From positions 2,976,001 to 3,040,000 of the forward strand of contig NC_060027.1 in NCBI RefSeq assembly GCF_021134715.1: DNA of 64,000 nt. The letters run 5' to 3'. This DNA comes from Daphnia pulex. Lineage: Eukaryota; Arthropoda; Branchiopoda; Diplostraca; Daphniidae. This document shows positions 1 to 64,000 of the stretch, in pieces (position 1 is the stretch's first letter; every line of letters begins with the position of its first letter). The notes below the pieces were generated by a model that saw only the letters and a list, made by a program, of their open reading frames with translations, had not been told where the DNA came from and did no database searches. The translations under genes were made by a program, and so were the position numbers.

Positions 1-2017
1 CGGTAGAAGTGGTGATGGTAGAGTGTCCGGCTTACCCAATAACGTTGTGTCGCTGATCCAGCTCTTGGTCCAGCGCTTTGATCACCCATCGACGAATGCT
101 GAACTTCAATTATAGTAAATTTGTTTCTCCTTTTCTTTTCTTTTCACCTTGTCGCTCCATCTGGTAAAAAAAACAAAAATGAAATGTCTGGTTTATCGTC
201 CCGCAAAACACATACAACCCAGCGGGTCTAACGATATTCCGCACGGTTCGCTTTCCATCATCACGGTCCGTTCGTTATTATCCCGACAAACGCTGTTGCT
301 TCATATCCCCCCCACCCCCCGCCTTTCATATATCTCTATCTACGAAAAAGAAAAGAGAATCTTAAAAAGGGGAAAAAATGTGTTGCTCTGGCTGGCTGGC
401 GCTGGCTCGACGCCATGAGACGACGGCAGCAGCGCCAATTCCCTCGACACCAGTTGGATGTGATGGCGTCTCCAGGTATTATCGCGTGCCCTACGACTCG
501 GCCCGGGTATAGAGAAAGAGACTATATATCCAACAGCCCCCAGTCCACACATATCCGCCAAAAAACCCCCCACCGGAATTTTCGCTTGGGCTCCAATCTA
601 TTCTACAACAAGAAAGAGAAAACAATTGATATCGTCCAAGTCATTTTGATATCACAACGACGTCCGGTTATTGTCTAATATCGATCAGCGTAAATCAAAA
701 TCTCAAAAATCATTTGTCCAATTGAATTTTTAACTAAAATGAAAAAGGAATCTGGCCGATGTAATGGCGCCAGCAGGGGGAACAACCCTGGAGCCAACAG
801 CAGTCAGGAGCTTTTGTGTGTGTGTTAGTGCGTGTGTGTGTCTAGTATATATATCTACCTCGATAGCTCCTAGGCAACGTGTTTGCTGCTGGTGTATTGA
901 TCGTCTCAGAAAAGCGACGACTCCCGTCTCTCTGTGTGAGCCCGAGCTGTATGCAAGAGCGCCCTTTGCGTGTGTGCACTATAGCCCGGCAGTTTCCCGG
1001 CATCCAGTCCGTTAGGGTGCCAGCAGCGACAGTCCATGAACGGCAGACTCTGCTCCTAATGTCTGATACCCTGGAAAACAAAAAAACCAACGTACATACG
1101 AGCTCCTTAAATATGAAAGATAATTATCCCAGTTTCCTAGTCGGATCGACAAAACCGCAAGGACTCGCTATTCAATTGTCAGTTGATGACATCAGAAAAG
1201 GACTTAAACTCCCACCTGAAAAATCATACACGAGCTTTGATTGAATTAGAGTCGGCCATTTACCTGGGGGGAAACCTGATGGGTCTCAACCCAAATAAAA
1301 ATGTGCGAGGGTGGATTCAATGGCAACAGGCTCCACCGCTACAAAATCCTGAATCCTGAGAGCTTTTGATTCTTTTCTCTCAATAATACGTACCTACTTA
1401 AGAGCTCACCATCTCTTGTTGACATTCTTTCCGATCGCTTTCCCCCATGTAATTTTACATAATATCAAAAGAGAGAAAACAAAACATCTAGGCCCCCCCC
1501 CCCTCTTTTAACACACACAGTGGCTGTGCAGCAGCAGCTGTGGCTGGCGCTGCAGCAGATCAATAAAAGCGGCCCTGCTCTCGCTGGGCTTTTTAGGATA
1601 TCTACTCTACACCCAGTGTGTGTGTACACTAGCGAGTGTCTCAGCAAGGGCTCTCTCTCTCCTACACACTATATAGTTCTTTTGATATGTACCTTATATA
1701 ATACCCTGCAGCCAGAAAAAAGGAAACTGTATGTGGGGGAGCTATATGTTTGCCACTGTGTGTGTGTATATATCCCATCTCTGATCACAGAAAACAAAGG
1801 GAAAAGTTTCCATCTTAGAGATGGAGAGCTGGAACCATCTACTAATACAATCTATGGCAAGAGTGGACACACAATCTTGATAGCCTCTCTATACACAACA
1901 CAAAAGATGTATAGACTGTACGATGGCGAGATCGATTGCTCAATTGAATCGGCTGCGGTTCTTCTTCTTTGTCCAACACAAAAGGAAAAATGTTTTGACT
2001 TTCTTTTTCTTCCGCAG
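1..2017 (+). other. 5' flank and probable 5' UTR/intron of Shab
   Basis: No gene is recognised here. The stretch is rich in GT and CT simple repeats (for example around 820-842 and 1625-1750) and poly-C runs. Short open frames exist, one ending at 1244, but none has a recognisable domain. It ends in a good splice acceptor at 2016-2017 just before the first Shab coding exon, so part of it is probably an intron within the 5' UTR. Confidence 0.4.
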
Positions 2018-2037
2018 ATTGCCAGTCTGATCGAGGA

Positions 2038-5000
2038 ATGAGCGACAATAAGTTGGGCAACAACAACTCGACGGCCATTGCATCCATTTCGACTTATTTG
2101 CCCGGCTCTACGCCTCCTTCACCAAAGACCACAGCCACTCAAGGTACGTGTACACAAGTCCCCCTCTCTCTGAAATAATTCGATAGTCACCCCCCTCCCT
2201 TACCTGACCACAACAGACGCTCGTGAATTATATGGCGGGAAAATTTTTTTTTCGAAATGGGAGAGAGAGTTGATGGCATGTAATTGAATTCTCCATCGAT
2301 CCTACCGCCCAAAAGGGAGACCTCCCTCCTTTTCCCATATCCATCAGGAGCCGGAGGCTTTTTTTTTAATGGAGACGAACGATAGAGTCGTGTGATGTTT
2401 GTTTTCTGCTGGGCCGTGTGGTTAGTATAGTGGATGATGTGAATGATTGATTTAAGGGGAAAAGGATCATTAATGATGAATGTGAATGGGTGGGGAGGGG
2501 GGTGACCTCTGTATGTAGTTTCATCCATTGGGAAATGTAGTAAGAGAAAAGCCGGAAATGCTCATCATCCCCGCCCCTTCGACTGGACAAGGGGCAATAT
2601 GTCGATTTATGGCCAACGATATCGATCCCGCAGGGCATTGATCCGTCAAAACGGACAAATAAATCCAGTTTGTCTATTTTGAATGATTATTTTTTCAAAT
2701 TTCCCGCTTAAATTTAATCTAAATAAAATTCAAATTTAAATTGAATTACCTTCTTTTTTAAAAATAATAAGGCGGCCCGGCCAAAATGACGTCGACAAAC
2801 TTTGCACCGTTGCCAGCGGGAGCCAACACGGCCAACCCAGTGACGCCCGTTGTCGTGGCTCCGACGACGCCCACGACGACGACGACTCCGACGGTGGCAG
2901 TTCTGGTCCCGTCCAAGATTGATCCGCTCCATCATCATCAAGCGGCCAACAAGGCCGCCAAAAGTGGCAGCAGCAGCAGCAAGTCGCCCAGCAAGAAGAA
3001 ACAATGGCTGGCCGGCAGTGGCCAGCACCCGGCAGCAGGTCCCAGATCTTCCGTTCCCGAGAGGCGCTCGTCGTGGAGTCGCCGATCGCAGCGCTCCGAA
3101 CGGAGTCACCATCCGCTGGATGGGCAGCAACAACAACAACCGTTGGCCAACAACAATAGCAGTGTCGTCATGGCCGTCAGCACGCCCAACATGTCGAGCG
3201 CCATCAGACGGGCAGGAAGGGCTTCCTCGGCCGCCGACGCCCACAGCGCCGCCGGAAGGGTTGGCTTGCTCTCCGGAAGTGATACGGACGGCGACCAAGA
3301 CGACGAGGAGGAGCAGCGGCTCATGGCCGGAATGCGGATCCAAATGATGTCGTCACCAGGCGGCGGCGGAGCGGCCGGTGCTGGCCATCCAGGAGCACCG
3401 CTGCACCAGTATCACTCGCATTCAATGACTTCCCTTCCGCCGGAGCCGTTCATGATCATGCGGAGCAAAGCGCTCAACCGCCGGGTCAGCATCAACGTGG
3501 GTGGCGTCCGGCACGAGGTCCTCTGGCGGACGCTGGAGCGTCTTCCGCACACGCGACTGGGCCGCCTGCGCGACTGCAACAGTCACGAGGCCATTGTGGA
3601 ACTGTGCGACGACTATTCGCTGGTGGACAACGAGTACTTTTTCGACCGCCATCCGCGCTCCTTTTCGTCCATCCTCAATTTTTACCGGACCGGCAAACTC
3701 CACCTGGTGGAAGAGATGTGCGTCATCGCCTTCTCCGACGACCTGGAATACTGGGGCATCGACGAGCTCTACCTGGAATCCTGCTGCCAGCACAAGTACC
3801 ACCAGCGCAAGGAGCACGTCCATGAAGAGATGCGCAAGGAGGCCGAGAGTCTCAAGCAGAGAGACGAGGAGGAATTTGGCGAAGGATTTTGCGCCCACTA
3901 CCAGAAATTGTTGTGGGATCTCCTGGAAAAACCAACGTCCTCTTTCCCCGCCAGGGTGAGTCCTGAAATTTTTTAAAAATTTTGAATACAATTAGATTAG
4001 AAATTTTAGAAAAATGTAATTCATGGCGGGATTTAGTATAGTGCATGTCCAGGGATGATTTAACGAGTTAATGGGAGCCTCCCTCGTTATTCACGCAAAG
4101 AAGGCGACCGAGTTAGGGGGGGGGGGACTAATCATGTCATTGTGAATAGGACATAGACAGCATATCTAATAGTGGCCTAAAGGCAATCACGACGAACGTG
4201 ATCCAATCAAATATCCTTCTCTGGCGCCCAGGGACTTTTGGCTAGACGCTGGGATCTACTAAACCTCGGCGAGAAAATATATAGTATATACAAGGATTCG
4301 AAACCGTGCAGAGACTATAGATTTTGAAATAGTATCAAGAAAGAAAGTAAAATGAGATTATTATTATTATGGACTTGTTGGAGACACAGACAGTCGGTTG
4401 GTTGGACTTTGGAGGGCCATTGATCATCTGTGTGGGGGGAAACAAAAAGTATAGTTGTAGTAGTAGTAGGACACTAGCAGACGGCGGAATATTTGAATAA
4501 TAAAAATGTTGCGTCATTTTTGTTCTCTTTGCTGGGTGCGAGGCTCTCTGCGGTCCTATAAATCTAATCCCGCCTCCCGCACAATATTTCTTTTATTTTT
4601 GGTTAGACTTGTACATATGTATATTTGGATTTTGTCAGACTACGTATATATATCGAATAGCCAGTTGTTGTTATTTGATTTAGAATTTAGGAAAGTGAAA
4701 AACAATCGGAATTTTTTGGATGTTTTTGTTTCAGTTTGGTAATTTTTCAGAGATGATAGTTTTTTTTAGATTTATAATTCTAAACGGACTGACAGACAAT
4801 CAGTTTTTTGGTAAATATTCACATAGATGTGTGCTCAATATTTTGGTTAATTAGGGGAATTGATTTTTAAACAAGAAAAAACAGTCTGTGATAACGACGA
4901 TGGTGTTATATATTTTTTTTTTCAATCTGTTTTTGGTTGTTTTCTCTGTGTGTCCGTGTGGGAACAAACAAAAAAGTATTAAAAAAAAAACTAATTTAAT

Positions 5001-8000
5001 TATTTTTGGCTTCCCCCAAAAAATGGAAAAACAAAACAATTAATTCCTTCTCTTCATCCTTCTTATACTTTATCTCTTTCATTCTATCTCTATTTCTCCT
5101 CTCTATACGTCTGGTAAATAATTGGACGATGTTGTCGAGAGTTTCTTTTCTTAAATGTTGGGACGCATGGACAAACAAAAATCCCAAAAAAAACAAAAAA
5201 AAACATTTTCCAAACAAAAAAATATCGGATGGGCAAAGGCAACGACAGTGCTTTCCGTATGAATGCATCATCACGCGAGCTGGCTGGCAAACCAATAAGA
5301 CCTCGCAAGAGGCCAACGACTGCGCTACAATTGCACCTGGTTGGCTAATTTTTATTTGTTACTCAAACAAATAAAAATTGTAAAAAAAAGCCTTTTTTTT
5401 TTATTAAATAGTTTGAGTTCCGCGGGAACTTTGTGTGGTTTAAAAAGAAAAAGGCTTTGTTTACCGGTGATGTAGCGCAGTTGTGAATCATCCCCCCCCC
5501 CTCCCACACACGGCTTCGAACGAAATGAGTGAATCACGAAAAAACAAAATTTACCTGGACTGGATAAAAATAAATCAATTAAAAAACGAACATTAAAAGA
5601 CACGGAAATCTTCACTATATCAAAAAGCTCTATACGCTTTGAGACTGTCCCTGTGTATTTCTTTTCTAAACATTTTTAGACGCCAACATGTTTCGATTAC
5701 CCATCGCGCAAAGTGATCGAAACACTTACTAGCTCCCGCCAACATCATCACAAATAAATGATGATGATTATCGTTTAACGTGTACAAACGAAAAAAGGAA
5801 AATAAAACATTTTCGAGGAATGAATGGAGAAAAATCCCAACCCCACCCATCAAATAAAACGAACATTATTTGCATAATAGCTTTGCATCATTGCACTTGA
5901 TTGCACACGAGTGTGTGCAGCTCGGGAATGATTTGATTGGCATGTTTTGCACGATATAAATAATCCTTTCTGGACTGACTTTCCACCCCTGTATAAATAA
6001 TTTTGATTGAAGAGCACGGAGCATGTCGAATGATTGGGAAAACAAAACAACTTCTTTCACCCTTTTCTTACATTTCTCTTTGATTCAAAATTTTTTCCAT
6101 CAACAATTGTCATTAATTAAAAAAAAAATCGGCCAAAGAGTTTCAACTTAAGGTAGTGTATATACTTTTTTCACGGCGGGAAATTTTGATAGTTTGAAAT
6201 TATTTCACCCAATTTTTAAAAATTTTTTTTTACTCGCATCGAATTTTTTTTTATGGTATGATATCAATTAAGAATTATATTTATCTAGTCGGGACACGAG
6301 AGGACCACTGAATACGACGCCAAAACAAAATTATTTCGAATTTTGCATGTCGATGCCGGAATTTTTCCTCATATTTTACAAATTTCAAATTATTACTTTA
6401 GGTAGTGATGAATGCTGAACGAATTATCTATTTTTCCGAATCCAAAAACGTTTTGTACATAATTTCAACTAACCACAAACAAACAAAAATTCCCATTTTT
6501 TTCTTATTATTCGTCTTTTTAACATTATTCACGATTATAACCGACTTAAACTACCACCGCTTTTTTAAACAAAAATCATCCCCCTGTTTTGGCTATCGAC
6601 AGCAAAACTTTTATTTATCTTTTGTGACGATTTTTCTCCATTGGATTCGTTTCGATGTCAAAAAACCAAATTATTTCTATCCCCCGCGAAATTTGAAAAA
6701 CTGTACTGGCCTTTAAAAATCAGAAAATTGATACCTCGGAGAGAACAAACAAACAAACAAAATCAACCAGATACAATTATCCGATGGTTGAAAAATCTAA
6801 ACCGGAAAAAAACAACAAAACGAAAAAATTGGTCCGAATCGCGCAGGTCGTGGCCGTGATTTCGATCCTGTTTATAATCCTGTCGACGGTGGCCCTGACG
6901 CTCAACACTTTGCCGTCGCTGCAAGAGGAGGGCGAAACGGAGGGAACGACGATGGACAACCCGAGTCTGGCGACGGTGGAGGCCGTCTGCATCACGTGGT
7001 TCACGGCCGAGTACCTGCTGCGCTTTGCCGCCTCGCCCAGCAAGTGGAAATTCTTCAAAGGAGCCCTGAACGTGATCGACTTGCTGGCCATTCTGCCCTA
7101 CTTCATATCGCTGCTGCTGATCGAGACGAAAAACAATTCCGACCAGTTCCAGGACGTGCGTCGGGTGGTTCAAATCTTCCGCATCATGCGGATCCTGCGC
7201 ATCCTCAAACTGGCCCGCCACTCGACCGGCCTGCAGAGTCTCGGCTTCACCCTGCGCAATTCCTACAAGGAGCTGGGCCTGTTGATGCTCTTCCTGGCCA
7301 TGGGCGTCCTCATCTTCTCGTCGCTGTGCTATTTCGCCGAGAAAGACGAGCCCGGTTCCAAGTACACCAGCATTCCAGAAACCTTCTGGTGGGCCGGAAT
7401 CACCATGACGACCGTCGGCTACGGTGATATCTATCCGGTCACACCCTTAGGGAAGGTTATCGGAAGCGTCTGCTGCATTTGCGGAGTACTGGTCATTGCC
7501 TTGCCTATCCCCATCGTCGTCAACAATTTCACAGAGTTTTACAAGAATCAAATGCGGAGGGAGAAGGCCCTGAAGCGCAAAGAGGCCCTAGAGCGGGCAA
7601 AGAGGGAGGGCAGCATCGTCTCCTTCCATCACGTCAACCTCAGGGACGCCTTCGCCAAGAGTATGGACATCATCGACGTCATCGTCGATACAGGTATATA
7701 ATAACAACCCCCCTACGCTTATTTCCCATTTTTCCGGAATTTTTTTTTTTTTCAAATGCGGATGCGCGGAATTTTTTTCTTCCGGCGATCGATAAGGAGA
7801 TCTCCTATTACCCTTTGCCCTTTTGACGGAAGAAAAATATACCGAGGATCTCTCTATATAAAAGCTGGGCAGAGAAATATAGGCAATCTCGGCGCGTGTC
7901 GTTTGCTCGGGAATTTTTAAAAATGGATCAATAAAAAATGGCGGAAAATTTTTATTTTTTTAAATAAAGAAAAAATAAAATCGTTAAAAAGTCCTGCGTT

Positions 8001-11000
8001 AAATTTCGACTCGGAAAAATCAATTTTTAACACGACAAGTTTTTCTTTTCTATTTTACTTTGAATAACTTGATTAAAAGTTTTAGTTTTCTACACGTATA
8101 AATATTTTTCTACCATTTACATCTATTTTGTTTTTTCGCCTGCGGGGGCCATTTACCGCCGGGAGTGTGTGTGCGTGTGTTTTCGTGCGCGATCAATATA
8201 GGAATAGATGAGGAACAAGGGCGAGCAGGCAGCCAGCATCTTACATATACACACGCGAGCTCAACTGAATTGTGCACACTATACTTTCCCCCCCCCCCCA
8301 TCGGCCATTTTGAATTTGAAAATCCCGCCATTTTCCTTTTCGACAGACTAGAGAGATATTGATGGCATCATCAACGCACATCATTACGACGTCTTCAAGT
8401 TATGCAACGATATCTACATCATTTGACGGCAGTTGACAAAATCTTAATGACTAGGCTATAAACATAACTTTCCAACCATCCAACGAATAACGTTCCCAAT
8501 ATTCATTATTTTTTCGTTTGTTTTAAAAAATATCAGAAATCGTTATAAAACAAAAGAAAAAGAAAAATCGATTCGACCAGAATCAATTTTCCTGTAGACT
8601 CAAACAATAAGTGGCTCTACCTTTTGTGTTTTGAGAGAGAGGGGGGTTGGACAGTTTCAAGAGCAGACTCCACCATCATAAATGTTGTCCTCGGCAGCCA
8701 AAATCCTGTAATATAAAAGAAAGCATCCATGTAGCAGCATACACACGCACCAATATGTACACACCTAACCTACAAGACCCTTTTTGATGATATCCGCCAG
8801 AGTACACAAGACACAAAAAGAGGAGCTGACTCTATCGTTTGCATATAGCATATATAGGAGCTGCTGGTTGCCTTTAAAGCTTATTGTGTGTCTCTTGCAG
8901 ATGTCGGGATTTATATTGACTCGCTCCTTTCACGCTCCGAAAGAGGCCAACAGTCTCTAGCTCAATTGTGTAACATGCGCTCAAGCAGCTGATGCAGCCT
9001 CGTGTGTTATTCTCTTATTTCCCCCCTTCCTTCCGAGTCGTTAGTATAATGTTATTCTATTATTATTTACAAGAAAAAAGAGACTTTCTTATTACTGTAC
9101 ACACGACGGCTGTATTAGATATACAAGCCATAATAAAAGGTCTGCTGGCCTCAATCGATAAAAGATATACAGCTACAGCACAAGATTTCATAGATACGAC
9201 TTACAGTTATGTGCCATTTAATATTTAATAGCTATGCACAAATAATAGAAATGGAAAACTTACGGAAAATTGTGATGAACAAATATCCACTGGTCAATCA
9301 ACGCGGTCGGGAATGAAAAATGGCGCGAAATAGAAGCTCGAAATGATAGAACCTCCTCCATCGACGAACTAAACTAACAATGAGGGGACTTTTGATTCGA
9401 CTGGAGCTTTGTTGCAATTTTCGACAATGATTAAATATAATTTCAATTTTCAAAGACACCACGTATAAATTTTGAAATAAAATTCCACGATTTACTGACC
9501 ATTTTTTTCCACTATTCCGATTGAATTGTAAATACTTGTAAAATTGAATGCAGCGTTGGCGTTGAACACGTGGGAACGGCCGAACGGGGGAAGGGTGAGA
9601 AAATTTCACATTCGACGTCTGTGATTGGCAGTTGCCATTTCCCACCATTTTTTATTCGAACTTGACTCACCCCTCCACGTTGTCAAAGACCACGATGAAT
9701 TCAATTGTTTTAAGTTTTTATCATTGAATCAAAATAATAAAATTATAGTCAGCAGATTTAAGTATTTTATCAAAAAAAAATTGTGGAATTCATTAAAAAA
9801 AAATTAAAATTAAATGTTATCATTGTTGGAAATTGCAACTCAGCTCCGATCGAATTCCCTTTGTTAGTTTGGTTCTTCGATGGAGGAGGTTGTCATCTCA
9901 CGACGTTCCTTTTTCGCGCCTTTTTCACTCCCGACCGCCATGATGAACCGGTGGATAATTTCGACCAATTTGCAGTTAAGTTTTACCCTATCTCGTTGTA
10001 TTTGTAAGTGTATTGAGTGATTTTATCCAGTTTTAATTTTTCTGTACTGGAAATGAATTCATGATCGTACAAAAATGGTTAGGTTAAAGTCAAGTAAAAA
10101 AGTGAAGTTAAAGTTAAGTGAATTGGCTGCACTTATTATTGATTAATACTGATTTATTGAGTGATTTTGTCCAGTTTTCATTTTACTGTACTGGAAATAA
10201 ATTCAAGATAGTGCAAAAATGGTTAGACTAAAATCAAGTAAAAAGGAAAAGTTAAAGTTAAGTAGGTTGGCTACACTTTTAAGTAAAGCGTTGGACTGTA
10301 GATCCGGTGGTTCAACATCCGGAATCGTTTCATCATCATGGCCGAATGGGGGTAGACACATAATCCAGTCAGTCAGGCACCGTCGCCCCAATTCCATCAG
10401 TTTCTGCTGTCCAAAGTTTCCCGGAAGACATAATTCTTTATACTAGTCATTGGCAAAGAATTACCAACTAGAGATAATTAAGAAAATTCAATTCCTCATT
10501 ATCATTTTCCACATTAAGAATTTAATCATCTCAGTCTGGTCTCGCCAATTATGAAATTCCATCCTCTTTGTTGCTGCTGGTGTCCGTCCCCGCATGTCAG
10601 CCGCCAACTTCCTTCCGGCCCAGTAAATACGAGACTGACGGAATATAAAAATTATTAATTATTTTTTTGTCGTTCAAGTTAATTGAATTTTCACTTGCAG
10701 GCCATCCATCCCCTCGCATAAATGCGCAGTTACTGGCCATTAATTTTCCAGGGTCTTTTTTTTTTTACTATCGTGCAGTAAAGATTAAACATTATTATGA
10801 CGTCACATTATATGCTCACCCCTTAGGCAACGGAATTCAATTAGCTGCGCCACATCTTTTTTTTTAAACAAAATTCACCTCAGTTGCCCCGTTTGAAATT
10901 TCAATCCACCAAAGTGTTTGTAAATGTGTTGTCGTTCTCTACTCACTCGTCGTGACGACATCCAAACAAGAGAAATACCCCGAGGCTAGGGCGTGTTGGT

Positions 11001-14000
11001 TCACGCGGGAAATTTCAATCATCCGTGAAATTTCGTTTCCCCTCATTCCCTTTGAACTTTTTCCAGTTTGTTGTTGTTGTTGTGTGTCGTCTGTCGTGAT
11101 TTGTGATTGGAATTCCCTTTAGGTCACAACATGTCGCAGACGGACGGGAACAGCATGGGCGGTGAGAGTGGGCCGGTTGGACACACTGGCACCGGTTGCT
11201 ACAAGAATCACGACCACAGTATGATGTTGCATCCGCAACAACATCACGGGACGTCAACCGCCGCCACCACCACCAACCGGCTGGTACCGCTCAATGCTCC
11301 TGGCGGGCAGCGTCGAAACTCGGCCACGACCGGCGCCATCTCCATCGCCGCCGTCACGGCCCTACTCACGTCCAGTCCAGCCACCAACGTCAGCGGCATT
11401 GCCCAACACCAACCGCTGGCAGCTCCTTCGTCCCAACAACAACAACAACAGCAGCCCACCACGCCCAATAACTTGGTGGATTTAGGTACAACAGTAGATT
11501 TTACACTTTGCCGGGCTGGGCCGGCCTATCTAACAATACGGCCGATAATGGGTGGTGGTGGGTGGGTGGGTTTTCTGGAGCGGAGAGAAACTTCTCTTTT
11601 GTGTGTGTGGGGGGTCGGGTAGGAAACGAAACGAACGATGATGAGTCATTGTTCGCCTCACCCGAATAATGGACTCGCTCGGGAGTGAACGCGGGACTGT
11701 GCAGCCGCAATCGAATTCAAAAGAGGGTGGGGGAAACACTTGTGTGTGTGTGTGTGTTTGATCAGCATTCTTTCCATTCTTCCGATTTTTGACGTTGTCA
11801 GCGCTAAACGTTTTTTATTATTTTTATTTGAACGCGTGAGAATTTCCCGCCCAGTTAGCCAAATTTTTTATTCTTTTTTTTTTTAAATTTTTGATTGACT
11901 CGAATAAAAATGATTGATTTAGGTGATTCGCCGTGTTCGAGAAAGAGATTGTTATCGTTCAACGATCAGCCTCCGGCTGTGAATTCGGCCGCCACTCCCG
12001 TCATGTCGCCTCACCGGCCACCGCGTCGGGTGGACAACAATCACGGCGGTTCGACTACTACCCGTACAGGAGGTGGTGGTGGACCTCCTGGTAATTCGAG
12101 TAGTAGTAATAACAACTCCACCGCTACTGCAGCAGTGGCCGCCCTAGCGGCAACAACATCTTCCACATCCGCATTCCATCACTCGCCGGTAAAATGAAAT
12201 TTCTTCTTTTTCTTTCTTTCATCCGCAACCTGATTTTTTTTCTAGATAGTACAGAGGTCATTGGTGTACTATTATTACACATTTATTGTTATTGGTTTAT
12301 TTAGAAGTTAAAAGATTTCAAACAAAAAAGTTGTTTTATTTGACTGGATTTATTTTTATTTTTGGGGGGAATGTGATAGAGGCCAATGAGAATCTCGCAT
12401 GTCCATTTGATTTTGAGCGGCAGCTCTGTACACGCCGTGATGCACGTCAAACCAAAGTCTTATTACGTAAATCATACTGTAGTGAACATATAATATAGTC
12501 TAGACGGATTTTGCCTACTATCATCTAGTCGCTAGATGTGCTCGACTACTGGCATCACTACGACTCTTGCATGCGCCTTTTGTGACACTTTTCGTTGGTA
12601 GTCATGTCCAGGGGAATTTCTCTATTTCCAGCTCTATTTCCAGGCGCCATGTTATACTCAGACCCCATGCACTCTATTACCCCCCCACCCGCCGCCATCC
12701 CGAGGGACCCACAACACGATTCGCAATCCGGAATCGATGGAAAAAACGATCAATAGAAGTGACATTAAACGCATGGAATTTTTATTTTTAAAATAATAAT
12801 CATTCCGGCGAATGATGTGAATTTACTAATCACCCTCATAGGCCTATATGATCTAGAATCTCTAATTAGACCACCCCGAATGCAAACTCATTCATTACCC
12901 GATTATTATTATTACAGTGGCGCGCTGTGACACAAACTAATAAGGTGGATGACTGACCTTTACTTTCTTTTTTTCCTCCTCCCCACACTGATAGTCTTCT
13001 AGAACACAAACTAATCTCGGCTGATGGGTGTGGCTGGCAGATCGATCGCTTTATTGCGATTACATCAGTCTAACCTTTGATAGACTGAGAGGCTGTAAAC
13101 GACGTCTGACCTTTAGCGACCCTTTAATCCGACAATCGCATCCCCCTTTTTCTCTCTTTTCTTGTTATATAGCGCAGAATTATCCTCTTACTCACCTTCT
13201 AGTATTCCCTTGATACAGGCCTTAGATCATCTAGTCTAGACCATTTGAATTAACCACATCATGAACAATTTTATTTTTTTGGAAATTTTAACTTGAATGA
13301 TATTGTGTGTCTACAGGGCGCCCAAGTGAATCAAACCCAGAGGGCTCAACCGGTCGTCAGTGATTTATAAGAAAAAAATTACCGTGAAATTAGGCCACAA
13401 GTTAAAACGCACACAAAAACGACACGATTTAAAAACAATTCACCGGCACACAATTATTGACTTCAACGAACATATCAGACCGTCTGATCCCAAATTTTAA
13501 AACCAAAAATTCAAATTCAACTTTAACGGACCTCCCCCAAAAGAATTATCTAGAAAAACAACACATAGGTAACTACAACAATGTGCATTAAATTCATTCC
13601 AATAGTTAATAGAACCCCCATCAAAAAATAGTCTGAATTAGAATTCCCCTATCGAAATATTATTAGAATTTGAATAGATTAGCCATCACGCATAATTTTA
13701 CTTTTTCGTTGTGTTGGTGGGAATCGTTGACCCCCTCGAAGAGCAATATAGCGATCGCCCCTAATAATGATTTAATTTAATCATAAATCAATTAAAAGAA
13801 GACAAAAGGAAAACAAGTTTTTACAGCCTTGCTGCTGCCTAGCTCTTTATTACATTGACGACGAATTGGGTTGGCCACCACCACATCTATGGGTTGATGG
13901 GTTGTATACAGTCGCCCGTCGTCAACGTCAAATTCAATTAACTCGACGATGATGAGAAACCGACTAAAGGTCTCTAGGTCTCTAATAACAATAAAAAGGG

Positions 14001-16115
14001 TTTCCCCCCGACAGTCCCCAATGAAGAAAGAAAAATTGAAATTTTTTTATTTCGGCTGCTGCTCGGCTATTATTTCGTTGCCATGACGACCAACCGCTTT
14101 CAGTGTCTTTTTTTAATATTTCCACCTTCACCGCATGTGAAATTTGTCGCCAAAATTTTGACCTCCTCCAAATAATCCATCACGGCATTGCCATTGTTGA
14201 TTGCCGTGATTTTGGCAGTTGACCGCCCCCTCGGTTCGAATTCGACTCACGGCCGTCTATAACGCAGATTTAATGGCCTAATACATATAAGACCCAAAAG
14301 AGAGCTAGAATGAAACAAACAAATGATGGTCCCTCTAGCGCCCCAACAGTCCCTATAGCCGCAATCTTTCACACGATACGATATAGCTCTCTCTGCTCTC
14401 TCCTATATATCTCAGCCCTCGAGTCTCTCTACTATATACACATTCCCCGCAGGCCATATAAATATCTCTTCCTAAACGCACATACACTGGATAGTTTATT
14501 TTTTCTGTTCCTTTTTATTTTCAAAACAAACTTTTTCGGCTTTTTCTCTGTGTTGGAGCTATACCGTATCATATTTATTATTATTGGTACAAGAGTATAT
14601 ATATCTCTCATATATACATGATTTGATTTGGTACACACTCTACGATTTGATTCGGTTCTTTTTTCATTTGTTATTTCATTTTGTCGTTTGATTTGATTTT
14701 ATTTATTTTGATATTTTTGGTTTGGTTCGGTTTTGATTGGATTTTTCGTGTAGGATTTGAATGAGTTTGTAGAGTCGCTACCGGGATTGAGAAAGCTCCA
14801 GCCCTATTCTTCTTCTTCTACTTGCTCGACTGCTGCTATGATCAATATGATGGCGGCTGGGCCGGCTACAACCTTGATCGAAATGCAGCCGTTGGGACAA
14901 CAACAGCCAACAACAGGAGCTACCAGCAACAAATCATCGCCGGCCAGGTCGCAGAGACGGGCCAGACCCACCGATTTGGCCAGTTTTGACAGCTCAGATA
15001 CCTGGGCCAGCTGCAATCCTTTTCCCAGCATCACCGACCTGGCCGGCTGGTCGCCACAGAGCGGAACAGGTCCGGCCGAGCGGGACACTTCCGAGCTGTA
15101 CGTCAAACCGCTAGAGATGGGAAAACAACAGCAGCAACAACAGCAACAACATTACGGGACGGTTGACGAGACTTCCAGTTTACTTTACCAGCAAATCAAC
15201 GAGCAGCCGGACGACGACTCACCCGTCAAACAGCCGTCCAGCAGCAACAAACCGCGTCCGAGATTCAAAGAAGCTTTCAGCTCGGACGACGAGGATTCCT
15301 CGTCGTGTTACCGCAGTCCGGCCAAAATCCCGATGGTCTCATCGTCAACTTCTTCTTCCAAGAACAAGGAAACTTCCGCCGGAAAATCTGGCGGAGGAGG
15401 AGGAGGACTCGTCAGTACGGTCAATAAAAAGTTCCGCCAAAAGTCGACCAATTCCGGCGGCAGCAGCGGAGGCAAACCTTCCTTCCTGACGGGCAAAGGC
15501 ATCGCCTCGGCCACTCGTTTCCTCAACTATCGATTCCACAGTCTCCAAAGTGCAGGTAAAAGAAACAAATTTATATTTTTTCATCCAGATTTATCCGGAA
15601 TTGAAATTTTTCTTTGGGGGGAAAAAACATTTCCAGATAATCGGGGACGCGCAAGTCCCGACCGGAAGAAATCCATTCTGAAACGGTCGAGTGATACGAC
15701 GGGAGGTGGTGGAGGTGGATCAACTTCTGTGGGTTCGACGTCGGCCGGCGCCCTGTCGGATCACACGGACACGGAAATGGAGAAGTTGATCGGCGGCAGC
15801 GGAGGGATGGATGAGAGAGGCGGTGCCACGGCGTCGGAGAGCGGCTCGGAGCCGTTTTCTCCCGTTGTGGCTCAGCGGAGTAGCCGGGCAAGGATGACGG
15901 ACGGATTGCTGGGAGGTAACAAGACGGGCCGGAAGCCTTCCAGGCCGTCTGGTACGCCGGATAGTATCGGTCACATCAGCATCAACATGGGCGGGGGGAC
16001 GAACATGACGACGACGTCGTGCGCGCTGGAAGATTGGCCGTTTGCCGACTACTCGCCGACGGACGAGGCCATCACATCCGCTCCAGCCGGAGGAGGTCAT
16101 CCATCCGCTACGTGA
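2038..16115 (+). CDS. Shab: Shab-type voltage-gated potassium channel (Kv2 family)
   Basis: Plasma-membrane delayed-rectifier K+ channel subunit. Coding exons: 2038-2143, 2772-3955, 6847-7693, 11123-11485, 11923-12188, 14754-15555 and 15637-16115. All phases agree and give about 1348 residues. A long Ser/Gln/His-rich N-terminus leads to the T1 tetramerisation domain (from about residue 273, motif [10 protein letters not shown]). S1 begins at the exon 2/3 junction (LLWDLLEKP upstream). The S4 voltage sensor is at about 535-556 ([20 protein letters not shown]), the selectivity filter TVGYGD at about 619-624, and S6 carries the Kv2 PIP hinge ([11 protein letters not shown]). The exon 3/4 join gives [14 protein letters not shown] and TGTGCYKN, which I recognise from Drosophila Shab. 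The C-terminal tail of about 630 residues is low-complexity. The start at 2038 is the first ATG after a good acceptor; a second in-frame ATG lies at 2786. The acceptor at 6846 has a poor pyrimidine tract. The last intron (15556-15636, 81 nt) is stop-free and could be retained. Confidence 0.95.
2144..2771 (+). other. Shab intron 1
   Basis: Intron bounded by a strong GTACGTG donor and an AG acceptor at 2770-2771. It holds AT-rich sequence and nothing else that I recognise. Confidence 0.8.
3956..6846 (+). other. Shab intron 2 (2.9 kb, within the S1 coding region)
   Basis: AT-rich intron separating the T1 exon from the transmembrane exon. The donor GTGAGT at 3956 is strong; the acceptor at 6845-6846 lacks a clear pyrimidine tract. 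It contains an 11-G run (4116-4126) and many A/T homopolymers. No gene or mobile element is recognised. Confidence 0.75.
4116..4126. repeat. poly-G run
   Basis: Eleven consecutive G in Shab intron 2. Confidence 0.9.
8901..8974 (+). other. possible alternative last exon of Shab (short isoform)
   Basis: A good acceptor (polypyrimidine then TCTTGCAG, ending 8900) is followed in the phase left by exon 3 by a 24-codon open frame reading [10 protein letters not shown] and ending SSSIV then TAA. Use of this exon would truncate the C-terminal tail just after the S6-proximal region. This is an inference from splice signal and phase only; I know of no homologue for the tail. Confidence 0.2.
9225..10005. 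mobile_element. large imperfect inverted repeat, probably a non-autonomous fold-back element
   Basis: Sequence at about 9240-9500 reappears as its reverse complement at about 9700-10000. Shared blocks include GATGGAGGAGGTT (9354-9367 region versus 9881-9893), the CCCGACCGC block (9303-9311 versus 9929-9937) and GAAAATTGCAAC-like sequence. Homology continues outward past these blocks, so the arms are roughly 250-300 bp with many mismatches and small gaps. The central part (about 9500-9690) is mostly unpaired. No transposase frame and no clear target-site duplication are seen, so the class is unknown and the ends are approximate. Confidence 0.55.
10010..10285. repeat. tandem duplication, period about 144 bp
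   Basis: Two diverged copies start at about 10011 and 10155. Both begin TATTGAGTGATTTT and both contain CAAAAATGGTTAG and GTTAAAGTTAAGT. The duplication directly abuts the right arm of the inverted repeat in the same Shab intron and may be part of the same element. Confidence 0.75.
11741..11757. repeat. (TG)n microsatellite
   Basis: About eight TG units in the short Shab intron between 11486 and 11922. Confidence 0.9.
12189..14753 (+). other. Shab intron 5 (2.6 kb)
   Basis: AT-rich intron between two C-terminal tail exons. Apart from the possible alternative exon at 13317 I see no gene, RNA or mobile element. Confidence 0.75.
13317..13370 (+). other. possible alternative last exon of Shab
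   Basis: The acceptor TGTGTGTCTACAG ends at 13316. In phase 0, as left by exon 5, it opens 17 codons reading [17 protein letters not shown] and then TAA. Splicing here instead of to 14754 would replace about 426 C-terminal residues by a short tail ending VSDL, a sequence that could act as a C-terminal interaction motif. The frame match and splice site are visible; use of the exon is inferred. Confidence 0.35.
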
Positions 16116-19100
16116 AAAATCCCTCGAGGACCGACACACGAACGGAGGTGAGAAAAAAATTCAAATTTTAATTTGTTTCCCCTTCCGCAAAAAAATTCCG
16201 GAATTTTCTCCCATCCGGAAGAGTGGCAATCAAGGATACATCGTCCTCATTAATTCCAATCTGTAAGAAAAAGAAAAAAAAAGTTTCTTTCCGGCGGCTC
16301 CTTCCTCGGTCGGTTCCAGCAATTTGCTCCGATGGGAGTTTTACATCAAAAGCGGATCGACTCCATAGTACCGCTGATGAGGTTCTCATCCGGCAATATC
16401 CTTCCTTCCCCAAAAAATAAAATCTTGGGCTTCTCTTATTATTCGGCTCCTTGACACTGGGGAAACTCTGAACGCGGGACGATATTACGTGTGTCTGTCC
16501 TCTACCACCCTCCCTACTTCAAACTTGGGCGGATGAGAGTCTCATTTGGGTCTTTGCTGCAATAGGAAGAGGGAAACTTTAAAGGAGACTCTAATTTGGC
16601 AATCGATCGGATCGATCGACGTCGTCGTCGGATCAAATAAGAAAGAAAAAAGTTTGGAATTGAAGCCAAGGCGCCTTAGTTCAGGAGCGAATGTCGTTCG
16701 ATCACATTGACAGGAGCCAGCCACTGGCTGCGTGTGCTGGATGTTGATTGAATGGGACACAATCCAGGGTCCCCCCGTCTTATGGAAGGGCGGAGTAAAG
16801 AGGAGAAGATTCCCATCCATTTTCTTAGGGGACACACAAGTGAAATAGATTCGTGAAATTCTCGTCCTCCTACTCCTTCACCAAAAATGAGCTCCTATTA
16901 CGTGTCCGTGATGAGGTACATTATGAGCAGGGTACAATCGATCCTGCGCCCAGGACCCCCCTATTGACAAACAACAGGAAATAATGAAGGCGGATATTTA
17001 TTTTATTTTTTTTATTCGTGCAATTATTGACTAGGAGCCATTGAAAAAGATTTCTCCTTTTTAAAAAAAAGGGCGCGATATTTGAAATAGGCGAATTCCC
17101 CCCCCCCCACATAGAATAAAGTCACGTTCTCGCTCTCGATCTCGCCAGAAAGATCTAGAGAGAGAGAGAAATACTTGTGCATATAATAAAGCTCCTTATT
17201 CTTTTTTCTTGAAATACGTAATAGACGTCACGGATTGACGTCAAGTGCGTGTCGCAATGGTCAATACAACAAGAAGCTAAAAAAAAAAACGAATGTGCAT
17301 GCAACCATGATTTTTGTTTTTTATTTCCTTTTAGGCCAGCTCACAAAAATTGCCCCCCAGCGCTAGAATAAAAAGAAATAAAGAGAAATAAATATTTGAT
17401 ATGTATACATATACATTCAACTCTGCTCTCCTTCCATGTAGTATCCCGAAGCAGAAAAAAAAACGCCTCCCAACCGGCTCCTTACTTGTCGTTGCCATAG
17501 CAGCTGGTGGGTTGGTATTGATTCACCCGCGGGAGTGAAGCTTGGAAAACTTGTGCAGAGTATATAAAGCACGTGCCTGAATGGATAGGAGCCGCTGCTT
17601 TTTTTTCTTTTTGCTCCTTTTTTTTGTTGGTTCGTGTGTGTCTGACGCGCGGTTGATGGGCTGCGATGGATGGGGCAGCATAAGGAGCCAAAGCGCCCCT
17701 ATGGTCTAGCTCCTTTATAATACAACAAGGAGCCGAGGAGGGAAGGATGGAGAGACGTTTGTTTTTTTTCTCTGTGTGTGTCGGGAATTGTTGCGCCGTA
17801 TAGCCAAAGGAAAAAGAAGCCGTTAGGAGACGTCTGGCTCCCCCCCAAAAAAGGAGACTGTATACACACACTGGGGGCATATAGAGCGACGCCATAGAGA
17901 AAGTCTCCTAACGGCGTGACAGTTAGTCGATACACGTTTTCAATGCGACCGATGGTGGTGGTGGTGGGTGGGTGTCTGCTGTTGCACGCCACCCACTTGG
18001 CCACCACTCGAATGGCCGAGGGTATGTGTGTACACACACACAACTGGCAAATAAACTAAGAAAGGCTTTCGAGTGTGGTTGGACAACCAAACAACAAGAT
18101 GGGCCCTTTCCATTTCACCGGTGCCAAACAATTCCATGTTTTTGTTATTTTCCCGCCATTGTCTTTTTTGAATCATTTTCACGCGTTTTGTCTCTTTGCA
18201 GATTGACACACACAGAAAGTAGCCAACGTTTGGAAGAAAAAGGAAACGCTCAAATCGGTAACGAATCGAGAGAAGAAATTGGCCGAAAGGCGGCCCGTTC
18301 AAACCTCCCCCCCAGAACTTCAAAGGAAACGAATAACAAAAAAGGAGTGACAATCACACACACGCAAGCTATTCTACCACACACACACATATTATCGTCT
18401 ATTGTGCTGTCCCGCGTCTATCTCTCTTGCGTAACAATGCGCAAAAAAAAAAAAAAAAACGAAACGTGACAACTTTTTTGTGTTTCTTCTCCCATTTTCG
18501 CCGAAGCAATACCAATAAAATGTTATGTACGTGTGTGTGTGTGTCATATGGAATTCTCCAATGTCTGTTATTATTATGTATAATAGTGGAAAGTGTTGGA
18601 TATGATTCTAATTAACGGGGATTTTCATTCCAGAAAATGTGACGCATCAAAAACAAATTTCGACGTTCGTCGTCTAATAGTTCATTGTATTCTCTCTCCC
18701 GTTTCTTATATATTTAAATCATTGTGTGTCCACCAAAAATGTTTTAAAAATTGACAAAAAAAAAAGATTTGTAGAAATATTTCTCAACCCGCTCAGAGCT
18801 TCGATATTATGACGTCACACACACAAATGATTTTTCTTTCTTCTGCCGGGAGGAAAGTTTTATAATATCATGTTGGATAATATCGACAGTTTGGTATTTC
18901 GTGTATCATACAAGTTCTCTCTACTCCCCCCCCCCCCCCCAACAACAACAACAACTGTAATAGTGATGTGTGAGGTTTATCTATCTCTTGTCTTAAAAAA
19001 GAAGAAGCTCTCTAGTTGATTGGATGTGACTTTTATATATATTTCTCTTTCTTCTTCTCCATCTTTGTTTGATATATTTCCTAGGAATTTTCCTTCCTCC

Positions 19101-20550
19101 ACACACACATGAAAAATATATATAAATATATTATTATAGATTGTCTGTTTTTAAATAAAAGAAAAACGTGTGTGTGTGTGTGGTTGGAGAGAGAAAATTC
19201 GTGTCAATTATTTATACCGGAGCTCGCACAGAGCTGTTATGTATACCAATCCCCCCCCTGCCCTCCTTATTCTTCTCTCTCTCTCTTTGTAATTCTATTT
19301 CAATTTCAAAATTGTTTCTTCGTTTCTCCTTAATGAATTTTAAAAAATGCAGTTCGGATTTTTGTAATTATTATTTTTTAAAAAAGGATAAAATAGCTCG
19401 GCGGATTTGTTTCTTCTCAGTGTGTACACGTCCGACGGAATACCGTGCAGCGCTCAATCATTTTAGATTTCCTCCTTTCTGATTTTATTAATTGATTTAA
19501 AAAAAAAGAAAAAACGAAAAAAAAAAGTTAAATTGTTTTTTTTTTTTTAAACCTTTCCCTTTTTATTACCCAGGAGAATTTGTTTGTCAAAAAACCTTTC
19601 TTCCTCTCCTTTTCTTCAGCTCATATCCGCTATATATACACTCCTCATATGACTGGCTATTTTAACATTAACATGAGTCATGGTGTGTGTGTGTATAATA
19701 CGATCATTAATTGACGAATGACATTTTTTTTCAAGTCGCCCACCTTAATTAATCTCTACGTTTACCCAAAAGTATGTTTTGTCACGCCCTTCATTGCTGT
19801 TGTTATAGCGGAGTCTTAAAAAAAAGCTGTCGGAAACGAACTTTAATCTCTTCTTCTATTTCTTTCGAAACAAAAACATCACACAAGACACACACACACA
19901 CACATCAAAAAATGTTCTCGAAAAGGATAATAAAACAGAAAAAGTCGATTACAAAATTTGCGCCCTACTACCCTCTGATTTTGAAACCATTTCAGAAATA
20001 TACAATTCATTATTTACTTGGCTAATTCAAATCGTTTAGTTTTTTTGTCTTCCAAACGTGAAATGAAAAAGAATTTGAGTATAATAGTTGAAACAAATTT
20101 TATACGAGCGAAATATTTTTCGTTTAACATTTAAAGAATGGGTGGGGGTAAGATAAAACACAGTAGAAGGGGGGAAAAAGGCTTCGTAGATTTGATGTCG
20201 ATTAAAAGTCGAAAAATCAAACGCCAAAAGTGTGAAACATTACACATCTGTAGTTTTTCGTGAATATTGCTACAAGTCAAAAATTGGAGAGTATCAACCG
20301 CATATTAATCAAGACAGAGAGGAACTGTTTCGTTATGCGAGGAAGTAGTAGGTCAATATCGGGAATGGGAAATCAACGCGATCGATTCGGAAGGGTGGAA
20401 AATTTTGACAACTGAAAAAAGAAAATCCATTTTTGTTTTCTTTCGTATTTTTTTGGCGACTAGATTGTCTCTGACGCGAGCATCGCCAGCGTGAAACAGG
20501 TTCTTTTTCTTTTCGTAGCGGGAATCGAGGGGGAGAGATATCAACCCGTT
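16116..20550. other. Shab 3' region / intergenic, low complexity
   Basis: About 4.4 kb without a recognised gene. It is rich in A/T homopolymers, GT repeats (around 18530-18545 and 19165-19185), poly-C runs and CT tracts. A good acceptor-like sequence ends at about 18200, so part of this may be a spliced or very long Shab 3' UTR. Open frames on both strands are repeat-driven and carry no domain. Confidence 0.5.
18926..18955. repeat. poly-C run followed by (AAC)n
   Basis: Fifteen C then five AAC units. Confidence 0.9.
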
Positions 20551-21481
20551 TTACACTTCTTCGTCTGGCAAATTGGGAAATGATTTATGGTTAAAAAAGA
20601 TTAATAATAACTCGGGTTTAGGCGGTAGCCATTCAAACTCACCGTGGTACCACCATTTGGTTTTCTTTGGGTTCTTGCTGCACGTTTTCACGTACATACT
20701 GTCATCCGGTGGTCTCTTCTAACGGGTCAATAGTCGTGAATGAGTGATGGGTGAGAAAGATACTTTTTCACACAATTGAAACTGACCTTTTCTTTACAAG
20801 AGCTGAGCATTGAGATAATGGAAACACAGACCGAAAAAATGGACAGAGCCGGTGACCAGTCATCGGTCAATATACTGAGGCAGATGTGGCCTGAATAACC
20901 GAAAAGGTTGGAGAAAAGAGCCGCGGTTAAATTATTGACCATCTTTTAAGGGTTTCACGCTAGACAGACCGTTGCTGTAGACGTGCGGATGGACAGGGAT
21001 CTCCGATCCGACGAAAACAACCTAAAGAGAGTGGTCTCAAATGAGTAAAACATACGTGTTGGTTTTGGTCAATTCGTTGACTGAAAGGTGTTACCTCGGG
21101 CGAATCGAAAGGGTACTTTGGTCCGAAACGAAACTGTAACTGAAACTGCTCCCCTTCGTAAATCGTTCCTTGAGCTCCATTAATACTCAACACCAACCTG
21201 GAAGTGAGATTTGAAAAAAATAAAGTGAAAAAAGTGTGATGCACTTGTCCAACAAAATGTCAAGTCAATCTTACAAGTCCAGGCTCTGGCCCACAGATTC
21301 TCCATCGATCACAACACCAGGAGGAGGTTCCTTGATCAAGGAGACAAGCTCCTTTTGCAGCCTTTTCTGTAATATTAAAAAAAAATTGAGTTTTATTTAG
21401 ATACTGATCTATTCGGCAACAATCAGGGTTAACCTCTTGTCTCTGAAGAACACACGATTGAGTCAGGGATTTGTCACTCAT
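20551..21481 (-). CDS. UBE2W: ubiquitin-conjugating enzyme E2 W
   Basis: E2 enzyme; the family is known for attaching ubiquitin to the alpha-amino group of substrate N-termini. Seven exons on the minus strand: 21481-21434, 21366-21275, 21197-21095, 21021-20970, 20890-20787, 20718-20643 and 20564-20551, giving 162 residues with consistent phases. The UBC fold is complete: KRLQKEL helix 1, YEGEQFQLQFRF, YPFDSPE, the HPH-type segment PVHPHVYSNG, the active-site Cys in GHICLSIL (about residue 102), then LTDDWSPALS. The C-terminal NPKKTKWWYH resembles the human protein, which ends WWYHDDTC; here it ends WWYHDEEV. The N-terminus is about 11 residues longer than the human 151-residue form. All introns are about 60-80 nt. 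ATG 21481 is the first in-frame Met of the exon. Confidence 0.95.
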
Positions 21482-22906
21482 ATTCGCAGTGGGCACCAAT
21501 AATGTGAGACACAACCACCAGCAAGTAATGCGAAAACTATACTCACCGATCCAAGAACTAACTTGCCACTTATGTAGCTTTCTCCTTTTATAGAAAGGAA
21601 ATGTCACCAGTTTGACAGTACGCTGCAGGGTTTCACTTCACGTGAACCGTGCAAAGCCACACCAGACATGTGCCAAACTGACATGTGCCAATAAGTCAGA
21701 ACTCTCTTCTAGGGTTTCATTTTCTCAGGTGACTCAATTGGGAAGAATAAGGAAGCAGTTGGTTGAATCTGTGCCATAACCGATTAGCAAGCTTCAAGAA
21801 CACACACCATCTCCAGAGCAGTATAGCTATTTTTACCGCTAAAAAGACTTCCGAAACCTCAAACCGAGTCAAGAATATTACTTAAAAGAAAAGTTTTACT
21901 AGCAAAATGTCAAGGACAAGTCCAAATAATGATGAGATTGAAGGACAAGCTGACATGGCAACCGAAGGTTCCTCGAGTTTCATTTTCTACCAACTACGAC
22001 TAGATAATTGCAGGCGGCTCTTTAACGTTTCGCCATTCTGAATACGTTCACACTTATTAAACTGAAGCATTTTTTTATTTAATATTTACCTGAGCAGGAG
22101 AACATGTGAAACGCGAGTGATGTGATGACATGTTTTGTTTTCTTCCTCCAAAAACGTCTGGGTATTTCGCAGACGCAGTTGTGCGGAACGCTGTGAATTG
22201 CGGAAAGCAGATGCGGAAGTTGCGAGTTCAACGACCGTGGAAACTGCCTGTAATAAACATTTATCGTCGTTTATTTCTTTTTACGTCGCAAATAAGATTG
22301 CCCTTCATCTCTGATTCAGCGAGTTTCTTTCTTTTCCAGTTCACACGCAGACAAAAAACAAACGTCAATAAGTTGGGGGATTCCAACGTTCACTGAACTT
22401 TTGTGGTTCGTGAGCGGAAACAATAACTACGCAAACGGGCCAAGTTGCGTCTTCCTTAACCTCCTTTGTCGTGCAATGTCACTGCTAACTGTCTAATTTG
22501 TGTCCCGCGTCAGCTAATTGGGACTGGGTACTGTACATCTCCTATATAACCTTAAGGCAGAAAGTTATCGATTGATGACATATGGTATTATAACAAAACT
22601 GAGACGTTGATGTTTTTTTAAAAAGGTGGGAGCCCTTATCTTTTACAAGTGACAACAAAAGCGTAACGGTAGTATTGTTTTCAGTTGGAGATATTTATGG
22701 CAGTTGCGAATCCTTTAAGGACTAACAAGATATAGTGACAACAGCAGTGTCATATTGACGTAACACATTATGCAATAGGTGTGAGTGACGCAAGTCGAGC
22801 GAATCGACGTTGTTTGATCGATTCTTCATTGTCTCGGCGACAGTAGTGGGAAACAACGAAGTATCAACATTTTTTTTTATTTATTTCGCAAATTAATTAA
22901 ATAATT
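21482..22906. other. intergenic, UBE2W upstream region
   Basis: The proximal few hundred bases are probably the UBE2W promoter and 5' UTR. The remainder shows no recognised gene or element. Confidence 0.5.
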
Positions 22907-23026
22907 TTCTCCAGGCGAGGCTCGAACTCGCGACCTCGGCATTACTTTCAATCTTTATTTTGATGTTAGTTTTGCATATATTACTGTCTATAAGTACCAT
23001 GCGCTAACCAACTGCGCCACTGGAGA
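22907..23026 (-). tRNA. tRNA-Ile(UAU), intron-containing, copy 1
   Basis: On the minus strand the cloverleaf runs acceptor TCTCCAG / CTGGAGA, D-stem GCGC/GCGC, anticodon stem TGGTA/TGCCG with anticodon TAT, and T-arm GCGAG TTCGAGC CTCGC. An intron of about 46 nt follows the base 3' of the anticodon, as known for eukaryotic tRNA-Ile(UAU). Relative to the other copies one base is missing inside the intron, leaving the mature tRNA unaffected. No T-run terminator lies immediately downstream. Confidence 0.93.
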
Positions 23027-23210
23027 TGTTTTGAGAGGACCCAAAACTTAATTCAATTAATATTTTTCTGCAAACATTTGCCATTTTTGTTTAGTCAGAT
23101 TGCATAATGCATTCTGATACACTGCGGATGTCTTATAACACGGTTTCTATTATGGCGCAAATAAAAAGTTTCCAACACAATTAAAAATGTACATTCTCTT
23201 GATTATCTCC

Positions 23211-23305
23211 GAGCACGACAGATGACATGGCTCAATCGTGTAGGGCATGAGCTTTCAGTTAAATAGCTCATATGTGCCGAGATCGAATCCGATAGAATTG
23301 CAAAT
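23211..23305 (+). other. tRNA-like remnant (A/B-box sequence), copy 1
   Basis: TGGCTCAATCG resembles a Pol III A box and AGATCGAATCC, about 55 bp on, resembles a B box with two mismatches. The stems do not fold into a convincing tRNA, so this is a decayed tRNA or the head of a tRNA-derived SINE. A second copy lies in the next duplication unit. Confidence 0.35.
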
Positions 23306-23652
23306 GATGAAAAATTACTTCCAACTCACGACGGTCTTCTGAAAATACCGTGACGATAAGAGTATTCAATTTCTGAGGCAATTAAGGTTCAATTCAACAT
23401 AAAAATAATTATTTAATTCGACTGTACATTCATTTAAAAAATCTCAGGATCGATATTACGCTAAGAATTAATTTGAAGTTATAGTCATTTTGAAAAAGGT
23501 TTGATTAGTCAAACTACAAACACTATTATCGATATCTAGCGATGGAGTTAGGTATAACAAACACTGCTCCAATCAATAAACCGCAATACACACATTTTGG
23601 ATAACGAATATCAACATTTTTTAAAATTATTTCGCAAATTAACTAAATGAAT

Positions 23653-23773
23653 TTCTCCAGGCGAGGCTTGAACTCGCGACCTCGGCATTACTTTTTATCT
23701 TTAATTTATTGTTAGTTTTGCATTTATTACTGTCGTATAAGTACCATGCGCTAACCAACTGCGCCACTGGAGA
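23653..23773 (-). tRNA. tRNA-Ile(UAU), intron-containing, copy 2
   Basis: Same cloverleaf as copy 1, with one base change in the T-loop (TTCAAGC instead of TTCGAGC). The anticodon is TAT and an intron is present. It lies in the second unit of the 740-bp duplication. The nearest T4 run on the transcribed strand is about 30 nt downstream. Confidence 0.93.
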
Positions 23774-23958
23774 TATTTTGCGGGTACCCAAATCTTAATT
23801 CAATTAATATTTTTCTGCAAACACTTGTTTATTTTTGTTTAGCCAGATTGCATAATGCATTCCGATACACTGCGGATGTCTTACACGGTTCTATTATGTC
23901 ACAAATGAAAAATTCTCCAACACAATTAATAAAAATGTACATTTTTTTGTTTAACCCC

Positions 23959-24050
23959 GAGCACGACAGATGACATGGCTCAGTCGTCTAGGGCATGATC
24001 ATGTAGAAAAATAGCTGAAATGTGCCGAGATCGAATCCGATAGCATTGCA
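23959..24050 (+). other. tRNA-like remnant, copy 2
   Basis: Diverged copy of the sequence at 23211, with the same A-box-like (TGGCTCAGTCG) and B-box-like (AGATCGAATCC) segments. Confidence 0.35.
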
Positions 24051-24492
24051 AATGATGAAACACTACTCCCAACTCACGACGGTCTTCTGAAAATACCGTG
24101 ACGATAAGAGTATTCAATTTCTGAGGCAATTATGATTCAACATCAATATAATGATTTAATTCGACTGTGCATTCTTTTAAAAAATCCCAGGATCGATATT
24201 ACGCTAAGAATTAATTTGAAGTTATTTAGTTATAGTCATTTTGAAAAAATTTTGATTAGTCAAACTACAAACACTACTATCAATATCTAGCGATGGAGTT
24301 AAGTATAACAAACAGTGCTCCAATCAATAAACACATTTTGGATAACGAAAACTGAACGCGTGTGGAAAACAATTAATAGTAGGTGGTAAGGTTATCAGTG
24401 AATCACATCAGTGAGTCAAATGTTGACAATTGAAAAATTGAAATCATCACAATCTCATCCCTTTAGATTGAAGATGGATAATCGACACACCT

Positions 24493-24500
24493 ATATAAAC
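24493..24500 (+). promoter_or_regulatory. TATA box of the first NRF/acyltransferase gene
   Basis: TATATAAA-type sequence about 30 bp before a TTAGTC initiator-like sequence (about 24529) and 80 bp before the start codon at 24573. Spacing is typical for a TATA-driven arthropod promoter. Confidence 0.5.
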
Positions 24501-24572
24501 CTATTGGACTCAAACTGAAATTTACTCGTTAGTCTAACCTATACGACATAACGTTCTCATTTCATTCCCACT

Positions 24573-27468
24573 ATGAAATATCTATTGATGGTTATTAGTT
24601 TCCTTTTATTATGGGTAGTAGAAGGACGGTCTCAGCACCTGACGAATCCCTTTTCATCGCTGACGGACGAGGATCGAAGCTGGAACATGTGGAGGAGAAC
24701 CATCGACGAACAACTAGAAGAATCTGGGTCCGCTTTTGATTTAACTTCGCTACTTCACAACGTTTTCGTCGCGCTGAAATCTTCTTCATTTCCAACGGCT
24801 GTGGCTAGCAACATTTCCCAACAGTGTCTACAAGACAGTCAGTTGTATGTCCACAGTCTTTACACCAACCGGAGCCTATGGGCCTTGCAAAGTAAGTAAC
24901 AAACAATTGTAATTTTCTTATTTTGAAAAATCTGCGACTGTAATTTGATGTTGGGTTTTAATAGTGAAGGAATCATCAGGACAATTGCCACCGGGATTGT
25001 TTGGTTCGTTTAATTTCCAAGCGGACGGACTGTTTGACGAATGCCAGGCCGTTAAGGCGCCCGATTTCGACGGGCAGTATTGTAAGGTCTTTTTCAAAAC
25101 TGCGCCCGTCAACCAGTCAGAAATCGTCCCTCAAAAATCGACAGGTGAGGAACAAAGTGAGCGGAGCAACTTTATAACCATTTTCCAGCTGTTGGGCAGA
25201 TTTCTGGGTACCGATCGAGTCGATCCGAAATTATCCGCGGCGGATGCTTATTCCCACCTCTTGCCCAGCGTCAGCTTCTGTTTACCATCATCCTGCAGTG
25301 CAGAAGATCTCGGCCAAGCCGTCGCTGAACTCATTGGCAGTTACGTCATAGCTAATAAATCTATCGTGACCATCACTGACGAGCAATACTGCTTTAAAGA
25401 AAGCAACAGTCCACCTGCTTTGGATGGAGCCACCATCACAGTCATGTAACAGTTGCCAATAATGAGATAATTAAAGATCTAATTCATTTCCTATACGGGT
25501 TATATGCAGAGTGGTTTTGAGTCTTATCGGTTTTCTGGTTGTGTCGGCAACAATTCACGAAGCCTGGCGAATGTACCGCGGAACGGATTTTGACGCCAAG
25601 AAGGATGGTACGGCCATTATTGCTCTGCATTGTTTCTCGATATTAAACAACGGACGTAAAATCCTGTCGATGAAAGTTCCGGTCTCATCCAGCGACAATT
25701 TCGGATGCATTCACGGCCTCCGCTTCTTTTCCACCTGCTGGGTCGTTGTGGGTCACACCTGGAACTTTATGATATCGAAAATCCTGAATCCGAAAGCCGC
25801 TTACAAGGTCGAACTTTGACAGATTGAATTTCTTGAATTCAATTATCTTATAGTTTTTCTATTTTGATCATAAGCAGGACGCACTGGGTTTTGGTATGCA
25901 GACCATTGGCAACGCCACCGTTTCGGTTGACACTTTCTTCTTGATGAGCGGCTTACTGGTGTCGTTCCTTTTGCTCCGCGAGCTGGACCGCAACAAAGGC
26001 AAATTCAACGTCGGCCTCTTCTACCTGCATCGATACCTGCGACTCACGCCAGTCTACGCCGTCATCCTCGGCTTTGTTGCCACTTTGATGGTCTACCTGG
26101 GCACCGGCCCCAATTGGTACAGCGTGACTTTCTACGCAGACGCTTGCCGCACCGCCTGGTGGAGGCAGTTCCTCTACAGTTAGTTCACAATCCAAAATTT
26201 TATTTGAATTGAAGGCGAATAATATTTTATTAATGCCCATATGATTTTATTTTGACAGTTAACAATGCGAAAACACAGGTAAAAATAAATTCAATTGACA
26301 CTTGAATAGGAATTGTTATCAAACTAAATAATTCTTATAATATGAATTTGACCAGTGCATGGGACAATCTTGGTACTTGGCTATTGATATGCAACTGTTT
26401 ATCCTATCGCCGCTCTTTATTTATCCGCTTTGGCGCTGGAAGAAATTCGGATTGGCTTGGCTGGCCTTCGTTACGCTTTTGTGTCACGCTGCCATCTTCG
26501 CCGTCTATGCCATTTACGACCTTCCTCCCACAGTTATCATCACACGAAGGTACTATCTCTAGAATTATTTAATGATAGTTATTTTCTACCGTAATTCCAT
26601 CTGAATTATTTTGATCCAGCAATAAAGATAATGCAGTGTCGGAATATTACGTCCATTATTACCTGAAGACATGGGCCAGAGCGCCACCTTACCTTCTCGG
26701 AATTGGGGTAGGGTGGTATTTACATATCACCAAACAATCGGGAAATCGATTGACAAAGGTATAAAAGATTATTTCCATATCCCATAATGAAGGATTGCAC
26801 TTATACAACATTTTTGAATGGGAAAAATTAAAGTCTTTAGTGGCCATTGGATGGACATTATCCGCAATTGTTGGACTTGCCATCGTCTACGGTCTGTTCC
26901 CCTACGTCGATCAGTTCAAAGTTCCCGAAATCAGTTCGGCTGTCAAAATGACTTACGGGCCGCTGCACAGAACGGCCTGGGCTTGCGTCATAGCCTGGAT
27001 TATCTTGGCCTGTTCTCGTGGTTACGGAGGTATATTTTTGGATAAACATTTCCAGCGGATTTCGGAGTGATTAATATTGTCTAATTGCGCATATTAGGTT
27101 TCGTGAATCGGATCCTGTCGTGGAAGGGATTCCTACCGCTTGGCCGACTGACTTATTGCGTCTACCTGATCCACTATGACTATCTGAACGTGTTCTACGC
27201 CGCCGTGCGCAAGCAGTTCTATTACACAATGTTCGAACAGTTCACCACTTGTTTCGGCGTTCTCGTCGTCACGTTCGCCCTGGCATTTGTGGCGTCAGTC
27301 ACTGTTGAAGCTTCTTTCCTGAATTTGGAGAAATTCATCTTCGCTTTTAAGCTCAAAGGTGATTTCACTATTAAAAGGCCGACCCGCTTCTATACTGAAA
27401 TATTCATATTAAATCCTATAGGCAAATCGAAAGATGAAATCGAGCCCAAAGTTGACGGGAAAACGTAG
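24573..27468 (+). CDS. NRF-domain acyltransferase-3 family membrane protein, paralogue A (nose resistant to fluoxetine-like)
   Basis: Multi-pass membrane protein of the nrf-6 type: an extracellular Cys-containing NRF domain followed by an acyltransferase-3 membrane domain. The biochemical reaction is not established for the family; nrf-6 in nematodes acts in drug uptake and lipid/yolk handling. Exons: 24573-24891, 24965-25445, 25510-25807, 25878-26178, 26259-26278, 26356-26549, 26620-26758, 26834-27029, 27098-27358 and 27422-27468, giving 751 residues in consistent phase. A signal peptide (MKYLLMVISFLLLWVV) precedes the NRF domain with YCFKE and FCLPSSCS. The first membrane helix spans the exon 2/3 join. 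The conserved HGLRFFSTCWVVVGH segment carries the family His residues. The fifth exon is a 20-nt microexon. The last intron (63 nt) is stop-free and optional. It is 55-60% similar by eye to the next gene. Confidence 0.9.
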
Positions 27469-27674
27469 GAGGAGCCCACGGGAAATTGAAATTGATAAAT
27501 CGACTTTTATAATAGAAGAATCAAATCAAATGTCAATCTTTTTTCTTCTTATGAGCCACTACAGATTTACGCCAAGTCTTTTGTTTTTTTGTTTTTTTGA
27601 AATATAAGACCGGCTGAGTATATTCAATACAAATCTGAAATTGTTATGGTGCTCATATGGTTTATTCAAATAAA

Positions 27675-27807
27675 TTCTCCAGGCGAGGCTCGAACTCGCG
27701 ACCTCGGCATTTCTTTTATGCTATTTAATCTTTAAGTGATTGTTAGCTTTTTGCATTATATTACTGTCGTATAAGTACCATGCGCTAACCAACTGCGCCA
27801 CTGGAGA
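27675..27807 (-). tRNA. tRNA-Ile(UAU), intron-containing, copy 3
   Basis: Complete cloverleaf with the same arms as copies 1 and 2 and anticodon TAT. The intron is longer than in copy 1. It lies between the two NRF paralogues on the opposite strand. Confidence 0.93.
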
Positions 27808-28064
27808 TGACGCTAGGAAAATATTTAGATATACAGAACAAATCAAAAGTAAATGCAAAAATTGTTTTGACAGCGCGGAACAATGCGCAAAAAAAATGCG
27901 GAATCACGAGTTGCCGTTTATGATTTAATAATATGAATATGGAAAATAGATTCAATGTCCTTTTTCTTAGAAGATTTGTGTACAAGTAGTGTGACTGTAT
28001 TTTCATTCTTAAGTCTGCGTGTTCAATTAAAATCAGTAATTTGTTTGACGTATTTAAAATGAGA

Positions 28065-28190
28065 TTCTCCAGGCGAGGCTCGAACTCGCGACCTCGGCAT
28101 TACTTCTTATCTTATCTTTAATTCAATGTTAGTTTTGCATATTTTACTGTCGTATAAGTACCATGCGCTAACCAACTGCGCCACTGGAGA
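28065..28190 (-). tRNA. tRNA-Ile(UAU), intron-containing, copy 4
   Basis: Complete cloverleaf with anticodon TAT and an intron. A TTTT run follows within about 10 nt on the transcribed strand, making this the copy with the clearest Pol III terminator. Confidence 0.94.
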
Positions 28191-28596
28191 TGTATCAAAG
28201 ATTAAAATAAGATGAATGAATTCTCACTATATAAGGAAGAAACTGCCAACCATCTGAAATTTTCCCCACATATTAAAATTGTGTTGACCAGCCCAATCTC
28301 TCGATACTGACTGATTAAATCAATGCAATATCTGTGTTTTCATGAGATTATTCTTGCCATGTATGGAAGAAAATGCCAATCGCCTGCAACATCGGACTAT
28401 GGATTATTCAATACGTTATACAGATAGCTGGATCGAGCCGTGCAGTATTGAACAGCGTGTGACAGATAGCCTAATAATACTAACGTCTGATAAGAGATGA
28501 CCAATCTAGTGTCCAAATAAATAATAGATTTGGACAGACGTTGTAACTCCGGCATGGTACACGGTGTTTAAACAACACCAGTCTTTTTTCGTTACC
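28191..28596. other. intergenic, upstream of NRF paralogue B
   Basis: Contains the promoter and 5' UTR of the following gene. A TATATAAGG sequence at about 28228 lies 370 bp before the start codon, further than usual, so the transcription start is not fixed. Nothing else is recognised. Confidence 0.4.
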
Positions 28597-31419
28597 ATGG
28601 GTTCCATCCTGCGAACCGTTAGCTTTTTCCTGTTTTCGGTAGGATATTGCCAATCTCAACAGTTTCTAAATCCGAATTTCATCATTTCAGCCGAGAGTGA
28701 GCGAACCTTTGAGCAGTGGGGGAACGCCATCAACGAGCAACTAGAGCAGCAGCAATCTGGAGACAGTTATGATTTCATGTCGCTACTTCGACAGGTTTTT
28801 ACAGCTCTGAAATCTTCATCGTTCCCCACTGCTGTAGCCAACAACATCAGTCAACAATGTCTAGAAGACAGTCAGTTCTACGTCAACAGCCTCTACACCA
28901 ATCAAAGTCGGTGGGCCATTCAAAGTAAGTTATTTTTTAAATAGAAAATAATTATCATTAAAATTGGACCTTAATATTATGTCATTTATTTTTTAGTGCT
29001 GGAATCAACGGCGAAACTACCTACGGGGTTGTTTGGATACAACAACATTCACGCGGATGGGTTGTTCGACGAATGTCTGGCCGCTCGGGCGCCTGGATTC
29101 GATGGTCAGTACTGCAGTGTTTTCTTTCAACCAGTTGCAGTCAATCAATCGGAAATCCTTCCACCGGAATCTTTGTTTGACAACGCAATTGAGGAACGGA
29201 ACAACTTGATAACAATTTTCCAGTTACTGGGTCGAATTTCGGGATCGGATCGGGTCCAACCCAAAGTGTCGGTGGCGGATGTCAACACTTATCTTTTCCC
29301 GAGTACAACCTTCTGTCTGCCGTCATCTTGCAGTGCGGAAGATCTCGGCCAAGCGGTGGCCGAGCTTATCGGCAGTTACGTCATCGCTAATAACTCTTTG
29401 GTGACAGTAACCGACGAACTTTATTGTTTTAAAGAAAACAATGATCCCGATCCACCTGCCTTCGACGGAGTCGTCATTACCGTCTTGTATAATTTATTTA
29501 GTCCGTATTTAACTATTCAACAACTTCTATTAATTTGTATGACATCATTTGAACAGGACAGTGTTCGGTATTGTTAGTCTTTTGATTGTATTGGCCACCA
29601 CTCACGAAGGCTGGCGAACGTACTGCGGGACCGAATTCGATGCCGAGAAGGATGGAAAGGCCATTACTGCTCTCCACTGTTTCTCGATAGTAAACAACGG
29701 CCGTAAAATCCTGTCGATGAAAGTGCCTGCCTCTTCCAGCGACAATTTCGGATGCATTCACGGCCTCCGCTTCTTTTCCACTTGCTGGGTCGTCGTGGGC
29801 CACACGTTCATTCTTGCATCCAGCAGAACTATCAATCGAATAGCGGTTGTAGAGGTCAGATTCTTGGATATCTAATAGTCTGATTATTTGATTTCATTTG
29901 ATTATTGCCTACGATTTATTTTGCAGGATTTTAAAACGGTGGGCATGCAAACTATTGGCAACGCCTCCGTTTCAGTTGACACGTTCTTTTTAATTAGCGG
30001 TTTGCTCGCATCGTTCCTCTTGCTCCGGGAATTGGACCGTAACAAAGGAAAATTCAACGTCGGCCTATACTACTTGCATCGATATTTGAGACTGACTATC
30101 GTGTACGCTTTCGTTCTTGGATTTATTGCATCTTTAAATGTTTACGTCGGTACCGGTCCCAACTGGTACGACGTGAATAAATATTCAAACGCTTGTCGTC
30201 TCGCATGGTGGAGGCAATTTCTCTACAGTAAGTTCCATGTTATTGATAATTATTTCACCTGATTTTTTTAATTGATTTGATTTGGACAGTTAACAACTTA
30301 TTTCCTACGGATCCTAATTACGGTGTAAGATATTTAATTTCATGATATAACTGCCCTCAATGATTTTAAATCGTTATTCATGTCATCAGTGTATGGTGCA
30401 AACGTGGTATCTGGCTGTCGACATGCAACTCTTTGTCGTCGCTCCTCTGCTCATTTATCCAATTTGGCGATGGAAGAAATGGGGACTTGCCTGGCTGGCC
30501 TTTATTGCGCTACTTTGTCAAGCGTCCATCTTCTACGTTTATGCCAAATACGACCTGAGCCCTACAGCTTGGGCCACCAGAACGTAACTGCTGATCAAAT
30601 GACTTTCATAATTATAATCAACACCTTTTTGTTTTAAAATAATTTAGCGATGATTGGGCCACGATTACTGATTACAATGATCACTACTATTTCAAACCGT
30701 GGACTAGAGCACCGCCGTATTTGGTGGGAATCTTGGCCGGCTGGTACTTGAGCATCACCAAACACTCTCCAACTCGACTGTCGAAAGTATATCCATTTAT
30801 ATACCTAACATTTTCAGAGTTTACGACCAGCATGTTTATGTGTTCATTTTATTCAAGTCTTTAGTGGCCATTGGATGGACATTATCCATAGCTGTTGGTT
30901 TGGCCATCGTCTACGGTTTGGCTCCCTATGTCGATGAGTCGACAGTGCCCGAGATTAGTCCAGCGCTCAAAATGACTTATGGGCCCTTGCATCGGACCGC
31001 TTGGGCTTGCGTCATAGCCTGGATTATTTTCGCTTGTTCTCGAGGATATGGAGGTAAATATGTTTTTTTTTTAAATATCTAATCAACAATCATTATCAAA
31101 CTCCTTTTTTGACCAAACTGTTGACTTTGCAGGTTTCGTTAACAGGCTGTTGTCATGGAGGGGATTCATCCCACTTGGGCGGCTGACTTATTGCGTTTAC
31201 TTAGTCCACTTGGATTACCTGATAATTTTCTACGCCGCTGTGCGTAAGCAGTTTTATTACACTTTGTATGAACAGTTCACCACTTGCTTCGGTGCTCTGG
31301 TCTTCGTTTTTCTACTGGCTTTTGTGGTATCCCTCACATTGGAAGCATCTTTCCTCAACTTGGAGAAATTCATCTTCTCTTCGAAGCCCAAAAGCGATTC
31401 ATTATCAAAGAAATCTTAG
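28597..31419 (+). CDS. NRF-domain acyltransferase-3 family membrane protein, paralogue B
   Basis: Tandem paralogue of the gene at 24573 with the same exon pattern: 28597-28924, 28997-29486, 29557-29854, 29927-30227, 30290-30324, 30390-30583, 30648-30786, 30858-31053 and 31133-31419, giving 755 residues. The signal peptide is MGSILRTVSFFLFSVGYC. The NRF domain (FCLPSSCSAEDLGQAVAELI) and acyltransferase-3 helices follow, with HGLRFFSTCWVVVGH, SVDTFFLISGLL and TYCVYLVHLDY. The fifth exon is 35 nt against 20 nt in paralogue A. The extra 63-nt intron of paralogue A is absent. ATG 28597 is chosen because it opens the signal peptide. Role as for paralogue A; substrate unknown. Confidence 0.9.
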
Positions 31420-31484
31420 ACATGTCCCTCTTATTTGAGAATTTATATACTAAATGTAATTGTGAAACTATGCTGCATGCCTTC

Positions 31485-31490
31485 AATAAA
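31485..31490 (+). terminator. polyadenylation signal of NRF paralogue B
   Basis: AATAAA 66 bp after the stop codon. Confidence 0.65.
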
Positions 31491-34400
31491 AATGGATGTA
31501 ATAGATAAAGGAAATGATCGACATTTGGATGCTAGGGAATATTCGTCTCAGCACCTCCTCCAGCCGGTGCTTTGCGATGCTATTTGAATTTTGAATTTTC
31601 GGTAACTGTTTCAATTTTGTTCGCTAGATGGCAGGCGAGTTTGTCTATAATCGAGTTTCATTTTTCATAAATTGGCAGCACCGCTTTTCTACGGAAATTC
31701 GTCTGCACTGTCCAAACACTCAAACAGAAACAATGTGTCGATGCTCTCTGCTCTGTCAGCAAACAGCATTTAGCTCAGCTCAGTCAGTGGTGGTTGGTTG
31801 CAGAAACGCAGTGTAGGCAGAACAAGCTGCCAACTTAGCATAGTATTGCATAAACGTTTTAGTCATTCAATTATTGTGAGCATTTAGCAAATAATTCCGT
31901 TCCCTTTTGTTTCTCAGACAATCGTATCAAAGTTACGGTGCCCCTTCCCCCACACGTGGCTCAAACAAAGCGTTCAATCAAGTAAGGCTGTTCCAATATT
32001 CCCGGACTACATCAGTGGATGAAATAAAGCATGGATTGTTTCACCTGCTATGAATGCTCAATCTCTCCATGCTGAAAAAAGAGTGAGTGCTACTAGAACA
32101 TTTTATTGTGTCTTTATCGGGCTTAAGTTATCACCACTTAGCTTAAACTCAAATCGCACAACCATAAGTCTAGCTGTTCAAGTACATTGTGATACCATGA
32201 AGCCATCTGTGAATATAAAGTCAACACAAACGCTCAGTGTCAGCAACCACTACGTTCATAAACTGCTAGGTGCTAGCCACAATGTTTTGCCTGTAAAAGC
32301 AAGAATGCGAATTTCCAGTCAACGAGAGAATCACCATGGGTCACAGTTTCATATCAGAGAATCCATACAACACAAGAAAAACAATATTAGACTAGAAGTA
32401 AGACTTTGGCAAATCCTAATTGTGTTGACATTTTTGGTGACAATAATATTTTAATTGTCAGTTTCTTCAACATGCCTGTAGATCTTGGCAATTCAATCTG
32501 ATCATGTGGCCTGAAACTCCTGTACACATTTTCCCAAATGTCGTCTCTTGCTTCACGTACGTTCGTTTCGTCACATGCAGAATTACTTCAGAAAGTAGAA
32601 GTAATTATGTTGGTCAACTCTTTAACCCTAAAGTTACATACACATTTAGTTATTTGATGGCTTTGTTTCTGACAAACAGTAATTGAGTTTTTATTTTTCT
32701 ATTAAGTATTAACAGACTGGGTAAGTCTGAGCTTCTTCATTGCAGTCCAATGTGCAAATGGATTTGTTGCAGCCAGCTGGTGAAAGGTGTTCTTCTTGCA
32801 GGCTTGCTACCTTAAGGTCTTTAGGTTTTTAGGTTGTAGCTTTCATCACATGCAGAAACACTACATAACATTTGAAGTAATTAAATTGATCAACTTTTTG
32901 CTTTGCTTTATGCTGCTGACTTCTCAGTTAAGACTGTTTAAAAGCTTGCCAACTGTTGATGTTTGTAAAAGTAATTCATAGAGAGATTGCTTACTTTGAC
33001 TATGTATCTGTCAATTTGTTATGTCACACATGATTTTTTGTGTTGAAATTGTGTCCACCAGGTGCCGGAGCCGGAGTGTCTGTTCGTGAGTGACGAAATA
33101 CCGCTATTTGCTTTCGAGACAGGACAGAAATGTGTTGCTGACAGTGTTTTTCGAGGTCTGAGCCTTCCTCCCTATTTTTCTCTTTTACATTTAGAAATGA
33201 TAAGGTATTTCCACGCCATTAAACCAACCTGAAGCGAAAGCGAATCATTCTTAAGCAAGTAAGTGAATCGTGGGAGTTGACTTTTCGAAAAGTCCTTTTT
33301 AATCTACCTTAATTAATTTTTTTAAAGTAATATGTCGAAGATCTGGCCTTTCTTCACGTGATCGCTGCTGTGTCATGAAAATGCGTCTTTGAGACTATAT
33401 TGCAAGACTAAAATGTGATGAAAACAGGAAATCTGAAATGGTAATAATTTACTTGTAAGATAAACCAAATAGGTTAGCATTTTGTTCTTGATGTTGAAGA
33501 CAAGTGACTTCTTATTTCGTGATTCAAATTAAAATAGCTTTTGTGGAAACTTTTGTCAGTTTCTAAAGAGTTTTAACTTTTTATATTGAACTGATATTTC
33601 CTTCATTCTTAAAAACTTGAAATGAAATCTTCATTATGTGATGATCTCTGGTCATCTTCTTGATTTTGTTTTCTCTAGTTTAGTGTACAGTACATTTGAA
33701 GTAAATTTTTTTATACAAAAAATCGCAAAACAAATCACAGGAAATATTTGCAACTGATGGGTAACTTTAGATTACCCATGTAATCTCATTGGATAAATGA
33801 GAGGATATTCTCTGTAATATCTCCTATCTCCATACCCCTGCCGTGACTTGTGTGTGCTCCATCAGTTTTTTTCGTATTTTTTAAATTAGTCGGTTGAGTT
33901 GCGTAAATTGGCAAAGCCGCTTTAATTTCCACGAAAGTTCGTCTGCTCACCAATGCTCCCCAAATGCAAAAGTCAAAACGGTCAAAACGTCAGAATTCTA
34001 AGATTTCAACCCCAATTTTCACGAATTGAATTTTCTTATCATAAACTTCCGACGTGCTGGCTGTTTTACTCGGTAGAATTTGGTGTCTGTCTGAGACGAA
34101 GAAAATTTTGAGACTATGTGGCGTCTTCTATGTACGCTAGAACTAGAAGGTGATCGTACTCGATCCTTTTTGTTGTCAGGTTTGTTTTATGAATCATATA
34201 TTTAAATTTAAATGTGTTTATTAATTTCCTTAAAACCAAGCTGTAACTGTCAGCGATTGAAGACCAAAGAGTAGATTCCTTTGTTTAATTTTGGTGTAAT
34301 TTTACGTAAAATCTTAAGATGTGGTTTGATGTGATTGAATTTTCATCGTTTACCCCATTTTTCGTATTTGGGTAAGCTTGTTCACCCTTAGACTCTGTAA

Positions 34401-34727
34401 AATCTTTTACTTCTTAACAAATTTAAGTAACTGCTTAATTCTACTTTAAAATACTTCGTTCATATGGTTCGTAGGCCTAGTGAACAGAAAGTTACCGACG
34501 ACGAAAGTCCAGCAATCATGCATTCTTCCGACTCGTAATAATGAGTAAATGTTTCGTTTTTTTTTAACGTGGAGTTTCGTTTCAATTCAACTATTTTTTC
34601 TCTATGTGCACTCGTACGTTACTTAAAATGTTCTAAATTAAATTTTGGTATATTTTCAACATGTTCCAACTGATGCAGTGTTCATTAATTATTTTTAAAA
34701 TACCATTGTAGATTTCAACCTGCAGAC
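31491..34727. other. gene-poor interval between NRF genes and the palindrome
   Basis: No recognised protein. Sequence near 31670-31720 (GGCAGCACCGCTTTT, then TTCGTCTGC) recurs in diverged form at 33910-33960, and a segment near 32550-32620 recurs near 32840-32910, so the region is partly internally duplicated. Exon-like pieces are visible (acceptor at about 31917 with a GTAAGG donor at about 31982; acceptor at about 33060), which would fit a spliced non-coding or decayed transcript. Confidence 0.35.
32050..32454 (+). CDS. open frame of 134 codons, unrecognised
   Basis: An ATG-initiated frame with a hydrophobic C-terminal end (LWQILIVLTFLVTIIF) that would suit a tail anchor. No domain or family is recognised. 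The codon pattern and surroundings do not look strongly coding, and a GTGAGT donor-like sequence lies early in the frame. Possibly chance. Confidence 0.15.
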   Translation: MNAQSLHAEKRVSATRTFYCVFIGLKLSPLSLNSNRTTISLAVQVHCDTMKPSVNIKSTQTLSVSNHYVHKLLGASHNVLPVKARMRISSQRENHHGSQFHIRESIQHKKNNIRLEVRLWQILIVLTFLVTIIF

Positions 34728-35083
34728 GTTTGCATATCCTTCACGCTTGAAGGTCGAGGGAAACATTGTGTAAAATTGTCAATGCGGCGGTGTAGAGATT
34801 GGGTGAGAACTGGACGTGTTTCATCATTTTCAGCAGGTACAATAGCCGCAAGGCTCAGCCATTTGGTATTGATTTTGGTTTTTGTAGACCCAACCCCAGC
34901 AACGTCAACCTAAAGAAGGAAAGGCCAGTTTGCATTTCCTTCACTTTCGAAGGTCACGGAGATCATTACGTAAAACTGTCAATGCGGTGGTGTAGAGGTT
35001 GGGTGAGGACGACACGTGTAACATATCAAGCAGGTACAAAAGCCGCAAGGTATAAGATGTGGGTCAGGGTGAGAAAAATGTCG

Positions 35084-35091
35084 TATAAAAG
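35084..35091 (+). promoter_or_regulatory. TATA box of decayed Tyr-rich gene 1 (left arm)
   Basis: TATAAAAG lies about 32 bp before an ATCAGTCG initiator (35113-35120), a textbook arthropod core promoter. Similar upstream modules, each with a TTCAC..GAAGGTC block and a GTGTAGAGATTGGGTGAG-like block, are repeated at about 34728, 34930 and 35510. Confidence 0.6.
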
Positions 35092-35112
35092 GAGAGAGAA
35101 AAGTCGACAAGG

Positions 35113-35465
35113 ATCAGTCGAACGAGTATCTCCGACACGGTAACAACTTCAGCGCACTATTGGTCACCAGCTGCATTCTTCATCGTATCATCATCAGTTC
35201 GCAATCCCAAGTAAATATTCTGTTACTTGTTATTTAGTATCAATTTCTATTGTTTTTTAGTCAGTAGAATATTAATGTTCCAATAATTTATTGTTTAGCA
35301 AACTGTGGCGTCGTGCTGCTGTTGGTTGTTGTCCTGAAATACTACTCCACCGAGGCTTCAAAGTATTACACTACAATTTATGCTGCCGCGAGATGCATCA
35401 CTAAAGAGCTCGAGTTCTACATCGTGATCCCATTCGTATTAAGCCATAACCATTTGGTATTAATT
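35113..35465 (+). pseudogene. decayed Tyr-rich (YYTT) repeat gene 1, left arm
   Basis: A 5' exon (35113 to about 35210, GTAAAT donor) has no ATG where the related copies suggest the start should be. The second exon begins after TTTAG at about 35301 with a signal-peptide core (GVVLLLVVVL) joined directly to a few Tyr-rich repeats (KYYSTEASKYYTT), then runs out of frame similarity. The copy looks truncated and non-functional. The intact family appears to be secreted Tyr-rich repeat proteins; the role is unknown. Confidence 0.55.
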
Positions 35466-35689
35466 TGATATTGTTTGTTGTACACCCACCCCCAGCAACG
35501 TCCAATTAGCATGTCCTTCACCCTTGAAGGTCGCGGAGATCATTATGCAAATCTGTCAATGCGGTGGTGTAAGGTTGGGTGAGAACAGAAAGTGTTTGCT
35601 ATATTATCGAGGAGGTATAATAGTCGTAAGGCTTAAGAGAGGGGTCAGGGTGAGAAAAAGTCGTATTAGTGGCAAGAGAAAAGTCAATA

Positions 35690-36485
35690 GGGATCAGTCG
35701 AGTGAGTATCTCCATCACGGCAACAACTGCAGCCCACTATTTGTCACCAACTGCCTTCTTCATTGTACAACCAGTTCGCAATCACGGGTAAAAATTCATC
35801 TTTATTTCGAGTCGTGAATCAATTTTGTCTTGTTTTCAGTTTATATTAGTAGTTATGAGTTTATATTCGATAATGTTCAAATCGTTTATATTGTTTAGTT
35901 CACTCTGGCGCCGTGCTGCTGTTTGGTGTCTTATCGTTGAAGGTTGGGTCGACCACGGGTTTACTGATGTCTTCTGGTCATGGTGGAGACCAAGCAACAG
36001 CAGCGAAAGAATACTACACCACGCCGCCGCCTTACTACGCAACGAAGTCAACATACGCAACATCTACTTACAACACCGAGGCCCCCAAGTGCTACACCAC
36101 CAAGGCTCAAGAGTTACGCTACAAATAACGCTGCCCCGAGTTACATCACCAAAGCGCCTGAGTACTACATCCCCGAGGCACTACAACTGAGGCGGCGAAG
36201 TACTACGTAGCCTATGCTTACAACACAGCAGCTGCTCCTTCATACTACGTTGAACTGAAATACTACACCAAGGCTGCAGTTAACTACACCACAACCTACG
36301 CTACACCTAGCTACTATGACGAAGCCCCCAACTACTACACCGAAGAGGCCACATGTTACACATCAACGTACAGTGCCCCAGTTTACTACACCGAGGAACC
36401 CAAGTATTACTCTGCTCCAAGCTACTACCAAACTGAGGCTCCTGTTTACCAAGGCCACCGAGTATTATACTACAACCAAACGGTA
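35690..36485 (+). pseudogene. decayed Tyr-rich (YYTT) repeat gene 2, left arm
   Basis: A 5' exon ending in CACGG before GTAAAA (start codon apparently changed to ACG) is followed by a main exon from 35899. That exon has a signal-peptide core (GAVLLFGVLSL) and repeats such as KEYYTTPPPYYATKSTY and TEAPKCYTTKA. A one-base insertion near 36114 and further frame changes near 36177 and 36450 break the repeat frame, which otherwise continues to a GTAAAT donor at about 36481. The upstream promoter copy has a degraded TATA box. Confidence 0.6.
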
Positions 36486-36586
36486 AATATTGTTTCTACA
36501 TGTTTTGTTTCACTTTATTATTTTTTTCTCTTTGTTAATATGATATTTCATATTGAAAATTGATGTTCATATTTTGTACCGTCTAG

Positions 36587-37324
36587 TTAACTATGGCGTC
36601 GTGCTGCTGTTGGTTGTATTATCCTTGATGGCTGGGTTGACCACTGGTGTACCAATGTCTCCTGGGTATGGCGGATACCAAACCGCAACGCCGGTGTCTT
36701 ACTATACAACAACATACGCAGCAACCGGATACTACACCCCCAAGGCCCTAGAGTATTAATTACACCATAACTTATGAAGTCCCGAACTTCTACACCGAAG
36801 CTTCGAAGTTTAACTCAGCCCCGGGTTAAACCACCAAGGCAGCGGAGTACTACACCACCAAGGCAGCGGAGTACTACACCACCAAGGCAGCGGAGTACTA
36901 CACCACCAAGGCAGCGGAGTACTACACCACCAAGGCAGCGGAGTACTACACCACCAAGGCAGCGGAGTACTACACCACCAAGGCAGCGGAGTACTACACC
37001 ACCAAGGCAGCGGAGTACTACACCACCAAGGCAGCGGAGTACTACACCACCAAGGCAGCTGCATATACGTACTACGTTGAACCGGAATGCTAAACCGAGG
37101 CTCCAGTTTTCTATACTACAGCCTGCGCTTCTCCTAGGTACTATACTACCAAGGCAACTGAGTATTACACCACTTCTTACGCTGCTACCACCTACTACAC
37201 CGAAGCTCCGAAGTTGTACTCTGTGCTGAGTTACCACACCATTAAGGAAGTCGAACATTACACCACAAACGCTTCCGCAACTTACTACATGGTGATTCCG
37301 AAATTTCTATTTGATTTTATTTAG
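36587..37324 (+). pseudogene. decayed Tyr-rich (YYTT) repeat gene 3, left arm
   Basis: Starts after an AG acceptor with a well-preserved signal sequence (GVVLLLVVLSLMAGLTTG) and continues GYGGYQTATPVSYYTTTYAATGYY. The repeat frame then meets stops near 36757, 36827 and 37091 and a shift near 36760, although Tyr-rich repeats continue to about 37324. It contains the 24-bp minisatellite encoding KAAEYYTT. Gene identity rests on the repeat pattern; cuticular or egg-case use is a guess. Confidence 0.6.
36836..37051 (+). repeat. 24-bp minisatellite, 9 units (left arm)
   Basis: Nine identical-looking 24-bp units, each encoding KAAEYYTT. The right arm has 22 units of the same repeat. Confidence 0.95.
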
Positions 37325-37836
37325 ATATGTCGGTTTTCTTCATGGTCATTGGTCATTGGGAATTAATTGTTGATCTCGATTGAGAAAATAAAATTTCTAA
37401 TGCCGGTAATTCGTTTGTATGACTTGGTAGTAACTTCAAGCCTGTCAACGTTGCGGCAGGTGTCTATTGGTGTTGGACTTCTTCAAGGCCAGTATCCTAC
37501 GTTGTGATTTGTCTGTTATGTTTTGGAAGTGATTACTGCCTTAATCGCTCTGCATACGGATTTGTTTTAGTGGTTCGACGTGAAGTTTCAAGGGAAAGTT
37601 ACGAAAGAAACTTGTAAATGTTGATTTTTGCAAATCTTATATGTAAGTAAAAGGCAATCGGCTGATCTTTGTATAATGAAAGACTTAGAAGTTGAGGAAA
37701 TTCCTCGACTAAACTTGGTATAAATTAAGAGACAATGAACAAAAAAATAAAAAGAATTGTGTTATATTGTCCCACCTCCACCCACAATTCCACCACATTT
37801 TACAGTCACATACATACATACATACACTTAAGTTAA
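37325..37836. other. palindrome left arm, between gene 3 and the MITE
   Basis: Nothing recognised. A short (CATA)n run at 37811-37827 precedes the MITE. Confidence 0.6.
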
Positions 37837-38096
37837 CCCGTTGGCTGCCACGCCATACAACCCGTAGGTTGCACTCTACTACTCTACGCGCCACGTCTGA
37901 AGGATCCATGACCAAGTGGGACTTACCATTGCTGACAAGTCCGTGCTGACAAGGGGGGACTAAGTGCATTGCCTGAAACAGGCTTGCCTTGCGGCAAATT
38001 TTGGGCTTGGCGACTCCCCGACCCCGCGGCTTTTAAACCACGAGACCGAACAGCGCGGCCCGTGCAGTGGAGAACAAAGGTGTGGCAGCCAACGGG
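37837..38096. mobile_element. piggyBac-like MITE, 260 bp (left arm)
   Basis: Terminal inverted repeats CCCGTTGGCTGCCAC...GTGGCAGCCAACGGG are flanked on both sides by TTAA (37833-37836 and 38097-38100), the target-site duplication and CCC-start typical of piggyBac-superfamily elements. There is no transposase frame. Both ends look whole. Confidence 0.85.
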
Positions 38097-38446
38097 TTAA
38101 CTAACACTAACACAATAATACCAACAATACGATGATCCACGTTGATGACGAGTCTCGGTGTCGGTCGCGATTTCACCGAGTTTCGTTCGCACCAGGAGCA
38201 GGGGCAACGTCCGACGGAGACCGGTGACGATTGTTAAAGATGGGAAAATCCATCTTCTCGACGTCTCCTCTGCATTACCTGAATCAAGACAAACAATTCT
38301 TATTAAGTGACATGCCAATAACAGTTACATAATAGTCACATAATACATATGGGATCATTGATCTGTTTTTTTTTGCTCAAAACTTCAAAGGCGCGCTTTA
38401 AATTGCTTAAAATCTACCTAACAATATTGAGAACTGTACACATAAC

Positions 38447-38831
38447 AAAGCTCACTTGCTAGTCTAAAAAAAAAATTCCGGAAGTATACCGGAAGTAACC
38501 ACAGCGCCTCAACCATTGAGCTGTCGTCATATTAAACCACATATTCGTGATCTCCATGAAATTTGGGGTCGAATAGGTGTGATTTAAACGAAATCCAAAA
38601 TTTGGGCAAAATCGAGAATTTTCCTGAACTATAGTTCAGGAAAATTTTCGAAACCGGAAGTACGAAAACGTAAAAAATATAACATGAACTTTACTACAAA
38701 TTTTACGAGGATCACGAATATGTGGTTCTTTTGCTCCTCAAATGAATATTTACTGAACTACAGACTGAAATGAGCAAACCGGAAGTAGAAAAAAAAGCAA
38801 AATATCGAAAATTTAACAAGTGAGCTTTGTT
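38447..38831. mobile_element. fold-back element, 385 bp (left arm)
   Basis: Ends AACAAAGCTCACTTG and CAAGTGAGCTTTGTT are perfect inverted repeats. The interior is also an imperfect inverted repeat: CATATTCGTGATC against GATCACGAATATG and repeated CCGGAAGTA motifs, with the exact palindrome TCCTGAACTATAGTTCAGGA (38626-38645) near the middle. Non-coding, probably a MITE. A related end lies at 46974-46990 outside the palindrome. Confidence 0.65.
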
Positions 38832-39971
38832 GCTGGCATAGTAATCGTCAGTTATCACTAAATATTTCAAAAAAATAACTGCCGATAAATGTTAAAAGAC
38901 ATGTGCAAAGTTTCTGAAACTGACTGTTTTGACAGCTGCAAATTTTCAAAAAGCCATCTAGCGTTGGAAAAAAGAAACTTCAATGTTAAACTTCGTTGGC
39001 GCGTAAGAAAGGCCTGATTTTGGAAACTACTACACAGACAGAGTCTAACTCAACTAGACTATTGGTAGATAATCTACGAAAATAAGTCAAATGTTGGGTA
39101 CCTGGGCATAATCCGGTGGTGAATGATGACAGGTGTGTCACAGCGGGCGGAAGCGAACACTGAAGTGATTTAATTCGCCAATGAAGCACAAGAAGCAGCG
39201 TACGTGGTGAAGATAAGGAACCGAACGTTGGTAGAAGTCCTTCTTCTGTCATGGACAAAAACCAGCGTTGGCTCAGGACTCACGATTCCATGAAGAAACT
39301 GCGTTGTAGATTGAAACTGGCGGCCGACTCGCGATCTCAGAGGACGTCATAAATAGTTCTGTAAAAATGAGTTGGGAATTAAAAGGAAGCTTGAACAAAA
39401 TTAACTCATAGTAGCATGGTAAAAGGTGATAATGATGTTTACCTTTATCATTTGGGTGACGAATTCAGTAAGGCATTTGACTTTCATCAAGCAGATCTGG
39501 AAATGTACTAAATGAACTCACACTCTTCATGTACATTCACTGAAACTGGAACTGTAATTAGCAATTGGATAAGGAAAATTATTTATATTATTTACAAATT
39601 TACATATGAAAAACAAAACTCTACCTATCTCTCATCTGGGTTGCCTTCTGAGCGGCTGTAGAAACAGTTGTACACTCGACAAACATTCTGACACAGGTTA
39701 CACTTGCAAGATTCAGAAAAGATCCACGGTCCATGCACAAGAACTTTTGTCTAATTCCACTGTATGTAAGCTTCAAATATGAGTTTCAGGCTTTTGACAC
39801 TCATAAGGATCTAATAGGATGGAAAGTGACTGAGCACTAAGTCAACTTAATTGTTGGAATGACGGACTGACTTTCTAGAATTAGAAGAAATGGATATAAT
39901 AGATAAAAAAAATAAGGAAACTAGGTCAAGATAAACCTACACCATAAACCTACAAACGAAGTTCAATTGAG
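38832..39971. other. inner part of palindrome left arm
   Basis: No gene recognised. Contains a CGCTAGATGGC motif (reverse complement at 38953-38963). Short open frames have no domain. Confidence 0.5.
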
Positions 39972-40138
39972 TAATTCGGAATCACAAAAGGGTTCTATGA
40001 ACGGTGGAGTTCTTCTGTCAGCAACCCTTATTTACTGACCGCTAGATGCCACTGTCTTCAATTGATTTTGTCATACAGCCTGCATCATGAAACATGGCGT
40101 TGTTGCTAACTTGCTATTTACTTATTTTTCTGTGAATT
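39972..40138. other. palindrome spacer (axis)
   Basis: About 167 bp of unique sequence between the arms. Includes CGCTAGATGCCACTG (around 40040). No gene. Confidence 0.8.
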
Positions 40139-41260
40139 CTCAATTGAACTTCGTTTGTGTAAGTTTATTTTGACCTAGTTTCTTTATTTTGAAATATTAC
40201 ATCAATCTCTTTAAATTCTAGAAAGTCAGTCCGTCATTCCAACAAGTTGACTTAGTGCTAAAGTTGCTTTCCATCCATTAGATCCTTATGAGTGTCAAAA
40301 GCCTGAAACTCATATTTGAAGCTTACATACAGTGGAATTAGACAAAAGTTCTTGTGCATGGACCGTGGATCTTTTCTGAATCTTGCAAGTGTAACCTGTG
40401 TCAGAATGTTTGTCGAGTGTACAACTGTTTCTACAGCCGCTCAGAAGGCAACCCAGATGAGAGATAGGTAGAGTTTTGTTTTTCATATGTAAATTTGTAA
40501 ATAATATAAATAATTTTCCTTATCCAATTGCTAATTACAGTTCCAGTTTCAGTGAATGTACATGAAGAGTGTGAGTTCATTTAGTACATTTCCAGATCTG
40601 CTTGATGAAAGTCAAATGCCTTACTGAATTCGTCACCCAAATGATAAAGGTAAACATCATTATCACCTTTTACCATGCTACTATGAGTTAATTTTGTTCA
40701 AGCTTCCTTTTAATTCCCAACTCATTTTTACAGAACTATTTATGACGTCCTCTGAGATCGCGAGTCGGCCGCCAGTTTCAATCTACAACGCAGTTTCTTC
40801 ATGGAATCGTGAGTCCTGAGCCAACGCTGGTTTTTGTCCATGACAGAAGAAGGACTTCTACCAACGTTCGGTTCCTTATCTTCACCACGTACGCTGCTTC
40901 TTGTGCTTCATTGGCGAATTAAATCACTTCAGTGTTCGCTTCCGCCCGCTGTGACACACCTGTCATCATTCACCACCGGATTATGCCCAGGTACCCAACA
41001 TTTGACTTATTTTCGTAGATTATCTACCAATAGTCTAGTTGAGTTAGACTCTGTCTGTGTAGTAGTTTCCAAAATCAGGCCTTTCTTACGCGCCAACGAA
41101 GTTTAACATTGAAGTTTCTTTTTTCCAACGCTAGATGGCTTTTTGAAAATTTGCAGCTGTCAAAACAGTCAGTTTCAGAAACTTTGCACATGTCTTTTAA
41201 CATTTATCGGCAGTTATTTTTTTGAAATATTTAGTGATAACTGACGATTACTATGCCAGC

Positions 41261-41645
41261 AACAAAGCTCACTTGTTAAATTTTCGATATTTTGCTTTTT
41301 TTTCTACTTCCGGTTTGCTCATTTCAGTCTGTAGTTCAGTAAATATTCATTTGAGGAGCAAAAGAACCACATATTCGTGATCCTCGTAAAATTTGTAGTA
41401 AAGTTCATGTTATATTTTTTACGTTTTCGTACTTCCGGTTTCGAAAATTTTCCTGAACTATAGTTCAGGAAAATTCTCGATTTTGCCCAAATTTTGGATT
41501 TCGTTTAAATCACACCTATTCGACCCCAAATTTCATGGAGATCACGAATATGTGGTTTAATATGACGACAGCTCAATGGTTGAGGCGCTGTGGTTACTTC
41601 CGGTATACTTCCGGAATTTTTTTTTTAGACTAGCAAGTGAGCTTT
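41261..41645. mobile_element. fold-back element, 385 bp (right arm copy)
   Basis: Mirror image of the element at 38447-38831, with the same AACAAAGCTCACTTG ends. Confidence 0.65.
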
Positions 41646-41995
41646 GTTATGTGTACAGTTCTCAATATTGTTAGGTAGATTTTAAGCAATTTAAAGCGCG
41701 CCTTTGAAGTTTTGAGCAAAAAAAAACAGATCAATGATCCCATATGTATTATGTGACTATTATGTAACTGTTATTGGCATGTCACTTAATAAGAATTGTT
41801 TGTCTTGATTCAGGTAATGCAGAGGAGACGTCGAGAAGATGGATTTTCCCATCTTTAACAATCGTCACCGGTCTCCGTCGGACGTTGCCCCTGCTCCTGG
41901 TGCGAACGAAACTCGGTGAAATCGCGACCGACACCGAGACTCGTCATCAACGTGGATCATCGTATTGTTGGTATTATTGTGTTAGTGTTAGTTAA

Positions 41996-42255
41996 CCCGT
42001 TGGCTGCCACACCTTTGTTCTCCACTGCACGGGCCGCGCTGTTCGGTCTCGTGGTTTAAAAGCCGCGGGGTCGGGGAGTCGCCAAGCCCAAAATTTGCCG
42101 CAAGGCAAGCCTGTTTCAGGCAATGCACTTAGTCCCCCCTTGTCAGCACGGACTTGTCAGCAATGGTAAGTCCCACTTGGTCATGGATCCTTCAGACGTG
42201 GCGCGTAGAGTAGTAGAGTGCAACCTACGGGTTGTATGGCGTGGCAGCCAACGGG
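41996..42255. mobile_element. piggyBac-like MITE, 260 bp (right arm copy)
   Basis: Mirror image of 37837-38096, with the same CCCGTTGGCTGCCAC ends and flanking TTAA. It was duplicated with the arm rather than inserted twice. Confidence 0.85.
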
Positions 42256-42767
42256 TTAACTTAAGTGTATGTATGTATGTATGTGACTGTAAAATGTGGT
42301 GGAATTGTGGGTGGAGGTGGGACAATATAACACAATTCTTTTTATTTTTTTGTTCATTGTCTCTTAATTTATACCAAGTTTAGTCGAGGAATTTCCTCAA
42401 CTTCTAAGTCTTTCATTATACAAAGATCAGCCGATTGCCTTTTACTTACATATAAGATTTGCAAAAATCAACATTTACAAGTTTCTTTCGTAACTTTCCC
42501 TTGAAACTTCACGTCGAACCACTAAAACAAATCCGTATGCAGAGCGATTAAGGCAGTAATCACTTCCAAAACATAACAGACAAATCACAACGTAGGATAC
42601 TGGCCTTGAAGAAGTCCAACACCAATAGACACCTGCCGCAACGTTGACAGGCTTGAAGTTACTACCAAGTCATACAAACGAATTACCGGCATTAGAAATT
42701 TTATTTTCTCAATCGAGATCAACAATTAATTCCCAATGACCAATGACCATGAAGAAAACCGACATAT

Positions 42768-43817
42768 CTAAATAAAATCAAATAGAAATTTCGGAATCAC
42801 CATGTAGTAAGTTGCGGAAGCGTTTGTGGTGTAATGTTCGACTTCCTTAATGGTGTGGTAACTCAGCACAGAGTACAACTTCGGAGCTTCGGTGTAGTAG
42901 GTGGTAGCAGCGTAAGAAGTGGTGTAATACTCAGTTGCCTTGGTAGTATAGTACCTAGGAGAAGCGCAGGCTGTAGTATAGAAAACTGGAGCCTCGGTTT
43001 AGCATTCCGGTTCAACGTAGTACGTATATGCAGCTGCCTTGGTGGTGTAGTACTCCGCTGCCTTGGTGGTGTAGTACTCCGCTGCCTTGGTGGTGTAGTA
43101 CTCCGCTGCCTTGGTGGTGTAGTACTCCGCTGCCTTGGTGGTGTAGTACTCCGCTGCCTTGGTGGTGTAGTACTCCGCTGCCTTGGTGGTGTAGTACTCC
43201 GCTGACTTGGTGGTGTAGTACTCCGCTGACTTGGTGGTGTAGTACTCCGCTGCCTTGGTGGTGTAGTACTCCGCTGCCTTGGTGGTGTAGTACTCCGCTG
43301 CCTTGGTGGTGTAGTACTCCGCTGCCTTGGTGGTGTAGTACTCCGCTGCCTTGGTGGTGTAGTACTCCGCTGCCTTGGTGGTGTAGTACTCCGCTGCCTT
43401 GGTGGTGTAGTACTCCGCTGCCTTGGTGGTGTAGTACTCCGCTGCCTTGGTGGTGTAGTACTCCGCTGCCTTGGTGGTGTAGTACTCCGCTGCCTTGGTG
43501 GTGTAGTACTCCGCTGCCTTGGTGGTGTAGTACTCCGCTGCCTTGGTGGTGTAGTACTCCGCTGCCTTGGTGGTTTAACCCGGGGCTGAGTTAAACTTCG
43601 AAGCTTCGGTGTAGAAGTTCGGGACTTCATAAGTTATGGTGTAATTAATACTCTAGGGCCTTGGGGGTGTAGTATCCGGTTGCTGCGTATGTTGTTGTAT
43701 AGTAAGACACCGGCGTTGCGGTTTGGTATCCGCCATACCCAGGAGACATTGGTACACCAGTGGTCAACCCAGCCATCAAGGATAATACAACCAACAGCAG
43801 CACGACGCCATAGTTAA
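42768..43817 (-). pseudogene. decayed Tyr-rich (YYTT) repeat gene 3, right arm
   Basis: Mirror copy of 36587-37324 with the same stops and shift, lengthened by the larger minisatellite. The signal sequence GVVLLLVVLSLMAG is preserved near 43790. Confidence 0.6.
43041..43568 (-). repeat. 24-bp minisatellite, 22 units (right arm)
   Basis: Twenty-two 24-bp units encoding KAAEYYTT on the minus strand. Two adjacent units (around 43201-43250) share a C-to-A change on the plus strand that converts KAAE to KSAE. The mirror array in the left arm has only nine units and lacks the variants. Confidence 0.95.
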
Positions 43818-43918
43818 CTAGACGGTACAAAATATGAACATCAATTTTCAATATGAAATATCATATTAACAAAGAGAAAAAAATAATAAAGTGAAACAAA
43901 ACATGTAGAAACAATATT

Positions 43919-44714
43919 TACCGTTTGGTTGTAGTATAATACTCGGTGGCCTTGGTAAACAGGAGCCTCAGTTTGGTAGTAGCTTGGAGCAGAGTAATAC
44001 TTGGGTTCCTCGGTGTAGTAAACTGGGGCACTGTACGTTGATGTGTAACATGTGGCCTCTTCGGTGTAGTAGTTGGGGGCTTCGTCATAGTAGCTAGGTG
44101 TAGCGTAGGTTGTGGTGTAGTTAACTGCAGCCTTGGTGTAGTATTTCAGTTCAACGTAGTATGAAGGAGCAGCTGCTGTGTTGTAAGCATAGGCTACGTA
44201 GTACTTCGCCGCCTCAGTTGTAGTGCCTCGGGGATGTAGTACTCAGGCGCTTTGGTGATGTAACTCGGGGCAGCGTTATTTGTAGCGTAACTCTTGAGCC
44301 TTGGTGGTGTAGCACTTGGGGGCCTCGGTGTTGTAAGTAGATGTTGCGTATGTTGACTTCGTTGCGTAGTAAGGCGGCGGCGTGGTGTAGTATTCTTTCG
44401 CTGCTGTTGCTTGGTCTCCACCATGACCAGAAGACATCAGTAAACCCGTGGTCGACCCAACCTTCAACGATAAGACACCAAACAGCAGCACGGCGCCAGA
44501 GTGAACTAAACAATATAAACGATTTGAACATTATCGAATATAAACTCATAACTACTAATATAAACTGAAAACAAGACAAAATTGATTCACGACTCGAAAT
44601 AAAGATGAATTTTTACCCGTGATTGCGAACTGGTTGTACAATGAAGAAGGCAGTTGGTGACAAATAGTGGGCTGCAGTTGTTGCCGTGATGGAGATACTC
44701 ACTCGACTGATCCC
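43919..44714 (-). pseudogene. decayed Tyr-rich (YYTT) repeat gene 2, right arm
   Basis: Mirror copy of 35690-36485 with the same lost start codon and frame breaks. Confidence 0.6.
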
Positions 44715-44938
44715 TATTGACTTTTCTCTTGCCACTAATACGACTTTTTCTCACCCTGACCCCTCTCTTAAGCCTTACGACTATTATACCTCCTCGATAA
44801 TATAGCAAACACTTTCTGTTCTCACCCAACCTTACACCACCGCATTGACAGATTTGCATAATGATCTCCGCGACCTTCAAGGGTGAAGGACATGCTAATT
44901 GGACGTTGCTGGGGGTGGGTGTACAACAAACAATATCA

Positions 44939-45291
44939 AATTAATACCAAATGGTTATGGCTTAATACGAATGGGATCACGATGTAGAACTCGAGCTCTT
45001 TAGTGATGCATCTCGCGGCAGCATAAATTGTAGTGTAATACTTTGAAGCCTCGGTGGAGTAGTATTTCAGGACAACAACCAACAGCAGCACGACGCCACA
45101 GTTTGCTAAACAATAAATTATTGGAACATTAATATTCTACTGACTAAAAAACAATAGAAATTGATACTAAATAACAAGTAACAGAATATTTACTTGGGAT
45201 TGCGAACTGATGATGATACGATGAAGAATGCAGCTGGTGACCAATAGTGCGCTGAAGTTGTTACCGTGTCGGAGATACTCGTTCGACTGAT
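44939..45291 (-). pseudogene. decayed Tyr-rich (YYTT) repeat gene 1, right arm
   Basis: Mirror copy of 35113-35465, truncated in the same way. Confidence 0.55.
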
Positions 45292-45312
45292 CCTTGTCGA
45301 CTTTTCTCTCTC

Positions 45313-45320
45313 CTTTTATA
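45313..45320 (-). promoter_or_regulatory. TATA box of decayed Tyr-rich gene 1 (right arm)
   Basis: Mirror of 35084-35091, with the same spacing to an ATCAGTCG initiator. Confidence 0.6.
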
Positions 45321-45676
45321 CGACATTTTTCTCACCCTGACCCACATCTTATACCTTGCGGCTTTTGTACCTGCTTGATATGTTACACGTGTCGTCCTCA
45401 CCCAACCTCTACACCACCGCATTGACAGTTTTACGTAATGATCTCCGTGACCTTCGAAAGTGAAGGAAATGCAAACTGGCCTTTCCTTCTTTAGGTTGAC
45501 GTTGCTGGGGTTGGGTCTACAAAAACCAAAATCAATACCAAATGGCTGAGCCTTGCGGCTATTGTACCTGCTGAAAATGATGCAACACGTCCAGTTCTCA
45601 CCCAATCTCTACACCGCCGCATTGACAATTTTACACAATGTTTCCCTCGACCTTCAAGCGTGAAGGATATGCAAAC

Positions 45677-47572
45677 TGGCCGGCCCGTCAAGATAGGAGT
45701 TACCTAAAATATTAATAAATTATTGCATTTTTATGAAAAAAACAAATGTGGTTACTTGTAAGTACCTTTACATTTGTTATGTGTGGTTGTCATCTAGGTG
45801 TTTGTCAAAATGGGAAACAACCGCCTCAATACTTCTTGCCTCAGATAAAATTGCTCACAAGTTTCAATGATGGGTTAATTTAATTCTGCCATGGCCAAAG
45901 TTGAAAGGAACTGTTCAAGCTGATGGTGCTGGCATGAGTAGTTCCACGTTTTATGGTCTTCGACGCCAATTTCTTCCTGGTTGCCATTTTCTTCGATGAA
46001 GATGTTTCTTGCAAGGAAGTATTTGCGCCCATGTCGGTCATTATCCAAATATTCCAGAAACTAATTAAATAGGAGAAATGAGAAACTTCGTTGAAACAAC
46101 CAGAAAATGCTATGCAAAATCATCTTGAATTAAATGAAAAATTAAAATGGAATGGCCGTGCATAAGTAGTTACTTGCTGCAGACGAATTATTGAAAATCC
46201 AGTGTTACTTTTATGAAGCTGGATGCCGACTTACGCTCCACAATCATTTTTGAAGTAACTTAACCAGGGGAATGGAGAAATAATTACAATTAATATTAAT
46301 TAAAATCAATTAATATCATCTCATTGGAGAGATGATAATAAGTAATTAAACAAATTCAATTTTTTCTATCAGAAACTTTATCAGAGAATTTTAATGTGGA
46401 AACGAAGTCCTAAATTATTAAGTTACTCAACATTATTACTTATACTGTTCTCAATTACTTTCACACTGCTTTCAGATGTGACGAAACGTGCAACATGCAG
46501 CAAGATACGACATTTTGAGGAAATCAGGAAATGTACTGCAAACCACATTCCACATGGAATTGACATGTATAAATTGAAGGTCATGTTACCAGTAAATTAA
46601 CCATGAAAAACATTTAAATTAAGAATAAAAGCACGAATTACCTTTTCTTATGAAGATCAATTGACAATTTCAAGAAAGAAAGTAAAGAAAATACCCCGTA
46701 ATGAGTAATGACTAACGTAACCATCGATAACCATCCTCGGATAGATAGAAAGACAATCGTCTCAGGTCTCAGCACTTTGATGACCACGCCCCCTCTAGAA
46801 CACGAACACACTAGAGCTGAATAGTTCAATCCCTAAACACACTGAAATAATTTGCCACCTAGTGAGAGCAATAAGCATCCACGAACGACTAGAGTCGGAC
46901 GGAAAATAAACCAAACATTCGTCATCTCCGGGAAATAGATTTAGTAGAAAAAAAAAAGAATTATCGAAAAATTAACAAGTGAGCTTTGTTAGTGGAATAG
47001 TTATTATCAGCCATCACCAAAAAGTTACCACACAATAACTGCCAATGACAAAGGCCCAGCAGTCCAGCACTGACCCAATGTCAATGATCTCCGTGCCAGG
47101 ACCACACAATTCCAATAAAGAAACTGTGGATTGCGAAGTTCGCGTAGGAAATAAGTATTAAATCAAATATACTTGACTTCATGTGCATGGATATAGAAAA
47201 CAAAACGGAAAATTAGGTTTCTATAATTCAATCAATTGTTATGTATCATTTTAAAAAGAACAATTGATTAATTGAACCTGTGACGAACTAAATGATTCGG
47301 TGATAGCAGAGTTTGATGACTCTGGTGATAGTGATTGTGATTTGTGATCAACATCCAACATATTTGAAAATTCAAGGTAAAAAAAAAAAAAAACATTAAT
47401 CATGAACTGGCAACTTTTTCCCTTTACGACTTTACGGAACATTTTTTATGCGGACTGTTGACGTCCGCAAAACACCTGACGCTGTTTTGAAATTTCTGAA
47501 ACTCGTCACTCACACTGGAGTTGAATGACTTCCTAAGTAAACTGTTTAGTGATTAGATATTCCTCTTCTTAA
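45677..47572. other. intergenic between palindrome and BPNT2
   Basis: Holds the BPTF-like fragment listed separately and, at about 46962-47050, a partial copy of repeat sequence found at 38810-38900 (end AACAAGTGAGCTTTGTT plus diverged flank). A 68-codon open frame at 46394-46600 has a hydrophobic stretch but no recognised family. The last few hundred bases are probably the BPNT2 promoter. Confidence 0.5.
45875..46060 (-). pseudogene. fragment resembling BPTF/NURF301, one exon
   Basis: After an ATTAG acceptor the minus strand reads about 61 codons (YLDNDRHGRKYFLARNIFIE, then KTWNYSCQHHQLEQFLSTLA) and a stop. This resembles the conserved segment of the nucleosome-remodelling subunit BPTF/NURF301 whose family pattern is D.R.RKYWFL.RRIF.E...WYYST..QLEQL. 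The usual W of KYW is missing and WYYST is WNYSC. I see no neighbouring exons of that gene, so it is most likely a duplicated, decaying piece. Identity comes from memory of the family. Confidence 0.45.
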
Positions 47573-48822
47573 ATGAATTTCGGAGGTACTATTCGACCCA
47601 ATAATAAAGCTGTCGCCATCTTCTTGGTAAGTGTGGCGACGCTTTATTTGATTTATACTTGGAGAAATAGTGCAGCATTGGCAAAAGAATCGGCTTTTGG
47701 GAGTGAAAAAGTTAGCATTGGGGAGATATTATGTGCTGCAATTGCAGCAGCTGAGGCAGGTGGCAGAGAGGTGAAAGCTGTTCGAGAGAAAGGAACCGAG
47801 CTCAATGAGAAGAGTAAAGGCAAAACAAAAGAAGGTGTCAAGGATGTCTTGACCGATGGAGATATGAGATCACATCAAGTCATGTACAGTACACTAACCT
47901 CTTATTTCCCTCACATAAAAGTAAGGATTTATTATTCTCTATGAAAGTGGAAATTTATTATGTTTACTTTCTATAAAGGTAATTTCTGAAGAACATGATG
48001 AGAATAACATCTCCATGGAACCAGTCAACTTCAACAAGAAATGCCCTGCTCTCGAGCAAATATCAAAATTAGAATGGGCACCAAATGATTCCATTACAAT
48101 TTGGATTGATCCACTGGATGCAACCAAAGAATACACAGGTATACAGACATCAATGCATTTTTTTGAAAGGGTAATATTCAAAACACTTGTAGAAAACTTG
48201 CTGGAGTATGTGACCACCATGGTATGTATTGCAGTAAAAGGTGAACCAGTTGTTGGAGTTATCCACAAGCCTTTTGAAAAGAAGACTTACTGGGCTTGGG
48301 TTGGTCAGGGAATGGCCGAAGAATTGCTCGAAATCAATAAAGCGGTAATCATCACTTCAGTTTAAATTTAAATTTGCTTTGATTTAATTTGTTAACATCC
48401 AGCCCGAGGCCGACAACGAATCCTTTATAATTTCGCTGTCACACACCGGAGACGCTGTTGAAAACCGTATCAAATCAAAGTTTCCTAACGCCAAAGTGGA
48501 GAAAGCTGGGGGTGCAGGTATTTAATCAATTCTAAACAGCTACGTCGATCAAGCGAATGTATACAAACATTTTTCTCCAGGTTACAAGTCGTTGCAGATT
48601 GCCAGTCGACACAATGCAGCGTATGTACACATGACACACATTAAAAAGTGGGATGTATGTGCGGGGCACGCAATTCTAAAAGCCTTGGGAGGTCGTGTCA
48701 CCACCATGAAAAATGAACCCATCAAATATGGTAGTGGTGCAAATGATGAAGTCCTTATTAAGGATGGTCTGCTTGCCAGTTTACACAATGGTGATTTTTA
48801 TTCAAAATTATTTAAAGAATAA
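47573..48822 (+). CDS. BPNT2: Golgi-resident 3'(2'),5'-bisphosphate / PAP phosphatase (inositol monophosphatase domain protein)
   Basis: Single-pass type II membrane phosphatase (also called IMPAD1, gPAPP or IMPA3) that hydrolyses 3'-phosphoadenosine 5'-phosphate in the Golgi lumen, relieving sulfotransferase inhibition. Exons: 47573-47920, 47979-48138, 48193-48344, 48403-48517 and 48581-48822, giving 338 residues. An N-terminal anchor (AVAIFLVSVATLYLIYTW) is followed by KSKGKTKEGVKDVLTDGDMRS, the metal-binding EEH (about 120-122), the signature WIDPLDATKEYT (158-169; ligands D160 and D163), GVIHKPF and WDVCAGHAILKALGG near the C-terminus. The second intron is only 54 nt and stop-free, so read-through would insert 18 residues. 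It converges on the AIMP3-like gene with a 67-bp gap. AATAAA overlaps the stop (48818-48823). Confidence 0.93.
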
Positions 48823-48889
48823 ATAATCAGTATAGGTTGCAAATATTCTGTGACTTTGTTTCTTTATTTGACCAATCAAACATTGATAC

Positions 48890-49390
48890 TCAATACAATG
48901 AGCTTCTGCTGAATGGGGAAGTAATTGAGAGTTGATTATTGCTGATATGTGAAACATGAGTAAACCATCTTGATAAATAAGGATATTTCTCCTTTGTTTG
49001 TATGCTTTGGGGACCCTGTAAACATGAACATTCATTTAAAATATTATATCTGTTTAAGGATTTAAAAATAAAAGACTTACATAGAATTCTGATAGTCCCA
49101 ATAAGACCTCAACATCTGCCTTTGAGAATTTGTTTCCAGCCAAGTAGCTTACATTCTTCAGGTGGCCATTAAGCTCCTATTTGTAAAGGCACGTCGTGAA
49201 AAGTTCAAACAATCATTACATTTAATTCTATTACCTGGAACACGGAAACAGGTAGGCCTGATGATTGGTGCGAGTTCACATGGTATCGATCCAACACAAC
49301 TTTTCTGTACTCAAGCCATTGACGAATTAGCGCTTCTTCTTCCAGGGTGTATTCTTCACTAGATTCTGATTTCTTCACGTTCGGTTTCAT
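48890..49390 (-). CDS. AIMP3 / eEF1-epsilon-1-like protein (GST-C domain only)
   Basis: Resembles the scaffold protein AIMP3 (EEF1E1, p18) of the multi-aminoacyl-tRNA synthetase complex. Exons 49390-49235, 49176-49081 and 49015-48890 give 125 residues. Recognised segments: ALIRQWLEYR, LNGHLKNVSYLAGNKFSKAD (the GST-C YL.G..F..AD motif) and EKYPYLSRWFTHVSH, matching the family's NVSRWF.H. The family is usually about 170-180 residues; the N-terminal thioredoxin-like part is missing here. Either an upstream exon has not been found or the Daphnia gene is shortened. The ATG at 49390 follows an in-frame stop, supporting a real short start. AATAAA lies at 48863-48868 on this strand. Confidence 0.75.
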
Positions 49391-50168
49391 GTTAAAAGTT
49401 ATTTGGTGCTGTTAGACTTGTTTGACGTAGTAGTTGCTGGCTTTCTGCACGTTTTCGGCAGACGACAACTAAAAATCTAGGCAATAACAACTTAACAGCG
49501 TCAGACAGCAGCTCCTCTAGCGCCTTAATCCTGAAGCTGAATTCAATTATGCTTTGCTGTTTGCTCGTCTTATTAGTCGGCAAAAACGTCCTAAGTCGGT
49601 GTTTCCTTTTTTTCCCAACTCTGTGACAGCGTATTAGGACGCAATTAAGGAGAACTGAACCATACCTAATTAAAAGGGCCCCACTTTTTCTGGTATATTA
49701 CTCCATACTCCTAGTTTGTCCGAATAAAACCAAATCAAATATTTCCGAAAAGCGCAAACAGAAACACCCCGATGCGTAAAATGGGGTCCCGTAAAATGAA
49801 CTGAGAGAAAGATTTAGATAACGACGGACACGCTGTGACGCTGATCGTGAAACTAAATTCCTGAAGTAGAAAATAAATTACAAAAATTTTAAAGCGATCA
49901 CTACATAATCTCATCAGCTACACGGTATAGCCCAGACAATCGAATTTTTTTTACAGAAAAGACTTTAGTACCTGCTGGCATAAAAATTATTTGTGAGATA
50001 TGTTGGTATACGCTTCCTAAAGTAAATCAATTGTGAGTAAGAAGTCAAAGATATCCTTAGCATTATTTAACGTATATGCCTGTGTAAACTGTAAACCATT
50101 TCTAATTGTGGCTTGGGGATTCGAAAGTGAATTTTTATTGAGTCGTCCAGATTGCATGACGTTACAAG
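49391..50168. other. intergenic between the AIMP3-like gene and PSMB5
   Basis: The part next to 49391 should hold the AIMP3-like promoter or a missing upstream exon: minus-strand frame 49583-49392 is open but not recognised. No other gene, RNA or element is seen. Confidence 0.5.
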
Positions 50169-51371
50169 TTATTTTGAAGTTCTCTCAGCTTCTTCGTACT
50201 GATAATGAAGCTCCGTACAATCTTGTTCGGATATCTTGACCCATCCGGTGCTCTTAATGTGATAGACTAGAAAAAAACATGAATTGCTCAATGATAGTCT
50301 ATTTAAATTGTACATGAAAAATTTACCTCGAATGATGCCACCACTGCTTGCATCACGATAAGTTGCGTGATAGATGGCCCTACGACCCAATTCATAAGCT
50401 TCTTCATCTGTTAGGTCAGGTTTGTAGCCAGAATCAAGCACACCATATGCATATAGAGATCCAGATCCAACAGAAAAGACCTGCCCTGGGGTCCTTGTTC
50501 CATCATTATCAACGTAATACAAACCAGGGCCCTTATAATTAATAAATAAAAGAACAGGATCACTGGATCAGTAAGAAAACGTAATTCGGTAACCAAATAG
50601 AATTTTGTAACTGCACCTTTTTATCCCATCCTGCAATCATAACTCCCATGCTTAGTCCCATGCCTTTGTAGTTGTACACCATGTTAACGAGCAGTTTCGA
50701 TGCAGCGGCAACAGAAATGCGTTCTTTGTTACGAAGTTCATAAAGTCTGCACTGTTTTGAAAGAACACGTTCCCAATAAGTACAATCAGCAGCACCTAGT
50801 TTAGAATAAGATGAATATTACGCTATCACTTATAACATACCTACTCAATCATTATTATATGAAATTATTCATACCACCAGCCATTGTTCCAAGCAAAAAG
50901 TCATTGATTTCAATGATTTTTTTTACTGATCCAGATCCTAGGTACAAAAAAGAATTGTGATATTATTTTGATATTATACAACTAATATTGATCCCATTTA
51001 CCAATGTACTGCCCCCCAGTTGCTCGAGAATCTACAGCAAGAACAATTCCTCCTTGATATTTAAACCCTAGTGTTGTGGTACCATGGTCATAGTTTATCT
51101 TCATTTCTCTGCCATGCTCATCAACAGGGTTCTTGCTGTAGGTGTTACTAGGCTAAAAGAAACAATGATCATATATGATAGTGAAATGAAACAGCACTCC
51201 AAATTGTTGAGAAAATTCAATGAAAAAACTTACACAACTCAATGGTGGCAAAGCTAGTTGACAAGGATTCCCAATAGTTTTAAACGACGACAATACATCT
51301 TCTAGCTCGTCGTGTTCAGTGGTTTTGAAGTTTGAACGAGAATTAATTCCGCAAATGTCAAAGAGAGCCAT
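50169..51371 (-). CDS. PSMB5: 20S proteasome subunit beta type-5 (chymotrypsin-like site)
   Basis: Catalytic beta5 subunit of the proteasome core. Exons: 51371-51234, 51152-51002, 50937-50875, 50795-50617, 50531-50327 and 50266-50169, giving 277 residues. A propeptide of 70 residues ends in HG; autocleavage exposes the nucleophile Thr71 (TTTLGFKY). In mature numbering the catalytic partners and pocket residues are present: D17, R19 and A20 (AVDSRAT), K33 (VKK), M45 and A49 (GTMAGGAADC). It continues [20 protein letters not shown] and [15 protein letters not shown]. Arthropod-like residues G5 and G27 replace the human alanines. Divergent with DDX1, sharing a 331-bp upstream region. Confidence 0.97.
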
Positions 51372-51702
51372 GACGATGCATAAAGAAATTTCAAAGTTTG
51401 TGATATACTGTTGTCGACTGCTATGTTTTACAGTGTTGTCAATCTCACCTTTTTGGTTTTCGATCTGATTCTGTCGTCTGTCGTCTGCTGATCGTCGTCT
51501 TGATCTATGATTTCGATTTCACCGGCATTCCCTAGGTGTGTGCTGTATCAAAACATTATATTAAAGACCCGTAAGACTCGTTTAACAAATCAGAACGGAT
51601 TAGACTTCCGTGTCATCAGTGAATTCGAATAGCTTGCATTTTTTTTCGACAAAACCGAAAAGAAATTTCACGGTTGATTTGTAACTTGCTTACAGCTACA
51701 GG
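51372..51702. promoter_or_regulatory. bidirectional promoter region of PSMB5 and DDX1
   Basis: 331 bp between two divergent start codons. No TATA box is evident on either strand. It must contain both 5' UTRs and start sites. Confidence 0.6.
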
Positions 51703-54700
51703 ATGGCGGCCTTTGAAGGTAGGCCTAATAATACGTAAATTAAACCACGTGACAATACCTAAGATATCACTTATTCACGTTCTTCCATAGAAATGGGAGT
51801 TTTGCCACAAATCGCGAAGCGTTTAGAAGAGCTAGATTGGATGCTGCCCACAGATGTCCAAGCTGAAGCTGTGCCGATGATTCTAGGTGGAGGAGATGTT
51901 TTAATGGCCGCTGAAACTGGAAGTGGGAAAACAGGTAATTAAATATTATGTCATTAAAATATTCTTTACTCACTATTTATCTTCACAAACTAGGGGCTTT
52001 TTGTCTACCAATCATCCAGATTGTATGGGAAACAATTAAAGATATTCAAAGTGGAAAAGCTCCTACAGCATCTGGCAATAATAGCGCTGCTACAGGTGAT
52101 TTTCTATAACAACCCTCAAGGAACTGTTGTAATTTAAAAGGAATTTACAAATTTGCAGAACCACAAGATAAGTGGATTTTAAGCACATACGATCGAACGC
52201 CCGCTATGGCCGTGAATCCTGAAGGAACATTGTGTCAATCAAGAGATGCAGCCTGGAGTGGTATAAGAGCTACTCAAGGTGTTGTTAACAAAGGGAAATA
52301 TTTCTACGAAGCGACAGTTTCAGACGAAGGTCTCTGCAGAGTAGGATGGTCATTGAACGAGGTAAAGCAAGCAGAATTTTTACGTCTTCTATTATTTTTC
52401 TTTCACATTGGACTTTTTGCGTTTTGTAGGCTAATTTGGATCTTGGCACTGATCGTTATGGCTATGGTTTTGGTGGCACTGGTAAAAAATCCAATAACCG
52501 ACAATTTGATGATTACGGAACCGCCTATGGATTGAATGATGTTATCGGCTGTGCACTTGATCTCGACAATAGAGTCATCTCGTTCTTTAAAAACGGCGTC
52601 GACCTAGGAAAAGCTTTCGACATTAATCCCGAGTTCAAGAACAAAGCTCTCTTTCCTGCCGTAGCTCTGAAGGTATGAGTTTATTGTCGTTTAACAATTT
52701 ATGGCAACTTCTACAACGAATTACCTGTCTTTTATAGAATGCGGAATTAGAATTCAACTTTGGCCAAAAACCTTTCAAATTTGCTCCCCCTAAGAATTTT
52801 GTAGCAGTTTGTCAAGCAGCTAAAGATTGTAGAACTGTGAACTCGAATTCCGGAGTTGCAATGCCTGCTCAGGTGAAATTAAAAGCTAATGCTCCGCAGG
52901 CCATCATCATGGAGGTATTCAGTTGATTATGTAGTTGTGGTTTGTTGAACATTACTATCCATTTACTGTATGTTTTTGCTGTAGCCGTCTCGCGAGTTAG
53001 CAGAACAGACTTACAACGAAATTAACAACTTCAAAAAATATTTGGATGCTCCTGTTATTCGGACGATGCTCGTGGTTGGCGGTATCCCCATCAAAGAGCA
53101 GCTGAGCGATCTTCAGAAAGGAGTAACATTTTTTAAATTGTTCTGAAAATTTCTAATGGTTTTTATTAATTTGGTTACTGTACAGGTGGATATCATTGTT
53201 GGCACACCGGGCCGATTAGATGAGCTGATAAAAAGTGAAAACATACTTTTAACCCATTGCCGCTTCTTTGTTTTAGACGAAGCGGATGGGTTGTTGCAAC
53301 AAGGTCAAGGAGAGATAATCAATCGCTTGCATTCCCGGGCACCGAAGATCACTACGGACGGAAAACGTCTTCAAATGATCGTTTGTTCTGCCACACTTCA
53401 TTCGTTCGAAGTGAAGAAGATGGCGGTATTTAACTTAAGAAAATGTGGCAACAAACAAATGTTTTAATTGTTTTCTTGTTTAGGATCGTCTTATGCATTT
53501 CCCGACGTGGATCGACTTAAAGGGCGAGGATTCTGTTCCAGAAACAGTACACCATGTTGTGATTACAGTTGACCCTCGCACTGATATGTCATGGCATAAT
53601 TTGCCTAAGCGCATACCGACGGATGGGGTGCATGCCAAAGACCGCCTAACTCCCACTTCTGCTACACCTGGTAATAAACTTGCATCGTCGATTTAATCAA
53701 CATTTATCAAACAAAACTAATTCAAAATTGTTTTCTAGAAATGCTTTCGGAAGCCGTAAAGCTATTGAAGGGAGAATATTGCGTCCGGGCCATAACCGAA
53801 CATAAAATGGACCAGGCCATTATCTTCTGCCGAACGAAAGTCGATTGTGATAATCTTGAAACGTACTTGAATTCTATCGGTATGATCAAATTTGCCACAA
53901 TTGTCGCTTCTTGCATAATTCCCGTCTGATATTTTTGTGACTAATTTACTAGACAAGCAAAAATTCTCGTGCGTATGCCTCCATGCAGACCGGAAGCCGC
54001 AAGAACGTACCGACAATCTGGAAGCTTTTAAACAAAAAAAAGCCAAGTTTCTCATCTGTACCGACGTCGCTGCTAGAGGATTGGATATCCGCGGTTTACC
54101 TTTCAGTAACTTTTTTTTTTAAATTTATCTTTACAAGCTTTTGCAACCAACGTTTTCCTTTAAATTAGTGATGAACTTCACACTGCCAGATGATAAATCT
54201 AACTACGTTCACCGGTAAAAGGATACATTTTGGTTTAATATTTATTGGGCACTCACATTTATTTTGTTTGTCTTGGGTAGAATCGGTCGAGTTGGTAGAG
54301 CTGAACGAATGGGATTGGCCATTTCTTTCGTTTCCAATGTCCCGGAAAAAGTGTGGTTTCACGGCCAATGGTGTCCTTCGCACGGCAAAGGTTGTGCGAA
54401 TACAAAATTGACCAATCAGGGAGGCTGTTGCATCTGGTATGATGAACAACAGGTAATCACTAAAATAGAATTTTTAACTGTTGATTACTAATCAAAATGA
54501 TTTGCTATTATTTTTCAGTGTTTGGCTGAAGTAGAGGAACATTTGGGCATTACAATCTCGCAAGCTGGTACTTACTTATTTACGATCATGAACGAATAAA
54601 ACTGTACTAACTAAATTTTACCTTAGGTACTGATATGAAAGTTCCAGTGGATGAATTCGATGGTAAAGTGGTGTATGGGCAAAAGAAGAAAGCTACAAGT

Positions 54701-54900
54701 AAGAAAACGTTTTCGTCTGCCGTTTGTTAAAATACTTTAAACAGTTCTTATTCAATTTTATTTCAACAGCTTCGGCTTATCAGAGTCACGTAGCTCAAAT
54801 GGCGGGAGCTGTTCAAGAGCTGGCTGTCCAAGAAATGAAGGCTCAGTTACTTTTCCATTCATTCTCTAATAATGCTAAGAAAATTTTTGGATCTGTTTAA
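51703..54900 (+). CDS. DDX1: ATP-dependent RNA helicase DDX1
   Basis: DEAD-box helicase with an inserted SPRY domain. In animals DDX1 acts in the tRNA-ligase complex, RNA transport and DNA-break repair. Sixteen exons: 51703-51718, 51791-51934, 51994-52095, 52159-52361, 52430-52672, 52738-52914, 52985-53122, 53186-53425, 53484-53670, 53739-53879, 53953-54105, 54169-54214, 54281-54452, 54519-54567, 54627-54698 and 54770-54900. They encode 737 residues (human 740). Motif I ETGSGKT is at about 47-53, the SPRY domain at about 95-245, PSRELAEQ (Ia), TPGRLDEL (Ib), DEAD at about 371-374, SAT (III), ARGLDIRG (V) and [13 protein letters not shown] (VI) at about 596-608. The C-terminus has CxxHGKGC and IWYDEQQ. 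The first coding exon has only 16 nt. All introns are about 50-75 nt. Confidence 0.97.
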
Positions 54901-55038
54901 TATCGATATTCATTTCGCTGATGGGCTTTCTTGTTGCTTGAACATTTTCTGATTGCAAATTCAAGCGTGTCTGTTCTTCTCAAGTCATGGAAATAATATA
55001 ACTCTTGAAATTAATCAATAGTATATTAAGTTGAGAAA

Positions 55039-56107
55039 TCATTCATCAACTTTTTCCCCTTCATTAGATAATATCTTCTCTACAGTTTCCTTTAAGCAAA
55101 GTTGAACAACAGGTTGAACTTTTAAGCAATACTCAGTGGCAAGTTTGAGCATCTGTTCAAGATCTTCTGTCTTTGATACACCTTCATGAACATAGGCAGC
55201 TACCTGATGAGTTGATGGCATAAAACCAACAGTGAGGTTAGAGTTGTTTTCATCATGATTAAGCTCTGGTTGCCATTCTTCATCTTTGGTCGGATCAAGC
55301 AAGAAGTGCTTGGGTATTTGTCTCTGGAAAAAGAATTTTGTTTTAAAGTAAAGAGGTTCTGAGATGGCTAAGTGAAGAAGAAAAACCAAGCCTTACCACT
55401 GATGTTCCAATCACCAAATCATACATGGGAATGCTGGCACTTGCTAGAGCTAGACTTGCACAGGTTAGAGCAGCTGCTAGAGGTGAACCATCATTTTCAA
55501 TGACCATAACATTAACTTCGACTTGGGCTTTGGGGAATTTATGCTGAAAAGAAAAAGAAAACTTTCTATAATAATAAGGAAAGATAGGGAAATGTGGTGA
55601 GAAGGAAATTACAAGACAAACTGCTGCTTCCAAAGCTTCTCTGAGTATTCCACTCAACACAAGCTCTTCATTGTCTTGTTGATGTCCACGTCTCTTTTGG
55701 CACGAAAATGGGGCAAATTTGAATTCACAGAAGAGCTGGCCATTAAGACTGAAGTCAGATTTCTTCTGTACTTCACGTGGACCATACACACCACAAACCA
55801 ATTTTGTGTTACCTTGCTCTATGTATGCAGATCCTTTTGCCTGACTAATAATTCCTGTCTTCAAAACTTGACAAAAAAAATAAAAATTAGCATTAAGAAG
55901 GGAAAAAATTTATAGAATCAGAATATTACATAGTTGTCTTGCATCAGTGGGCATTCGTTTGTCTTTACGAACTTTGGTGGAACCAATCAAAATTTTCTGT
56001 AAATCTGCTGACAAGGCGGACTCCACTTCGTTGGCATTTTTCTTTTCCAATAGTGTGTAACAGAAAGAAGTTTCAGGTCCTTGCAATCTTCTCGAATCAA
56101 CCGGCAT
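55039..56107 (-). CDS. EXOSC6: exosome complex component MTR3
   Basis: RNase PH-fold subunit of the nine-subunit RNA exosome ring; catalytically inert in animals, it helps form the RNA channel. Exons 56107-55930, 55866-55613, 55543-55397 and 55323-55039 encode 287 residues. Markers: start MPVDSRRLQGPE (human MPGDHRRIRGPE), GIISQAKGSAYIEQGNTKL, CEFKFAPFS, PKAQVEVNVMVIENDGS, AALTCASLALA..IPMYDLVIG, then FLLDPTKDEE and LTVGFMPSTHQVA. It differs from EXOSC4 and EXOSC5 by the KGSAY segment and the MYDLV motif. Its 3' end converges on DDX1 with 138 bp between stops; it diverges from the MGAT3-like gene. Confidence 0.92.
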
Positions 56108-56741
56108 TGTAAAAAACACTTGATGAATCGATGTCAAAGTAAAACTAAATTTCAAACACGTTGATAAGTAAATTCGTCTGCTCTTCCAATTTGTCGATGT
56201 TGCCAATTTTCTTTAATCATCTTATTTTTTTTTTCAAATTTGTTTTCTTCGAAAATCCCAATTTTCGGCCGGCCAATGGCCCGGTCCCGGTCCCCGGGGC
56301 CGCCTCCGCTTCAGTTGAAGGAACCTCCCTCTACTTCACTCTTTTATGGGGAATTTCTAATGCCGCTGGTCTTTTTAAATTGTTCTTCAGTCGTCTTTGA
56401 ACTTCTTTGACGTTTGGAACCTTCCGATAGTTCCGAAGTGAGTTTTCTTGCGCGGTTAGTAGATGAATAATTTCAAATGGTGTCGGCAAATTCGGGACTA
56501 AAGTCGAAATCCACCGTAAAATCTACACATAGTTGACGTTGTATGTGCCGTGCTCTTCTGTCAGTCAATTTGTTCTTATTCCTCGAAATAAGTGTGATGA
56601 AGAAAAGATTTTCAAGGCCGCTAGAGGTGTAAAGTCCTCGAGGGTTCAAAATAAACAAAACACGTAGTCCACGAAGGTATTGAAATAATGTAAAAAAATG
56701 GCAACTGACAAGACCTAATGTTTTTTTTTTGTACTATGCAG
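56108..56741. other. shared upstream region of EXOSC6 and the MGAT3-like gene
   Basis: 634 bp between divergent start codons, containing a GC-rich patch (56270-56310, with FseI-like GGCCGGCC). No gene is recognised. The acceptor just before 56742 indicates a 5' UTR intron of the plus-strand gene. Confidence 0.55.
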
Positions 56742-58608
56742 ATGATCTCTCGAACCTTGAAAAGTTTTTGGTTCCACCTAAAGCAACACAAACGCGGATC
56801 TCGTCGTTGGATTGTCTCAATCGCCATACTTCAGGTTCACCGCCCTTACGATTATTTACTACCGTCGAGTCTTTTACCTGAGTCTTCCTTGTAATTTGTG
56901 ATGCTTGAGAAAACGTGAAAATGGTTCCTTCAACAACTCCAAAACAGCGACAAAAGCTCGACGTTCCGTGTGGATGATTTCATGTCCTTTTTTCTTTGTT
57001 GTGCTGATTGTAGGTCGTCACGGTCCTCGTCTTCTTTCATTCATCGCCCAGTAATGTTTGGAGAAACCCTTTCGCTGTGCAAATTCAACCAGTTCAAAAT
57101 GAATTGCAGACTTCCGTCAATTCTCTGCCGATGATTAGCTTCGATGAAAATCGAGTCGTCACACTGGAAGATGACGAGTTTTCGCACTTCCAGCCCGTCG
57201 GACTTGCGCCTCTCTGCTACTTGGAGGGAACATCTGTTTCTAAAACGTTGTCCAGCAATAGCTCCAAATGTCTGTGCCGGGCCAATTATTTTGGTCACGA
57301 ATGTGGCATCCCGGCTGCCGTTTGGCACCGGACCATATCCAAAAAGTATCATAGATGGCCACTGAAGCCCCGAAAAATGCCAAGGAGGATAATTCATGGT
57401 CTCAATATAAATCATGAAATTGAATTTTTCCGTGTTCGACTTGAAGAATTGAAGGTAGTAAAAAAGAAAGCAATTAAAAAGTTAAATTCGATAATTTAAA
57501 AAAATGAATTCAACCTTAATGAACAGGATGCTGTCGACGTATACATTGTCTGTGAATCAAATTACACAGCCCACGGAGACGCCAAACCACTTCACTTGAT
57601 GGATAAATTACGGTCGGGTTTCATGGGGGCATATCACTCAAAAATCGTTCACGTTCCATTGTACAAGTTCCCGCCGGAGGGTCGAGAAAACGGTTGGTTC
57701 ATCGACATGTACTTGCGGACCTACATGGGCATTCACGGATTGAAGCGAGTCCACGGAGTCCGATCGGATGACCTGTTCGTTCTGCTGGATGCAGATGAAA
57801 TTCCGACACGGGAGGTTCTCATGTTCCTCAAACTCTACGACGGATATCCAGAACCAGTTCGCCTTGCAATGCGTTGGTCTGTTTTCGGATTTTTCTGGAA
57901 ACGGAAGAGGGGCAAACAAACTGGATCCATATTCAACTGGATAATGGATGTTGTAAAAGAAGACGACAATAACGCCGAAGATCTACTCGAAGTCACTGCG
58001 GTAAATTATCATGACTGTTTCAAGACATTTTTCAAATCTAGTACTGAAACATCCGCTTTATGTGACGCAGGTGAGCACAATGAATCTGGTGTGGAAAGTC
58101 TGTCAAAACAACACATTTCTCATTCGCAAAGACATGACCAACAATGCCGATTTCCAGGAGAGGCTAAGTCAGTATCGCACAGAAGGTATTAAATGGCAAT
58201 TCATTTGATTTTAAAAAGAGAAAGATTTGACAGCTAGTTACCTTGACAGGTAACCGCGTTTCACCGTGGACATCGGGGACGAAACAAGCCTACGCTGGTC
58301 ACCATTGCTCATGGTGCTACAGTCCGGAAGGCATTCGGACGAAACTGCTATCGGCACACGCGGACGATAAACCACGATGGGGTGACTTTGCTGAAAAACT
58401 CGACCTCCGATACATTTCTCGACTGATTCGGGAAGGTGAATGGTTCGATTCCTCTCGTCCATTTGTGATGGCTGACTTGGAAAAAGAAGAGCAGTACGCA
58501 CCGAAATTTATGCTACAACACCCTCAGCAATTCAGTCAACTTCTCTATCCTCCTGACATGACAAACGAATTGTATTCTTCAAACTCCCATACTCTTGATT
58601 CCCAATAA
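56742..58608 (+). CDS. MGAT3: beta-1,4-mannosyl-glycoprotein 4-beta-N-acetylglucosaminyltransferase-like (GT17)
   Basis: Golgi type II membrane glycosyltransferase of family GT17, which in vertebrates adds bisecting GlcNAc to N-glycans; the arthropod acceptor is not established. Exons: 56742-56834, 57014-57454, 57527-58000, 58071-58185 and 58250-58608, giving 493 residues. The signal anchor spans the first intron (RRWIVSIAILQ joined to VVTVLVFFH). It continues with a Cys-rich stem (CLCRANYFGHECGIP), EIEFFRVRLEEL, DVYIVCESNYTAHG, the DxD motif DADEIP (266-271), FLKLYDGYPEP, GFFWKRKRG, AGHHCSWCYSPEGI and PRWGDFAEK. The start is chosen because only 56742 yields an anchor in frame with exon 2; an alternative ATG at 56921 would need a weak donor. 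It ends 49 bp from the SS18 stop. Confidence 0.9.
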
Positions 58609-58657
58609 TTAATTCTTAAAAAGATGCGGTTTAAAAAGTCGACCAAGACAAAATGTT

Positions 58658-61199
58658 TTAAGGTGGTGGCTGGTACGCTGGATAGCGTGGTTGCTCATAT
58701 CCTGGATACTGTTGCTGAGGCGGACCGGGTGGACGATATTGTCCATACGAGTTAGGCGGTGGCGGTCCCGGAGCAGGATAACCAGCTGGAGGGTAACCAT
58801 GGGGCGCACCAGGCTGGGCATTTGGGACTGGAGGATAACCAGAAGGAGCTGGAGGACCATACGGCTGAGGCCCTTGAGGAGCTCCATAAGCCGGTTGCAT
58901 AGGAGGATACGGTTGAGGTCCTCCAGGTGCTCCATACGGAGCGCCAGGTTGGTTGGGTGGAGGAGGGTAATGACCCTGTCCAGGTGCCGAGTAAGGGCCA
59001 GTTGGAGGCGGCCCGGGCTGTGGATGACCTGCTGGCGGTGCCCCATAGACTGGTTGCTGCGGTGGCAGAGGAGCTCCAGGTGGAATGCTGTTGGCATAGG
59101 GATATGGAGCTCCTGGCTGGGAATGCGGATAGCCGCCTGGTGGTGCTCCTGTTTTGAAGAAAGAAATAAATATATTTGAATACCATCATTTCATATCAAA
59201 TAAAATCAAATTCACCAGCATAGTTGTAAGAAGGCTGGGGCTGCTGTGGAGGCTGCGATTGATTATGAGGTGGACCTTGGCTGTGAGGTGGTCCCGGTGC
59301 TTGATTATGAGACGGCTGTCCTGGATTGTGCGGAGGTCCTGGAGCAGGACTTGTACCTCCAGTTGCCGGTTGGCTGTACACTTTATTCGAGAAAATAAAA
59401 TTTAGATACTTGTGAATAGAATATTGCAGGTTTTAGCTACTTACTCGGTTGTGCTTGGGTCGGTGTGGCCGGGCCCGGAGAACTTCTCTGTTGAGGATGT
59501 TGCTGCGGGCTCGGATGCTGCGGCGGATGCTGAGATGGATGTTGCTGAGGAGGATGCTGGGCAGGTTGTTGTTGCGGAGGATGTTGAGATGGATGCTGTT
59601 GAGAAGGATGAGATGGATGTTGGGGATGCTGCTGAGGAGGATGTTGGGCATGCGGTTGTGACGGATGCTGTTGCGGCGGATGTTGCTGGGGATGCTGTTG
59701 AGGATGTTGTTGAGGGGGATGGGCTTGAGAAGGATGAGGCTGGGATGGATGAGGTTGAGAAGGATGGGGCTGGGATGGATGAGGCTGGGATGGATGGGGT
59801 TGGGATGGATGAGGCTGGGATGGATGAGGCTGGGATGGATGGGGCTGGGATGGATGGGGTTGGGATGGATGGGGTTGGGATGGATGGGGTTGAGAAGGAT
59901 GGGGTTGAGAAGGATGGGGTTGAGAAGGATGGGGCTGGGAAGGATGTTGTTGGGGAGGATGCGACTGAGAAGGATGGGGTTGAGGAGTATGTGACTGAGG
60001 AGCGTGTGGTTGTGGTGTGTGAGGTTGAGGGGGATGCGCCTGGGATGGATGTTGCTGAGGAGGATGTGATTGAGAAGGCTGAGTAGCACCGGTTGGCGGC
60101 GAGTAACTTCCCTGGGCAACAGAAGACGATGGTGGAGTAGGTCCGTTAAAGGCTGACGATGCTTGCGGAGCGGCCGGAGAACCAGGCATCTGATTTACTG
60201 GGGCATTTTGACCTTGCGGTTGTTGAGGCCCGTATGGAGCCGGTTGAGGATATCCGTACGGTTGTTGCTGTTGAGGTGGATAGTAACCCTGTTGTTGTTG
60301 TGGTGGTGCTGGTTGACCACCATACGGTTGATTCTGATAACCTGGCTGGGGAGCCGGATTGTAAGGCTGGTTTGGATACTGAGCAGGGGGCTGCCCACCA
60401 TACTGGGGATACTGAGGCCCATAGCCTGGCTGAGGGGCAGGAGGGCGATACTGCTGCTGTTGTGGCTGTTGGCCATAAGCATGTGGTGACTGTGGACCGT
60501 TGTAAGGATATCCAGGCTGTTGAGGACCTTGAGGACCTCCCGGTTGCTGTCCAGCTGGCATCATTGGTGGTCTATAGGGTCCTGGTTGATTGGCAGTCGG
60601 CTGCCCACTGTACGAAGATACTGGTGGACCCCCGCCTTGTTGAGGATTGGGTGGAGCTGGTGATGCAGAATCTTGATTGTTTGGACCAGATGGTTGAGGT
60701 GGATTGCCAGGAGCATTTGGCATGCCTTGAGGTGGCTAAAAGATAAAGAATTTTATTTAAGACATAAATTGGATATTCTTCACACATAGTTTTAAAACTC
60801 ACAGGAAGAAGTGTCTGAATGTTCTGAGCTGGATCAGCCACAGACGCCAAGTACACCAAGTTTCGATGAAGGATTTGCTCAACCCTGTAAGAAAAATGTG
60901 CAAATCATTTCACAACCAAGTCCCGCAAAAAACACAAAGGATACTTACTGCAGGCACTCATGTGTCTTTCCTCTAGCCTGGTAATCCTGAATTGTCGCTA
61001 TGTGTTGACTGTTTTCATCCAGGAGCTGTAAAGGGGAAAATGCCGGTATAATAAAGAGACAACAAGAGACGAACAGAAATAACGGCTATTGGTGTGCGTG
61101 ACGTTTATGACGTCGCAGTTGAATGGAAGTAATCCTTACCTTTTGGATCTGAGCAGGAGAAGGGGGTGGTCTCCCTCTTTGAGCAAACGTAAGCGACAT
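58658..61199 (-). CDS. SS18: SS18 family BAF/SWI-SNF subunit (synovial sarcoma translocation protein homologue)
   Basis: Transcriptional co-activator that joins the BAF remodelling complex through its N-terminal SNH domain. Exons: 61199-61140, 61025-60949, 60884-60803, 60735-59445, 59380-59216 and 59148-58658, giving 721 residues. The SNH domain is clear: start [20 protein letters not shown], then [29 protein letters not shown] and [18 protein letters not shown] (human MSVAFAAPRQRGKGEITPAA...LLPAPPTQNMP). The rest is a Gln/Pro/Gly/Tyr-rich QPGY-type tail. Exon 4 contains an expanded HPSQP repeat block. Human SS18 is 418 residues, so most of the extra length is low-complexity. The first intron sits at the same place as expected for the SNH domain, but exact conservation cannot be checked here. 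Confidence 0.93.
59700..60065 (-). repeat. 15-bp minisatellite in SS18 exon 4 (HPSQP repeats)
   Basis: Near-perfect 15-bp units encoding HPSQP are tandemly repeated, flanked by looser HPPQQ/HTPQP versions. The repeat is in frame and explains much of the length excess of the protein. Confidence 0.85.
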
Positions 61200-62163
61200 A
61201 ATTGTTTTATCCTCAACGAGTTGCCTTTAAACTCTTTAGGCAAGCGGAACTGTACGAATTATTCAAATTGACCAGGATCTGTCACACGCACAGCCAACTA
61301 AAAGAAAATCTGACGCCTCTATAATATTATAACCGACGTTGCCAATTCTTCCCATTTTCGGGCTTCTTTTCTTTGTCGCTAGAGAGCGGTTAAACAATAA
61401 CGCTTTCTTTTGAATTTTGATGCAGCGCGGTGTTTCGTATCTAACTGAAATGATAGAAATCGAATCAAACAGTTATTCACCAATTAATTCGAATTTTTAA
61501 ATGAAGAGAAATCACCGTTTTCTTTAGCCATCTAGCGTAATAAAAGCGTTGATTGTTCAAACATCCGCTAGATGGCCAATGCGAGTGCCACCATTTGGAA
61601 AACTTGCAAGTTTACAGATGGCGTTGAAGCGGCTCTGTTGGCTTGGTTCGAGTTCGCGTCGTTTTGCCCACGAAAAGCCTCGGCTGAGCTGCTCAGTTGT
61701 GTACCTCAGTTAACCGCCATTGCGCGTTCGATAAGGTGCGGCCAAAACTCTGCCGCTGCCCGTCACAAACCTTGTTCAACGTGTCCGTCTCTTTTCCCGC
61801 GTCTGTCCACCTTTCGCGATCCACAACCATCTTTCGTCACAAGGTTCACAATCATTTCGGCGTCCATTTCTCGTCAGTTCACCCCCAGGAAAGGGGCGTC
61901 TCTTCCAGTGTGTAGTGTGACTGCCGAGTGTCTTGTGCAGCGGCCATTTTCTTTGCCTTACGGAACTTGATTGAAAAGTGATCATCAACGTCATCACACA
62001 CACACACAACACGAGTCTCGTCTCTATGTAGAGACTAGACGTGAAAATGCATTGAAAATCAGCTCACCCTCATCCAAAATAAGTGGCCACCAATCGCTGT
62101 GAACGCCACGGGACGAGAAGAAACAACAACAACAACAAACGACGACAAGGGTTGTTGCAAAAC
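61200..62163. promoter_or_regulatory. divergent promoter region of SS18 and PCIF1
   Basis: 964 bp between divergent start codons. It contains two oppositely oriented copies of CGCTAGATGGC (61527-61537 reversed, 61566-61576 forward) 28 bp apart, a (CA)n run at about 61996-62007 and GC-richer sequence towards PCIF1, probably its 5' UTR. Open frames here have no recognised domain. Confidence 0.55.
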
Positions 62164-64000
62164 ATGACCGACATCAGTGCCAGCAAACGAGAGTCGTTGC
62201 CCGGATGGGAGCCAGGATCGGTGGCAGCGTTGGCCGCCGTTGCTGCTGCCTCCTCGTCATCTGGTGGACCGTACCCGACTGTCGGCCTCTACACGAATCA
62301 GCCCGGGAGTAATAGCGGAAGCAACAACACTGGTGCTGGTGCTGGTGGTGGAAATGCTGGTCTCCCACCTCCTCACCTGCCGTCACCCTACTCGTCATTC
62401 TCTCAGCCGATTCCCTCCTCTTCCGCCTCGTCCTCCACTCCTTATGCGCAGCCTCAAGGTAAAATCCGCAACCGCCCCATTGTTTTTGTCTTGTAATCTC
62501 TGGCTTATGTAATCGTATTACCATATCCCGTTTATGGACGAAAGAAGAAAACTTATTTTCTATTTCGTGAATGTTGTTCATTGATCTTCTATTTTGTCTG
62601 GGAAATTAGGTTTGCCGCAGGGCTATCCTTATCATGCATTAGAGAGTTACCCCGGCCAGCATTTGGGTTACCCGTTAGCCCATCAGCCTCATCATCCTTA
62701 CCACCACCACCACCATCAGACGCAACCGTACCCTGGACTGCCACCTCACAGCTCTTTGCCTCCGCAAAATTATCCGCCTCATTCCAGCATGATGGTCCAT
62801 CCTTATCATCACCACCATCATCTTTACTCACCTCAACAACCTCCGGCGCCTAGCCAATCACCCGGATTGGGGTACACATTGCCCGTTCATCCGCAGCAGC
62901 AACAACACGGCGAGGTTCAACACCAGCCACCACAGCAGCAGCAACAACAACAACCGTCTGTAATCAGTCAGTCACAACCTGGTTATCCGCCGTTGAGCTA
63001 TCAACAACCGCCGGCTGGAGGATCGTCCCAACAACAACAGGGAATCAGCATGCCCATCTCCACCTACATCCCACCTGTCCAGGCGTACGAGCCGCCACTG
63101 GAGAGGTCTGAGAATCCGCCTCAGATCCAGCGACCGACTCCGATCCTGGCCGAGCGAGAAGTCAACGCCAATCCGGGCGTCCATATGGTTCCTCAGACGC
63201 CGAATTCGGCGGTGCCCATGTCGTTCCACCTCCAGCAGTCGCAGCAAACGTCACCGGCTCCACCCTCTCCGGGTCCGTCGGGAATGATGACACCGGGAGG
63301 AGGGACCCATCCAGATCTGGAACACGATCTACCGCCGGAGCTCCTCCAACAAGGATGGAGGAAAATGTGGTCCAAAAGAGAGAACCGGATTTATTTCTGG
63401 AACAAGACCAATGGCGAGTCTCTATGGGAAATGCCTCCGCTACGACCGAACGTAATAAAATTTGTCGTGTTTCACGTTATCTCACGTTATCCATCATTCT
63501 CTCTAATCTCTTTCAAATGCCCAATTTTAGTACGATCCGGTTTCCGACCCGCTCGGCATCCAGCAACCCAACCAGCAGCCGGCAGGAGCCATCAAGCGAC
63601 GTGCTTCAGACGATGGAATCGGCAGTCCTTTGGCTAAACGTTTCATCCTCTCGTAATAAAACCTATCCGTCCATTATTATCATTAACCAACTTATTATTA
63701 ACGAATTCTATTTCATCAGAGGACCGTGGGATTTGGAGGTAGCTACCAACGCCGTGGTGTTTGAAAGGAGTCCACTAAGCTGGCCACATCCACATCCGGA
63801 TATTGAGGCCTACCGGGCGACGTTGGTTATCAAACTCCGCCAAGCCTACCAAGAAATGTGCCATTCAAGAGAAGGTAATGTTTCATTTTTTTTAAATTAA
63901 ATTAAATACCTTGTCTAATTAATCGTTTTGTCCATTTCTCCTTAGCCATCGACGCTCCTAGGGATTCGTTCAACCGCTGGCTACTGGAGAGGAAAGTAGT
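62164..64000 (+). CDS. PCIF1: PCIF1 / CAPAM, cap-specific adenosine N6-methyltransferase (partial, runs off the window)
   Basis: Nuclear enzyme that binds the phosphorylated RNA polymerase II CTD through a WW domain and forms m6Am at capped mRNA starts. Exons: 62164-62458, 62610-63451, 63531-63652, 63720-63874 and 63946 to beyond 64000. The N-terminus of about 335 residues is rich in Pro, Gln, His and Tyr (including a His5 run) and much longer than in human. The WW domain follows at about 339-377 (PPELLQQGWRKMWSKRENRI, then NGESLWEMPPL), then YDPVSDPLG, AIKRRASDD, PWDLEVATNAVVFER, LVIKLRQAYQEMCHSRE and APRDSFNRWLLERKVV, matching the human SFNRWMLERKVV. The methyltransferase domain with its NPPF motif lies outside the window. 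ATG 62164 is the first ATG in frame after an upstream GTG-only open stretch. Confidence 0.93.

What the first reader, a model, noticed from the sequence alone, without database searches (positions are those of the whole stretch)
34728..45676. An 11-kb palindrome with near-identical 5.2- and 5.5-kb arms and a spacer of about 170 bp
The arms match base for base over long stretches (coordinate sums are constant at 80092 and 80404), both outer ends are sharp, and divergence is concentrated in the innermost 100 bp. Such low arm divergence implies either a very recent inverted duplication, arm-to-arm gene conversion, or an assembly fold-back. The 9-versus-22 difference in the 24-bp array argues against a trivial mirrored-contig artefact, because a pure copy would have equal arrays.
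Basis: partly seen in the sequence, partly recalled or inferred. Interest (0 to 1): 0.8.

Follow-up and report, generated by a model that had tools for sequence, protein, structure and literature searches.

The report
Self-copying palindromes scattered through a genome
This 11-kb mirror-image stretch of DNA in what looks like a water-flea genome is an old structure whose two halves keep being copied over each other, and it belongs to a family of such palindromes on several chromosomes, which makes it a good natural experiment on how duplicated DNA stays identical.

Summary
The palindrome is real: window 34728-39815 pairs with 40277-45676. It shows 1 substitution in 4,858 bp outside a 24-bp array and the tip. 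A diverged tip of about 145-160 bp per arm surrounds a spacer of about 156-170 bp.

It is not young. Its centre recurs in six palindromes on another contig, two of them only in part, and 10 of 12 further centres fetched are homologous to it. Beyond the tip, six aligned palindromes show 0 sites grouping by side and 433 grouping by palindrome (15 pairwise comparisons, pooled). In the tip the split is 30 to 34, and an indel still marks the sides in 5 of 6. One relative, P3, shares both outer junctions, but its centre is flipped relative to its flanks.

Best explanation: arm-to-arm gene conversion that rarely reaches the tip, with an occasional crossover inversion. An unrelated palindrome family shows the same signature in the two copies fetched. 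Array copy number differs between arms in 8 of 10 palindromes.

The kind is known; a dispersed family of converting palindromes is what my searches did not find. No reads were available.

The parts
34002..34727 (+). left flank, homologous (about 88%) to the RIGHT flank of palindrome P3 (C7:11595723), opposite strand
34728..36829 (+). left arm, outer part: repeated units of a Tyr-rich repeat gene family (TATA-box-like and signal-peptide-like stretches seen by eye), frames broken
36830..37059 (+). 24-bp array, 9.6 copies, read as TTKAAEYY
37060..39815 (+). left arm, inner part (identical to the right arm)
39816..39977 (+). tip A: diverged innermost arm, long form of the tip indel
40134..40276 (-). 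tip B: diverged innermost arm, short form of the tip indel
40277..43032 (-). right arm, inner part
43033..43574 (-). 24-bp array, 22.6 copies
43575..45676 (-). right arm, outer part
45710..46251 (+). right flank, homologous (76%) to the LEFT flank of P3, opposite strand

Best explanation
An old palindrome carries convergent copies (broken in the window) of a tyrosine-rich repeat gene. It has been duplicated to other sites and chromosomes, flanks included in at least one case (P1 and P3). In each copy the two arms pair, on one molecule or between sisters, and one is copied over the other by gene conversion. Conversion keeps the arms nearly identical while copies at different sites drift apart. 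It rarely reaches the last hundred or few hundred bases at the dyad, so the tips keep an older asymmetry. Occasionally the exchange resolves as a crossover that inverts the centre relative to the flanks. The 24-bp array changes copy number faster than conversion evens it out. Shown: structure, shared tips, palindrome-by-palindrome homogenisation, shared junctions with a flipped centre in P3. Inferred: pairing mode, why the tip is spared, how copies disperse.
For:: beyond 190 bp from the tip, 0 side-specific versus 433 palindrome-specific sites, pooled over 15 pairwise comparisons of P1-P6 (not independent). In the tip, 30 versus 34. The long form of a tip indel is on side A in 5 of 6 and the short form on side B in 6 of 6; P5 carries the short form on both sides. 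P1 mismatches fall only in the two innermost 100-bp bins. P1 and P3 (another contig) share both outer junctions, with flanks on the opposite strand but centre and spacer on the same strand (93% in the spacer), i.e. an inversion. (best single alignments): P1 arms 99.9% over 2,866 bp, P3 arms 99.9% over 5,365 bp, P1 against P3 94.5% over 4,605 bp. The sister arm has a higher identity than the two best-scoring other sequences shown, for both arms, in 12 of 14 palindromes; pooled arm-to-arm identity of 16 palindromes is 84.4% at 0-50 bp from the tip and 99.6% at 600-800 bp; two palindromes of an unrelated family, about 85% alike, have mismatches almost only in the innermost 100-200 bp; beyond that one has no difference and the other 1 mismatch and a 1-bp gap, over about 3.2 kb per arm.
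Against: P4 and P7: in the region 260-1450 bp from the tip, P4_A groups with P7_B, P7_A with P3, and P4_B apart; 5 of 7 palindromes group arm with arm. So some exchange runs between palindromes, or evening is incomplete there. P7 was left out because its tip is not comparable. C4_4344 arms are no closer to each other (92.1%) than to other loci, and one arm of C10_3950 is as close to another locus. Tip length varies; in P6, C4_3579, C7_1748, C7_2000 and C11_3301 low identity extends into the 300-600 bp bins, some of it perhaps misalignment. Two of 12 further centres showed no homology to the window's centre. P1 and P3 share only 2 side-specific sites in the tip, so that pair rests on the indel and the junctions. 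One assembly, no reads.
Confidence: 0.88

Rival explanations
1. A very recent inverted duplication: a short, already diverged inverted repeat (the present tip) folded back and primed copying of one arm, giving identical long arms around an old tip.
For: It predicts identical arms with a diverged tip, as seen. Single-arm relatives exist.
Against: P1 and P3 share both outer junctions, so the palindrome predates their split, which is about 5% in the arms. Five of six centres P1-P6 keep the same tip asymmetry around arms of their own. The five single-arm loci examined match the spacer and one arm on the plus strand, not the other tip.
Confidence: 0.05
2. An assembly artefact: a fold-back, or one arm's consensus written into both arms.
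For: Near-zero arm differences; no reads were available.
Against: The flanks are not palindromic. Array length differs. The tip is diverged. A homologous palindrome with the same junctions lies on another contig. The same assembly keeps more diverged arms apart elsewhere, e.g. P4 at 94.4% and C9_1185 at 96.6%.
Confidence: 0.05
3. A mobile element with giant terminal inverted repeats (foldback-like), whose arms are evened out and dispersed by transposition.
For: 24 two-strand clusters, all in convergent order. An unrelated family shows the same form. Foldback elements with long, tandem-repeat-rich inverted ends are recalled from Drosophila.
Against: No common size: the 24 clusters span 4-13 kb. 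P1 and P3 share flanking sequence outside the arms on both sides. Old tip asymmetry with identical arms needs conversion anyway. One intact gene piece has no Pfam match, but the arms were not scanned for a transposase.
Confidence: 0.1

Closest known systems
Primate sex-chromosome palindromes (human Y P6, PMC3723533: passages seen; X palindromes, PMC8981503: listing and abstract start)
   Same: Near-identical arms kept alike by arm-to-arm gene conversion. In P6, rare inversions by crossover and conversion tracts of kilobases.
   Different: Those are much larger loci on sex chromosomes. Here there are many homologous copies, small arms (about 5-6 kb), very short spacers and a diverged tip.
C. 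elegans inverted gene pairs kept by active maintenance (PMC1803023: part 1 of 4 seen)
   Same: Inverted paralogous genes, divergent or convergent, with arms more alike within a genome than between orthologues; short spacer (126 bp in one example).
   Different: Shown there by orthologues between species. Here the comparison is between copies inside one genome, with shared tips, shared junctions and a centre inversion.
Palindromes in parthenogenetic animals (Adineta vaga, Folsomia candida; PMC7953838: passages seen)
   Same: Palindromes in invertebrate genomes, proposed to allow gene conversion.
   Different: Those were found by gene collinearity. D. pulex was not screened there for lack of an annotation. 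The passages seen hold no tip comparison.

Membership tests
Gene-converting palindrome | Two inverted arms around a short spacer, flanks not part of the repeat | tested here: met
Gene-converting palindrome | Arms more alike within a palindrome than between homologous palindromes | tested here: met
   (12 of 14); exceptions C4_4344, one arm of C10_3950, and P4/P7 near the tip
Gene-converting palindrome | Palindrome older than its arm divergence suggests | tested here: met
   shared tip asymmetry and outer junctions
Gene-converting palindrome | Conversion events seen directly among individuals | not testable with these tools
   one assembly only
Gene-converting palindrome | GC bias of conversion | not tested
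   no polarised changes computed
Foldback/long-TIR transposon | Encoded transposase | not tested
   only one intact Tyr-rich gene piece, one off-frame array translation and one ORF of the second family were scanned; the arms were not searched for a transposase
Foldback/long-TIR transposon | Fixed element ends with target-site duplications | tested here: inconclusive
   only P1 and P3 ends compared: junctions shared and flanks homologous; no empty site available

The most novel reading that the evidence does not exclude
In this genome palindromes multiply as units. Families of palindromes (the tyrosine-rich family here, and an unrelated one whose repeat also lies in the left flank) are copied to new sites complete with both arms, and each copy then homogenises itself. 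Arm-to-arm conversion would be a general force here, outside the sex-chromosome setting where it is best known, and palindromic architecture itself would favour duplication.
Probability: 0.35. Interest if true: 0.75.

Novelty: new variant of a known kind. Interest (0 to 1): 0.58.

Why it matters
Converting palindromes are usually studied one locus at a time, so rates, tip effects and inversions must be inferred from few examples. Here one ancestral palindrome exists in many copies of different divergence in one small genome, with a marked centre. That makes the distance dependence of conversion near the dyad, the ratio of conversion to crossover, and the effect of array instability measurable by replication. 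If the organism is Daphnia pulex (recalled, not shown), sexual and asexual lineages could be compared.

Tried and rejected
A constant conversion-free zone set by loop length: tip length and loop length do not track each other clearly by eye over 16 palindromes, so this stays a suggestion. Single-arm loci as the pre-palindrome state: the five examined share part of the spacer and one arm, and three (C6_2061, C9_7670, C4_2514) share roughly a further 100-190 bp beyond the junction, but small inverted pieces there leave ancestral versus broken undecided. Known protein domain for the tyrosine-rich gene: none for the open 333-residue piece; one sub-threshold match (17.4 bits, cut-off 50) for an off-frame translation of the array. 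Literature: searches for Daphnia with palindrome and gene conversion, with tyrosine-rich repeat families, with inverted duplicates, with large inverted repeats, and general searches listed no title or abstract start on converting palindromes in Daphnia; of the listed papers I opened only PMC7953838, PMC1803023 and PMC3723533, and only open-licence PMC papers are held. A first joining of loci with a wrong strand rule gave conflicts and was redone without conflicts.

Full report
OBSERVATION. The inverted repeat is present as described. Outside the 24-bp array and the tip the arms differ at 1 of 4,858 positions, 34821/45583. The array has 9.6 copies on the left and 22.6 on the right. Inward of 39815/40277 the arms go on for about 145-160 bp at lower identity: 11 and 12 mismatches in the first two 100-bp bins from the tip and none in the later bins (Fisher p = 8e-33 for 23 of 188 against 1 of 4,858). 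The rest of the window (1-33900 and 46300-64000) holds one match to the left arm and its flank at E 1e-8, 104 bp at 46943-47046.

CONTEXT. The window is C11:2976001-3040000 of a 133,188,837-bp, 13-contig genome. C13 carries a cox1 with 9 TGA codons inside the frame, open under the invertebrate mitochondrial code, whose best PDB matches are cytochrome c oxidase subunit 1 chains such as 1occ (recalled as bovine). Size, contig number and the cox1 protein fit Daphnia of the pulex group; this is recalled, not tested. A paper on D. obtusa reports 129.4 Mb on 12 chromosomes (PMC12926508, abstract start in the listing). The arms hold units of a tyrosine-rich repeat protein family (TTKAAEYY and similar). 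Several copies have a hydrophobic, signal-peptide-like stretch (by eye), and one copy on C7 has an open frame of 333 codons, stop to stop. In P1 the frames are broken: a stop lies just before the array, as in P3 and C4_3579, whereas C10 copies read through that place. The open piece has no Pfam match.

A FAMILY OF PALINDROMES. A search with the centre (39750-40340) finds it at six palindromes on C7 (P2-P7; in P6 and P7 the match is interrupted or partial), and finds apparent single-arm relatives on C1, C4, C6, C8 and C9, of which I examined five. The outer gene region and inner arm hit many more places. I clustered 159 hits taken (weaker rows not typed in) at 12 kb: 75 clusters, 51 on one strand and 24 on both. 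In 24 of 24 all plus hits come before all minus hits, the convergent order of the window's palindrome. Not every two-strand cluster was fetched and shown to be a palindrome. Five further plus-minus pairs of one-strand clusters 12-20 kb apart were not counted. Only the best 40 candidates of each search are scored, so these are lower bounds. Of 12 further palindrome centres fetched, 10 are homologous to the window's centre, mostly at about 70-80%, and two (L071, L080) are not.

CONVERSION RATHER THAN RECENCY. Six palindromes P1-P6 can be aligned by side, A and B (P7's tip is not comparable and was left out). Beyond 190 bp from the tip, 0 informative sites group A with A and B with B across palindromes, while 433 group the two arms of one palindrome, pooled over 15 pairwise comparisons that are not independent. 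Within the tip the counts are 30 and 34. A tip indel is in its long form on side A in 5 of 6 and in its short form on side B in 6 of 6; P5 has the short form on both sides, as if converted to the very end. So the asymmetry of the tip is older than the copies, and the arms have been evened out in each copy since. In trees of the region 260-1450 bp (260-760 bp with P6), arms group by palindrome in 5 of 7, not in P4 and P7. Across 14 palindromes with arm sequence in hand, the sister arm beats the two best-scoring other sequences shown, for both arms, in 12; C4_4344 fails and C10_3950 is ambiguous in one arm. Alignments differ in length and gaps count as differences.

THE P1-P3 PAIR. P3 (C7:11595723) shares both outer junctions with P1. 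P1's left flank matches P3's right flank and P1's right flank matches P3's left flank, both on the opposite strand, whereas centre and spacer match on the same strand (93% in the spacer). Hence the palindrome existed before the two copies separated, and its centre has since been inverted relative to the flanks in one of them, as a crossover between arms would do. Between P1 and P3 the arms are 94.5% alike over 4,605 bp; within each they are 99.9% alike. A recent, independent fold-back at each site would have to hit the same two outer breakpoints.

TIP EFFECT AND ARRAYS. Over 16 palindromes (P1-P7 and 9 of the 12 fetched centres; L070, L071 and L080 were left out) the pooled arm-to-arm identity is 84.4% in the first 50 bp from the tip, 90.9% at 50-100, 93.4% at 100-200, 95.4% at 200-300, 93.4% at 300-400, 95.6% at 400-600 and 99.6% at 600-800, the outer bins resting on fewer palindromes. 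The tip length varies, from some tens of bp in P2 to about 400-600 bp in C4_3579, and five profiles are irregular. My reading, an inference, is that two arms cannot pair easily close to the dyad because the DNA would have to bend too sharply. Arrays of 24-bp units were found in both arms of 10 of the 14 palindromes; their copy number differs in 8 of 10, equal in P3 and P7 (one array, in C9_1421, is cut by a locus end). In C4_3579 the arms have 0 mismatches and 2 gaps in 5,932 aligned bp and yet 15.6 and 13.6 copies. The arrays therefore change faster than conversion evens them out, and the window's 9.6 against 22.6 is ordinary for the family.

A SECOND FAMILY. The left flank of P1 includes a piece of another repeat family which also occurs as equal-scoring plus-minus pairs. 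The two that I fetched, at C6:4585 kb and C6:465 kb, are palindromic over 6.8-6.9 kb, practically the whole stretch fetched (so their ends are not known), and are about 85% alike; the one compared with the window (L082) matches only its left flank, not the arms. Mismatches lie in the innermost 100 to 200 bp (31; 43 and 6). Further out one has none and the other has 1 mismatch and a 1-bp gap. The signature is thus not tied to the tyrosine-rich gene.

WHAT COUNTS AGAINST. P4 and P7 do not group by palindrome near the tip, so there is exchange between palindromes or incomplete evening. One assembly cannot show events, and an assembler that writes one consensus into both arms cannot be excluded without reads, although it kept 94-97% arms apart elsewhere.

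KNOWN OR NEW. Arm-to-arm conversion in palindromes is established in primate sex chromosomes (PMC3723533, passages) and was argued for inverted gene pairs of C. elegans (PMC1803023, first of four parts seen). A survey of parthenogenetic animals could not screen D. pulex for lack of annotation (PMC7953838, passages). The searches listed no title or abstract start about such palindromes in Daphnia or a dispersed family of converting palindromes; most listed papers were not opened. I therefore call it a new variant of a known kind.

Noticed in passing
window 32485-33711; C6:4581801-4588600 (L082), C6:461851-468800 (L083): A different dispersed repeat next to the palindrome is itself found as palindromes elsewhere, with homogenised arms and a diverged tip; some copies lie within about 70 kb of the ends of contigs C7, C9 and C12.
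   Followed up: partly
window 46333-47046: Dispersed repeat with many copies on C11 and C3, mostly on one strand among those listed; one equal-scoring divergent pair at C12:9811-9833 kb.
   Followed up: no
C1:4040932, C4:2514011, C6:2060988, C9:7669934, C4:3706720: Single-arm relatives with part of the spacer and one arm only; either the state before the palindrome or broken palindromes.
   Followed up: partly
window 2786-7698: Open frames with BTB_2 and Ion_trans matches: a voltage-gated potassium channel-like gene.
   Followed up: no
window 59440-60723 (-): A 428-codon open frame over a 15/30/45-bp tandem array, no Pfam match.
   Followed up: no
C10:3950 kb and C10:4306 kb: Arms of C10_3950 are 98.7-99.5% alike to a locus about 360 kb away, a recent duplication or exchange.
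   Followed up: no
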